Assembly (NCBI RefSeq): GCF_000374165.1
Contig: NZ_KB893746.1
Span: 1 to 45,456, forward strand
Direction: 5' to 3'
Source: Parafrankia elaeagni
GTDB taxonomy: Bacteria; Actinomycetota; Actinomycetes; Frankiales; Frankiaceae
Length of the DNA stretch: 45,456 nucleotides
The stretch's first letter is position 1, and every line of letters begins with the position of its first letter. Shown piece by piece: positions 1-45,456 of this stretch. Made by a program: the position numbers and the translations under genes. The notes below the pieces were generated by a model. It was not told the origin of the DNA. It did no database searches and saw only the letters and a list, made by a program, of their open reading frames with translations.

Positions 1-180
1 CCTCTCGATCCGTCAAGGCTCCGGGCAGGACGGACACAGGTGGCCCTTTAGGCACGCGAACGCAGCACTCGACCGCGCGGCGAGAAACCAGACACAGCGT
101 CAGATCACCCGATGCGACCCACAGGCGTCGGACCACGACCAGCCAGCCCGACGCCTCCGACGACACGTGCACGTTCACGT

Positions 181-209
181 CGGCCCCGGGGGGTGCCGCG
201 CCGGGGCCG
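181..209 (-). terminator. Hairpin downstream of the envelope operon
   Basis: A perfect 9-bp inverted repeat, CGGCCCCGG at 181-189 and CCGGGGCCG at 201-209 with an 11-nt loop, lies about 20 bp past the stop of the last minus-strand gene (230). There is no U-tract, as is usual for GC-rich actinobacterial terminators. Bases 1-180 hold no gene I can support. Confidence 0.5.
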
Positions 210-229
210 GCGCTGGTCGTCTCGACGCA

Positions 230-3200
230 TCAGCCGGATGCCGCGGCCGGCGGCTGCTCCGGTTCCGGTGGCTGCTCCGGTTCCGGCGGTGGCTGCTGTT
301 CCGGCACTGACTCCGGCGGTGGCGGTGGCGGGTCCTCCGTCGGCGGTGGGACCGGTGCGGGCGTGGTCGGATCCGGATCCAGCGTCGTTGGCGGAGGAGC
401 CGGGGTTGTCGGCGGAGGTCCAGACTCGTCCGGTCCCGGTCCCGGTCCCGGTCCCGGGGACGGGGATGGGGATGGGGATGGGCTGCCCTCCTCACCTGGC
501 CCCGGGCCCGGGACCCCAGAGGGCAGTGTGACCTCGTCGTGGGCTGAGGAGCGGCCGGCGGCGTTCTCGGCGATGATGCCGAAACCGTAGGTGCCGCCGG
601 GGACGCCGTCGACGGTGTAGGACGTCCCGGGGTCGGAGGTGGCGCCGCCATCCCCGTCCTCGCCCCCGGCCCCCGGATACGAGTGGGAGACGAAGTAGGT
701 CTCGACGTGGGTGTTGGACGGCAGGGTCCACGTCCAGGTGATCTGCGTGCCGACGACCGTGCGGGTGAGGACGATCGGATTTGGGACGGTGCAGCCCATC
801 CCGGTTACCGGCTCGGAGGTCGCAGGGCCACCCGGCCCGGTCGCCGTGACGGTGACCGTGATCAGGCGGCAGTCCGGGGTGCGGAAGCGGATCTGGTCGC
901 CCAGGGGCTCGACGCCGAGGCCGCCACCGTCCCCGCCCTCGGCGGTGTAGGACCACTCGTAGCTGACCGATCCGGCCGGCCCCGGGTTGCGGACGGCGAC
1001 GGTGAAGCCGAACCCCTCGGCCGGGTTCACGACCAGCTCCGGCGGTTTGCTGGTGCACATCAGCCCGTCCGCCGGTGGGTCGAGCGGCCGTGGTGCCGCC
1101 GGGGTCGAGGCGCCGTCGTCGGCGTAGGCGGTGAGGGTCACGGTGAACACGGCGCAGCTGGTCGGGACGACGTCGAACGCGGTGTCCGACACGGGTGTGA
1201 CGGTGACGTCCGGCAGGTCGGCGGTCAGGGTGAGGCGGGTGGTCGGGGCGCCGCCCGTCCCGGCCTGGGCGTTGACCCGCCACCGGTCCCCGCTCGCGGC
1301 CACCGTCATCGTCGGGACGGCAGGGCCGCCGGTGTCGGTGATCGTGACCGGCTGGCTGGCGCGGCTGACGTTCCCGGCCTCGTCGGTCACGGCGACGGAC
1401 ACGGTGAAGGTGGTGCCGGCGGCGCCCTCCTCGTAGGTGTGCGTGGCGGACGACGCCGTGCCCGGCCCGCCGGACGTCGTGCCGTCGCCGAAGTCGAAGG
1501 CGTACCCGGCGATCGGCGCCGTGCCGGCGGTGGATCCGGTGGCGTCCGCGGTGACCCGCAACGGGGCCGCGCCGCTGGCCGGGGCGACGGTCAGCCGCGC
1601 GACGAGCGCGTCGGCGAGCCCGTCGTCCGGCCCACCCGGCTGGACGTCGACGCCCGTTCCCGGGACCGGCGGCGGGGCGGTCTGGTCGACGGTGACGCGC
1701 ACGGCGGGCGCGGCGTGCCGGCCGTCGGCGAGGGCGGCGTGCGCGATGACGAGGTAGTCACCGGGCTGGGACCAGGCGTGGCTCGCCTGGGCGCCGCCGC
1801 CAGTCGTCCCGTCCCCGAAGGACCAGGTCGCCCCGGCGATCCGGGTGCCGTCCCGGGCCACCAGCCGCAGTGTCACCGGTCGGCCGACGCCCACGCGTGA
1901 CGCCGACACCTGGATGGCGACGCCGGTGTTACCCACCGGCGCGGCGGGCGGCACGGTCTTCGGCCGGGTGACCCGCGGGGTGGGTGCGGTCGGCGGCAGC
2001 GGGGCCGACACGTTCCGCGTCCCGTCGTCGTCACGGGGCTGGTCGGTCTCGCCGTTCCCGGCGCCGCCGGCCAGGCCCGCGCCGGGCCGGTCCGGGTTGT
2101 ACTTCTCGACGACCCGCACGCTGCCGTCCAGCCGGATGGCGCCGGCCCGGAAGCTGCCCGGGTCGTTGAAGAACATGTACGGGCCCTGGGCGACCAGCTC
2201 GAAGCGGGTGCCGGCGGGCAGCACCTCGGGACGCGCGACGATCCGGCGGTCGGCGGCGTCCAGAACGATCACCCGCCCGTCGGTGAAGTCGGGGATGAAG
2301 ACCCGGCCGGCGGCCTGCCGCGGCTGGCCGAGGGCATGGCCGGCGGCGGCGAGGTCGAGGACGGTGTCGCAGCTGCCCGTCGCCAGGTCGGTGATCACGA
2401 GGGTTCCGCGCTGGCCGCTGACCGCGTAGACCCGCGGCCGGGACTGGTCACCGAGGACCGCCACGGAGTCGTCGGCGGGCAGGGTGTCCAGACAGGCGCG
2501 CGTGCCGGGGGCGCCGTCGTCACCGAGTGGCAGCACGGTGCGCGCCGCCGCGTCGACCACCACTGGCCGGCCGGCCACCAGGACCAGCCGGCCGCCGTCC
2601 GACGCGGTGGCGGGCGCGCGCACCTTGCGGCCCCGTTCGTCGAGGCGGACGATGCCACCGCCGCCGCGGTCGATCAGCCACAGCCGCCCGGCGTCGTCGG
2701 CGACCACTCCGCCGGTCCCGGCGCGGGCCGCGATCGACTGCAGGCCCCGGGTCTGCAGCGTGCCCGGGTCGGCGGTCGTGACCAGCCCGGACTGTCCGTC
2801 GACGACGAAGGCGGCCTGCTTCGTGGGGAAGACCTGCAGCTGCCGCGCGGCGGTGGACGTCCCGAAGCGCACCGGTTCGGTCGGTGCGAAGGTCGCTCCG
2901 TCCACTCGCAGCACGCTGCCCGCCGTGCTGTTGACGACGTAGGCGTTCGGCCCGGCCTGCGCGGACGACAGCTCGCCCGCCCCGACGGCGACCCGGGCCA
3001 CCACCTGGGATGACGCGCCGTCCACCAGGGCGGCCTGCCCGGTCGCGGACGACACCAGCCATGCGGCGCCGTCCTCGGCGGCCAGCTGCCGGGCGGAAAC
3101 ACCGCCGCCCCGGCTGACGACGGCGAGACCGCCGGCGACCAGCCCCAGCGCGACCGCGAGCCGCAGCAGCAGGAGGAGCCGTCCTCTCAGGAGGAGCCGT

Positions 3201-3292
3201 CCTCTGTGGAACAGCTTTCTGCGAAGTGGTCCTCTGCTCGGATGGCGCATGTCGCGGATGCTCTTCTCCTGCCGGGTCATCTGCCGGGTCAT
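230..3292 (-). CDS. Surface protein: N-terminal TM, beta-propeller-like region, two PKD domains, Fn3 domain, proline-rich tail
   Basis: About 1020 residues. I chose the ATG at 3292 because it overlaps the upstream stop as ATGA; further upstream the frame is only the antisense shadow of the transglutaminase-like gene. Basic N-terminus then one hydrophobic segment (about 39-59), so probably an anchored, extracytoplasmic protein. Residues about 70-390 show short repeated units (VVDG, VLDAADR, RLDERGR) like an NHL/PQQ-type beta-propeller. PKD domains carry the hallmark SFGDGTTGGG (about 491-500) and DFGDGTTSGG (about 600-609). A fibronectin-III-like unit lies near 838-925, and the last 90 residues are Pro/Ser/Gly-rich (SPSPSPSP, GPGPGPGP) ending AAASG, with no LPXTG sorting motif. 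Last gene of a MoxR/DUF58/transglutaminase operon, so probably an envelope or adhesion component; the ligand is unknown. Confidence 0.85.
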   Translation of the reverse strand: MTRQMTRQEKSIRDMRHPSRGPLRRKLFHRGRLLLRGRLLLLLRLAVALGLVAGGLAVVSRGGGVSARQLAAEDGAAWLVSSATGQAALVDGASSQVVARVAVGAGELSSAQAGPNAYVVNSTAGSVLRVDGATFAPTEPVRFGTSTAARQLQVFPTKQAAFVVDGQSGLVTTADPGTLQTRGLQSIAARAGTGGVVADDAGRLWLIDRGGGGIVRLDERGRKVRAPATASDGGRLVLVAGRPVVVDAAARTVLPLGDDGAPGTRACLDTLPADDSVAVLGDQSRPRVYAVSGQRGTLVITDLATGSCDTVLDLAAAGHALGQPRQAAGRVFIPDFTDGRVIVLDAADRRIVARPEVLPAGTRFELVAQGPYMFFNDPGSFRAGAIRLDGSVRVVEKYNPDRPGAGLAGGAGNGETDQPRDDDGTRNVSAPLPPTAPTPRVTRPKTVPPAAPVGNTGVAIQVSASRVGVGRPVTLRLVARDGTRIAGATWSFGDGTTGGGAQASHAWSQPGDYLVIAHAALADGRHAAPAVRVTVDQTAPPPVPGTGVDVQPGGPDDGLADALVARLTVAPASGAAPLRVTADATGSTAGTAPIAGYAFDFGDGTTSGGPGTASSATHTYEEGAAGTTFTVSVAVTDEAGNVSRASQPVTITDTGGPAVPTMTVAASGDRWRVNAQAGTGGAPTTRLTLTADLPDVTVTPVSDTAFDVVPTSCAVFTVTLTAYADDGASTPAAPRPLDPPADGLMCTSKPPELVVNPAEGFGFTVAVRNPGPAGSVSYEWSYTAEGGDGGGLGVEPLGDQIRFRTPDCRLITVTVTATGPGGPATSEPVTGMGCTVPNPIVLTRTVVGTQITWTWTLPSNTHVETYFVSHSYPGAGGEDGDGGATSDPGTSYTVDGVPGGTYGFGIIAENAAGRSSAHDEVTLPSGVPGPGPGEEGSPSPSPSPSPGPGPGPGPDESGPPPTTPAPPPTTLDPDPTTPAPVPPPTEDPPPPPPESVPEQQPPPEPEQPPEPEQPPAAASG
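431..483. repeat. 6-bp tandem repeats encoding Pro-Gly and Ser-Pro runs
   Basis: Units of GGTCCC followed by units of GGGGAT encode, on the minus strand, the SPSPSP/GPGPGP tail of the surface protein. Length-variable spacer-type sequence. Confidence 0.8.
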
Positions 3293-5814
3293 CGGGTGGC
3301 CGCCCGGGTGCGCGGCAGCAGCGGACGCGGGTCGATCGACGCACGGATCCGCCCGAGGCGGCTTCCGAGGGCGCGGCTGGACAGCCGGGTGAGATCCCAG
3401 GCACGGCGGGCCTCGTCCTCGCCCGGCTCGGCCGCCCCGAACAGCGCCATCGTGACCAGCGGCGCCAACGAACCGAGGTGGTGCGCGGCCGCGGTGCAGG
3501 CGGGTAGTTCGCGGGCCCGTCCGGCGACCTCCCGCGGGGTGAGCGCGGGAGACCCGGGCAGGCCGTGCTCGGTGAGCCGATCGCAGACCTCGCGCCAGGC
3601 CGCGGCGATCCGTGCCGCCGGCGGTCCGGCGCGGCGCCGCCGCCATCGACGGCGCCGCTTCTCCAGCGGGACCAGCACCAGGCCGAGCAGTGGAGCGGCG
3701 AGCAGGGCCGCCGCGTAGCCGGGCCAGGTACGCCCGGCCCGCTCGCCGCCGCCGGCGGCTGCCCCGGCCGGGTCGAGCTGGGGCACGACCACCGGCGCGA
3801 CGACGTTCACGTTCAGGTCCTGCTGGCCCGCACCGCCGGTGGCGGGGCGGTCCGCCGGCGCCAGGGCGAGCCCGAGCCTGCTGGTGTCGGTCGGTTCGAA
3901 CCCGACCCAGCCGATCCCGTCCAGGGCGACCTCCGGCCAGGCATGGGCCTGCCGGGTCGTCACGACGAAGCCACCGGGGCCGTCGGTGGACGCCCGGTCG
4001 AGCAGATACCCGACCGCGATCCTGGTCGGGAAGCCCTGGGCCCGGGCGAGGACGGCGAACGCGGCCGCGTGCTGCTCGGCGTAGCCGCGCCGGTCCGCCG
4101 CCGGGTCGGCGCCCGCCGCGCCCGCACCGGTCACCTGGCCCGGCGCGGTGGCGGTGGTGGCGGTGACGCCCAGCAGGCGGGCGACGGCACCGTAGGAATG
4201 GCCCGGCGGGGCGCCGCCGTCGTAGGGGAAGCGGTCCGGGTCGCGCAGGTAGTCCGCCAGGGCGACCAGCCGGTCGTACGGCGTCGCCGCGCTGGCCGTC
4301 ACCTCGTCGGCGAGCTGGGCCACTTCCGGAGCGAGGCCGGGTGGCAGCGCGGCATAGCGGTCCGTCGCCGGCCCGGACGCCGCCCGGGCCAGGCGCAGCG
4401 CCTCGCCGTCGGGTGTCGCGACCTCGGCGCGGAGCCGGTAGCCCTCGCCGGTCCGCGGGGTGGCGACGGCCGCGAGCGAGCCCGAGCCGGGCTGCACGGA
4501 CACCGCCCGGCCCCGCAGCCCGACGGGCACGCCGATCGAGGGAAGCAGCGTCCCGCCCCAGCCGTCGATCGTGACCTCCATGCCCACCTGCGTGGTCGTG
4601 ACGGTGACCTCCGGGCCGTCTGCCGGCAGGGTGCCGCCGGCCCGGACGAACAGCCCCTCGTCGCGCCAGTCGGCGCCGTCGAAGTCGCCGAGCGCGGCGA
4701 TGCGCAGCCGGTCGACGGGCAGCTGGCCGGTGGTGGACGACAGCCGGGCGGTGAACAGCGACCGCGGTGGGTTCGCCCGCTGCTCGACCTGAACCTGGGC
4801 CAGCGGGTCGAGCAGCGGTGCCGTCACGACCGGAGGCTCGCGGTGGTCCCGCGGGTCGAACCGCTCGGCACCGTCCGCCAGCGGCAGGATGCTCGCGCCA
4901 AGGGTGGCGGCCGCGGCGGCGCCCGCGACGAGCGGCAGGCCGAGCGTCAGCCACCCGGCGGACTCCGCCGAACCGGCCGAACCGGCCGAACCGGCCGAAC
5001 CGGCCGAACCGGCCGCCTGGGACGTCCTGACCAGCACCAGAACGAGGGCGGTGAAGGTGAGACAGCCGGTCAGCGGCAGCTGCGACCGCCCACCCGACGC
5101 AGTGACGACAAGGAGGAGGACGTCGGCGAGCACCACCGGCAGGAGCGGGAGCAGCACCGCGTCGGTCCGCAGAACGAGCAGGACGGCCGCGACCGTCATC
5201 ACCCACAGCACCAGGCTCGGGATGACGAGCAGCTCGACGGTCGGGTCCGCGGGCAGGGCCACGGTGAGCAGGTCCGCCCAGCCGTCCCGCAGCGCGGCAC
5301 CGAACGCGGGCGGGCCGGCGGCGCCCCGGGCGGCGACGAGGGCGACCAGCGCGCAGGGCGCCCAGCCGACCACCGCGGCCAGCACCACCATGTCGGCCGG
5401 GCGAAGCCGGGCGGCCAGCACCGTGGCCAGCCCGCCGGCGAGCAGCACCGTCCCGCCGAGCGACAGCAGGAACCCCGCGCCCGCGAAGAAGCCGCTGAAG
5501 GCCGCCGCGACCTGCACCATCAGTACGACGGCCAGCGTGACCTGCGCCGGGCGCCGCCGCCGCACCCGCCCGGCCGCATCCGGCGGCCCGGGGGAGACCT
5601 GCACAGTGGCCGGCGACCGGAGCGCCGAGTCCGGCCCCGCGACCTGACCAGCCGACGGCTGCCCCGGGGGCACGCGCAGCGTGGCGACGTCGGAGATGTC
5701 CGCCAGCTCCATGTCCGCGGGCACGAGCTTGTGCAACCTGGGCGGCAGTGGACGTCCCACGCTGCCGCCCGTCCCCAGGCCGCCCGTCCCCAGACCGGGT
5801 GTCGGGCCGGTCAC
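3289..5814 (-). CDS. TgpA-like membrane transglutaminase-fold protein lacking the catalytic cysteine
   Basis: 841 residues from the GTG at 5814, which overlaps the DUF58 stop as GTGA; an ATG at 5835 is the alternative. It has a cluster of N-terminal hydrophobic helices (about 90-300), a periplasmic transglutaminase-like domain (about 490-650), another TM near 700 and a C-terminal cytoplasmic DUF4129-like tail. Family members carry a Cys-His-Asp triad, with Cys in a Y-C-E-Q/Y-F context. Here the segment reads RGYAEQHAAAFAVLARAQG: the Cys is Ala (codon 4078-4080 is GCC on the minus strand), while the His (QAHAWPE) and Asp (GFEPTDT) remain. It probably lacks classical transglutaminase/protease chemistry and may be a scaffold or binding protein. 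A Gly-Ser-Ala repeat (AGSAGSAGS) interrupts the membrane region. Confidence 0.88.
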   Translation of the reverse strand: MTGPTPGLGTGGLGTGGSVGRPLPPRLHKLVPADMELADISDVATLRVPPGQPSAGQVAGPDSALRSPATVQVSPGPPDAAGRVRRRRPAQVTLAVVLMVQVAAAFSGFFAGAGFLLSLGGTVLLAGGLATVLAARLRPADMVVLAAVVGWAPCALVALVAARGAAGPPAFGAALRDGWADLLTVALPADPTVELLVIPSLVLWVMTVAAVLLVLRTDAVLLPLLPVVLADVLLLVVTASGGRSQLPLTGCLTFTALVLVLVRTSQAAGSAGSAGSAGSAGSAESAGWLTLGLPLVAGAAAAATLGASILPLADGAERFDPRDHREPPVVTAPLLDPLAQVQVEQRANPPRSLFTARLSSTTGQLPVDRLRIAALGDFDGADWRDEGLFVRAGGTLPADGPEVTVTTTQVGMEVTIDGWGGTLLPSIGVPVGLRGRAVSVQPGSGSLAAVATPRTGEGYRLRAEVATPDGEALRLARAASGPATDRYAALPPGLAPEVAQLADEVTASAATPYDRLVALADYLRDPDRFPYDGGAPPGHSYGAVARLLGVTATTATAPGQVTGAGAAGADPAADRRGYAEQHAAAFAVLARAQGFPTRIAVGYLLDRASTDGPGGFVVTTRQAHAWPEVALDGIGWVGFEPTDTSRLGLALAPADRPATGGAGQQDLNVNVVAPVVVPQLDPAGAAAGGGERAGRTWPGYAAALLAAPLLGLVLVPLEKRRRRWRRRRAGPPAARIAAAWREVCDRLTEHGLPGSPALTPREVAGRARELPACTAAAHHLGSLAPLVTMALFGAAEPGEDEARRAWDLTRLSSRALGSRLGRIRASIDPRPLLPRTRAATR
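4967..5011. repeat. 9-bp tandem repeat, five copies
   Basis: GCCGAACCG is repeated five times in frame, encoding the Ala-Gly-Ser repeats in the TgpA-like protein between its membrane segments. Confidence 0.9.
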
Positions 5815-6956
5815 CGGACCACCCGGGTGTTCCACGCGGTGACGAAGTCGTCGCTGTCGCGCACGTTCAGCACCAGCGCGCCGCGCACCACCGGACCGGG
5901 CTGCCCCGGCCGCGCGCCGACCTGGATGACGCTGACCATCGCGAACCGGGCGCGGACCTTCGACACGGTGGCGGTGCCCGCGACCGGCGCCTGACCGGTC
6001 ACGACCCCGAGGGCCATCCCGCCCTCCCGTGGGACGAGCGTGGCCAGCGCCCCCAGCCCGGGGTCGTCGGGAGCCGTTCCGACGTCGGCGAGGAGATCGA
6101 GCAGTGCCGTCGACGGGGCCGCGCCGCGTTCCGCCACGGCGTGACGTCCACCGGTGGTGCGCACCTCGACGCCGAACCCGTGCGTCACGGCGGCGGCGGC
6201 CAGCGACGCGGCGATGCGCACCGCGTCCTCGAACTGGTCCGCCTGGTACGGATCCGCGCTGGTGTCGAGCATGACCAGCATCCGCGGCTCCCGCGGGACC
6301 ACGTTGTGGCGAACCATGAGGGTGCCCGTGCGCGCGGTGGACCGCCAGTGGACGAGCCGCAGGTCGTCGCCCCGCACGTACTCGCGCAGGCCGTGGAAGG
6401 CCACCCCGCCGGGTGCGGCGGAGGCGGAGGTCGGCCCGTCCACGTCCGGTGAGCCACCGGTCGGCAGCGGCGCGACCGGCAGCAGCCGCGGGTGCACCCG
6501 CAGCACCGAACGGGACGGGAACCCGCGCCGGACGTGCATCAGCCGCAGCGGATCGGCGTGGCCGACGGTCAGCGGACCCACCTCGAAGACGCCGCGGCGG
6601 GTGGTCGGCAGCTCGTACCGGGCCTCCTGGCTGCCGCCGGGGGGCAGGCTCGCCAGCGCTATCCCGACGTGGCGGCCGCCGACCGACTCACCGGCGACGA
6701 TCGGCGGCGACCGGCGCCGCGCGGTGTTGGTCACCAGCAGGACTGCGAGCGCCGGATCACCCTCGGCGACCCGGTCCGGGCGGATCTCCCGCTCGATCGT
6801 GACGTCCGGCCGGGCGAGCATCCAGCCGGCGGCCACCGCGACCACGACGGCGGCGCCCAGGCCGAGAACGATCAGCTCGGGGTAGTCGAGCAGCACCCCC
6901 GCGACGACGAGCACCCCCGCGGCCGCGATCATCGCGGCGCCGGACCTCGTGATCAA
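5811..6956 (-). CDS. DUF58 family protein
   Basis: 381 residues. Two hydrophobic segments at the N-terminus (about 5-50) anchor it; the rest is a DUF58 domain with the family signature YVRGDDLRLVHWRSTARTG (about 198-216), followed by a vWA-like strand MLVMLDTSAD. DUF58 proteins are nearly always coded next to MoxR ATPases and are thought to act with them in envelope or complex assembly. The ATG overlaps the moxR stop by 4 bp (6953-6956) and the stop overlaps the next gene's GTG, so translation is coupled. The biochemical role of this family is not established. Confidence 0.93.
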   Translation of the reverse strand: MITRSGAAMIAAAGVLVVAGVLLDYPELIVLGLGAAVVVAVAAGWMLARPDVTIEREIRPDRVAEGDPALAVLLVTNTARRRSPPIVAGESVGGRHVGIALASLPPGGSQEARYELPTTRRGVFEVGPLTVGHADPLRLMHVRRGFPSRSVLRVHPRLLPVAPLPTGGSPDVDGPTSASAAPGGVAFHGLREYVRGDDLRLVHWRSTARTGTLMVRHNVVPREPRMLVMLDTSADPYQADQFEDAVRIAASLAAAAVTHGFGVEVRTTGGRHAVAERGAAPSTALLDLLADVGTAPDDPGLGALATLVPREGGMALGVVTGQAPVAGTATVSKVRARFAMVSVIQVGARPGQPGPVVRGALVLNVRDSDDFVTAWNTRVVR

Positions 6957-7936
6957 CGGGTGGCCTGCCGCTGGCTCGGGACCGGAACCGCGGCGACCGT
7001 CTCCCCGATCAGGTCCACGGCGCGCAGGCCGGACATCTCCGCCTCCGGGCGCAGCAGCACCCGGTGCCCGAGGACGTACGGCGCCAGCGCCTTGACGTCG
7101 TCAGGTGTCGCGTAGGTCCGACTGTCGGCCGCCGCGTGTGCCTGCGCGGCGGCGGCGAGCGCCAGCGCGCCCCGGGTGCTCACCCCGAGCCTGACCTCCG
7201 GGCGGCGCCGCGTCGACGCGGCGAGGGTGACGATGTAGCCGAGCAGTGGCTCGGACAGGTGGACCCGGCGGGTGATCCCGATCATCCGGTCGATGTCGGC
7301 GGTGGTCAGGACGGGCGTGACGGCGTCCACCGACCGGCCGCCCCGGCGGTTCGCCAGCACCTCGACCTCGGCGCCGTGGTCCGGGTAGCCGATCGTGAGC
7401 CGCATCATGAACCGGTCGATCTGCGCCTCGGGCAGGTCGTAGGTCCCGCCGTGCTCGACCGGGTTCTGGGTGGCCACGACGAGGAACGGGCGCGGCACGG
7501 CGATCGGCGTCCCGTCCACCGTGACCTGCTGCTCCTCCATCACCTCCAGCAGTGCCGACTGGGTCTTCGGCGAGGCGCGGTTCACCTCGTCGGCGAGGAT
7601 CACGTTGCCGAAGACCGGGCCCGGCTGGAACTCGAAGGTCTCCGTCCCGGAGTGCCACACCTGCACGCCGGTGACGTCGGTGGGCAGCAGGTCGGGGGTG
7701 AACTGGATCCGCCGCATCGTGCCGGCGATCGAGTTCGCCACCGCCTTCGCGAGCGACGTCTTGCCGGTGCCCGGGACGTCGTCGATCAGAACATGACCCT
7801 CGGCCGCCAGGCAGACGGCCACGAGCCGCACGATCTCGGTCTTGCCCCGGATCAACGTCTCCACGTTGCGGACGAGCGCCGTGCCGCGCTCGGCGAACCA
7901 GGCCGCGTCATCCGGGCCCAGCAGCGATTCCGTCAT
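6953..7936 (-). CDS. moxR: MoxR-family AAA+ ATPase
   Basis: 327 residues, usual length for the family. Walker A is VPGTGKTS (54-61); Walker B with the adjacent family motif is ILADEVNRASPKTQSALLE; the sensor region VVATQNPVEHGGTYDLPEAQ is intact. MoxR ATPases are chaperone-like AAA+ proteins that work with DUF58/vWA partners, here the directly overlapping downstream gene. First gene of the four-gene operon; a hairpin (7955-7978) sits just ahead of its ATG. Confidence 0.95.
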   Translation of the reverse strand: MTESLLGPDDAAWFAERGTALVRNVETLIRGKTEIVRLVAVCLAAEGHVLIDDVPGTGKTSLAKAVANSIAGTMRRIQFTPDLLPTDVTGVQVWHSGTETFEFQPGPVFGNVILADEVNRASPKTQSALLEVMEEQQVTVDGTPIAVPRPFLVVATQNPVEHGGTYDLPEAQIDRFMMRLTIGYPDHGAEVEVLANRRGGRSVDAVTPVLTTADIDRMIGITRRVHLSEPLLGYIVTLAASTRRRPEVRLGVSTRGALALAAAAQAHAAADSRTYATPDDVKALAPYVLGHRVLLRPEAEMSGLRAVDLIGETVAAVPVPSQRQATR

Positions 7937-7954
7937 GGTCCCCCCGATTCGATT

Positions 7955-7978
7955 CCGGCAGGCGTGTCGTCCTGCCGG
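7955..7978 (-). terminator. Hairpin between the kinase gene and moxR
   Basis: CCGGCAGG (7955-7962) and CCTGCCGG (7971-7978) form a perfect 8-bp stem with an 8-nt loop, 18 bp upstream of the moxR ATG. It may end the kinase transcript or act in the moxR leader; sequence alone cannot decide. Confidence 0.4.
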
Positions 7979-8002
7979 CCAGTCCGGCCGTCAGCGCGGC
8001 AT

Positions 8003-8072
8003 CGTCATCCGCGCCCCGGCACCGTCATTCGCGCACTGGCACCGTCATCCGCCGAGCAGTTGCGTCATCCGC
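8003..8072. repeat. Four-copy repeat with exact 20-bp period
   Basis: CGTCATCCGC (one copy CGTCATTCGC) occurs at 8003, 8023, 8043 and 8063, an exact 20-bp periodicity with diverged 10-bp spacers. The first unit, read on the minus strand, contains the stop codon of the kinase gene; the rest runs into the spacer before moxR. Confidence 0.8.
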
Positions 8073-9540
8073 GTAGCAGCAGTGCCGTGGCGACCAGCAG
8101 TCCCACCGCGGTGAGCAGCACGAGCGCGGCGACGGCCGTCCGGTAGCCGAGCCTGCGGTACTCGGCGTCGGTGCCGGTGCGGATCACGACCCGCGACTCC
8201 TCACCGACGACCCGCTGCAGCGCCGCCGTGCCCGCGACCACGCCCGAGCCACTGACGCCCGAGCCACTGACACCGGGGACCGGGCCGCCCGGCGGCAGGG
8301 ACATCCGCAACACCGGCCCCGGCCCTGGCCCCAGCATCGGTCGCGGTGGTTGGGGTGGAGAGGGAGTCGGTGGCGGTGCGGGTGGTTCCGGCCGTCGGCG
8401 AGTCGGCGGTACGACCAGGGTGACCGCGGGCTTCGGCGGTCCGGGTGCAGGCACAGTCAGGCCTGTGCTGCCCCGCGCCGCCGGCAGCCCGCCGCCGGGG
8501 AGCGGCACCGCGGCCGGGTCGCTCGTCGCCAGCGCGCGGATGTCGTCGTCCAGGCCGACCACCAGGCCCGCCCGGCGCAGCCAGTCGGGACCGAGCGCCT
8601 CGGTGGCGGCGCCGGCGAGCGCGGCGGCGAAGTCCCGCGCTGTCTGGTACCGGTCGGCGGGGCGCTTCGCCAGTGCCCGCAGGACGACCGCACCGATCGG
8701 AGCGGGCGCGGTGTGCAGTGGCGGCGGCGCCTCGCCGAGGTGGCTGCGGCGAAGCCCTTCGGACGAGGACTGCGCGCCCGTCGGGGCCGCCCGGAACGGC
8801 GGCCGGCCAGCCAGCAGTTCGTAGAGGATGACGCCCAGCGCGTACAGGTCGGTGGACGGCCCCAACGGCCCCGCCAGGAACTGCTCCGGCGCCATGTAGC
8901 GCGGGGTTCCGACCGCCGTCGCGGTCCGCAGGTCCGAGCCCGTGTACTCCCGCGCGATGCCGAAGTCGGCGACCTTCAGCTGCCCGCCTTCCGTGAACAG
9001 CACGTTCGCCGGCTTCACGTCCCGGTGCAGCACGCCCCGGCTGTGGGCGTGGCCCAGCGCGGCGGCGGTGGCCAGACCCACCGCGCACACCTGGGCCGGG
9101 GACAGTCCTCGCACGGCCCGCGCGCGCAGTGTGCCGCCGCCGACCAGCTCCATGATGATCAGCGCGCGGTCGTCCAGCTGGATGTAGTCGTACACCCGGA
9201 CGATGTGAGGGTGATCGACCTTGGTGAGGGTGAGGGCCTCCGCCCTGGCGTCGACACTACCGCCGTCCACGCCGGGAACAATTTTGATCGCAACCTGACG
9301 GTTCAGTCGATCCCGGCCCGACAGGACGACACCGAAAGAACCATGGCCGATCTCGCCGTGTACCGCGTAGCCCGGCAACGCAGCCGCGATCAGGTCATGT
9401 TCGCCGGTCAAGAAGTCGCCCCCCCAGGCACAGCGCGCTGCCGTCAAAGGCCCGCGACATTCCGACTGTAGCTGCTCGAAATGCCGTACGCCCGGCACGG
9501 CCCCCGTTGCGCCGGGATTTCGCCAGGTGCGGTTCGACAT
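8065..9540 (-). CDS. Ser/Thr protein kinase (PknB-type) with C-terminal TM
   Basis: From the ATG at 9540 about 491 residues; a TTG at 9411 (just before GEHDLIAAALPGY) or an ATG at 9669 are alternatives. The 9669 start would nearly abut the divergent MFS gene, so I consider it less likely. Kinase motifs are complete: glycine loop GEIGHGSFGVV, VAIK lysine, HRDVKPANVLF catalytic loop, DFG (KVADFGIARE), activation segment GTPRYMAPEQ. A Pro-rich linker follows, then a single TM helix at the very C-terminus with nothing beyond it, so it has no extracytoplasmic sensor domain. It sits upstream of and co-directional with the MoxR operon, suggesting but not proving a regulatory link to the envelope genes. 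Confidence 0.92.
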   Translation of the reverse strand: MSNRTWRNPGATGAVPGVRHFEQLQSECRGPLTAARCAWGGDFLTGEHDLIAAALPGYAVHGEIGHGSFGVVLSGRDRLNRQVAIKIVPGVDGGSVDARAEALTLTKVDHPHIVRVYDYIQLDDRALIIMELVGGGTLRARAVRGLSPAQVCAVGLATAAALGHAHSRGVLHRDVKPANVLFTEGGQLKVADFGIAREYTGSDLRTATAVGTPRYMAPEQFLAGPLGPSTDLYALGVILYELLAGRPPFRAAPTGAQSSSEGLRRSHLGEAPPPLHTAPAPIGAVVLRALAKRPADRYQTARDFAAALAGAATEALGPDWLRRAGLVVGLDDDIRALATSDPAAVPLPGGGLPAARGSTGLTVPAPGPPKPAVTLVVPPTRRRPEPPAPPPTPSPPQPPRPMLGPGPGPVLRMSLPPGGPVPGVSGSGVSGSGVVAGTAALQRVVGEESRVVIRTGTDAEYRRLGYRTAVAALVLLTAVGLLVATALLLRG

Positions 9541-9684
9541 AGTCGGCCGGCTTCCGGCATCCCGGCCGATCCCGCCGAGGCCCCCGGCGTCGTGCGCTGA
9601 CAATGCGGCGGCCGCGGTCAACAATGCGGATGGCCGGAGCCCGGACATCGACATTCGGCGGAGCCGCATTCGTGGGGAGGAAAG

Positions 9685-11364
9685 ATGGCCAGCGCCGGGA
9701 CGGGAACGGGGACGGCCGGGGTGGCGGCCAGGGCGGCGGGCGGTGACAGGGCCGTCCTGCCCACGCTGTGCGCCGGTCAGTTCCTGATGACCCTGGACAG
9801 CTCGGTCATGAACGTCTCGATCGCGACCGTCTCCGCGGACGTCGGAACGACGGTCAGCGGCATCCAGACCGCCATCACCTTCTACACCCTGGTCATGGCC
9901 GCATTCATGATCACCGGTGGTCGGCTCGGGAGGATCTTCGGCCGGAAGCGGGTCTTCGCCGTCGGCTGCGTGATCTACGGCTGCGGGTCGCTGACCACGG
10001 CGCTCGCCGGAAATCTGGCTGTGCTCACCGTGGGCTGGTCAGTGCTTGAGGGGATCGGCGCGGCGCTGATCATGCCGGCGATCGTCGCCCTGGTGGCGGC
10101 CAACTTCGCGCCCCCCGACCGTCCGCGCGCCTATGGCCTGGTCGCCTCGGCGGGAGCGATCGCGGTCGCCACCGGACCGCTCGTCGGCGGCCTGTTCACC
10201 ACCTATCTGTCCTGGCGGTGGGTGTTCGCCGGTGAGGTGGTGGTCGTGCTGGTCATCCTGGCCTTCACCCGCCGGATGGCCGAGTCCCCGGCAGGGGAGC
10301 CCTCCGGTGGATCCCGGGGGTGGAGTGCCAGCCTCGACCTCACCGGAACCGGACTTTCCGCGCTGGGGCTGTGTCTGGTCGTCTACGGCGTCCTGCGGGC
10401 GGGGAGCTGGGGGCTGGTCAGGCCCAAGGACGGCGAACCGGCCTGGCTGGGGCTCTCGCCGGCCTGCTGGCTGATCTTCGCCGGCCTGTTCACCCTGCGG
10501 GTCTTCCTGTGGTGGGAGGAGAGGCGGATCGCCCGCGGACGGCCCGCGCTGCTCGACCCCGCGATGCTGCGGAACCGGACGCTGCTGGGTGGCCTCACGT
10601 CCTTCTTCTTCCAGTACCTCCTGCAGGCGGGGCTGTTCTTCGTCGTGCCGCTGTTCCTCTCCGTGTCCCTGGGGCTGTCCGCGGTCGAGACCGGGGTGTG
10701 GCTGATTCCGCTGTCCGCGACGCTGCTGGCCGCGGCCGTCGGCATCCCCAGGCTGCTCCCGCACGCCTCCCCGCGCCGCATCGTCCGCCTGGGCTTCCTC
10801 GCGCTCCTCGGCGGGATCATGACCATGATCGCGCTGCTGGATCTCGGTGCCGGCCCGGAGATCGTGACCTGGCCGCTGCTGCTGGCCGGCCTCGGCATCG
10901 GCGCGCTCGCGTCCCAGCTGGGCAGCGTCACCGTCTCCTCCGTCGCGGACGAGGACAGCGCCGAGGTCGGCGGGGTGCAGAACACGGTGACCAACCTGGG
11001 CGCCTCGATCGGCACGGCGGTGGCCGGTACGGTGCTCATCGCGAGCCTGACGACGTCGTTCCTGGCTGGCGTGCGGGACAACCCCGCGGCACCGCCGGAC
11101 CTCGCGGCACAGGCCACGGTGCGGCTGACAGAGGGTGCCCCGTTCCTGTCGGACCACGATCTGGAGGCCGGCCTCGCCGACGCAGGCGTGCCCGCGCCGA
11201 CCGCGGAGGTGATCGTCGACGAGAACGCCCGGGCCCGCGTCACGGCACTGCGCGCCTCGCTGGCGGTCCTCGCGCTCGTCGCGCTGCTCGCGACGGTGTT
11301 CACCCGCCGGATTCCGCCGCGCCAGCTCGCCGGCTCCGGTCGCGGCCCCTCCGCGACCGGGTGA
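9685..11364 (+). CDS. DHA2-family MFS multidrug efflux transporter
   Basis: 559 residues with about 14 predicted TM segments, the layout of EmrB/QacA proton-drug antiporters. Motif D1-like LDSSVMNVS lies in TM1, motif A GGRLGRIFGRKR in loop 2-3, and the TM5 antiporter region reads VATGPLVGGLF. The start ATG follows a strong GGAGGAAAG ribosome binding site at 9677-9683. Divergent from the kinase gene. The substrate cannot be predicted; no dedicated regulator is adjacent. Confidence 0.93.
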   Translation: MASAGTGTGTAGVAARAAGGDRAVLPTLCAGQFLMTLDSSVMNVSIATVSADVGTTVSGIQTAITFYTLVMAAFMITGGRLGRIFGRKRVFAVGCVIYGCGSLTTALAGNLAVLTVGWSVLEGIGAALIMPAIVALVAANFAPPDRPRAYGLVASAGAIAVATGPLVGGLFTTYLSWRWVFAGEVVVVLVILAFTRRMAESPAGEPSGGSRGWSASLDLTGTGLSALGLCLVVYGVLRAGSWGLVRPKDGEPAWLGLSPACWLIFAGLFTLRVFLWWEERRIARGRPALLDPAMLRNRTLLGGLTSFFFQYLLQAGLFFVVPLFLSVSLGLSAVETGVWLIPLSATLLAAAVGIPRLLPHASPRRIVRLGFLALLGGIMTMIALLDLGAGPEIVTWPLLLAGLGIGALASQLGSVTVSSVADEDSAEVGGVQNTVTNLGASIGTAVAGTVLIASLTTSFLAGVRDNPAAPPDLAAQATVRLTEGAPFLSDHDLEAGLADAGVPAPTAEVIVDENARARVTALRASLAVLALVALLATVFTRRIPPRQLAGSGRGPSATG

Positions 11365-11478
11365 CCTGGCGGCCCGCCGAAGCGTGGCACCTTTCCGAAA
11401 GCAGGGCATGACCCGGACGGAGGCGGGCATACCGGGCCTGGCCTGTGGACAGCTACCGCTATGCGAGGAGCTTCGCCT

Positions 11479-12885
11479 ATGACCGACCGTTCTGCGCTCG
11501 GCTCCATCCCCGGCATCGACGGCACGGACTCCAGCCTCGGCGTCCTTGTGATCATGGCCGGGGCCGCCATCGTCGGCTATCTGGCCGCTTTGCTCCTGTA
11601 CCGGGTTCTGCGCCGCATCGGCCGGCATTCGCAGATCGTCCGCGACCTCGCCGTCCGCGGACGGCGGCCGACGCGTTTCGCCTTCGTCGTCCTCGGGCTG
11701 CTCACGGCCGCGAACGCCACCGTGGAACAGTCCTGGACGCCCCCCACCGTGCGGGTGCTCGGCCTGGCCCTGATCGCGGCGATCGCCTGGCTGGTGGGCG
11801 TTCTCGCCTTCGTCGTCGAGGACCTGGCCCTGTCCCGCTACCGGATGGACATCGCCGACAACAGGCATGCCCGCCGGATCCGGACCCAGGTGATCCTGCT
11901 GCGCCGGATCACCGTGCTGGTCATCTCGCTGATCGCGATCGCGTCGATGCTGATGACGATCCCCAGCGTCCGCGTGGCGGGGGCGAGCATCGTCGCCTCC
12001 GCCGGAGTGGTCGGCATCATCGCCGGTCTCGCGGCGCAGACCTCGCTCGCGAACGTCTTCGCCGGCCTGCAGCTGGCGTTCACCGACGCCATCCGGGTGG
12101 ACGACGTCGTCGTGGTCGAGGACGAGTGGGGAAGAATCGAGGAGATCACCCTCACCTACGTCGTCGTGCACATCTGGGACGACCGCCGGATGATCCTCCC
12201 GTCCACCTATTTCACGACGAACCCGTTCCAGAACTGGACCCGCCGGGAATCGGCCGTCCTCGGCGCGGTGGAGTTCGACCTGGACTGGTCGGTCCCCGTC
12301 AACGACATGCGGGCCGAGATGCACCGCATCGTGGAGAACACCGAGCTGTGGGACAGAAGGGTCAGCGTCCTGCAGGTCACCGACGCCATCGGCGACCACG
12401 TGCGGATCAGGGTTCTCGTCAGCGGCAAGGACGGGCCGACGACGTTCGACCTTCGCTGCCATGTACGGGAGGCACTGGTGGACTGGCTGCGGCGCCGGCA
12501 CCCGGTCGCGTTGCCGCGCACCCGAATCGAGCTCGATCGTTCCTCGGTCGAGTTCGGTTCCCGGAACGGGCACGGCGGACGATCCGTCCCCACGGAACGC
12601 GTCCGGCTGGAGAAGGAAGCACCCGAGGTGATCTCGGACGCCCGTCTGTTCACCGGCAGCGCCGAGGCCGAGGAGCGCTCCCGCGCCTTCAGCGAGACCG
12701 GTGAGCACGACGTGGACCCCGCCGGCATGCAGGATGGCGACGGGTCCACGGGCGACCGGTCCACGGGCGACGGGTCCACGGGCGACAGACCGGACGGCGA
12801 GCCGCGCGCTCCGCGGCAGCGCGGGACGGACGGGCGGGAAAACAGCGACTCGGCCCCTGCGCCCGCGTCAGCCCACGTGCGCTGA
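11479..12885 (+). CDS. MscS-family mechanosensitive channel
   Basis: 468 residues. The ATG at 11479 is preferred because GCGAGGAG (11464-11471) is correctly spaced; an in-frame ATG at 11461 lacks this. Four hydrophobic segments are followed by the Gly/Ala-rich pore helix (GIIAGLAAQTSLANVFAGL) and the MscS beta-domain (VDDVVVVEDEWGRIEEITL; YFTTNPFQNWTRRE). The last 80 residues are a hydrophilic tail with the repeat GDGST/GDRST, unlike the core and probably disordered. Releases solutes on hypo-osmotic shock in characterised relatives. Confidence 0.92.
   Translation: MTDRSALGSIPGIDGTDSSLGVLVIMAGAAIVGYLAALLLYRVLRRIGRHSQIVRDLAVRGRRPTRFAFVVLGLLTAANATVEQSWTPPTVRVLGLALIAAIAWLVGVLAFVVEDLALSRYRMDIADNRHARRIRTQVILLRRITVLVISLIAIASMLMTIPSVRVAGASIVASAGVVGIIAGLAAQTSLANVFAGLQLAFTDAIRVDDVVVVEDEWGRIEEITLTYVVVHIWDDRRMILPSTYFTTNPFQNWTRRESAVLGAVEFDLDWSVPVNDMRAEMHRIVENTELWDRRVSVLQVTDAIGDHVRIRVLVSGKDGPTTFDLRCHVREALVDWLRRRHPVALPRTRIELDRSSVEFGSRNGHGGRSVPTERVRLEKEAPEVISDARLFTGSAEAEERSRAFSETGEHDVDPAGMQDGDGSTGDRSTGDGSTGDRPDGEPRAPRQRGTDGRENSDSAPAPASAHVR
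12736..12786. repeat. 15-bp tandem repeat in the MscS tail
   Basis: GGCGACGGGTCCACG occurs three times (the middle copy has one change) plus a partial copy, encoding GDGST-GDRST-GDGST-GD. Confidence 0.85.
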
Positions 12886-12994
12886 CGAAACACCGCCGTC
12901 GGCGCAGCCCTCGCCGGGCTCGCCGCGTCACGCGGTGGCCCGGGTCTCGGGCGCAGACTCACGATCATCGGCCTGTTCGTGCGACGGTTACTGC

Positions 12995-14176
12995 GTGAGC
13001 TTGTTGGGTGACGCCCTGGAGAGCATGTCCACCAGCGCCGGGCGGTGGGCATCACTGCGGGCCGACCTTCACTGGTGGGCCGACAGCGCCGCGCTGACCA
13101 GGGCTCGGACCGCGGCTGCGGCTGCGCGTGGGATCCCTGCCGACATCCAGCCGCCAGGGTTCCCGCGCGCGCCGGTCGCCGCGGTCGCGGTGGACGAGCA
13201 GCGCGGTTCGCTCCTCGCCACCCCTCGTTCGCTGCGGGTCGAATGGCACGCCAGCGCGGTGGCCGCCGCGGACGGCGGCGCCGGTGCCACCGGCGCGGTG
13301 GTCGCCGTGGTGCGGGGGGCCGTGGTGCGGGGGGACGTGGTGCGGGGGGAGGAGTGGCGTGAGCGTTGCGCCGGGCACGTCCGGGGCTCGCAGGCCACCG
13401 ATCCCGGCACCGGCCTGACCGCCCGGTGGGTCCGCGAACTCGTCTTCGTCCGACCCTGGCGGCTGCTGCCCTGCCTGCATTTGAAGGCCTACGACGCACT
13501 GGACTGGCACGGGCGGCCGGCGACCTGGCTGCGTGCCCAGCCACGCGAGAACGAGTTCTGGTCGACACCCAGCCTGCACAGCCTCACCGACGGCGACGCC
13601 TATGATCTTGTCGTCGACAGCGCCACCGGTGTGCTGCTGGACCTGACCACCTGGCACGCCGACCAGGAGGTCGAGCGGTGCTGGCTGAGCGACCCGCGGT
13701 TCGACGCCCCGCTCGACCCGGCCCACTTCGACCTGGCGACGGTCGGCACCGCCGCCGAGACCGAATCCCCGATCAGGCGAGCCAGACCGCTCGCCGAGCT
13801 CGCCGACGAGGTCGACTTCACCGTGCTGAGCCCGCGCGGTGAGCGCTACACCGGAGTCGTCGACACCGACGAGGGCGGGTCCGTCATCGTCGCCCATCCT
13901 TCGGCCGGCGGACCCGGCGGACCCGGCGGACCCGGCGGACCCGGCGGCTGGCGCCGGTGGTTCACGCAGTCCGGGGGAGCGAGGATGGCGGATCCGGCGG
14001 AATGGGAGCCGATCCAGCTGCCGGACGGCACCCATGCCCGGCGGTGGTCTCCCAGCGGCGACCCCGACCAGGTCCATCTGCGCTTCGAGCGGGCCGGCAC
14101 CCAGGTCTGGGTACAGGGGCGTGGACGTCGCGACGTCCACCGACTGGCTGCCAGTCTCGAACCGATCAGCCGCTGA
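12995..14176 (+). CDS. Hypothetical protein, weakly RseB/LolA-like
   Basis: About 393 residues from GTG 12995; ATG 13025 is an alternative. The frame is open upstream to 12701 but that part overlaps the MscS gene out of frame. No signal peptide is clear. The middle part (YDLVVDSATGVLLDLTTWH) and the C-terminal end (VWVQGRGRRDVHRLAASLEP) resemble the build of MucB/RseB-type beta-sheet proteins, where a cargo-binding fold ends with a small domain, but the likeness is faint and I do not assign a function. It carries two in-frame repeat tracts, VVRGA/VVRGD/VVRGE and GGPGGPGGPGG. Confidence 0.7.
   Translation: MSLLGDALESMSTSAGRWASLRADLHWWADSAALTRARTAAAAARGIPADIQPPGFPRAPVAAVAVDEQRGSLLATPRSLRVEWHASAVAAADGGAGATGAVVAVVRGAVVRGDVVRGEEWRERCAGHVRGSQATDPGTGLTARWVRELVFVRPWRLLPCLHLKAYDALDWHGRPATWLRAQPRENEFWSTPSLHSLTDGDAYDLVVDSATGVLLDLTTWHADQEVERCWLSDPRFDAPLDPAHFDLATVGTAAETESPIRRARPLAELADEVDFTVLSPRGERYTGVVDTDEGGSVIVAHPSAGGPGGPGGPGGPGGWRRWFTQSGGARMADPAEWEPIQLPDGTHARRWSPSGDPDQVHLRFERAGTQVWVQGRGRRDVHRLAASLEPISR
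13307..13351. repeat. 15-bp tandem repeat, three copies
   Basis: GTGGTGCGGGGGGNN repeats three times in frame (VVRGA, VVRGD, VVRGE) in the hypothetical protein. Confidence 0.85.
13910..13945. repeat. 9-bp tandem repeat, four copies
   Basis: GGACCCGGC is repeated four times, encoding a Gly-Gly-Pro linker between two parts of the hypothetical protein. Confidence 0.9.
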
Positions 14177-14182
14177 CACTCG

Positions 14183-14238
14183 TCCGGACTCGCCTGTCCG
14201 GACTCGCCTGTCCGGACTCGCCTGTCCGGACTCGCTTG
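14183..14238. repeat. 14-bp tandem repeat just past a stop codon
   Basis: TCCGGACTCGCCTG is repeated four times (last copy with one change), starting 7 bp after the stop of the preceding gene. Each unit contains the 6-bp palindrome TCCGGA. Not in frame with any convincing gene. Confidence 0.9.
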
Positions 14239-14373
14239 CCCGAACCGCCGCGGCAGCTCGATCCCGTCCTCCGGCGGCGTAGCTCTGCCCACTGTTGTTC
14301 TCGTGATGTGAACCTTTTCGGGGGTGATGGACTCTTTACCCTCTGCGGCAACCAGGCCGCAGAGGAGGACACG

Positions 14374-15726
14374 ATGACGATGTCCGACCGGCCGGGAAGC
14401 CACCCGGCCGATCACCGCACCACCGGTCTCACCGGTCTCACCGGCGTCACACGCAGCGGCCCGGGCACCCGGAGCCGCCGGGGCTCCCGGGGCTCCCGGG
14501 GCCGGCGCCTGGCCGGGCTGATGCTGGTCGCCACCGCCGTGGTGGCGACGATCCCCGCGCAGGCGGCAATGGCCGGCGGGCCCGGGCCGCGGCCGATGCC
14601 GCCCCGGCCGACGCAGGCCCCTGCGACCCCTGCAACCCCTCAGGCTGCGATCACCGCGGCCTACACGCAGGCTCTCACCGGCGGTCAGGGCCCGGACCAC
14701 GCCCTGGCGGCCGTCGAGGACGGCGCGGCCCTGGCCGGCACCCTCGCCCTGGCCACGGAGAACTTCCCGCAGGCGACCAGCACCGCCCAGGTGGCCGTCA
14801 GCGACATAGCCCTCCAGGGCCCCCGGAAAGCGGCCCTGCACTTCCACGTCACCTACCAGGGCGGCATCGACTTCGGTGTGCGGGACGGCACGGCCGTGGT
14901 CAGCGACGGCCGCTGGAAGGTGAGCCGCGAGACCTACTGCATGGTCCTGGGCTGGGCCGGCGCCACCTGCCCGCCGAAGGCCGGTCGCCCGCCGCGGAAC
15001 GCGGCCGCGGCGCGGGCCGCCATCGGGCAGGCCTACGCGCAGGCGTTCACCAGCGGCGAGAACACCGCCCGCGCCCTCGCCGCGGTGGAGGACGGCCCGG
15101 CGCTGGCGGGCACCCTGGCACTGGCCACGCAGAACGTCCCGCAGCTCGTCTCCGCCTCCGCGGCGACCACGAGCGACGTCGTCTTCACCGACCCGCGGAA
15201 CGCCTGGCTGCGCCTCCGTCTCACCTACCCGGAGGGCCTCGACTTCGGTGTGCGGGATGGCACCGCCGTGGTCAGTGACGGGCGGTGGAAGGTGAGCCGC
15301 GCGTCCTTCTGCGCCATCCTCGGCACGGTCGGCGTTCCCTGCCCGCCGAAGGCCGGTCGCCCGCCGCAGAACGCGGCCGCGGCGCGGGCCGCCATCGGGC
15401 AGGCCTACGCGCAGGCGTTCACCAGCAGCGGGGACCCGGCGCACAGCCTCGCCGCCGTGGAGGACGGCCCGGCCCTGGCCGCCACCCTCGCGCAGGCCCA
15501 GCAGAACTTCCCGCAGGCGACATCCAGTGCCTCGGTGACGACGAGTGACGTGACCTTCACCGACCCGCGGAACGCCTGGCTGCGGTTCCACGTCACCTAC
15601 CAGGGCGGCGTCGACTTCGGTGTGCGAGGCGGCACGGCCGTGATCAGCGAGGGCCAGTGGAAGGTGAGCCGCGAGACCTACTGCATGGTCATGGGCTGGG
15701 CCGGTGCCACCTGCCCGGCTCCGTGA
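14374..15726 (+). CDS. Secreted protein of three tandem 124-residue repeats
   Basis: 450 residues from ATG 14374, preceded by AGAGGAGG. An Arg-rich N-region (RSRRGSRGSRGRR) and hydrophobic stretch (LAGLMLVATAVVATIP) with AQAAMA form a long signal peptide. Three repeats follow (about 90-200, 210-324, 333-448), each with AAVEDGPALA, a SDVxFTDPRNAWLR strand, a DFGVRDGTAVVSDGRWKVSR block and a Cys pair 10 residues apart (189/199, 313/323, 437/447). The repeat resembles NTF2-like/MTB12-type secreted antigen domains in its closing strand (GxWKVSRxxxC), but the match is distant. About 90 bases around the start of repeats 2 and 3 are almost identical with a 372-bp period, implying recent duplication. 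Function unknown; the Cys pairs suggest disulfides outside the cell. Confidence 0.85.
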   Translation: MTMSDRPGSHPADHRTTGLTGLTGVTRSGPGTRSRRGSRGSRGRRLAGLMLVATAVVATIPAQAAMAGGPGPRPMPPRPTQAPATPATPQAAITAAYTQALTGGQGPDHALAAVEDGAALAGTLALATENFPQATSTAQVAVSDIALQGPRKAALHFHVTYQGGIDFGVRDGTAVVSDGRWKVSRETYCMVLGWAGATCPPKAGRPPRNAAAARAAIGQAYAQAFTSGENTARALAAVEDGPALAGTLALATQNVPQLVSASAATTSDVVFTDPRNAWLRLRLTYPEGLDFGVRDGTAVVSDGRWKVSRASFCAILGTVGVPCPPKAGRPPQNAAAARAAIGQAYAQAFTSSGDPAHSLAAVEDGPALAATLAQAQQNFPQATSSASVTTSDVTFTDPRNAWLRFHVTYQGGVDFGVRGGTAVISEGQWKVSRETYCMVMGWAGATCPAP

Positions 15727-15784
15727 CGCGGGTGAGCGCGGCGGAGTAACTGCTCCCGCCCGCGGAAGCTCATAGGACGGGCAA

Positions 15785-15814
15785 CGTGGCCGGGCGGTTT
15801 CTGGCTCGGCCACG
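15785..15814 (+). terminator. Terminator-like hairpin after the repeat protein
   Basis: CGTGGCCGGGC (15785-15795) pairs with GCTCGGCCACG (15804-15814) with one G-U pair and an 8-nt loop, 58 bp after the stop. The remaining sequence to 16040 shows no supportable gene. Confidence 0.55.
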
Positions 15815-16040
15815 TCGCCCTCCCGCCTCGTCTCCGACGGTTCTGCGTGGCCCTACCGTCTGAGCTGGCCACATGTGGGACGGCGGGTTGCTCCCCGGGA
15901 ATACCGAGATCGCCGACGGCAATACCAGTGATTTCGGACTCCCTACGGCCGAACAATGTGTTCGGGCCGTCCCGCCTCATGAACAGGTCGGTCGGTAATC
16001 TGCCTGGCTCGAATCGATTCGGGCTGTTTCGCGCACGCCG

Positions 16041-16859
16041 ATGACGTTCCCGGTGCCGCCAGGCTCCGGCTCCGTCCGCGTCGCTTCATCGACCGACCCT
16101 GGAGATACGGCGGGCCCCACCCCGACGGCCACAACCACCACCCCGACCCCGGGACCCACGCTGCCGCAGCCCACCACTCCGGCCCCGACGCCCCCGGCCT
16201 CCTCGCCGACCCCCGCTTCCCCGCCCTCGAGCGACGCGCGGACGCCGGTGATTCTCGGCGCCAACCGCGGACCGAACGGTCTCGAGGTCGGCGTCGCACC
16301 CGCCGCACCGCCCGGAGCTCAGATCCCGTGGGCGACGGGCACCATGACGGTGCACGAAGGGAACAGGCTTCTGGGCACGGTGCCGATCGCGAAGCCGGAC
16401 GAGCCCATGGGCAATCCCTACGCACATGGCATCCTGGACATCGACCTGCTGCCGGGATACCACCCGCTGACCCTCGACTACAGCGGCGACGCGAACTTCC
16501 AGCCGAACCGGGCCACGGTGTCGGTGGACATCCCGAACGCAGAGGTCATCGCGTCGGTTCCCGGCTCGCCTGTCGACGGCCAGCCGTACACCGTCGAGGT
16601 TCAGGTGGTGCCGCTGCCGGGAGCCAGCGGCATACCCACCGGCAAGGTTCGCAACGCGGAGGACTTCGCCCAGCCCTCGTTCGAGGCGACCCTCGACGCC
16701 CAGGGCCGAGCGACGATCACCGTGCAGCAGCGCCCGTCCAACCCTCCCCGCACGGCTCCGATAGCAGCACACCTTTTCATCGAGTATCTGGGTGACAGCA
16801 CCTTCGTCCCCAGCCGCACGCTCGTCCAGTTCACCATTCTCCCGAGCCCGGCCGCGTAA
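16041..16859 (+). CDS. Ig-like (Big_3-type) repeat surface protein, apparently without export signal
   Basis: 272 residues. A Thr/Pro-rich stalk (about 20-65, TPTATTTTPTPGP) precedes two bacterial Ig-like domains of the Big_3 type: GTMTVHEGNRLLGTVP then LTLDYSGDANFQPNRATV, and a second unit ending FIEYLGDSTFVPSRT. Such domains are normally extracellular, yet the frame has an in-frame stop at 15996 and neither a signal peptide nor a good ribosome binding site is visible. It may be N-terminally truncated, or the true start may lie in another frame through a frameshift. It ends at a very strong terminator. Confidence 0.65.
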   Translation: MTFPVPPGSGSVRVASSTDPGDTAGPTPTATTTTPTPGPTLPQPTTPAPTPPASSPTPASPPSSDARTPVILGANRGPNGLEVGVAPAAPPGAQIPWATGTMTVHEGNRLLGTVPIAKPDEPMGNPYAHGILDIDLLPGYHPLTLDYSGDANFQPNRATVSVDIPNAEVIASVPGSPVDGQPYTVEVQVVPLPGASGIPTGKVRNAEDFAQPSFEATLDAQGRATITVQQRPSNPPRTAPIAAHLFIEYLGDSTFVPSRTLVQFTILPSPAA

Positions 16860-16895
16860 CGGCGCCGCTCGCGCCGACGGGTCAGGTAGCGAAGG

Positions 16896-16928
16896 CGCAC
16901 CCTGCCCGGCAGCGCCGGGCAGGGTGCG
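16896..16928. terminator. Strong hairpin terminator
   Basis: A perfect 15-bp stem: CGCACCCTGCCCGGC (16896-16910) against its complement at 16914-16928, with only a 3-nt loop (AGC). It begins 36 bp after the Ig-like protein's stop. Confidence 0.75.
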
Positions 16929-16976
16929 GGCAGGCCTGGCCTCACCATTCGGTGAGAACCCGGAAAGGAGCACGAG

Positions 16977-17141
16977 ATGAGCAGCGGTCTTCCACAGTCC
17001 CTGAAGGATCTGGTCGCATCCGGCCCGTCGGCGCACCTGAGCACCATCAACGCGGACGGAAGTCCCCAGGTCTCGGTCATGGTCCCCTATTCGGTGCAGC
17101 GTATCGGCGGTGTCGGCCCCTGGGCCCCGTCCTCGAAGTAG
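16977..17141 (+). pseudogene. PPOX-class (F420/FMN pyridoxamine oxidase-like) gene with internal deletion
   Basis: Starts well: AAGGAG at 16964-16969 then ATG, giving MSSGLPQSLKDLVASGPSAH and STINADGSPQVSV, the standard N-terminus of actinobacterial PPOX-class F420-dependent proteins. After about 35 residues it jumps to PYSVQRIGGVGPWAPSSK, which looks like the usual C-terminal end of the same family. Only 54 codons remain where 130-150 are normal, so the central flavin/F420-binding barrel is missing. The junction is in frame, so a short peptide could still be made. Either a real deletion or an assembly collapse. Confidence 0.7.
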
Positions 17142-17171
17142 GGCACGGACAGCAGGGCGACAATAGGTGCC

Positions 17172-17515
17172 ATGGCAATGGACAGAGAGCTTTTCCTGGA
17201 TGTCGCCGCGTCGACGGCGCCGTCCGAGACCTGCCCGGGCGCCTGGCGGCGGAGCCGGCCGGGCGGCTCGTGAGCTTCGCGTCGATGGTGCTGTCCCTGG
17301 ACGACTTCCTGGCCACCCGCATCCTCGAGATCGCCGTCCACTCGGACGACCTGGCGGTGAGCGTGGACGTCCCGACACCGGCGCTGCCCGTGCCGGCGAC
17401 AGACGCCGTCCTGGCCCTGCTGACCCGTCTGGCGGCGCACCGGCACGGGCCGACGGCCGTCCTGCGGGCCTTCAGCCGGGCCGAGCGCGCACCCACGACG
17501 ATCACGGCGATCTGA
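17172..17515 (+). pseudogene. Maleylpyruvate isomerase-family (mycothiol/DinB-like) gene, internally deleted and frameshifted
   Basis: The ATG at 17172 gives MAMDRELFLDVAAS, the typical N-terminus of mycothiol-dependent maleylpyruvate isomerase-like proteins. The rest of the metal-binding DinB-like part is gone. From about 17200, in a different frame, the C-terminal part resumes: FASMVLSLDDFLATRILEI, VHSDDLAVSVDVPTPALP, then RLAAHRHGPTAVLRAFSRAE to a stop at 17513-17515. Roughly 100 of about 200 residues are missing and the two ends are out of frame, so it is a pseudogene unless the assembly is wrong. Confidence 0.75.
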
Positions 17516-17573
17516 CTGCCACTCTGTCCCCTTCGACCGCGAATGGGCGGCCTACTGAGGTAAGCACTGATTC

Positions 17574-18428
17574 GTGCAGCCTCTCCAGGTCGTCATCGTT
17601 CACCGCAACCAGCCGGCGCGCCTCGTCGACACGATCGACGCCTTCCGTGCCCAGGACGTCCCCGTCACGATCACGGTCGTCGACAACGGCTCGGAGGCCG
17701 TGCCGGCGGTCGAGGCCGCCGATGTCGCGGTCGTGCTGGCCGGCAGCAACCTGGGCTTCGGTCCGGCGGCCAACATCGGCTACCGCCGGTTCCTCGCCGA
17801 CGGCGACGCGGGCGAATGGGTGGTGCTCGCGCCGCACGACGCGCTGCCCGAGCCGACCTGTCTGAGCAACATGCTGAGCGTGCTCGCCGAGCACCCACGC
17901 GCGGGGCTGGCCTGCGCGGACGTCGGTGACGGCGCGACACCGGTCATCGACCCCTACTTCGGCGGGATCCTCGTCCCGGCCCGCGTCGAGCAGGGATGGG
18001 AGCCGGTCGGCCACCCGCACGGGACGCTGATGCTCGCCCGGCGCTCCTGCCTCGACGAGGTCGGGATCTTCGACGAGCGCTACTTCGCCTACTGCGAGGA
18101 GGCGGACCTCGCGCTGCGGGCGACTGCCGCCGGCTGGGAGTCCGGCCTTGTGCGGGGTGCGATGGTCCGGAACCCGTCGGTCGGCTCGGCCTCGGCGTCG
18201 ATCGACTACCTGCAGCTGCGCAACACGCTGCTGCTCGTGCGGGAGCACTCCGGCCGTTACCACGTGTTCATCCGGCTCTGTATCGCGCTGTGGCACCTGG
18301 CGTCGGGCGCGGTCGTCCCGGCCCGGCGCGGGCCCTACTGGAACGTGGAAGGACGCCTGCGCGGCCTCCTCGACTTCCTCCGCGGGCGTTTCGGCCCGCC
18401 ACCCCCGCACCTGTTCGCCAAGCGCTGA
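17574..18428 (+). CDS. GT2-family glycosyltransferase (rhamnosyltransferase-like)
   Basis: 284 residues from GTG 17574, with GAGGTAAG upstream at 17557-17564. It has the GT-A nucleotide-sugar fold: VVIVHRNQPARL, VVDNGSE, the AGSNLGFGPAANIGYRRFL segment seen in rhamnosyltransferase-like GT2 enzymes, a catalytic-loop region FDERYFAYCEEADLALRA with the conserved acidic pair, and no TM segment. Probably transfers an activated sugar to a cell-wall or surface glycan; donor and acceptor cannot be read. Stands alone downstream of the two broken genes. Confidence 0.9.
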   Translation: MQPLQVVIVHRNQPARLVDTIDAFRAQDVPVTITVVDNGSEAVPAVEAADVAVVLAGSNLGFGPAANIGYRRFLADGDAGEWVVLAPHDALPEPTCLSNMLSVLAEHPRAGLACADVGDGATPVIDPYFGGILVPARVEQGWEPVGHPHGTLMLARRSCLDEVGIFDERYFAYCEEADLALRATAAGWESGLVRGAMVRNPSVGSASASIDYLQLRNTLLLVREHSGRYHVFIRLCIALWHLASGAVVPARRGPYWNVEGRLRGLLDFLRGRFGPPPPHLFAKR

Positions 18429-18511
18429 CGGGCTGCCCTACGCCCGGCGCGACCGGGGCAGGCAGCCCACCGCCAGGCGGGCTCACCGCCACGGCCCTAC
18501 CGGAAGGGGCC

Positions 18512-18703
18512 CTATCGGAAGGGGCCGGTGTCGCCCTCGAGCAGCCAGGCCTCGATGTCGTGCGCCCGCCACCGGTCGAAGTGCGGCTCGGACTGGACGG
18601 GCCGGGGAAAACCGTCGCGGGCGCACAGCCGGCGGGCCCGCTCGACCGAGATCGACAACCGCCGGGCGATGTCCGCGGTTGTCCACAGATCGCCGGCCGT
18701 CAT
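18512..18703 (-). CDS. Small helix-turn-helix protein (AlpA/excisionase-like)
   Basis: 63 residues from ATG 18703. It reads LWTTADIARRLSISVERARR, then a wing-like FPRPVQSEPHFDRWRAHDIE, matching MerR/AlpA-type HTH_17 DNA-binding proteins whose winged helix fills the whole chain. The stop falls inside a 15-bp direct duplication (GGCCCTAYCGGAAGG twice). Excisionase-like proteins often mark mobile elements, but none is evident here; it may be a stand-alone regulator. Confidence 0.7.
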   Translation of the reverse strand: MTAGDLWTTADIARRLSISVERARRLCARDGFPRPVQSEPHFDRWRAHDIEAWLLEGDTGPFR

Positions 18704-18904
18704 GCCTCCATCGTACGGCGGGGCGGCAGGGCGGCGCTGCGGAGCATCCCGCCCAGACCCGCCCCGGCGATCGTCCGGTTCCCGGCACGGTGGGCGGAAC
18801 ACGGAGGCAGCGTGCTCCCGCCTGGCACCCGTGACCGGGGGGTGTACGGTGGTCCCGTTGCTCTTCTCCTTGGTGCCGCCGGTCACCAGTACAGGATGGC
18901 ATCA

Positions 18905-18929
18905 CGATGATCGCCAATCGCGATCATCG
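18905..18929 (+). promoter_or_regulatory. 10-bp hairpin in the leader of the cold-shock gene
   Basis: CGATGATCGC (18905-18914) and GCGATCATCG (18920-18929) form a perfect stem with the 5-nt loop CAATC, ending 55 bp before the csp GTG. Cold-shock mRNAs commonly have structured, temperature-responsive leaders; a protein-binding operator is the alternative. Confidence 0.5.
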
Positions 18930-18984
18930 GCGTAACGCCGGGACACCACGCGGGTGTGCCGCAGCAGGGGAACGAGGAAAGAAC

Positions 18985-19188
18985 GTGTCCGAAGGTACTG
19001 TCAAGTGGTTCAACGCCGAGAAGGGCTTCGGCTTCATCACGGTTGACGGCGGAGGCCCCGACGTCTTTGCCCACTTCTCCTCGATCGTTGGAGACGGCTA
19101 CAAGTCTCTCGAAGAGGGTCAGCGCGTCTCCTTCAACATCGAGCAGGGCCAGAAGGGCCCGCAGGCCGCCCAGGTGCAGCCTCTCTAG
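18985..19188 (+). CDS. csp: Cold-shock protein, CspA family
   Basis: 67 residues from GTG 18985 with GAGGAAAG at 18974-18981. A single cold-shock OB-fold: RNP1 KGFGFITV and RNP2 DVFAHFSSI are intact, with the usual opening [12 protein letters not shown]. Binds single-stranded nucleic acid as an RNA chaperone. Monocistronic: preceded by a hairpin leader and followed by a terminator hairpin. Its codon use includes more A/T-ending codons (AAGTCT, GGTACT) than its neighbours, as is common in highly expressed csp genes. Confidence 0.97.
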
Positions 19189-19202
19189 ACCTTGACGGAT
19201 TG

Positions 19203-19233
19203 CCGCGAGCCCGTGTTGGGACCGGGCTCGCGG
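19203..19233 (+). terminator. Terminator after the cold-shock gene
   Basis: CCGCGAGCCCG (19203-19213) and CGGGCTCGCGG (19223-19233) form a perfect 11-bp stem with a 9-nt loop, 14 bp after the csp stop. Confidence 0.75.
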
Positions 19234-19985
19234 CCTTCCGCACGAAAAGTCCCATAAGGCCGCACCAGGCCTGACCACGACAGGGTGGCAACCGGCCCAC
19301 CCGTGTCGAGTTTTTGCCTGGGCTCTCGCCAGGTCGGTGACTGCTGCGGTAGTTCAACCGCCGATCAGTACCGTCGTTCCCAAGGGGAATTACGGTCGAG
19401 TACCGGCCGAAGGCCAGTCTTTTCCCGGCAGACGTGGTCATTACCGTCTGCCGGTAGGTGAACACCGCCGCCCTTCGGGCGCTGGTCCGTGCCGTCGAGC
19501 TGTAGTCCGCCGCGGCCGACGACCAGCGGGACCTTGCCGGGGGCTACGCCGGCCTGTGTGATCGAGGCACCCGTTGGCCCAGCCGCGGAGAGCCGTCACC
19601 AGCGCCGCATCTTGCCATGCCGTCACCAGCGCCGCATCTTGCCATGACGGTTCCGTGAGCTCCGTTCCGTGAGCTCCGTCGCCGGGCCTCGCGCCACCGC
19701 CGACCTCCTCGCCGGACGGCCACGATGACCGGGGCTGGGGCACCTCGCGCGACGCCGCGACCTCCGACGCCGCGACCTCCGCCGCCGCCGCTGCGCGGGG
19801 CGGGGCGGCGTCCCCACAGCTGGGTGTTACGAACCGCGGACGGATGCCCCGGAGCGTGGGAAAGGAACCTGCGGCGTCGGTAGCTTCCGCGTCGGCGGGG
19901 GTCGAGCGCGGCCCGGATCCCGCCGGAGCCGGGCCACAGCGAGCGATCCCGGGACCAGCTCGGATGGCGATGACGGGAGACGGAT
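19234..19985. other. Gene-poor stretch with short duplications
   Basis: No frame here has the codon bias or motifs of a real gene. It contains several recent tandem duplications: 27 bp at 19592-19645, 14 bp at 19651-19678, 15 bp at 19751-19780. A short plus-strand piece near 19460-19530 reads like a decayed gene end, but I cannot name it. Confidence 0.6.
19592..19645. repeat. 27-bp perfect tandem duplication
   Basis: The unit beginning GCCGTCACCAGCGCCGC occurs at 19592-19618 and again, unchanged, at 19619-19645 in the gene-poor stretch. Confidence 0.95.
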
Positions 19986-20792
19986 GTGACCGGCGCGGAA
20001 ATCGGTGTGATCGGCGGAAGCGGCTTCTACTCGCTGTTCGACGGGATGACGGACGTCGCCGTGACGACCCCGTACGGGGACCCCAGCGACGTGGTCGCGG
20101 TCGGGGAGGTCGGCGGCCGGACGGTCGCGTTCCTGCCCCGGCACGGCCGGGGCCACCGGCATCCGGCGCACACGGTCAACTACCGGGCGAACCTGTGGGC
20201 GCTGCGCAGCCTCGGGGTCCGGCAGGTGATCGCCCCGGCCGCGGTCGGGAGCCTGCGCCCCGAGCTCACGGCCGGCACCGTCGTCCTGCCCGACCAGCTG
20301 GTCGACCGGACGTCCGGTCGACCGCAGACCTACTACGACTCCGGCGCGGCGCACGTCTCCTTCGCGGACCCGTACTGTCCGGCGGGCCGCTCGGCGGTGC
20401 TCAAGGCCGGCGCCGACAGCGGCCGGCCACTGGTCGACGGCGCGACGATGGTGGTGGTGCAGGGCCCGCGTTTCTCGACCCGGGCCGAATCCCGCTGGTT
20501 CGCCGCGCAGGGGTGGTCGCTGGTCAACATGACCGGACATCCGGAGGCCGTCCTCGCCCGGGAGCTTGCGCTCTGCTACACGACGATCGCGCTGGTCACC
20601 GACTACGACGCGGGCGTGGACGCCGCCTCGGCCGTCAGCCAGGCCGAGGTCTTCGAGGTGTTCGAACGCAACATCGAGCTGGTGCGCGACCTGGTGTGCC
20701 GGGTCATCCCGACGCTGCCGTCGACGTCCGCGCGGTCGTGCCCGTGCCCGGCCGCGCTGGACGGCCTGACGCTCCCCGTCGACCTGCCCTGA
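19986..20792 (+). CDS. mtnP: S-methyl-5'-thioadenosine/thioinosine phosphorylase (PNP/MTAP family)
   Basis: 268 residues from GTG 19986 (an ATG overlaps out of frame at 19984). PNP/UDP phosphorylase fold with IGVIGGSGFY at the N-terminus (phosphate loop), LPRHGRGHRHPAHTVNYRAN, the family signature region QGPRFSTRAESRWF and the purine/ribose site NMTGHPEAVLARELALCY. Cleaves methylthioadenosine to adenine and methylthioribose-1-phosphate in sulfur salvage; a thioinosine-preferring variant cannot be excluded. The last 89 bp overlap the convergent glycosyltransferase gene. Confidence 0.93.
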   Translation: MTGAEIGVIGGSGFYSLFDGMTDVAVTTPYGDPSDVVAVGEVGGRTVAFLPRHGRGHRHPAHTVNYRANLWALRSLGVRQVIAPAAVGSLRPELTAGTVVLPDQLVDRTSGRPQTYYDSGAAHVSFADPYCPAGRSAVLKAGADSGRPLVDGATMVVVQGPRFSTRAESRWFAAQGWSLVNMTGHPEAVLARELALCYTTIALVTDYDAGVDAASAVSQAEVFEVFERNIELVRDLVCRVIPTLPSTSARSCPCPAALDGLTLPVDLP

Positions 20793-22371
20793 CCCTGACG
20801 CTGACCCGCGCGATGCTGACGCCGAGCACGACGAGCGCCCCGACGACGTAGCCGCCGGGGCGGGTGATCCGGTCGGCGAGCGCGAGATCGGTGAACAGCG
20901 CCATGTAGAGGACGTAGGGCGCCGCGGCCACCGCCAGCCACTCCGGGCGCCGGGCGAGCACCGCCAGCGCCACCAGCGGTATCCCGTACCAGGGCTGGGC
21001 CGGGGTGGCGAGCAGGAAGGCCGCGCCCAGCAGCCGGAGCGCGCCGAGCTCCGCGCTGACCCTGGCCGGATCGGCGCGCCAAACCGCCGCGGCGACCCCG
21101 GCGAGGACGACTCCCGCGGCGAGCTTGGCGGACGTCCCGGACAGGCCGACCAGGCCCAGCAGCAGGAACCGGTGGCCGTCCTGGTAGCCCTCGACCGACA
21201 GGTATCGGGGCAGGAAGCCGACGACGTCCGGGCCGACGGCGAGCACATGCGGCAGGTACGACAGCGCGACGACGGCGACGGCGGTGCCCCCGACCGCCAG
21301 TGTCCGGCGGCGCGCGGCGGCGACGAGCAGCAACGCCGGGTAGAGCTTCACCGCGACCGCCGCGCCCAGCAACGCCCCGGCGGCGACACCGACCCGCGCC
21401 GCGGTGCCGCTGGCGGTCTGTGCCCCGGCGCCGCCGGTCTGTGCCCTGGCGCCGCCGGCCTGTGTCCTGGTGCCGCCGATGCCCGTCCCGTCGGCGTCGC
21501 CGAACCGCGGGGGCCTGCGCAGCCACGGCCGGCCGGGCCGGGCCGGGCCGGCCGGACGTCGCGCGAGCAGCGCGCAGGCTCCGACGGCGAACAACGCCGC
21601 GAGCACGTCGACATGGGCGTCCATGCCCGCGTCGAGCCCGGCGGACGGCGCCCAGGCGTAGGCGGCGGCGTACCCGACCGGATGCCCACGTCCCGCGAGG
21701 ACCCGGACGAGCAGGCCGGTCAGCGCCAGCGAGACCAGCGCCCCGTAGAGCTGGACCTTGTTCTCCCGGGGCGGCCCCGGCAGGTAGTGGACCGCGGTGA
21801 AGTAGGCCTGCGCGACGGGCGGGTAGATCGTGTGCGCCTGCGGGTAGTTGAGCCTCGTGCAGCCCGGGCCGCGGTTGATCTCGGCGCAGGCGGCGTCGTC
21901 CGGCCAGAGCCAGTCGTCCCGCAGGTGCGCCAGCTCGGGGGAGCTGGTCGGGTGGCGGTACGGGTCGATCCCGGCGGCCTGGACCCGGCCGTCCCAGCTG
22001 TAGCGGTACAGGTCGTCGCTCATCCGCGGGCCCGCGCCGATGGCGAGCACATGCACCGCGACGGCGCCCGTGAGTAGCAGCCAGACCGTGGCCCGCCGGG
22101 AGCCGGCGCGTACCAGCAGCCAGGTCCCGAGCGCGGCCACCGCCCACCAGGCGAGTGCCAGGTACAGCACCGCGGGCGGGCCGGGCAGCGGGCCCGGCTG
22201 CGCGATGACCGCGCTCTCCAGCGCGAGCGCACCGGCGAGGGCGCCGGCCGCCGCGACGAGAGCCCACCGCCGCCGTCCGGCTCCTGGTACGGGTCCCTTC
22301 ACGGGTCCCGTACCGGCGGCTGGTCTGTCGGGTGCCGGCGCGGGCGCCTCGGAGTGCGGACGGATCGCCAT
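20704..22371 (-). CDS. GT-C membrane glycosyltransferase (MptB/GT87-like polyprenol-phosphomannose mannosyltransferase)
   Basis: 555 residues from ATG 22371, with about a dozen hydrophobic segments. In the first periplasmic loop it has the acidic GT-C signature SDDLYRYSWDGRVQAAGIDP and, later, TIYPPVAQAYFTAVHYL, a pattern of actinobacterial alpha-1,6-mannosyltransferase/DUF2029-type enzymes that use polyprenyl-phosphate sugars outside the membrane. A cytoplasmic insertion has a short repeat (TQAGGARAQTGGAGAQT). The Thr/Ala-rich C-terminal end is coded in antisense to the end of mtnP. It is divergent from the molybdoprotein gene (115-bp spacer), which suggests shared control with the adjoining envelope genes. 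Confidence 0.88.
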   Translation of the reverse strand: MAIRPHSEAPAPAPDRPAAGTGPVKGPVPGAGRRRWALVAAAGALAGALALESAVIAQPGPLPGPPAVLYLALAWWAVAALGTWLLVRAGSRRATVWLLLTGAVAVHVLAIGAGPRMSDDLYRYSWDGRVQAAGIDPYRHPTSSPELAHLRDDWLWPDDAACAEINRGPGCTRLNYPQAHTIYPPVAQAYFTAVHYLPGPPRENKVQLYGALVSLALTGLLVRVLAGRGHPVGYAAAYAWAPSAGLDAGMDAHVDVLAALFAVGACALLARRPAGPARPGRPWLRRPPRFGDADGTGIGGTRTQAGGARAQTGGAGAQTASGTAARVGVAAGALLGAAVAVKLYPALLLVAAARRRTLAVGGTAVAVVALSYLPHVLAVGPDVVGFLPRYLSVEGYQDGHRFLLLGLVGLSGTSAKLAAGVVLAGVAAAVWRADPARVSAELGALRLLGAAFLLATPAQPWYGIPLVALAVLARRPEWLAVAAAPYVLYMALFTDLALADRITRPGGYVVGALVVLGVSIARVSVRVRAGRRGASGRPARPGTGTTARTSTAASG

Positions 22372-22486
22372 GGGGCCCCAGCCTGGCCGCGCCAGCCCGA
22401 GATGGCCCGTGCCCGGGCGGACGCTTCCGCGGACCGTAATGAGCCGGGCAGGTCCGGAAAGCCGACGTCCTGCCTACCGTGCGTGC

Positions 22487-23686
22487 ATGAACCTGCTCGA
22501 CCGCTCCTTTCCGTCGCCCCCTGAGCGGCTGCGGCGGGGCCCGCTGCGCGGTGACGCCTTCACCAGCCGCCTGCACGACCCGCGCGTCGCGTCGCTGCTG
22601 GGCCTGTGGCTCGGCGTGGCCTTCCTGACGGCGTTCCTGACCGGGCTGGTGTCGCACTTCATGCAGCACCCGCCGGGCCAGTTCGCCTGGTGGTCCAGGC
22701 CGGTGTGGTTCTACCGGCTGACCCAGGGCGTCCACGTCGCGGCGGGGCTGGCCTGCGTGCCGCTGCTGCTGGCGAAGCTGTGGACGGTCTACCCGCGGCT
22801 GTGGGAGTGGCCGCCGGTGCGCAACGCCGCCCACGCGCTCGAACGGATCTCGATCGTCCCGCTGATCGCCGGCGCGCTGTTCCAGCTCGCGACCGGGATC
22901 GCCAACATCGCCCAGTGGTACCAGTTCCGCTTCTTCTTCACGGTGACCCACTACTGGGTCGCCTGGATCACCATCGGCGCGCTGGTGGTGCACGTCGCCG
23001 CCAAACTGGCCGTCGTCCGGGCGAACGTGGGACGTCGCCGCGCCAGCCGGGCGCAGCTGACCGACCGGGTCAGCGAGCCCGAGCCGCCGGGCGAGGGGCT
23101 GTCCCGGCGCGGCTTCGGGATCGCGGTCGGCACCGCCGCCGGTGTGATCACGGTGTCGACCGCCGGCCAGTTCGTGCCCGGCGTCGGCGGCACCGTGCTG
23201 CTCTCGCCGCGCAGCCCGACTCTAGGGCCGCAGGGAGTACCGGTGAACCGCACCGCGGCCGCCGCCGGCGTCGTGGGGATCGCCCGGGACCCCGGGTACC
23301 GGCTCGAGGTCGTCGGCCCGCGCCCGTTCACCCTGACGCTGGCCGAGCTGCACGATCTCGGCCGCGCGACGTCCCGCCTGCCGATCACCTGCGTCGAGGG
23401 CTGGTCGGCCGACGCCACCTGGGACGGGGTGCGGCTGCGCGACCTGCTGGACCGGGCCGGCATCCCGGCCGACGCGAGCGTCCGGGCCGAGTCGCTGGAG
23501 GCACGCGGCGGCTACCGCACGAGCGAGGTCGCACCGCCGCACGCCCGTGATCACCTGACGCTGCTCGCGACCCGGTTGAACGGGGAGCTCCTCGACATCG
23601 AGCACGGTTACCCGGCCCGGCTGATCGCGCCGAACCGGCCGGGCGTCCTGCAGACCAAGTGGGTCCACCGGGTGGTGATGCTGTGA
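22487..23686 (+). CDS. Membrane molybdoprotein: cytochrome-b-like N-domain plus sulfite-oxidase-fold domain
   Basis: 399 residues from ATG 22487; the frame is open upstream but that part is antisense to the GT-C gene. Residues about 35-180 form four TM helices with paired histidines (H57, H83, H155, H169) suited to heme b. A fifth hydrophobic segment starts with a twin-arginine motif, SRRGFGIAVG (206-215), before the sulfite-oxidase-type Moco domain (about 260-399), whose Mo-ligand cysteine is Cys302 in LPITCVEGWSADATW. Family knowledge: such proteins insert their early helices by Sec and export the cofactor-loaded domain by Tat. The electron partner and substrate are unknown. Its stop overlaps the next start as GTGA. 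Confidence 0.9.
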   Translation: MNLLDRSFPSPPERLRRGPLRGDAFTSRLHDPRVASLLGLWLGVAFLTAFLTGLVSHFMQHPPGQFAWWSRPVWFYRLTQGVHVAAGLACVPLLLAKLWTVYPRLWEWPPVRNAAHALERISIVPLIAGALFQLATGIANIAQWYQFRFFFTVTHYWVAWITIGALVVHVAAKLAVVRANVGRRRASRAQLTDRVSEPEPPGEGLSRRGFGIAVGTAAGVITVSTAGQFVPGVGGTVLLSPRSPTLGPQGVPVNRTAAAAGVVGIARDPGYRLEVVGPRPFTLTLAELHDLGRATSRLPITCVEGWSADATWDGVRLRDLLDRAGIPADASVRAESLEARGGYRTSEVAPPHARDHLTLLATRLNGELLDIEHGYPARLIAPNRPGVLQTKWVHRVVML

Positions 23687-24381
23687 GCAGCGACGTGAGC
23701 GGCGACCTGAACGGCGACGTGAGCGGCAGTTCGAGCGGTGGCGGGCTGCGGCCCGGCCAGCCCGGCCAGCCCGGCCAGCCCGGCCAGCCCGGCCAGCCCG
23801 GCCGGGCTGGTCAGGTCGTGCGGGTCCTGCTCGTCTGCGCCGGACTCGCGGCGCTCGGCTACGGGCTCGCCGGCCTGTTCACCCACCCGCGACCGGTCAA
23901 TCTGCCGAACTCGACCCGATGGCTGGCCGGCGGGGTCCTGGTGCACGACCTCGTGCTGGTGCCGGCGACCATGCTGGTCGGGCTCGTCCTCGCCCGGTTC
24001 GTCCCGGCGCCGTACCGGGCCGTGGTGCAGGGTGCCCTGATCGTCTCGGCTTCCGTGGCGCTGATGTGTCTTCCGCTGTGGCTCGGCTACGGGGGCACAC
24101 CGGGAAACCCGACCACGAACCCGCTGCCCTACCGGCGCAACCTCGCCCTCGTGCTCGGGGTCGTGTGGGCCGCCGCCCTTGCGATCATGTTTCTTCGCGC
24201 GGTGCGGCAGGGCCGGGTGCGCGGCGACCAGGCCCGCGGCGCCCAGGCCCGCGGCCGCCGGATCTCAGGCGGCGAGGGGAAGCTCGACGACGAACCGGCA
24301 GCCACCGTCGATGTTGTGGACGGTCACGCCGCCACCGTGCGCCTCGACGATGCCGCGCACGATCGCCAGCCCGAGACCTGA
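23683..24381 (+). CDS. 4-TM membrane protein, partner of the molybdoprotein
   Basis: 232 residues from GTG 23683, which overlaps the molybdoprotein stop by 4 bp. After a Gly/Pro/Gln-rich N-terminus (five GQP repeats) come about four hydrophobic helices: VLLVCAGLAALGYGLAGLF, LVHDLVLVPATMLVGLVLA, LIVSASVALMCLPLWLG, LALVLGVVWAAALAIMFL. No named domain recognised. Translational coupling suggests it forms a complex with the molybdoprotein, perhaps for quinone or heme contact; this is inference. The last 117 bp (24265-24381) run antisense into the end of the convergent histidine kinase gene, so the C-terminal 39 residues are likely of low functional weight. Confidence 0.8.
   Translation: MSSDVSGDLNGDVSGSSSGGGLRPGQPGQPGQPGQPGQPGRAGQVVRVLLVCAGLAALGYGLAGLFTHPRPVNLPNSTRWLAGGVLVHDLVLVPATMLVGLVLARFVPAPYRAVVQGALIVSASVALMCLPLWLGYGGTPGNPTTNPLPYRRNLALVLGVVWAAALAIMFLRAVRQGRVRGDQARGAQARGRRISGGEGKLDDEPAATVDVVDGHAATVRLDDAAHDRQPET
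23755..23799. repeat. 9-bp tandem repeat, five copies
   Basis: GGCCAGCCC is repeated five times without change, encoding a Gly-Gln-Pro run ahead of the first TM helix. Confidence 0.95.
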
Positions 24382-25434
24382 CTGGCTTCCCTCGACGGCC
24401 GGAGCCGTGGGCGGGGTGTGATCGTGCGCCCTGCCCACGGTGGGGGTGCGGGCCGGCTCGCCGCGGAACCCGGTCTCGAAGAGCCGGTCGAGGTCCGCGT
24501 CGGGGATGCCGCCGCAGGTGTCCGCGACCGACACCACCGCGCGTGCCGCCGACACGTTCGCCGTCACCGCGACCGTCCCGTCGCTGGGGGTGTGCCGGAT
24601 CGCGTTGACCAGCAGATTGCTCAGCACACGGCCGACCTCGGCGACGTCGATGTCGACCTTGGTGGTGTCGTCGGCCTCGCCCCGCAGGAGCACCCCCTTC
24701 GCCCGGGCCAGCGGGTCCGCGGCGGCGACCGCGTCCGACACGACATCGCTGAGCGCCACCGTCTCCAGCGTGAGCTCCAGCGAGCCGGCGTGCAGCCGCG
24801 ACAGCTCGAACAGGTCGTCGACGAGGCTGGAGAGCCGCTCCGAGCTGCGCACCATCGCCCGGTGGTAGCGGGCGACGGTGGCGGCGTCGCTGACGACCCC
24901 GTCGTCGAGTGCCTCGGCGGTCGCGCGGATGCCGGCGATCGGCGTCCGCAGGTCGTGGCTGACCCACGCGACCAGCTCGCGGCGGCTCGCCTCCAGCGCC
25001 CGCTCCCGTTCCCGCGCGGCGGCGAGCCGCCGGTGCGACTCGTCCAGCGCCCGGGCGATCGCCGCCAGCTCGGCGGTCGGCGGCGGCCGGCGGACGGGCT
25101 CGTAGCCGGGCTCGCCCAGATGCCCCGCGGCCACCGTCAGCGCGGTGGACGCCCGCGCCAGCGGACGGCCGAGCCACAGCGTCGTCGCCGTGGCGGCCAC
25201 GGCGGACACGGCCAGCACCACGAGCACCACGTCGAGATCGTGGTCGGAGAGGAACATCGCCTGGGCCGTGCCGGCGACGCCGGCCGCCATCGCGGCGACC
25301 CCGGCGAGAACGAGCACCGCTCCCCAGACGCGGATCGGTGCGCGCCGCAGCCAGCGCAGCGCCGGCGCGACGAGCAGCGGCGCGACCAGTGAGCAGGCCA
25401 GCGCGATCCCGACGATGTGCAGCAGGTCCGTCAC
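24265..25434 (-). CDS. Sensor histidine kinase
   Basis: 389 residues. N-terminal hydrophobic helices (about 5-30, 38-60, 68-90) with only short loops, so no large sensor domain; then a HAMP-like linker, H-box LVAWVSHDLRTPIAGIRA with the phospho-acceptor His, N-box NLLVNAIRHT, G1 DTCGGIPDADL and G2 SGLGLAIVRG. The ATG overlaps the response regulator stop as ATGA. Convergent with the molybdoprotein operon and in the middle of the glycan/redox block, so it is a candidate regulator of it. The signal is unknown. Confidence 0.95.
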   Translation of the reverse strand: MTDLLHIVGIALACSLVAPLLVAPALRWLRRAPIRVWGAVLVLAGVAAMAAGVAGTAQAMFLSDHDLDVVLVVLAVSAVAATATTLWLGRPLARASTALTVAAGHLGEPGYEPVRRPPPTAELAAIARALDESHRRLAAARERERALEASRRELVAWVSHDLRTPIAGIRATAEALDDGVVSDAATVARYHRAMVRSSERLSSLVDDLFELSRLHAGSLELTLETVALSDVVSDAVAAADPLARAKGVLLRGEADDTTKVDIDVAEVGRVLSNLLVNAIRHTPSDGTVAVTANVSAARAVVSVADTCGGIPDADLDRLFETGFRGEPARTPTVGRAHDHTPPTAPAVEGSQSGLGLAIVRGIVEAHGGGVTVHNIDGGCRFVVELPLAA

Positions 25435-26165
25435 GACCGCTCCCCGCCCGCGCCGACGTCACCCGGACCGACGTCGCCCGCGCTGGCTCCGGCCTCGAAC
25501 CGGTACCCGATGCCCCAGACCGTCAGCAGCAGCGCCGGACTGGTCGGATCCGCCTCGACCTTCTCCCGCAGCCGGCGGATGTGGACGGTCACGGTCGAGG
25601 CGTCGCCGTAGGTCCAGCCCCACACCCGCTCCAGCAGTGTCACCCGGGAGAACGCCTCACCCGGGTGCGCCATCAGGAAGGCGAGCAGGTCGAACTCCCG
25701 TACCGTCAGCGCCAGGGGCTCGTCACCGCGGGTCGCCACCCGGGCGGCGACGTCCACGACGAGGGAACCGGCCCGCAGCACGCCGCGCCCGGCCGGTGGC
25801 GGCGCCAGCGTGCGGCGCAGCACCGACTGGACCCGCAGCACCAGCTCGCGCGGGGAGAACGGCTTGGTGACGTAGTCGTCGGCGCCCGTCTCCAACCCGG
25901 CGACCCGGTCGGCCTCCTCACCGAGCGCCGTCAGCATCACGATCGGCACCGCGCTTCGTTCCCGCAGCCGGCGACAGACCTGCCGCCCGTCCAGGCCGGG
26001 CAGCATCAGGTCGAGCACGACGAGGTCGGGCTGGCACTCGGCGGCGAGCGCCAGGGCCGCGTGGCCGTCGCCGGCCCGCTCCACCTCGAAGCCGGCGTGG
26101 GAGAGGTAACGGCCGACGACGTCCGCGACGGTCGGGTCGTCCTCGACGAGCAACACCCGGGCCAT
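25431..26165 (-). CDS. OmpR-family response regulator
   Basis: 244 residues. Receiver domain with D9/D10, phospho-acceptor D52 (VVLDLMLPG), conserved Thr (IVMLTALGEE) and Lys (DYVTKPFSPRE); winged-helix effector domain ending VHIRRLREKVEADP and VWGIGYRFEA. Transcribed first in a two-gene operon with its kinase. The divergent GT2 gene starts 142 bp away and the spacer has repeated TGTAAGAA boxes that could be its operator. Confidence 0.96.
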   Translation of the reverse strand: MARVLLVEDDPTVADVVGRYLSHAGFEVERAGDGHAALALAAECQPDLVVLDLMLPGLDGRQVCRRLRERSAVPIVMLTALGEEADRVAGLETGADDYVTKPFSPRELVLRVQSVLRRTLAPPPAGRGVLRAGSLVVDVAARVATRGDEPLALTVREFDLLAFLMAHPGEAFSRVTLLERVWGWTYGDASTVTVHIRRLREKVEADPTSPALLLTVWGIGYRFEAGASAGDVGPGDVGAGGERS

Positions 26166-26224
26166 CCGCCAACGTTAGACGTCCCGGGAGCCCCCGCCGA
26201 GGGCTGTCCACGTGTCCGTTCGTG

Positions 26225-26283
26225 CTTTGTAAGAAGCAGGCCGCGCCGGCGAGGACGTTCCCGTTCTGTAAGAACTGTCAGCA
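26225..26283. promoter_or_regulatory. Candidate OmpR-type operator between regulator and GT2 operon
   Basis: TGTAAGAA occurs at 26228-26235 and 26267-26274, 39 bp apart. The second belongs to CTGTAAGAA-CTGTCAGCA, two half-sites in direct repeat with a 9-bp period, the kind of arrangement OmpR-type dimers bind. It is the only A/T-rich patch in the 142-bp divergent spacer. Confidence 0.45.
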
Positions 26284-26307
26284 CGTTCCGTCACTAGCCT
26301 GCCGACC

Positions 26308-27006
26308 ATGCTCACTGAACGTCAGTCGCCGCCGGGCGCCGGCGCCGTCCACCAGGTGGATGTCGTGCTGCCGTGTCTGGACGAGGCCGCCGCCCTGCCC
26401 TGGGTCCTGGAGCGGATCCCGGCCGGCTACCACGCGATCGTCGCCGACAACGGCTCCACCGACGGCTCCGCCGCCCTGGCCCGCCGGCTGGGCGCCCACG
26501 TCGTCGAGGTGCCGATGCGTGGCTACGGGGCGGCCGTGCACGCCGGTCTGCTCGCCGCCCGCGCCCCCGTGGTCTGCGTCTGCGACGCCGACGCCTCGCT
26601 CGACCCGACGGAACTGCCGCGCCTCGTCGGCCCGGTCGCCGCCGGCGCGGCCGACCTCGTCGTCGGCCGGCGCCGGACCACACAGCGGGGCGCGTGGCCG
26701 CTGCACGCCCGCACCGGCAACGCGATCGTCGCCCGCCAGCTCCGCCGGCGCTGCGGGGCACCCGTTCGCGACATCGGCCCGATGCGCGTCGCCCGGCGCG
26801 AGGCCCTGCTCGCCCTCGGCGTGGCCGACCGCCGGTTCGGCTACCCGCTGGAGCTGCTCGCCCGGGCCGCCGCGGCCGACTGGCGCATCGCCGAGGTCGA
26901 CGTCCCGTACCTGCCCCGCCGGGGCCGGTCGAAGGTCACCGGGACAGCCCTCGGCACCGCCCGCGCCGTGCGGGACATGTCGGCGGTGCTGCGGAGCATT
27001 CCGTGA
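26308..27006 (+). CDS. GT2-family glycosyltransferase (DPM/DPG synthase-like)
   Basis: 232 residues from ATG 26308, with no TM helix. It has VDVVLPCLDEAAALP, VADNGSTDGSA, the DAD metal motif in VCVCDADASLDP, and the acceptor-side DIGPMRVARREAL and VPYLPRRGRSKVTG of dolichyl-phosphate-sugar synthase-type enzymes. In such enzymes the product is a polyprenyl-phosphate sugar, the donor used by GT-C transferases; one of those is coded 4 kb away. Head of a coupled gene set: its stop overlaps the next GTG. Confidence 0.93.
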   Translation: MLTERQSPPGAGAVHQVDVVLPCLDEAAALPWVLERIPAGYHAIVADNGSTDGSAALARRLGAHVVEVPMRGYGAAVHAGLLAARAPVVCVCDADASLDPTELPRLVGPVAAGAADLVVGRRRTTQRGAWPLHARTGNAIVARQLRRRCGAPVRDIGPMRVARREALLALGVADRRFGYPLELLARAAAADWRIAEVDVPYLPRRGRSKVTGTALGTARAVRDMSAVLRSIP

Positions 27007-27773
27007 GGCAACATGCCGTGAGCAAACGTTCGGTGACGCTGATCGTCATCGCCAAGGAGCCGCGACCAGGCCGGGTGAAGACCCGCCTGACGCCCCCCTA
27101 CCGGCCGGAACAGGCGTCGGCGCTGGCCGCGGCCGCGCTCGCCGACACCCTGGACGCCGTGGCGGCGACCTGTGCGAGCTGCCACCCCGAGCTACCGGTG
27201 CGTCCCCTGGTGGTTCTCGACGGGACACCCGGCGACTGGCTGCCGGCCCACCTGCCGGTCGTCGCCCAGGCCGGCGGCCCGTTCGACGAACGGCTCGCCG
27301 CCGCGTTCGACACCGTCCGCGGCGAACCGGCCCTGCTGATCGGGATGGACACCCCGCAGGTACGTGCCCACACCCTGGCCGCGGCCTGCCGCACGCTGCT
27401 CCGCACGGACGCGGTCCTCGGCCCGGCGCTCGACGGCGGCTGGTGGGCACTCGGCCTGCGTGCGGCCGACGGCAACCTCGTCCGGGGAGTCGCGACATCC
27501 CGGACGGACACCGGCGCCGTGCAGCGTGCCCGGCTCGGCGCCGCCGGCCTGCGTGTGGTGGATCTTCCCGTGCTGCGGGACGTCGACACCGCCCCCGACG
27601 TGGAGCTGGTCGCGAACCTGGCACCGGACGGGCGGTTCGCCGCCCTGACCCGCTCCCTCCGGAACCCCGGCCTCCAGACCACCGGCCTCCAGACCACCGG
27701 CCTCCAGACCACCGGTCTTCAGACCACCGGCCGTCAGGCCGACCACGAGACACGTCTGACCCACTCAGGATGA
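27003..27773 (+). CDS. DUF2064 / TIGR04282-type glycosyltransferase-like protein
   Basis: 256 residues from GTG 27003 (GTGA overlap with the GT2 stop); GTG 27018 is an alternative. The N-terminus has the nucleotidyltransferase-like signature IAKEPRPGRVKTRL, followed by LLIGMDTPQV (acidic metal site) and VLGPALDGGWWALGLR. The family has a CofC/MobA-like GT-A fold and is annotated as 'arsenosugar biosynthesis glycosyltransferase', but its real reaction is mostly unproven. The C-terminal GLQTT repeat (four copies) is extra and probably unstructured. Coupled by ATGA to the methyltransferase. Confidence 0.88.
   Translation: MRQHAVSKRSVTLIVIAKEPRPGRVKTRLTPPYRPEQASALAAAALADTLDAVAATCASCHPELPVRPLVVLDGTPGDWLPAHLPVVAQAGGPFDERLAAAFDTVRGEPALLIGMDTPQVRAHTLAAACRTLLRTDAVLGPALDGGWWALGLRAADGNLVRGVATSRTDTGAVQRARLGAAGLRVVDLPVLRDVDTAPDVELVANLAPDGRFAALTRSLRNPGLQTTGLQTTGLQTTGLQTTGRQADHETRLTHSG
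27669..27728. repeat. 15-bp tandem repeat, four copies
   Basis: GGCCTCCAGACCACC three times and one diverged copy, encoding GLQTT at the end of the DUF2064 protein. Confidence 0.95.
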
Positions 27774-28525
27774 GGGCCGACAACACCGCCGTCGCCCGCT
27801 CCGGAGCCGCGGGCGCGGTCGCGGGCGTGGGCGTGGGCGGGGGCGTGGGCGTGGGCGGGGGCGTGGCGTCACCGGGTGCCGTCTACGACGCCGCGCTGCG
27901 CGCACCGGGCAGCCCGCTCCTCGCCCGGCAGCACGGGCAGTGGAGGGCACTGCGCGTCGACCGGTGGCTGGGCCCGGCCTCGACCGCCGACGAGTCGGTG
28001 CTCTCCCGATGCCACGGCCCCGCCCTCGACGTCGGCTGCGGGCCGGGACGTCTCGTCGCCGCCCTCGCCGCCCGTGGCATCCCTGTCCTCGGCATCGACG
28101 TCGCTCCCTTCGCCGTCCTCCTGACCCGGCGGTCAGGCGCCTCGGCGCTGTGCCGCGACGTCTTCGGCCCGCTGCCCGGGGCCGGCCGGTGGCGCGAGGC
28201 ACTGCTCGTCGACGGCAACATCGGGATCGGCGGCGACCCCGGCCGGCTGCTGAACCGGATCGCCCTGCTGCTGGCCCCGGACGGCACCGTGCTGGTCGAA
28301 CTCGACCCGCCAGGCGCACCGACCGGCCCCTACTGGACCCGGCTGGCGGCCGCGGGCCTCGTCAGCGCCCCGCTGCGCTGGGCCGGAGTGGGCGTCGACG
28401 GGATCGCCGGACTCGCCGCCGCCAGCGGTTTCGACGTCGCGGAGACCTGGCGGGCCACCGGGCGGCACTTCGCCCGCCTCGTCCGCGCCGGCGATGCGGC
28501 CCGCTCTGATTTCCTCGGCTCGTAA
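27770..28525 (+). CDS. Class I SAM-dependent methyltransferase
   Basis: 251 residues from ATG 27770 (ATGA overlap with the previous stop). Motif I ALDVGCGPGRLVAALAARG, then VLGIDVAPFAV with the acidic ribose-binding residue. The N-terminus holds a Gly-Val repeat (GVGVGGGVGVGGGV) absent from ordinary family members. Substrate unknown; position in a sugar-handling operon suggests a sugar or lipid-sugar acceptor. Confidence 0.9.
   Translation: MRADNTAVARSGAAGAVAGVGVGGGVGVGGGVASPGAVYDAALRAPGSPLLARQHGQWRALRVDRWLGPASTADESVLSRCHGPALDVGCGPGRLVAALAARGIPVLGIDVAPFAVLLTRRSGASALCRDVFGPLPGAGRWREALLVDGNIGIGGDPGRLLNRIALLLAPDGTVLVELDPPGAPTGPYWTRLAAAGLVSAPLRWAGVGVDGIAGLAAASGFDVAETWRATGRHFARLVRAGDAARSDFLGS
27823..27858. 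repeat. 18-bp tandem repeat, two copies
   Basis: GGGCGTGGGCGTGGGCGG twice in direct succession, encoding the Gly-Val repeat near the methyltransferase start. Confidence 0.9.
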
Positions 28526-28573
28526 GGACCCGCGGGGGCCCGCGGCGCCACGTCGGCACCTAGCGTCGCCAGC

Positions 28574-29623
28574 GTGCACATCCTCGTCACCGGCGGCGCC
28601 GGTTTCATCGGGTCCCATCTCGTCGAGGCGCTGGTGGCGGCGGGGGAGCGGGTCCGGGTCCTCGACGCGCTGGACCCCGCCGTCCACCGGACCCGCCCGA
28701 CCCCGGAGAACCTGCCGGCCGAGCTTGTCGTCGGCGACGTCCGCGACGCGGGCGACGTCGAGTCCGCGCTCGATGGGGTGGACGCCGTGTGCCATCTCGC
28801 CGCGAAGGTCGGCCACGGCGTCGACCTCGACGACCTGCCCGCCTACACCAGCCACAACGATCTCGGCACGGCCGTCCTGCTCGCCGCGATGGCACGCCGC
28901 GGCGTGCGCCGGCTGGTGCTGGCGAGCTCGATGGTCGTCTACGGCGAGGGCGCGTACCGGTGCGCGGCCGACGGCCCGGTCAGGCCCAATCCCCGCGCCG
29001 AGGGCGACCTGCGGTCCGGACGGTTCGAACCCGCCTGCCCCGGCTGCGGACGTCCGCTGGAACCGACCCTGGTACACGAGGACGCGCCGCTCGACCCGCG
29101 CAGCGTCTACGCCGCCAGCAAGGTCGCGCAGGAACACCTCGCCGCCGTCTGGGCGGCTGCCTGCGGTGGATCGGTGGCCGCGTTGCGCTACCACAACGTC
29201 TACGGCCCGCGGATGCCGCGGAACACCCCCTACGCCGGCGTCGCGTCGATCTTCCGCAGCGCCCTGGAACGGGGTGAGCCCCCGCAGGTCTTCGAGGACG
29301 GCGCCCAGCTCCGCGACTTCGTCCACGTCCGGGACGTCGCGCGGGCCACCGCCCTGGCGCTGTCCCCCCGGGCCGCCGAGCCCGGGCGGCTGAGGGCCCT
29401 CAACATCGGCAGCGGCCAGCCGCGCACCATCGGCGACATGGCGTGGGCGCTCGCCCGCGCGTACGGCGGTCCGGACCCGGTGATCACAGGCCGTTACCGC
29501 GCGGCGGACGTCCGCCATGTGACCGCCTCGTCCGCCCGCGCCCGCGACATCCTCGGCTATCAGGCCGCGGTCGCCTTCGCCGAAGGCCTGACGGAGTTCG
29601 CCCGGGCCCCGCTGCGGGTGTGA
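28574..29623 (+). CDS. NDP-sugar epimerase (dTDP-L-rhamnose 4-epimerase-like SDR)
   Basis: 349 residues from GTG 28574, 48 bp after the methyltransferase. Rossmann motif TGGAGFIGSH (7-16), SSMVVYGEGAYR, active-site YAASKVAQEH, and ALRYHNVYGPRMPRNTPYAG for nucleotide-sugar binding. Between strand and active site it has a CPGCGRPLEP insertion, a zinc-ribbon-like pair of Cys typical of the dTDP-L-rhamnose 4-epimerase group, which makes dTDP-6-deoxy-L-talose. Likely provides or edits the sugar used by the neighbouring transferases. Confidence 0.92.
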   Translation: MHILVTGGAGFIGSHLVEALVAAGERVRVLDALDPAVHRTRPTPENLPAELVVGDVRDAGDVESALDGVDAVCHLAAKVGHGVDLDDLPAYTSHNDLGTAVLLAAMARRGVRRLVLASSMVVYGEGAYRCAADGPVRPNPRAEGDLRSGRFEPACPGCGRPLEPTLVHEDAPLDPRSVYAASKVAQEHLAAVWAAACGGSVAALRYHNVYGPRMPRNTPYAGVASIFRSALERGEPPQVFEDGAQLRDFVHVRDVARATALALSPRAAEPGRLRALNIGSGQPRTIGDMAWALARAYGGPDPVITGRYRAADVRHVTASSARARDILGYQAAVAFAEGLTEFARAPLRV

Positions 29624-29868
29624 CCCGGCCGCCGTCACCACGTGGACGAGCTCTGAGCGGACGGTGACGAAGATCGACGCGATCGACGTCGTGGGTGACC
29701 CTGTTATCTGATCGCGAGCTCGTCGGACGTCGCCTGAGCGACCGGTCGCCGGAGTGACAGAGCGCACGCGAAGCGGGATGAGGGCAGCAGCATGGTCCCC
29801 AGCCGATCCGCTCGTTGTTCCGTGCCACGGAACTGCAACAGGCGGATGACGATGTGTGAGGAGCTGCT

Positions 29869-30390
29869 GTGAACCTCAGAGACATGACCCGAGGACGCCG
29901 AGTGGGAACGACGGGGGCACCCCTTCGCGTCGCCGTCGCCGGCGCCGCGTTGGCATTGGCGCTGGGCGCCTGCTCAGGATCCGACGACACGGACACCGCC
30001 GCCGGGGTCACGCCGGACGCGTCCGCTCCGGTGGCCGCGACGGCGGACGGTGCGGGCCACTCGTCGTCCTACGGATCGCACCCGTCCACCACGACTCCGG
30101 CGGTGGCTGCCACCGGAGCTCCGGCGGGCGGTGCGCAGAGCGCGACGACCGTGACCATCGAGAACTTCGCGTTCAGCCCGCAGACCGCGACGTTCAAGGT
30201 CGGGCAGACTGTCACCGTCGTCAACAACGACAGTGCTCCGCACACCTGGACCTCGGCGGACGGTGGCTTCGACACCGGCCGGCTCGAGCAGGGCCAGAGT
30301 GCCACGGTCACCTTCGGCAAGGCCGGAACCTTCACGGTGATCTGCGAGATCCACCCGTCGATGACCGGGACGGTGACGGTCACGGCCTGA
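29869..30390 (+). CDS. Cupredoxin (plastocyanin-like) lipoprotein
   Basis: 173 residues from GTG 29869 with TGAGGAG at 29857-29863. Signal peptide with lipobox LALGAC (Cys near 37), a Ser/Thr/His-rich linker, then a cupredoxin domain: IENFAFSPQTATFKVGQ, first copper His in NNDSAPHTWTS, and Cys-His-Met ligands in VICEIHPSMTG. A full type-1 copper set (His, Cys, His, Met), so a membrane-tethered electron carrier outside the cell. It could serve the nearby molybdoprotein as an electron acceptor, but only proximity supports this. The 245-bp upstream spacer shows nothing certain. Confidence 0.92.
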   Translation: MNLRDMTRGRRVGTTGAPLRVAVAGAALALALGACSGSDDTDTAAGVTPDASAPVAATADGAGHSSSYGSHPSTTTPAVAATGAPAGGAQSATTVTIENFAFSPQTATFKVGQTVTVVNNDSAPHTWTSADGGFDTGRLEQGQSATVTFGKAGTFTVICEIHPSMTGTVTVTA

Positions 30391-30674
30391 CGTGATGCGG
30401 GCCTCGTGCCGCTTCGTACCGGGTGGTCTGCCCGCGGCGTTTCGATCGGTGTTGCCGACAGACCCGGCCGGAGATGGTGCCCTCGGTTTCGAGGCCAGGG
30501 CCGCGCCGGGCACGGCGCCCGGGTAACGTCGAACCGGCCGCCACCAGCCAGCCCGGTCGTGGGCGCCGCTGATCGTGTGGCTTCGGAACGTGATTCGAGA
30601 CCGCCGAAGGCGCCGTTGCCGCGCCCGCGTGGGCTCTGCTACGACGAGCCAGCGGCTCAGATCTGGAGTGCTCC

Positions 30675-31577
30675 ATGCCGTCCGAGACGGATCCGTCGGG
30701 CACAGCGCCGCGCCGCTCCTTCGTCGCGGACGCGGCTCTCACCGAGCTTCTGGTCTCCGACCGGCGCTGTCTGATGGTGGCTCCGCTGACCGACGCCGTG
30801 CGTTCCCCGGAGGGCTCCGTCTCGGCGGGCATGATCCTCACCATCTTCGACGTCGGCGCCTCACACCCCGCAATGATCGCCTCCCAGCCCGGCTGGACTG
30901 CTACCCAGGACATCTCGCTGCACGGCGCGGGTCCGATCACCGAAGGCCCGATCGTGATCGACAACCAGCTCGTCCGGGTGGGGAAGAAGGTCGTCATCGC
31001 GTCCGCCGCCGTCTACGACGGGCACGGGGTGGACGACATCGAAAAGCTCCAGCAGCTGATCGACCAGGCAGGGCCGTCGGAGGGCCCCGCCGGCCTGGCT
31101 CGGGCTGGTGCCGGGCTGATTGCCTTTGCCCGCCTTCCCCGGGGGGCGGCGCCCGGCATGGACGACTACGACCCGGCCAGGTACATCGGGCAGGTCCGGC
31201 GCACCGGGGGCGCCGGCCTGGGCCCGGCGGTCGAGGGCTCTCTCTACGAGCGGGTGGGGCTGCGTCTGGTCGAGCCCCGCACCGGCCAGTTCGAGCTCGA
31301 CCGAACACCGTACGTGACGAACAGCATCGGCACGATTCTCGGCGGGGCCCAGGCCATCATGGTCGAAGCCGCTGCCGAGGCCATGCGCCCCGGCATGGTG
31401 GCGGCAGACCTGCAGATCCACTTCCTGTCCCAGGTGCGGACGGGGCCGGCACGCAGCGTCGGCACGGTGCTGCGCGACGCCGGAGACCACTCGGTGGTGA
31501 CGGTGCGGGTCACCGACGCGGGCCACGGCGACCAGATCCTCGCCCTCGCCACCGTCACCCTCCGCAGAGGGCAGTAG
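30675..31577 (+). CDS. Hotdog-fold thioesterase-like protein
   Basis: 300 residues from ATG 30675 with GGAG at 30665-30668. It contains two hotdog-like halves: VSAGMILTIFDVGASHPAM with WTATQDISLHGAGPI, and NSIGTILGGAQAIMVEAAAE with AADLQIHFLSQVRTGPARS, as in PaaI/acyl-CoA thioesterase double-hotdog proteins. The usual HGG active-site His is replaced (TILGGAQ), so activity is uncertain. Preceded by about 280 bp without a gene; followed by short GGCAGTAG direct repeats at 31567-31604. Confidence 0.8.
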   Translation: MPSETDPSGTAPRRSFVADAALTELLVSDRRCLMVAPLTDAVRSPEGSVSAGMILTIFDVGASHPAMIASQPGWTATQDISLHGAGPITEGPIVIDNQLVRVGKKVVIASAAVYDGHGVDDIEKLQQLIDQAGPSEGPAGLARAGAGLIAFARLPRGAAPGMDDYDPARYIGQVRRTGGAGLGPAVEGSLYERVGLRLVEPRTGQFELDRTPYVTNSIGTILGGAQAIMVEAAAEAMRPGMVAADLQIHFLSQVRTGPARSVGTVLRDAGDHSVVTVRVTDAGHGDQILALATVTLRRGQ

Positions 31578-31645
31578 GCAGTAGGCAGAGGGCCGGTAGG
31601 CAGTAGAACGGTAGAAGGTAGGACGCAGGCGACTGCCCGTCGTGA

Positions 31646-32347
31646 TCAGTCGACGTGGACGGGCCGGGCGTCCGCCGGCGGCTCGCCGAAGGTTTCCACC
31701 ATGTCGCGCGGCGCGACCTGCTCCCTGGTCAGAGTCGCGCCGCGAACCCGGTCGAGCCGGAACCACCGCCCGGCGCGGCGGGTACGGCACCAGGCCAGCA
31801 GATACCAGTGCCCGCCGGTGGCCGCGAACACCACAGGCTCGACGGCCCGGCGCGTGCTCGTCCGTCCCTCCCGGTCGACGTAGTCGAGGACGACGACCAC
31901 CCGCCGGCGCAGGGCCTCGTCGAGGGTGCGCGCCAGGGCCGGGCGGACATCAGCGATCTGGCGCCTCATCCAGAGCCGCGAACCGAGGTCGCGAGCCCGC
32001 CTCCGCTCGGTGACCGGCATCGCCGCCAGCACCTTCGCCAGCGCACTGCGGCCGTCCGGGGCGAACGGCAGGGCCGGGACAGCCGCCAGTGCCAACGCGA
32101 TCGCCGTCGCCTCGGCGGCGGTGATGTTGAGGGGCGGCATGGTCGCGCCCCCATCAAGCACATACCCTCCGCCCGGCCCGGACTGCGCCCAGATCGGGAC
32201 GCCGCCGTCCTGTAGTGCCGTGACGTCCCGTTTGATGGTCCGTTCGGACACCTCGAATCGCTGGGCGAGCTGCCGGCCCGTCCGGCCGGCCGGGCCAGCG
32301 GCCCGCAGCTGCTCGACGATGGCGTAGAGCCGATCCGTCCGGTTCAT
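31646..32347 (-). CDS. YafY-type HTH/WYL-domain transcriptional regulator
   Basis: 233 residues from ATG 32347, chosen because GGGAG on the minus strand is 6 nt upstream and MNRTDRLYAIVEQLRAAG is the standard start; a start at 32362 would add five residues. N-terminal HTH_11 (GRQLAQRFEVSERTIKRDVT) with GPGGGYVL wing, then a WYL domain with GHWYLLAWCRTRRAGRWFRLDR. WYL regulators sense ligands such as nucleotides or metabolites. Divergent from an alpha/beta hydrolase gene across a perfect inverted repeat, so it most likely represses or activates that gene and itself. Confidence 0.95.
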   Translation of the reverse strand: MNRTDRLYAIVEQLRAAGPAGRTGRQLAQRFEVSERTIKRDVTALQDGGVPIWAQSGPGGGYVLDGGATMPPLNITAAEATAIALALAAVPALPFAPDGRSALAKVLAAMPVTERRRARDLGSRLWMRRQIADVRPALARTLDEALRRRVVVVLDYVDREGRTSTRRAVEPVVFAATGGHWYLLAWCRTRRAGRWFRLDRVRGATLTREQVAPRDMVETFGEPPADARPVHVD

Positions 32348-32381
32348 GTAGCTCCCGGCCAAGTGTCAGAGAACTTCCTCG

Positions 32382-32411
32382 GAGTCGGTGACACAACGGT
32401 GTCACCGACTC
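32382..32411. promoter_or_regulatory. Perfect 13-bp inverted repeat: operator of the WYL regulator
   Basis: GAGTCGGTGACAC (32382-32394), spacer AACG, GTGTCACCGACTC (32399-32411). It lies in the 81-bp spacer between the divergent regulator and hydrolase genes. A TAGTCC box 6 bp upstream of the hydrolase ATG would put transcription start at or next to the ATG, with the operator in the -35 region. Confidence 0.75.
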
Positions 32412-32428
32412 GCCTCGACGCTAGTCCC

Positions 32429-33376
32429 ATGACGAAATCAGCGACGAACCCGACCGCAACGACGGCGGCGGCCCCGACCGTGATGACGACGGCGGTCCCG
32501 ACCGTGATGACGACCTCGGCCACCGGGGCCACCTCGACGCTGACGGCGCCCGACGGTCGTACGGTCGCCTTCGACGTGCGGGGTCCGGCCGACGGCCCGA
32601 TCGTCCTGTTCAGCGCCGCCGCCCCTGGCTCACGTCTGTTCGACCCGGACCCGCGGGCAACCGCCCAGGCCGGGGTCCGGCTGGTGACCCTGGACCGCCC
32701 GGGCTACGGCCTGTCCGATCCGATGCCAGACGGCCGGCCCTGTTCGGTCGCCGACGCCGCCGATGACGCCGCTCGCGTCCTCGACGCCCTCGGGGCGAGT
32801 GAAGCCGGTCTGGCCGGCTGGTCCGCGGGCGGCCGGGTGGTACTCGCCCTGGCGGCTCGCCGGCCCGAACTGGCCCGCGCGGTCGCGGTGATCGCGACAC
32901 CCGCGCCGGACGAGGACGTGCCCTGGATACCCGAGGAACAGCGCGCCATGATCAGCGACCTGCGCAGGGACCCGGCCAGCGCACCGGCTGCGCTGGCGCG
33001 GGTCTTCGCCTCGCTGCCACCCGCGGAGTACGCGACGGGCTTCGTCTCCGGCGGGCCGGGCGACGAGGCGTTGCTGGCCGCCCGCCCGCGGCTGCGCGCG
33101 GACCTGGTCGACATGCTGGCCGAGTCGTTCCGCCAGGGAGCGGCCGGTATTGCCAGCGACATCTGCTCCTACACAGTGCTTCCGTGGGGCTTCGACCCGC
33201 GGTCGGTCGGCGCGCGAACCCGGCTGGTGTACGGGCAGGCCGACCAGACCGTCGGACCGGAGCACGCCACCTGGTGGGCGGACCAGCTGCCGGCGGCAAC
33301 CGTCGAGGTGGTGCCCGGCGCCGGCCATCTTGTCGTGAGTCAGCTCTGGGGCGACCTGCTGAACCAGCTTCGCTAG
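32429..33376 (+). CDS. Alpha/beta hydrolase
   Basis: 315 residues from ATG 32429; a GTG at 32363 would extend it through the inverted repeat and is unlikely. A low-complexity Thr-rich N-terminus (PTVMTTAVPTVMTT) precedes the fold: LDRPGYGLSDPMPDG, nucleophile elbow GLAGWSAGGRVVLAL with Ser, acid region RTRLVYGQADQTVGPEHA, and catalytic His in VPGAGHLVV. A soluble esterase/hydrolase of unknown substrate, apparently the main target of the adjacent WYL regulator. Confidence 0.9.
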   Translation: MTKSATNPTATTAAAPTVMTTAVPTVMTTSATGATSTLTAPDGRTVAFDVRGPADGPIVLFSAAAPGSRLFDPDPRATAQAGVRLVTLDRPGYGLSDPMPDGRPCSVADAADDAARVLDALGASEAGLAGWSAGGRVVLALAARRPELARAVAVIATPAPDEDVPWIPEEQRAMISDLRRDPASAPAALARVFASLPPAEYATGFVSGGPGDEALLAARPRLRADLVDMLAESFRQGAAGIASDICSYTVLPWGFDPRSVGARTRLVYGQADQTVGPEHATWWADQLPAATVEVVPGAGHLVVSQLWGDLLNQLR

Positions 33377-33408
33377 GGGTGGCTCCGGTGGTCACGCTTC
33401 ACGGCTGC

Positions 33409-33513
33409 GCAAGCCACATGAGCGGCGTGTTGGCCAAGCTCGGCGCACGTGACCGCACCCGGGCGGTCATCATCGCCTACGAGTCCGGCTTCGTGGAGGC
33501 AGGAAAGCACTGA
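33409..33513 (+). pseudogene. C-terminal remnant of a LuxR/NarL-type HTH regulator
   Basis: The frame ending at 33513 reads SHMSGVLAKLGARDRTRAVI followed by IAYESGFVEAGKH, the recognition helix and last helix of a NarL-type LuxR domain. Nothing of the receiver or the first helices is present upstream, where the hydrolase gene ends. It overlaps the end of the convergent TetR gene. A fragment left by deletion. Confidence 0.75.
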
Positions 33514-34103
33514 AGATCCCGTGCGCTCGCCTGGGCACAGACCGCGACGACGTCGTCGAAGCACTCCAGGAGGGACGGCCGTTTCTCGGTGAGGTAGACC
33601 TGAGCGGCCGTGGCGAACCAGCCGAGGGCCATCTTTGTGAGGGCGCGGATCTCGAGCGTCGGGACGGCATCGCCACATCTGCTCTCCAGGACGGTGGCGA
33701 GACTCGTCTCGAACGCCCGAGTTCCCGTCGAGAACTGCTCCGCGGCGAGCTGTGGCTCCGTCGCCACCACGGCCTGGATCTGCTCGACCAGCCGTTGTTC
33801 GTAACCCTGCTCGGCGAGATCCCGCAGCAGGAGGTGCAGACTCGTCAGTGGCGGTTCACCGGCCGGCCTTTCGCGCAGGCGCCGGGTCGCGGCTTCGCGC
33901 CGCACGACGAGGTGATCGAAGAGAACGGCCTCCTTCGTAGGGAAATGATGGAAGACGGTGCGGCGGCCGACGCGTGCTGCTGATGCGATCTGGTCGATCG
34001 TCGTCTCCGTATATCCCTGCGTCTGGAACAGGCGGAGGGCCTCGTCGGCGATGCGTACGCGCTTCGCGTTCGGATCGCGCTCGCGGATCGGTGTTTCCGG
34101 CAC
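33477..34103 (-). CDS. TetR-family transcriptional regulator
   Basis: 208 residues from GTG 34103; the frame is open further upstream but the coding signature begins here. N-terminal HTH: AKRVRIADEALRLFQTQGYT then TIDQIASAARVGRRTVFHHF, the classic TetR recognition helix; the C-terminal ligand-binding part is all-alpha. Divergent from the CaiE/CaiB-like operon; a CACTAGTG palindrome overlaps the -10 box of the promoter there, so this gene is the likely regulator of the operon. The last 37 bp overlap the LuxR remnant. Confidence 0.93.
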   Translation of the reverse strand: MPETPIRERDPNAKRVRIADEALRLFQTQGYTETTIDQIASAARVGRRTVFHHFPTKEAVLFDHLVVRREAATRRLRERPAGEPPLTSLHLLLRDLAEQGYEQRLVEQIQAVVATEPQLAAEQFSTGTRAFETSLATVLESRCGDAVPTLEIRALTKMALGWFATAAQVYLTEKRPSLLECFDDVVAVCAQASARDLQCFPASTKPDS

Positions 34104-34205
34104 GCATCGAGATTGTAGCCACCTGGCCCGGCGGGCGAGTCCGGTCGTCGGGCAGCCGAGACTCGCCGCGCTCAGGTGCCGTGGTGCGTGCCGGTGCCCC
34201 CGACC

Positions 34206-34234
34206 TTGACCGCCCCCCGTTGTTGCACTAGTGT
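34206..34234 (+). promoter_or_regulatory. Sigma-70-type promoter with palindrome over the -10
   Basis: TTGACC (34206-34211), a 17-bp spacer and TAGTGT (34229-34234). The 8-bp palindrome CACTAGTG (34226-34233) covers the -10 box, a position suited to TetR repression. It points toward the operon starting at 34685, leaving a leader of over 400 nt. Confidence 0.6.
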
Positions 34235-34368
34235 CATAGTCGGAGAGTTTGCAGGTGGCAGGCCTGAAGTGCGGCCTCGCGGCCCGGGCCGCGGCTCGGG
34301 CGGAAGACGCCGCACCTTCCCCGCGGCGACACGGACCGCGGCACGGTACGCAGACACGTGGAGCCAGC

Positions 34369-34482
34369 ATGCGTCCAGACGGACGGGGCGACCCCGCCTT
34401 ACCCCGGGGTCGCCCCCGCTATCAGATTCATGGAGTGCCGCGCGTGAAATGGCGCGAGTCGGGCGGAGAGCCCGGGCCCTGA
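34369..34482 (+). CDS. Possible 37-codon leader peptide
   Basis: ATG 34369 with GGAG at 34360-34363 opens a 37-codon frame rich in Arg, Pro and Gly (MRPDGRGDPALPRGRPR) that runs through the strong hairpin at 34385-34416. It lies within the leader of the CaiE/CaiB-like operon. No homology is recognised and the frame could be chance in GC-rich DNA. Confidence 0.2.
   Translation: MRPDGRGDPALPRGRPRYQIHGVPRVKWRESGGEPGP
34385..34416 (+). terminator. 12-bp perfect hairpin in the operon leader
   Basis: GGGGCGACCCCG (34385-34396) and CGGGGTCGCCCC (34405-34416), 8-nt loop. It sits between the promoter at 34206-34234 and the first gene at 34685, so it could be an attenuator or end a short leader RNA. 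Outside the possible small frame, 34104-34684 holds no supportable gene. Confidence 0.5.
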
Positions 34483-34684
34483 CGCGCCGGGCGCATGTTC
34501 TCGGGCTGCTCTTTCCCGTGCCGCCCATTTTCTCGTCCTGGCTCCGGTTGTGCCGGTTTCTGGCTGCTCTTCGTCGGGCGCCGGCGGTGGGGAGCACGGG
34601 AAGGCGCCGCTGTGCACTTTTTCGGTGATGTCTCACGTCCCCGGCCCAAGATTCTTGAACCTCGGCCCCGACAGAGGAGATGCA

Positions 34685-35209
34685 ATGATCGTCGTACCTT
34701 TCAACGGAAAGATTCCCCGGGTTGCGGCGTCCGCCCTGGTGGCCGACAACGTCACCCTGATCGGTGACGTCGAGATCGGTGAGGAGTGCTCGATCTGGCC
34801 CGGTGTGGTCATCCGGTCGGACACCACCCCGATCAGGATCGGCAACAACGTCCACATCGAGGAGAACTCGGTGCTGCACACCAGTACGCACATCGAGGAC
34901 AACGTGATGATCGGCCACAACTGCACGATCGAGGCCTTCGTCGGCCACGACTGCATGATCGGGAACACGGCGGCGCTGATGCCGCTGTCGCGGGTCGGTG
35001 CCCACTGCGCCGTCGCGGCCGGATCCGTCCTGCTGGAGCAGGCGGAGATTCCCGAGTACTGCTTCGCCGTCGGCGCTCCCGCGAAGGTCCACTCGAAGAT
35101 CGATCCGGACAACCCCAAGCACGCGATGCGGCTTGCCTCCACCTACCTGCCCACCATGCGCAAGATGGCCGACGAGTACCGCCGCCAGGGCATCTGGAGC
35201 CGGGCATGA
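34685..35209 (+). CDS. Gamma-carbonic anhydrase fold protein (CaiE/PaaY-like)
   Basis: 174 residues from ATG 34685 with AGAGGAGA at 34673-34680. Left-handed beta-helix of hexapeptide repeats: ADNVTLIGDVEIGEECSIWP, VVIRSD, and zinc-ligand histidines in HIEENSVLHT, MIGHNCTIEA and VGHDCMIGN. Members include carbonic anhydrases and the CaiE/PaaY type, for which thioesterase activity has been reported. Its stop overlaps the start of a CaiB-type CoA-transferase (ATGA), the same pairing as caiB-caiE in carnitine metabolism, so a CoA-ester role is more likely than CO2 hydration. Confidence 0.92.
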   Translation: MIVVPFNGKIPRVAASALVADNVTLIGDVEIGEECSIWPGVVIRSDTTPIRIGNNVHIEENSVLHTSTHIEDNVMIGHNCTIEAFVGHDCMIGNTAALMPLSRVGAHCAVAAGSVLLEQAEIPEYCFAVGAPAKVHSKIDPDNPKHAMRLASTYLPTMRKMADEYRRQGIWSRA

Positions 35210-36492
35210 GCGAGCCGGGCATGAGCGAGCCGGGCGCGAACCAGCCGGACAGCAGCGGGCCCGGCGGGCCGCTGGCAGGCATCCGCGTCATCGACTGGAC
35301 GATCTGGCAGCACGGCCCGGTGGCCGGTGCCATGCTCGGCGACCTCGGCGCCGACGTCATCAAGATCGAGGAGCGGCTCGGCGGTGACTCGGGCCGGGCC
35401 CAGTTCGCCTTTCCCGACACTGGTACCTCTCCGTACTTCGAGGTCAACAACCGCAACAAGCGCAGCATCGCCGTCGACCTGAAACGGCCCGAGGGCGTGG
35501 CGCTGGTACGGCAGCTGGTCGCCCGCTCCGACGTGTTCATCCAGAACTTCCGGCCCACCGTCGCGGAGAAGCTGGGACTCGACTACGAGACGCTGCGTGC
35601 CGACAACCCGATGCTCGTCTACGGCGCTGGCAGCGCCTACGGGCCCAACGGCCCCGAACGCACCGCCCGCGCCTACGACCTGCTCGGCCAGGCCCGCTCC
35701 GGTCTGATGCTCAAGCCCGGCAGTGAGGAGGTCAGCATCGCCGACAGCGGCCTCGCCGACCAGATGGGCGCCATCATGCTCGCCTACGGCGTGCTCGCCG
35801 CCCTCCTCGCGCGGGAGCGCCACGGGGTGGGCCAGCGGGTCGACACATCCCTGTTCGGCAGCATGCTCGCCCTGCGCGGCCTCGCGCTCGCCCTGGAACT
35901 CATGACCCAGGACGGACGTGTCGCCACCTCGACGTTCCGTAAACACCTGGGCGACGAGCCCCCGTCGCGGGAGAACCCGGGCAACCCGCTGTGGAACTAC
36001 TACCGCTGCGCGGACGGCAATCTGATCGCCATGGCCATGGTCCAGTCCGACCCGCACTGGGCCAACCTCCTCCACGCACTCGGCAACCCAGAACCGCTCG
36101 CCGGCGACCCGCGGTTCGCCAGCCACCTCAGCCGCTGCCAGAACGCCCGTGCCTGCGTCGCGATTCTCGACAAGATCTTCGCGGCCGAATCCCGGGGCAC
36201 CTGGCTGCGCCGGCTGCTCGCCTCCGGCGACATGCCGATCACCGCGGTGAACACCACCGCCGACATCGCGAACGACCCTCAGGCGATCGCGAACAACTAC
36301 ATCACCTGGTTCGACCATCCCGCGATGGGCAGAACCCGGGTCCCGGGGTTCCCGGTCGCGCTCTCCGAGACGCCGGCCCGCATCCAACGCCAGGCGCCCG
36401 AGTTCGGCGAGCACACCGAGGAAATCCTGATCAACGTGCTCGGCCTGACCTGGGACGACATCTCCCGCCTGCGCGAACAGGAAATCCTGTAG
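35206..36492 (+). CDS. Class III CoA-transferase (CaiB/BaiF family)
   Basis: 428 residues from ATG 35206 (ATGA overlap); ATG 35221 would also serve, and the two starts lie in a 15-bp duplication (MSEPGMSEPG). Family signature GIRVIDWTIWQHGPVAGAML and LGDLGADVIKIE, then NRNKRSIAVDLKRPEG; the catalytic Asp lies in DSGLADQMGAIM; GQRVDTSLFGSM closes the core. Moves CoA between organic acids through a glutamyl/aspartyl anhydride intermediate. Operon with the CaiE-like gene and a small Cys protein. Confidence 0.94.
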   Translation: MSEPGMSEPGANQPDSSGPGGPLAGIRVIDWTIWQHGPVAGAMLGDLGADVIKIEERLGGDSGRAQFAFPDTGTSPYFEVNNRNKRSIAVDLKRPEGVALVRQLVARSDVFIQNFRPTVAEKLGLDYETLRADNPMLVYGAGSAYGPNGPERTARAYDLLGQARSGLMLKPGSEEVSIADSGLADQMGAIMLAYGVLAALLARERHGVGQRVDTSLFGSMLALRGLALALELMTQDGRVATSTFRKHLGDEPPSRENPGNPLWNYYRCADGNLIAMAMVQSDPHWANLLHALGNPEPLAGDPRFASHLSRCQNARACVAILDKIFAAESRGTWLRRLLASGDMPITAVNTTADIANDPQAIANNYITWFDHPAMGRTRVPGFPVALSETPARIQRQAPEFGEHTEEILINVLGLTWDDISRLREQEIL

Positions 36493-36848
36493 TGGCCGGG
36501 CCTGGCCGGGCCGGGCCGGCGACGGAGTTCAGGCCGGGTACCCGCCTGCACAGCGCCACCTGCACGACCGAGGTCATCATTACCCAGGGCGGCAAAGGCG
36601 TCCTCACCTGCGGCGGGAAACCCATGACCGCACGGGGAAGTCAGGTCACGGACGCCCGGCCGGACGGGCCAGACCTGGAGTGCGGATCGGGCCGGCCGGA
36701 AGAGGCCCAGACCCTTCTCGGCAAGAGGTACCGGGCACCGGGCGGCACCTTTGAGGCCCTCTGCGTCCGGCAGGGCGCCGGAGCGCTGGAACTGGACGGC
36801 GTTCCTCTGGAACTGGTCAAGCCCAGAATCCTCCCGGCGTCGGACTGA
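36492..36848 (+). CDS. Small four-cysteine protein of the CaiB operon
   Basis: 118 residues from GTG 36492, whose G is the last base of the CoA-transferase stop. Recognisable blocks: RLHSATCTTEVIITQ, VLTCGGKPM, LECGSGRP, TLLGKRYRAPGG, FEALCVRQGAGALELDG and KPRILPASD. This looks like a conserved actinobacterial family with four cysteines, often near acyl-CoA genes; I cannot name it. A metal-binding or rubredoxin-like role is possible but unproven. Confidence 0.75.
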   Translation: MAGPGRAGPATEFRPGTRLHSATCTTEVIITQGGKGVLTCGGKPMTARGSQVTDARPDGPDLECGSGRPEEAQTLLGKRYRAPGGTFEALCVRQGAGALELDGVPLELVKPRILPASD

Positions 36849-37045
36849 CGGCAACCCTGCTGGGGCCGCCTCGTTGCCACCGGCCGGATTTTCGACGGAT
36901 CACCCATTCCTGGCTGCCCATCCGGCGGAGCGACCCTGACGCCGCCATCCACCCGGTCCGTGCCCCGTGCCCCGTGCCCCGTTTTCCGTTTTCCGTGCCT
37001 GCCGGATCCGTCCCCGATTATCTTTTCCGACGTCGACAGAGGTTC

Positions 37046-38614
37046 ATGGTGATTCACAAGACACGATTACTCGTCACTGCCGCCGTGTGCTGCGCGACGC
37101 TCGTCCTGGGCGCCTGCGGTGGAGGAGGAGACAGCGACCCCGGTCCGTCCTCGGGTGCCTCCGGCGAACCGGTTGTCGGTGGCCAGGGACGGATACTCAC
37201 CCTCAGCGATCCGCGGAGCCTGGATCCGGCGGCTCTCGGCAATGCCTACGCAACCACCGGCGTCGTCGGCAATGCGCTGTACGGGACGCTGATGACCGAC
37301 TCGGCCGGTGAGATCCGGTACTCCATGGCCGAGTCGTTCAGGACCACCGACGCCGGGGCGACGTTCGAGCTGAGGCTGCGACCCGGTCTGGTGTTCTCCG
37401 ACGGGAGCCCCCTGGACGCCGAGGCCGTGAAGTTCAACTGGGACAGGCTCAAGGACCCGGCCACCGCCGCCATCTCCCGCTCGGAGGCATCAATGATCGC
37501 CTCTGCGGAGGTGGTCGACGACACCACTCTGAAGATCGCCATGGCCACTCCGGTGCCGAAGTACGCCCAGGCCGTCCTCACCTCGTCCATGAACTGGATC
37601 GCCTCGCCGCCAGCCCTGGAGAAGGGGCCGCAGGCCTTCGACGCGAACCCGATCGGCGCCGGGCCCTTCACCCTGCGGAGCTGGACCCGCCAGGCCGCCA
37701 TGGAACTGGTCAGGAACCCCCGCTACTGGGACGCGCCCAAGCCCTACCTCGACCGCCTCACTCTCCGCGCGGCCCTCGACAGCAGCCAGCGCCTGAACAC
37801 AGTGCTCACGGGGGGCGCGGACGTCGCCATCGAGTCAAACTGGATCAATATCGACAAGGCCGAGCAGTCCGGCCTGCCGACGAATGTCATTCCGTCCGGA
37901 GGCGGCATCTTCCTGGCACTGAACACCCGCCGGGCACCGTTCGGCGACGTCCGCGCCCGCCAGGCCATCGCTGCGGCGATCGATATGGACGCCCTGAACC
38001 AGGCCGTCTACAACGGCACCGGCCAGCCCGTCGGCACACTGTTCAGCAAGGCCTCGCCCTACCACTCGGACCGGCCTCTGGCGACGACGGACCGCGCACG
38101 GGCGCAGCGGCTCCTCGACGAGATAGCCGCCGACGGAAAGCCGCTGTCCTTCGTCTTCTCGAGTGTGCCGACGACAGACGGCAAGGCGATCGCGGAGAAC
38201 ATCCAGGCCCAGCTCAGCGGCTTCACCAACGTCACCGTCAGGATCAGGACAATCGAGGTCACGGAGCTGGCCGCGTTGCGCACCACCCACGACTTCGATG
38301 TGCTCATCTCGTCCGCCTTCTTCCAGGACCCCGAACCGCGGCTGTGGACGACCTTTCACGGGAGCTCGGCGGCGAACCTGTCCGGCCTCGACGACCCGGC
38401 ACTCAACGAAAGCCTCGTGACCGCCCGCGCCGCGGCTTCGGACGAAGAACGCAAAGCCGCCTACGACACACTGCAGGAAAGGCTGGCCGAGCTGACCCCG
38501 GTGGTCTTCCTCGCTCAGGCGGCACCCAGCGCCGTCTCGACCAGAAACGTCGGCGGACTCGTGCAGTACGGCCTCGGCTCACTGCAGCCCGAGGAACTCT
38601 GGGTCCAGAACTGA
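37046..38614 (+). CDS. ABC transporter substrate-binding lipoprotein, family 5
   Basis: 522 residues from ATG 37046; an earlier start would put a non-signal segment ahead. Lipobox LVLGAC gives a lipidated Cys about 25 residues in. Family-5 (DppA/OppA-type) features: ILTLSDPRSLDPAALGNAYA, LRPGLVFSDGSPLDAEAVKF, and MDALNQAVYNGTGQPVGTL in the ligand lobe. Binds peptides or other solutes outside the cell. No permease or ATPase gene is adjacent, so its partner system is elsewhere. A 13-bp direct repeat (TCCAGAACTGAAC, 17-bp period) spans the stop codon. Confidence 0.93.
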   Translation: MVIHKTRLLVTAAVCCATLVLGACGGGGDSDPGPSSGASGEPVVGGQGRILTLSDPRSLDPAALGNAYATTGVVGNALYGTLMTDSAGEIRYSMAESFRTTDAGATFELRLRPGLVFSDGSPLDAEAVKFNWDRLKDPATAAISRSEASMIASAEVVDDTTLKIAMATPVPKYAQAVLTSSMNWIASPPALEKGPQAFDANPIGAGPFTLRSWTRQAAMELVRNPRYWDAPKPYLDRLTLRAALDSSQRLNTVLTGGADVAIESNWINIDKAEQSGLPTNVIPSGGGIFLALNTRRAPFGDVRARQAIAAAIDMDALNQAVYNGTGQPVGTLFSKASPYHSDRPLATTDRARAQRLLDEIAADGKPLSFVFSSVPTTDGKAIAENIQAQLSGFTNVTVRIRTIEVTELAALRTTHDFDVLISSAFFQDPEPRLWTTFHGSSAANLSGLDDPALNESLVTARAAASDEERKAAYDTLQERLAELTPVVFLAQAAPSAVSTRNVGGLVQYGLGSLQPEELWVQN

Positions 38615-38830
38615 ACTGGATCCAGAACTGAACGATCAGATCGAGGGCGCGGGTGGCCCGGACCTCGGCACCTGGTGCGACCAGAGGTCGTGGTTCCGGG
38701 GCGCCGGCAGGCCTGCCACCTCGACCCAACCAGACACCTTGTTTCTGCGGTGCGGGGTGGGTGCTGATTGAGACAGGGCGCGGTGCGGCTCGCGCGATAC
38801 GTCGCAGGTAACTGTCGCAGTGGCGATCCA

Positions 38831-38858
38831 TTGACATACGGAAAACACCCAATATTTT
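38831..38858 (+). promoter_or_regulatory. Leaderless promoter of the MMPL gene
   Basis: Consensus TTGACA (38831-38836), 16-bp spacer, TATTTT (38853-38858), then 7 bp to ATG 38866. Transcription would begin at or beside the A of the ATG, giving a leaderless mRNA. It lies in an A/T-rich island unlike the rest of the window. Confidence 0.65.
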
Positions 38859-38865
38859 GTCTAGA

Positions 38866-41151
38866 ATGACCGAAAAGTCCCATCCGGCAGCCGGCGGGGC
38901 CAGAGCTCTCGCGACGGTGTGCGGGCGTTACCGCTGGGCAGTCCTCGCGCTGTGGCTCGTCGGAGTCGTCGGCATCGCCCTCTGCGCACGTGCGGAGGGC
39001 CCCCGGACCAGCGCCGACGTCGCGGTCCCGGGCTCGGACTCCGCGCGGGCGCTGGAGCTGGCCGGCGAGACGGTTCCCGGCGGCCAGCTGAACGACACCG
39101 CCTCGGTGGTGCTGCACAGCCGCCGGGGCACGCTGGAGGACACCCCGATCCGTGACCAGGTCACCGCGATGACGGCCGAGCTGACCGCACTGCCCAACAT
39201 CGTGATCGTGGCTGATCCGTTCAACCAGGTCGGCCCCCTCGTCCTCGGCACCCAGCCACTCAGCGCCGACCACCGGACGGGGATCACCTCCGTCGTCCTG
39301 AAAAGCTCGGCGCTCGAACCGGACCGCGATGCGGCCCGGCGGATCATCGACATCGCCCGTGCCTACGACGGGCCCGACCTGCAGGTGGAGGTCGCCGGCC
39401 CCGGGGCGACCGCGCTGAACGCCACGACGGTCTCGCCGGGGCCGCTGCTCATCGCGGCGCTCGGCGCCGTACTGTTCCTCGGCATCACGCTGCGCTCCCG
39501 GTTCGCCGTCGCACTGTGCGCGGCCGCGGTGGGCGCCGGCACGATCAGCGCGGTCGGGGTCACCGTGCTGCTTTCCCACGTGCTGACGATGACACCCCTG
39601 GCGCTGCTGCTCGCAGGCCTCATCGCGGCCGGGACCAGCCTCGGCGGCGCGGTCGTCGTCGTCCACCGCGCGCAGGAGAGCCTGCGCACCGGCGCCCGTC
39701 CGGTCGACGCGGCCAGCGAGGCCATCGGGCGGTCCGGCGCGGCAGTCGCGGTCGGCAGTCTCGCCGTCGCGGTGGCCATGGCGGTGGTCGTGAAGCTGGA
39801 TCTGAGCTCCTTCGACGCCATCGCCGTGGGTGCCGCCGCCGCCGGTGCCGTGACCGTCCTCATCATGCTCACGCTGCTGCCGGCGCTGCTGGCCGTCGGC
39901 GGGCCGCACCTGCTCGGCTGGGTCGAACGACACCACCTGGAGACGACCGGAACCGGACTGCGTCAGCGTCCGGGGATGCGCGCGTGGTGGGCACGCTGGA
40001 CGGGACGCCGGCCGGCCCACGCCGCCATCCTCGGCACCCTGGTCCTCGCCGTCTTCGCGGGCCTGGCCCTTCCGATCGACCTCGGCGGTGCCGACGACGG
40101 CGTCGATCCGACGTCGATGAGCACCCGCCGGGCCTACGATCTGCTCAGCGCCGAGTTCTTCCCCGGTCTCAACGGGCCGATGCTCGCCCTCCTGGACCGC
40201 CGTGACTCCCAGGTCACCGCCGCCGAAGTCGTCGCCGTCCTCGCGAAGACACCGGGCGTCGAGACGGCGGCGCTGGGCGCCGAGAACCCGGAGCGGGGCC
40301 TCGCCATGATCCGTATCCTGCCGGCGGCCGCCCCCCGCTCTCCCGAGGCCGTGGACCTGCTGCACAGGCTGCGCGACCAGGTCATCCCCACGCTGGTCGG
40401 CGACACGACGGCGCGGGTCCACATCGGCGGCGCCACCGCGATCTCGACCGACATCGCCGCCGACTTCCAGGGCGCGACGACGAAACTGCTCGCCGTGGTG
40501 CTGGCCGTGTTCGCCCTGTTCGGCTTCCTGCTGCTGGGCTCGGCGCTGCCCGCCGCGGCGCTCGCGGCCACCGCCGTGCTGTCCGCGCTCGCGGCGGCAG
40601 GACAGATCGCGTTGCTGTTCCAGACCGATGCGTTCGCCCGCTCCATCGGGCTGACGAGCGGGCCGGTCGAACCGTCGTTCCTGGCCCTCATCCTGATCGC
40701 GGTGATCAGCCTGTCTCCCGGGCTCAACCTGAACCTGCTGGTCGGGCTCAGCGAACACCGTGACCCGCCGGCCCTGACCACCCGGCGCGCGCGGCGGGTC
40801 GACAAGGGCCCGATCGCCACCGGCCACGCCGAGATCGGCCACGTCGTGCTCACCATGAACCTGGTGATGCTGTTCGTCTTCGCCGCGGTCGCCGCCCAGC
40901 CGTCACGCCTCATGAAGGTGATCGGGGTCGGGCTGGCGACCGGTGTCACCCTGGACGCCTTCGTGCTCCGTGCCACGGTGCTGCCCGCGCTGCTCCACCT
41001 GCTGCGACGGCGTGGCCGCCGGCCCGGAGCCGTCCGCCTCGCCTCCGCGGCACCGACCGCGGCGCCCGCAGCACCCACGACGGCGACCACGACGGCGACC
41101 ACGGAAGCCCGCGGTCTGAGGGCCGCTCCGCCGGCGGGAATCCCGCGCTGA
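38866..41151 (+). CDS. MMPL/RND-family transporter
   Basis: 761 residues from ATG 38866, chosen from the promoter spacing; a TTG at 38857 is the alternative. TM1 (RWAVLALWLVGVVGIALC), a first periplasmic loop, TM2-6 cluster (about 195-340), a second loop (GADDGVDPTSMSTRRAYDLL), then the second TM cluster (about 545-700) with EVGIL-like GxxD region replaced by MNLVMLFVFAAVAA. MMPL proteins export lipids and glycolipids to the envelope, or drugs. No neighbouring biosynthetic genes show the cargo. C-terminal Ala/Thr tail with TTATTTATTE repeats. Confidence 0.93.
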   Translation: MTEKSHPAAGGARALATVCGRYRWAVLALWLVGVVGIALCARAEGPRTSADVAVPGSDSARALELAGETVPGGQLNDTASVVLHSRRGTLEDTPIRDQVTAMTAELTALPNIVIVADPFNQVGPLVLGTQPLSADHRTGITSVVLKSSALEPDRDAARRIIDIARAYDGPDLQVEVAGPGATALNATTVSPGPLLIAALGAVLFLGITLRSRFAVALCAAAVGAGTISAVGVTVLLSHVLTMTPLALLLAGLIAAGTSLGGAVVVVHRAQESLRTGARPVDAASEAIGRSGAAVAVGSLAVAVAMAVVVKLDLSSFDAIAVGAAAAGAVTVLIMLTLLPALLAVGGPHLLGWVERHHLETTGTGLRQRPGMRAWWARWTGRRPAHAAILGTLVLAVFAGLALPIDLGGADDGVDPTSMSTRRAYDLLSAEFFPGLNGPMLALLDRRDSQVTAAEVVAVLAKTPGVETAALGAENPERGLAMIRILPAAAPRSPEAVDLLHRLRDQVIPTLVGDTTARVHIGGATAISTDIAADFQGATTKLLAVVLAVFALFGFLLLGSALPAAALAATAVLSALAAAGQIALLFQTDAFARSIGLTSGPVEPSFLALILIAVISLSPGLNLNLLVGLSEHRDPPALTTRRARRVDKGPIATGHAEIGHVVLTMNLVMLFVFAAVAAQPSRLMKVIGVGLATGVTLDAFVLRATVLPALLHLLRRRGRRPGAVRLASAAPTAAPAAPTTATTTATTEARGLRAAPPAGIPR

Positions 41152-41152
41152 C

Positions 41153-41196
41153 GAAACAGGGCCCGGACCTGGGTGGACCGGGCCCCGCCTCGTTTC
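41153..41196. terminator. Bidirectional terminator between MMPL and PhoX genes
   Basis: Nested stems: GAAAC (41153-41157) with GTTTC (41192-41196), and GGGCCCGG (41159-41166) with CCGGGCCC (41178-41185). Lies 2 bp past the MMPL stop and between convergent genes. Confidence 0.7.
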
Positions 41197-41270
41197 ACCG
41201 TGGGCGTCCTACCTGCGCGAGGTGCGTCCAGCGGCGCCGGCCGGCGGGACCGGCCGGCGGGTGGCCGGCG

Positions 41271-42707
41271 TCAGAGGACGCCGTTGCGCCACGGGCCGGT
41301 GATCGCGAACGTGATGCCGGGACTCTGCAGGTTCACGAACAGGAAGTCGCGGCCGTAACCGGACCCGAAGCAGGCGCCGGCCCACTCCGAGCCGGTGTAG
41401 TTGCCGGTGATGCCGTTCACCGGGCTGCCGGTCGGGATCGTGACGTTGTTCGCGGCGAACTGGAAGATCTCACCCTTCGGCGAGAGGCCGTGCAGGTACT
41501 CGACGCCATCGCCGTCCTCGCACAGCACGAGGCCGCCGCGCGGGCTCACCGTGATGTTGTCGGGGTAGTTGAGGACGTCCCCGCTCGGCGACTCGAAGAC
41601 GCAGGTGAGGGTCATCCTGCGGGGGTCGTAGGCGTAGATCTGGCCCTGGCCGGCGGCGCCACCGCTGGTGCAGCTCATGTAGACGAGGCCGTTACCGAAC
41701 CAGAGGCCCTCCGGCCGGGCGAACTCGGCACCACCGAGGGCCAGGCCCTGCTGCACCACGCCGTTGCCGGCATCGGGGTCGGGGTTGGCGATCGGCACCC
41801 ACTCGACGGGCAGGACGGTCCCGGTGCCCACCGCGCCGCGCAGGTTTTTACGGGGCTCACCCTTGACTGCGAGCATCTCCAGCCGGCCGCCCGCGGAGAG
41901 CCGGCGGCGGCTCTTCGGGGTGAAGCGGTAGAAGCCACCGGGGGCGGCGTCCTCGGTCAGGTAGACGTAGCCCCCGTTGTCGATGGCCGTCGCCTCGTGG
42001 CTGAACCGGCCCATCTCGATGATCGGCCTGGCGTCGCTGACTCCGTCGGCGGGGACCTCGAAGACGTAGCCGTGCCGCTTGTCACCGTTGATCACGGTGG
42101 TCTCTTCGCAGCTCAGCCAGGAGCCCCAGGGCGTCGGGCCGCCGGCGCAGTTGCGGATCGTGCCGGCGAGGCTCGGGCGGGTCTCGATGTACTCGCCCAT
42201 GTCGTTGTCCCAGCCGCTGTCCCTGGCGTCCGAGCGGCTGTCGCGGCCCCAGCGGCCCCTGTCCCGGCGACCCCGCTTGCCGTCCGGGTCGAACACGACG
42301 GTCGTGGTGCCGCCGGCCGAGGTCGGGTCGTAGGTCGGGATCCCGCCGTTGCCGATGGGCGTGCCGTTGGAGCGCTCGTGGTTGCGGACCAGGTGGATCC
42401 GGCCGCGGACGTTGAACGCGGCCATTCCGTCATGCACGGCCGGCGTCGGTGAGCCGTCTGTCATCGGGTCGCCCGTCCAGCCGAAGCTCATGTACTCGAA
42501 GCCCCTGGGGAGCCTGAGCAGTTCAAGGCCCGTGGTGCGGTCGACGACCGGGGAGAGCGGGCCGTAGCCGGAGCCTCTCCACGATCCGGCCTCGGCCATA
42601 CGGGTTGACAGAGCGCCGAACGGCCCGATCAGAGCAGCACCCCCCAGTACAGCCGCTCCCTTCAGCACACCCCGGCGTCCCAGGTTCGACTGCACAGCGT
42701 CTTCCAT
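41271..42707 (-). CDS. PhoX-like (DUF839) Tat-exported phosphatase-family protein
   Basis: 478 residues from ATG 42707, with AAGGAGTC on the minus strand 7 nt upstream; a TTG at 42710 precedes it. Tat signal: LGRRGVLKGAAVLGGAALIG, then an AEA-type cleavage site. The DUF839/PhoX beta-propeller body shows LRLPRGFEYMSFGWTG, IHLVRNHERSN, SWLSCEETTVIN, RFSHEATAIDNGGYVYLTED, and a C-terminal GLVLCEDGDGVEYLHGL. PhoX enzymes are Ca/Fe alkaline phosphatases; many DUF839 proteins are untested. A basic insertion (KRGRRDRGRWGRDSRSD) is unusual. Has a palindrome upstream. Confidence 0.92.
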   Translation of the reverse strand: MEDAVQSNLGRRGVLKGAAVLGGAALIGPFGALSTRMAEAGSWRGSGYGPLSPVVDRTTGLELLRLPRGFEYMSFGWTGDPMTDGSPTPAVHDGMAAFNVRGRIHLVRNHERSNGTPIGNGGIPTYDPTSAGGTTTVVFDPDGKRGRRDRGRWGRDSRSDARDSGWDNDMGEYIETRPSLAGTIRNCAGGPTPWGSWLSCEETTVINGDKRHGYVFEVPADGVSDARPIIEMGRFSHEATAIDNGGYVYLTEDAAPGGFYRFTPKSRRRLSAGGRLEMLAVKGEPRKNLRGAVGTGTVLPVEWVPIANPDPDAGNGVVQQGLALGGAEFARPEGLWFGNGLVYMSCTSGGAAGQGQIYAYDPRRMTLTCVFESPSGDVLNYPDNITVSPRGGLVLCEDGDGVEYLHGLSPKGEIFQFAANNVTIPTGSPVNGITGNYTGSEWAGACFGSGYGRDFLFVNLQSPGITFAITGPWRNGVL

Positions 42708-42733
42708 CAACCGACTCCTTCAACGTTTCCTGG

Positions 42734-42757
42734 TCCTACGGTTTCGAAAACGTAGGA
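42734..42757 (-). promoter_or_regulatory. 24-bp near-perfect palindrome upstream of phoX
   Basis: Arms TCCTACG (42734-42740) and CGTAGGA (42751-42757) flank TTTCGAAA (42742-42749), itself a palindrome; only the 42741/42750 pair mismatches. It ends 27 bp upstream of the ATG, so it is placed as an operator over the phoX promoter or leader. Phosphate or other control is conceivable. Confidence 0.65.
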
Positions 42758-43440
42758 GGGCTGGCTGAACAGGCCGTGAACAGCCTCTGATCGGCGGTTG
42801 TACCTTCGAAGGGGCGCAGGACAAGGGCGTCCCTCGGTGTGGTGCGGCGGGGTTTTGAAGTGATTTTGTCAATCAGCAATCAGTGATGGCAGATGTTGTT
42901 CTCCGGGAATTCATTGAAAGTTGGTGTCCAGGTGGCTGGACCGGCGTTCGGCCGGCTTGGCCGGTCGATTCTGCCGGCGTGCGGTTCCACCGGCTCGTAG
43001 GTGAAGGTCAACGGCCCGGTGGACCTACCTGCCCCGGGCCGTTGACCCAGCACGACCAGGTCATCGATGCCCTCGCCAGTACTCGCCATGGCCAGGCGGC
43101 CGACCGCCGGTTCGCTCCCGCCAGGCATGGCCACTCCAGCCGTCCTCACCCACGAGGCAATGATTAGGTACGGCTGTGTTCGATGCCCTCCACGACCGCG
43201 GGTGCGGGTGCGGGTGCTTCCAGAGCCGCCGCGGCAGCCGCCGCGGCGAACCTTCTGCTCCGTGGCACGAACGTCTGCCGGCGTCCGCCGGTGCAGGTCA
43301 CGGGCTCGGGGATGTCCGCGGCTGTCCACTGGTGATCGTCCCGCCCGCCGTACAGGTGCCGTACAGGTGCCGTACAGACCGCCTTGGCGGTGCTCGCGGA
43401 GCGTCACATGGATCGATCAAGCGGAACTGGGATTGAGGGT
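42758..43440. other. Gene-poor stretch with GTACAG repeats
   Basis: Both strands have open frames but no coding bias or motifs. The one structured site is GCCGTACAGGT at 43347 and 43358 plus a partial copy at 43369, an 11-bp period. It may be remnants of accessory DNA or an operator array for the gene starting at 43441. Confidence 0.5.
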
Positions 43441-43890
43441 ATGCCGTCGCCGAACTGGTTTGAGCGTTACAGCGAGGGACGTCGGGCCGAGGTGTGGCGC
43501 GAGTTGCGGCAACTCGGCGTGGGTATCCGTGACAGCGGCTTCGCGGCGGAGGCCCAGTTGGTGTGCGACGAGATGGCGGGCCGGGCGCGCAGGAACGTTG
43601 ACGTCATCGTCGAGCGGCTGTCCGATGCGGGTTACCGCTTTCACACCAACGACGACGCCCAGGAACCGGTCGTTCCTCATGTGCCGCCGACCGCGGACGC
43701 TCCGATGCTGGCTGCCTGGCTGGAGGAACAGTTCGGCGCAGTGCCGATGACGCTGCTGTCCTGGCTGCGGATCGTCGGTGACGTGTGGCTCGTCGGAACC
43801 CATCCGGAGTGGCTGACCACGGCGTCGGCAGACCCGCTGGTGATCGAGATCGAGGGCTCGCGCTACTCCGACTCGCCGCGGATCTACTGA
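43441..43890 (+). CDS. Hypothetical protein, possibly truncated
   Basis: 149 residues from ATG 43441 (SPNWFERYSEGRRAEVWREL). The core LLSWLRIVGDVWLVGTHPEW and ADPLVIEIEGSRY is reminiscent of SMI1/KNR4-like or related immunity-type proteins, but I cannot assign it. The end (SDSPRIY) is abrupt compared with the expected further helix, so a C-terminal truncation is possible. Lies beside a broken toxin gene and an IS, i.e. in accessory DNA. Confidence 0.65.
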   Translation: MPSPNWFERYSEGRRAEVWRELRQLGVGIRDSGFAAEAQLVCDEMAGRARRNVDVIVERLSDAGYRFHTNDDAQEPVVPHVPPTADAPMLAAWLEEQFGAVPMTLLSWLRIVGDVWLVGTHPEWLTTASADPLVIEIEGSRYSDSPRIY

Positions 43891-44025
43891 TCCTCTGAGC
43901 CCTTGACGGCGCTGGCCACGTTGCTCCCGTCTGCTGGCCTGGCGCGTTCTGTCCACGAGCGTCTGCCGGTGTCCGGCCTCGTCCGCAGCCTTGGCTGTCA
44001 GCGGTCCTCGGCGATCCAGCGGGCT

Positions 44026-44051
44026 GCGAGTATAGCGTGGGCTATACTCGC
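44026..44051 (+). promoter_or_regulatory. 11-bp inverted repeat with TATACT box: toxin-gene promoter/operator
   Basis: GCGAGTATAGC (44026-44036), loop GTGG, GCTATACTCGC (44041-44051). It contains TATACT (44043-44048) as a -10 box, about 6 nt ahead of the GTG pair at 44052/44055, so transcription would be leaderless and the operator covers the promoter, as in autoregulated toxin-antitoxin loci. Confidence 0.7.
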
Positions 44052-44407
44052 GTGGTGGAAGGGCGGCAGCGGGAGGTCTACCTCGTCGATGAGGTCCGTG
44101 ACTGGATCGACGGCTTGGACGTGGCCACGCATGCCCGGGTCGTGCAGGCAATAGATCTTCTTGCGGAGGCTGGTCCGGGTCTGGGGAGGCCGCTCGTCGA
44201 CACGATCAGCGGCTCGTCGTTGCCGAACCTGAAGGAACTCAGGCCGGGACGGTGCGGATTCTGTTCTGCTTCGACCCGTGGCGTTCGAGCGTCCTGCTTG
44301 TTGCCGGGGACAAGGCAGGGCAGTGGAACGCCTGGTACGCCGAAGCGATCCCGCTTGCGGAGCAGCGCTACAAGACCTACCTGGAAGTTATTCAGAAACT
44401 CTCTTGA
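44052..44407 (+). pseudogene. HigB/RelE-type (Gp49-like) toxin, frameshifted and cut by an IS
   Basis: From GTG 44052 (or 44055): GRQREVYLVDEVRDWIDGLD, VVQAIDLLAEAGPGLGRPLV and LPNLKELRPG, the N-terminal two thirds of a HigB/Gp49-like RNase toxin. The frame then breaks near 44239-44246: after the Pro codon the GG-GA stretch looks like a Gly codon that lost one base. In another frame the rest follows: TVRILFCFDPWRSSVLLVAG, DKAGQWNAWYAEAIPLAEQR, YKTYLE, to a stop at 44405. From 44384 the sequence is IS terminal repeat, so the true C-terminus is lost. No antitoxin gene is seen in the window; it may lie beyond the IS. Confidence 0.8.
44384..44401. repeat. IS left terminal inverted repeat
   Basis: GAAGTTATTCAGAAACTC; 15/18 match to the reverse complement of 45439-45456. 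The transposase stop codon lies inside it. Confidence 0.75.
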
Positions 44408-45248
44408 TCCTCTCGAAGCTCAGTATTCGTTCGGATTGCTGTTCGTTGATTTTCTGGAGGCCGACGGCAGCCTGGACGTCGGCATCGATGCGACCGAGTT
44501 CGCTGCGGTGGCGGGTGGTGAGGATCCGCCAGTTCTTCGTGTGGGCGACTCCCCATTCGGCGGCGACCCGGACGGACGCGAACGCGGTGTTGAGCTGCTT
44601 CTGCCAGCCGGGCAGGGGTGTTCCGGGCTTCTTTTTCAGCGGGGTGTGGAGGGTGGGTTCGCCTTCGTAGCCGAGGTCGGTCAGGCAGCCACCGGAACGG
44701 TGTACCACCCGTGTCCAGCCGGCTTCACGGAAGCAGTGCACATCATGCCAGCTTCCCGGGAAGGCACGGCTGGCTCCGAGGAGCCGCCCGTGCAGGTCGA
44801 CGGCGAGTTGGACGTTGACGCCGTGGCGGCGGTGCTTGCCGGACAGAAGATCGTCGCGATGGTGCCAGGCGAACGTCGGGATCAGAGTCCCGTCGATCAG
44901 GCAGACCAGGCCCTTGACCTGCCGGGACAGGGCCTCGGTGGTGGTGCCGAGAGCGTCGGAGAGGAAGGTGACCATGATCTGGTGGTAGGTCCAGGCGGTA
45001 CTGATCCCGATCCCGAAGTCCTCCGCGAGTTCCTGGTAGGTGGCGTTGCGCCGCAGCCGGCACAGGGCCAGCCGCAGAGCACCGACCAGATCGAGACCGC
45101 GGGGACGGCCCTGGGCACGATGCCAGTCGGGGAAGTGTCTCTCGGCCATCGCGACGACGACGTCGGCGGCTTTCAGGCTCAGCCCGGGAAGTCGATACAC
45201 TGGGAGCACCCTCTTCGTGGTCGATGTGTTTTCTTTGGTAAGACTCAC
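44388..45248 (-). CDS. IS5-family DDE transposase (HTH_Tnp_4/DDE_Tnp_4)
   Basis: 286 residues from GTG 45248, apparently intact. N-terminal HTH: NATYQELAEDFGIGISTAWT. DDE-superfamily catalytic residues: first Asp in VCLIDGTLIPT, second Asp in VNVQLAVDLHGRLLGA, Glu in VAAEWGVAHTKNWRIL, spaced as in the DDE_Tnp_4 group; CLTDLGYEGEPTLHTPLKKK follows the second Asp. Transposes the surrounding element by cut and paste. Confidence 0.95.
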   Translation of the reverse strand: MSLTKENTSTTKRVLPVYRLPGLSLKAADVVVAMAERHFPDWHRAQGRPRGLDLVGALRLALCRLRRNATYQELAEDFGIGISTAWTYHQIMVTFLSDALGTTTEALSRQVKGLVCLIDGTLIPTFAWHHRDDLLSGKHRRHGVNVQLAVDLHGRLLGASRAFPGSWHDVHCFREAGWTRVVHRSGGCLTDLGYEGEPTLHTPLKKKPGTPLPGWQKQLNTAFASVRVAAEWGVAHTKNWRILTTRHRSELGRIDADVQAAVGLQKINEQQSERILSFERIKRVSE

Positions 45249-45438
45249 ATGCCACGAAGGGGGCCTCTCATGCCGGTACCGGGCGCGAGCTCCAGAAATC
45301 CTGGACGGAACGCGTAAGGATTTCCGGTTCGTTGCCGCCAGGGGGTTTCTGTCCGGGTTGCCCGTTTCCTGTTCCGGCGGAATTTTGGGCAGGGTCTGAT
45401 CGAACCAGCTGATTATCGCATGCGAAACCGACTATTCC

Positions 45439-45456
45439 GAGTTTCGGAAAAACTCC
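45439..45456. repeat. IS right terminal inverted repeat
   Basis: GAGTTTCGGAAAAACTCC, the inverted counterpart of 44384-44401; ends exactly with the window. Confidence 0.75.

What the first reader, a model, noticed from the sequence alone, without database searches (positions are those of the whole stretch)
20704..29623. Uncharacterised glycan/redox gene system around a two-component pair
Ten genes sit in one block: a GT-C polyprenol-sugar mannosyltransferase, a membrane molybdoprotein coupled to a 4-TM protein, a histidine kinase/OmpR pair, and a divergent set of DPM-like GT2, DUF2064 protein, methyltransferase and rhamnose-4-epimerase-like SDR. The first three of this divergent set overlap by 4 bp at each junction. 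The GT2 could make the polyprenyl-phosphate sugar that the GT-C enzyme uses outside the membrane; the epimerase and methyltransferase could modify the sugar; the molybdoprotein would add extracytoplasmic redox chemistry. No known pathway joins these parts. The DUF2064 family's reaction is largely unproven.
Basis: partly seen in the sequence, partly recalled or inferred. Interest (0 to 1): 0.72.

Follow-up and report, generated by a model that had tools for sequence, protein, structure and literature searches.

The report
Thio-sugar envelope pathway with molybdoenzyme
A cluster of about ten genes in a soil actinobacterium looks like a relative of the pathway that puts a sulfur-containing sugar (methylthioxylose) on the tubercle bacillus surface, with an added molybdenum enzyme, a methyltransferase and a dedicated on/off switch, which suggests that this odd sugar chemistry reaches well beyond mycobacteria.

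Summary
The block is real and not a chance neighbourhood. GT2, DUF2064, methyltransferase, SDR, GT-C, molybdoprotein, small membrane protein and RR/HK recur together in Frankiaceae, Streptomyces, Micromonospora, Solirubrobacter and deep actinobacterial families. In 149 phylum genomes all 17 with the molybdoprotein also have the GT2. A 9-bp box sits upstream of the GT2 operon, RR, SDR, GT-C, molybdoprotein and, in a few loci, MTAP (150 of 157 boxes in 118 loci; reversed control 18).

MTX occurs on lipoarabinomannan as thioether and as sulfoxide. The molybdoprotein has an MsrP-type active-site motif behind a cytochrome-b-like membrane module, so I propose a dedicated reductase of the sugar sulfoxide. 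That the sugar is MTX, and the enzyme's direction, are inferred: MTAP is linked in only 9 of 80 named loci, and the window's GT-C is not of the MtxT-like type. New variant of a known kind.

The parts
19986..20792 (+). MTAP, S-methyl-5'-thioadenosine phosphorylase: would give 5-methylthioribose-1-phosphate
   Evidence: NF005876 430 bits, cut-off 306. Within 10 kb of the GT2 in 9 of 80 named loci and in 5 of the 22 other phylum GT2 genomes that have a match; no box just upstream of it in the window
20704..22371 (-). GT-C membrane glycosyltransferase, GT87-like (not of the MtxT-like type)
   Evidence: PF09594 20.8 bits, sub-threshold; a GT-C of some type in 67 of 80 named loci; GT87-like and MtxT-like types cluster apart
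22487..23686 (+). MOLY: four-helix cytochrome-b-like module, twin-Arg, fifth helix, then SUOX-fold molybdopterin domain
   Evidence: PF00174 3.7e-23; cytochrome-b561 and DUF4405 matches only sub-threshold (22.3 of 30.1 and 21 of 26.7 bits); invariant H83, H155, H169, R207-R208, C302 in 39 rows; CVExWS motif aligned to E. coli MsrP; AF2 pLDDT 85.9; SUOX fold
23683..24381 (+). TM4: small membrane protein, 4-bp overlap with MOLY
   Evidence: about four helices by hydropathy; a TM gene in 49 of 80 named loci; no Pfam family over cut-off
24265..25434 (-). Histidine kinase; conserved MFLSxHD-type motif near its last predicted N-terminal helix
   Evidence: HisKA and HATPase_c; motif search [AG]x[AM]M[FL], 2-4 residues, HD: 55 of 79
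25431..26165 (-). OmpR-type response regulator
   Evidence: Response_reg and Trans_reg_C; divergent nearest neighbour of the GT2 in 72 of 114 loci
26225..26235 (+). Regulatory box 1, CTTTGTAAGAA
   Evidence: family motif; YTYTGTAAGAA, written from these two sites, has no third match in the 7.59-Mb genome, reversed control 1
26264..26274 (+). Regulatory box 2, TTCTGTAAGAA
26308..27006 (+). GT2, polyprenyl-phosphate-sugar synthase type (MtxS-like)
   Evidence: PF00535 2.3e-19; best NCBIfam models dolichyl-phosphate hexose transferase and AglJ, both below cut-off; alignment A1
27003..27773 (+). DUF2064 protein, nucleotidyltransferase-like fold
   Evidence: PF09837 87.8 bits, cut-off 25.8; TIGR04282 120.4 of 134 and CofC 33 of 105 bits; profile to 3cgx 5.9e-29
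27770..28525 (+). Class I SAM methyltransferase with DGNxGIGG signature
   Evidence: alignment A6; AF2 pLDDT 87.9; nearest structures XhnM1 and other small-molecule MTases; Pfam matches mostly sub-threshold
28519..28527 (+). One-mismatch regulatory box, 46 bp before the SDR
   Evidence: CTCGTAAGG, also in L009; 12 such one-mismatch matches in the window against 12.25 expected, so weak alone; the SDR has a box in 42 of 118 loci
28574..29623 (+). Extended SDR, nucleotide-sugar epimerase (Y179-xxx-K183), with Cys-bearing insert
   Evidence: PF01370 3.9e-50; alignment A3

Best explanation
A dedicated, two-component-controlled pathway that puts an MTX-type thio-pentose on an envelope glycan and keeps its sulfur reduced. 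Steps: (1) MTAP turns methylthioadenosine into 5-methylthioribose-1-phosphate; (2) the DUF2064 protein activates it to a nucleotide sugar; (3) the SDR epimerises it (ribo to xylo); (4) the GT2 moves it to polyprenyl phosphate; (5) the GT-C transfers it to a glycan outside the membrane; (6) MOLY, fed by quinol through its haem-b-like helices and with TM4 as partner, reduces the sugar's methylsulfoxide back to the thioether; the methyltransferase further methylates the sugar (target unknown). HK/RR switch the set on through a shared box. Shown here: conserved linkage, shared box, MsrP-type motif, fold. Inferred from the mycobacterial precedent: steps 1-5. Inferred by me: step 6, its direction, haem and cofactor, RR binding to the box, and the methyltransferase target. 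Rough confidence: one co-regulated system 0.97; MTX-type sugar 0.7; MOLY acts on the sugar's sulfur 0.5.
For: Co-occurrence: in 149 phylum genomes GT2 in 24, MOLY in 17 (each E up to 1e-40), all 17 within the 24 (chance 4e-17 if genomes were independent), same locus in 14 of 17. 80 GT2-centred named loci: SDR 76, MT 72, DUF2064 68, GT-C 67, MOLY 57, RR 54, HK 50, TM 49, MTAP 9; six window flank genes as controls 0-2. No other gene family recurs in six or more of these loci, apart from three clusters that lie antisense by their coordinates. Box: 157 in 118 loci, 150 upstream of system genes (MOLY in 23 loci, SDR 42, GT2 72, MTAP 3), reversed control 18; 13-18 in five Markov simulations of the full 121-locus set, observed 164; in 2 of 30 further genomes an MTAP outside the locus has it just upstream. 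MTAP linkage recurs in several lineages. MOLY aligns to E. coli MsrP at CVExWSxxxxWxG, unlike sulfite oxidase CAGNRR. MTX and its sulfoxide are real envelope sugars. A cited title calls a natural carbohydrate a substrate of M. tuberculosis MsrA (reference list only).
Against: MTAP is not within 10 kb of the GT2 in 71 of 80 named loci (21 of the 80 are shorter than 20 kb) or in 17 of 22 other phylum GT2 genomes with a match, and 28 of 30 MTAPs outside the locus lack a box just upstream; MTAP is also a general salvage enzyme. The window's GT-C is not MtxT-like and none was found in its genome (no positive control). MOLY scores nearer to sulfite oxidases than to MsrP by profile (1e-14 against 9.7e-10) and by Foldseek E-value, and fails the MsrP equivalog cut-off (28.3 of 207); its cytochrome-b matches are sub-threshold. 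G170 keeps MOLY, MTAP and an SDR piece without GT2 or DUF2064. 18 of 83 loci with a linked RR, some Frankiaceae among them, lack a strict box before the GT2, and 11 of 31 without a linked RR have one. The methyltransferase is unexplained by MTX. The loci are related, so the counts are not independent.
Confidence: 0.6

Rival explanations
1. The same co-regulated envelope glycosylation system, but the sugar is an ordinary hexose or 6-deoxy sugar: the GT2 is a dolichyl-phosphate-hexose-type synthase, the SDR a 4-epimerase, the methyltransferase O-methylates the sugar, and MOLY is a general envelope methionine-sulfoxide repair enzyme under the same stress control.
For: The GT2's best NCBIfam models are dolichyl-phosphate hexose transferase and AglJ; the SDR's best is galE; MTAP is unlinked in 71 of 80 loci; in E. 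coli msrPQ also lies near a two-component pair, hprRS.
Against: MTAP recurs in the locus in several lineages and sometimes carries the box. MOLY was found in no phylum genome without the GT2, odd for a general repair enzyme, though G170 of the family is an exception. The family match scores are all below cut-off.
Confidence: 0.25
2. MTX-type pathway, but MOLY works as an oxidase: it makes the sugar sulfoxide (or desulfurises the sugar) and passes electrons to the quinone pool.
For: Profile and fold scores nearest to sulfite oxidases and dehydrogenases; sulfoxide is a real form of the sugar in lipoarabinomannan.
Against: The active-site motif is of MsrP type, without the CAGNRR loop; no dimerisation-domain family was matched, and the SUOX domain ends the protein; oxidation of a thioether needs no enzyme in the presence of oxidants (general chemistry).
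Confidence: 0.12
3. Chance neighbourhood of unrelated envelope genes.
For: Gene order is rearranged between lineages.
Against: Linkage, genome-wide co-occurrence and the shared box.
Confidence: 0.01

Closest known systems
Methylthioxylose (MTX) capping pathway of mycobacterial lipoarabinomannan (MtxS Rv0539, MtxT Rv0541c)
   Same: MTAP, SDR epimerase, DUF2064 protein, GT2 for the polyprenyl-phosphate sugar and a GT-C. Unnamed family f4 loci show both layouts: L042 has the five core genes alone, L040 and L041 the same five in the same arrangement plus RR/HK/MT/TM/MOLY.
   Different: Added MOLY, TM protein, methyltransferase and RR/HK; in the window the GT-C is GT87-like; Streptomyces and Frankia are not known to me (recall) to make lipoarabinomannan, so the acceptor must differ.
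E. coli MsrPQ with the HprRS two-component system
   Same: SUOX-fold molybdoprotein with CVExWSxxxxWxG motif, a membrane partner, and a two-component pair nearby.
   Different: In the window the membrane module is fused N-terminal to the Mo domain; MOLY is tied to a glycan pathway; below the MsrP equivalog cut-off.
TIGR04282/TIGR04283 'arsenosugar' transferase pair
   Same: DUF2064 protein beside a GT2.
   Different: Both below the model cut-offs; no further gene family, hence no radical-SAM family, recurs in six or more of the 80 named loci.
Three-component systems for extracytoplasmic pentofuranose addition (PMC11127046)
   Same: Pentofuranose added outside the membrane by a GT-C.
   Different: That paper sets MTX apart: its donor starts from methylthioadenosine, not PRPP (passage).

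Membership tests
MTX pathway locus | MTAP in the locus | tested here: met
   window 19986-20792, 430 bits, cut-off 306
MTX pathway locus | MtxS-type GT2 | tested here: inconclusive
   59% identical to the GT2s of L040-L042, whose layout fits the recalled M. tuberculosis one; no comparison with Rv0539 itself
MTX pathway locus | DUF2064 protein beside the GT2 | tested here: met
   PF09837 87.8 bits, cut-off 25.8; 4-bp overlap; that the mycobacterial cluster has one is recalled
MTX pathway locus | Nucleotide-sugar epimerase (SDR) | tested here: met
   PF01370 3.9e-50; Y179, K183 invariant in 24 rows; C-3 specificity not testable
MTX pathway locus | MtxT-type GT-C | tested here: not met
   the window GT-C belongs to the GT87-like type, which clusters apart from the type of L040-L042; no such GT-C found in the own genome, without a positive control in that call; Rv0541c itself not compared
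MTX pathway locus | Product is methylthioxylose on a glycan | not testable with these tools
   needs chemistry
MsrP (protein-methionine-sulfoxide reductase) | SUOX-fold Mo domain with CVExWSxxxxWxG Mo-Cys motif | tested here: met
MsrP (protein-methionine-sulfoxide reductase) | NCBIfam PRK05363 equivalog cut-off | tested here: not met
   28.3 of 207 bits
MsrP (protein-methionine-sulfoxide reductase) | Separate MsrQ haem-b partner | tested here: not met
   in MOLY the membrane helices are fused N-terminal to the Mo domain; TM4 matched no family over cut-off
Sulfite oxidase/dehydrogenase | SorA/SoxC/SorT equivalog cut-offs | tested here: not met
   SoxC 43.2 of 420, SorA 35.2 of 600 and SorT 22.8 of 570 bits
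Sulfite oxidase/dehydrogenase | CAGNRR-type active-site loop (meaning recalled) | tested here: not met
Arsenosugar TIGR04282/04283 system | Model cut-offs for the GT2 and the DUF2064 protein | tested here: not met
   34.5 of 182 and 120.4 of 134 bits

The most novel reading that the evidence does not exclude
A redox-active thio-sugar coat is widespread in Actinomycetota outside mycobacteria: MTX-type residues on envelope glycans act as sacrificial antioxidants, a dedicated quinol-fed molybdoenzyme regenerates the thioether from the sulfoxide outside the membrane, and a pathway-specific two-component system that senses the envelope turns the set on. I know of no other glycan with its own enzymatic sulfur-repair cycle (recall; not searched for as such).
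Probability: 0.33. Interest if true: 0.85.

Novelty: new variant of a known kind. Interest (0 to 1): 0.62.

Why it matters
PMC11127046 (passage) says it is unclear whether the MTX modification exists outside lipoarabinomannan assembly. This gene set makes that directly testable in harmless actinomycetes. It also offers a candidate type of enzyme for the thioether/sulfoxide pair seen in the tubercle bacillus glycan, a genetic context for the uncharacterised DUF2064 family (0 papers in the held library had the term), and a defined regulon with its box.
Full report
WHAT IS THERE. The stretch 20704-29623 holds nine genes: a GT87-like GT-C, a molybdoprotein (MOLY), a small membrane protein (TM4), HK and RR, and a divergent run GT2 - DUF2064 - methyltransferase (MT) - SDR. 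GT2/DUF2064 and DUF2064/MT overlap by 4 bp, and so do MOLY/TM4 and RR/HK. Just outside lies MTAP (19986-20792; 430 bits, cut-off 306), convergent with the GT-C. The genome is most likely a Frankiaceae: three contigs of its family f1 have the same lengths as contigs of named Frankia and Pseudofrankia records (107941, 31237 and 70489 bases), and a 400-bp stretch of the GT2 is identical in each pair (Pseudofrankia is in Frankiaceae).

IS IT CHANCE? No. A draw of 149 phylum genomes, the window's own included, has the MtxS-like GT2 (E up to 1e-40) in 24 and MOLY (E up to 1e-40) in 17; all 17 are among the 24 and 0 of 125 GT2-less genomes have MOLY; MOLY and GT2 lie in one locus (under 12 kb) in 14 of 17. 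If genomes were independent the chance is 4e-17; they are related, so read it as an order of magnitude. The MOLY alignment came from loci of this system, which leans the search towards such copies. In the family, MOLY (69% or more identical) is in 28 of 36 genomes and a full-length strong GT2 in 25 of 36, plus one split and one partial. 26 of the 28 MOLY genomes have the GT2; the exceptions are G154 (its MOLY contig, 6.1 kb, ends within the block) and G170, where MTAP, MOLY and an SDR piece remain without GT2 or DUF2064.

NEIGHBOURHOODS. Within 10 kb: SDR 76, MT 72, DUF2064 68, GT-C 67, MOLY 57, RR 54, HK 50, TM 49, MTAP 9; window flank genes as controls: WYL 2, TetR 1, ABH 1, the other three 0. 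Of the 59 loci longer than 20 kb: SDR, MT and GT-C 57 each, DUF2064 50, MOLY 46, RR 44, HK 41, TM 38, MTAP 8. Clustering the ORFs of these loci (90 aa or more, with coding-like GC bias) showed no other family in six or more loci, apart from three unlabelled clusters whose example ORFs lie antisense to GT2/DUF2064 by their coordinates. So the set looks closed at that sensitivity. In the 20 MOLY-centred family loci: GT-C and TM 19, MT 18, GT2, DUF2064, SDR and RR 17, HK 16, MTAP 3.

ONE REGULON. RR is the divergent nearest neighbour of the GT2 in 72 of 114 loci, and a matrix fitted to those gaps finds GCGTTTCGTAAGGAG-like sites in 66 of 72 (low score limit, no control). In 121 loci the core T[TC][TC]GTAAG[GA] occurs 164 times, against 13-18 in five Markov simulations. 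Without the three duplicate genomes: 157 in 118 loci, 150 of them within 400 bp upstream of a detected system gene (loci per gene: GT2 72, RR 59, SDR 42, MOLY 23, GT87-like GT-C 22, MTAP 3), 4 inside genes, 3 elsewhere; the reversed pattern gives 18. 65 of 83 loci with a linked RR have a box before the GT2, against 11 of 31 without; the 18 that lack it include Kribbella, Micromonospora, families f4 and f7 and some Frankiaceae. In the window's 7.59-Mb genome YTYTGTAAGAA, a pattern written from the two window sites, has no third match (reversed control 1). In 2 of 30 genomes where MTAP was not in the fetched locus, MTAP has the box 57-67 bp upstream; 28 do not (one MTAP copy looked at per genome). 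The gap before MOLY in the window has only a degenerate sequence. That the RR binds the box is inferred from place and conservation.

THE KNOWN PATHWAY. MTX is a 5-deoxy-5-methylthio-xylofuranose on lipoarabinomannan. MtxS (Rv0539) makes the C50-phosphate-linked donor and MtxT (Rv0541c) transfers it (figure-legend passage of PMC8780516). [quoted passage not shown] From recall of the abstract of Angala et al. 2017 (not held): a five-gene cluster; MTA to methylthioribose-1-phosphate, to a nucleotide sugar, C-3 epimerisation, then MtxS and MtxT; and the machinery is conserved in a number of Actinomycetales, so spread beyond mycobacteria is not my discovery. Also recalled: Rv0535 is MTAP, Rv0536 GalE3, Rv0540 the DUF2064 protein, Rv0542c MenE. 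The unnamed family f4 shows the five-gene layout alone in L042 (MTAP-SDR ... GT2-DUF2064 and GT-C) and the same five in the same arrangement plus RR/HK/MT/TM/MOLY in L040 and L041; a MenE-like gene (read by eye from sequence, no family search) lies within about 4 kb of the GT-C in all three. The GT-C of f4 is 52-55% identical to that of one Streptomyces locus, L104. Two genomes of family f16 have GT2, DUF2064, SDR and an MTAP-like gene (35-37% or less identical) within about 9 kb and no MOLY. So MTAP linkage recurs in f1, f4, f16, Kribbella, Catelliglobosispora and the Streptomyces/Kitasatospora/Streptacidiphilus group, though it is absent in most loci; in some fragmented genomes the distance could not be seen.

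MOLY. 39 sequences share H83 (helix 2), H155 and H169 (helix 4), R207-R208 before a fifth helix, and C302 in LPIxCVEGWSxxxxWxG (S nearly invariant). The model (pLDDT 85.9, pTM 0.83) has four long helices, a fifth after the Arg pair, and a C-terminal SUOX domain. Cytochrome-b Pfam matches are sub-threshold, so the haem rests mainly on the invariant histidines. Aligned to E. coli MsrP (RCVEAWSMVVPWIG) the Mo-cysteine motif agrees in letters and spacing; sulfite oxidase has CAGNRR plus an insert. But by overall score sulfite oxidases are nearer, and no equivalog cut-off is met. The thioether and sulfoxide forms of the sugar are both seen in M. tuberculosis lipoarabinomannan (passages of PMC8531672; PMC9912281), and a title in the reference list of PMC10503756 calls a natural carbohydrate a substrate of M. 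tuberculosis methionine sulfoxide reductase A (that paper not read). Hence: an extracytoplasmic sugar-sulfoxide reductase. Topology, haem, Mo cofactor and direction are inferred.

OTHER PARTS. DUF2064: nearest solved structure 3cgx, 'putative nucleotide-diphospho-sugar transferase' (5.9e-29); a weak link to CofC (0.033). SDR: Y179 and K183 invariant, C130 and C155 invariant, C158 nearly so. MT: conserved DGNxGIGG; its structure relatives are mixed. MT-MOLY-TM also occurs as a separate module away from the GT2 (L167 with a GT-C, L168, L169), so MT and MOLY may serve one purpose; against that, MT is also present in full-length loci without MOLY (57 against 46 of 59). HK: MFLSxHD-type motif in 55 of 79.

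VERDICT. A coherent, co-regulated system; most likely a variant of the MTX pathway with an added sulfur-redox and methylation module and, in Frankiaceae, another GT-C. Not a strict member of the mtx locus, because the MtxT-type feature is not met in the window. Novelty: new variant of a known kind; the redox module and its regulon are the new elements.

Noticed in passing
L167 6067-9744, L168 7247-9542, L169 7068-9473: MT, MOLY and TM (with a GT-C in L167) form a separable module at a second site in genomes that also have the GT2.
   Followed up: partly
window 24265-25434: The kinase has a conserved MFLSxHD-type motif near its last predicted N-terminal helix (55 of 79 by pattern); a possible sensing site.
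   Followed up: partly
window 28574-29623: The SDR has an insert with conserved cysteines (C130, C155, C158), possibly a metal site; C158 is missing in L041.
   Followed up: no
L040 16363, L041 2841, L042 15623: The MTAP and SDR matches abut, sharing one base, which suggests coupled expression.
   Followed up: no
L019 6721-9083: A genus mate keeps MTAP, MOLY and an SDR fragment while GT2 and DUF2064 were not found: a decayed or alternative form.
   Followed up: partly
window 22432-22441: GACCGTAATG before MOLY is conserved in L009 and L010 and resembles a degenerate box.
   Followed up: no
window 17574-18428: A second GT2 gene; in the loci counted it recurs only in L009, the nearest relative.
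   Followed up: no
window 3289-7936: Transglutaminase (TgpA-like), DUF58 and MoxR ATPase run.
   Followed up: no
window 36974-42710: Solute-binding protein, MMPL transporter and PhoX phosphatase genes.
   Followed up: no
window 44388-45248: DDE transposase near the contig end.
   Followed up: no
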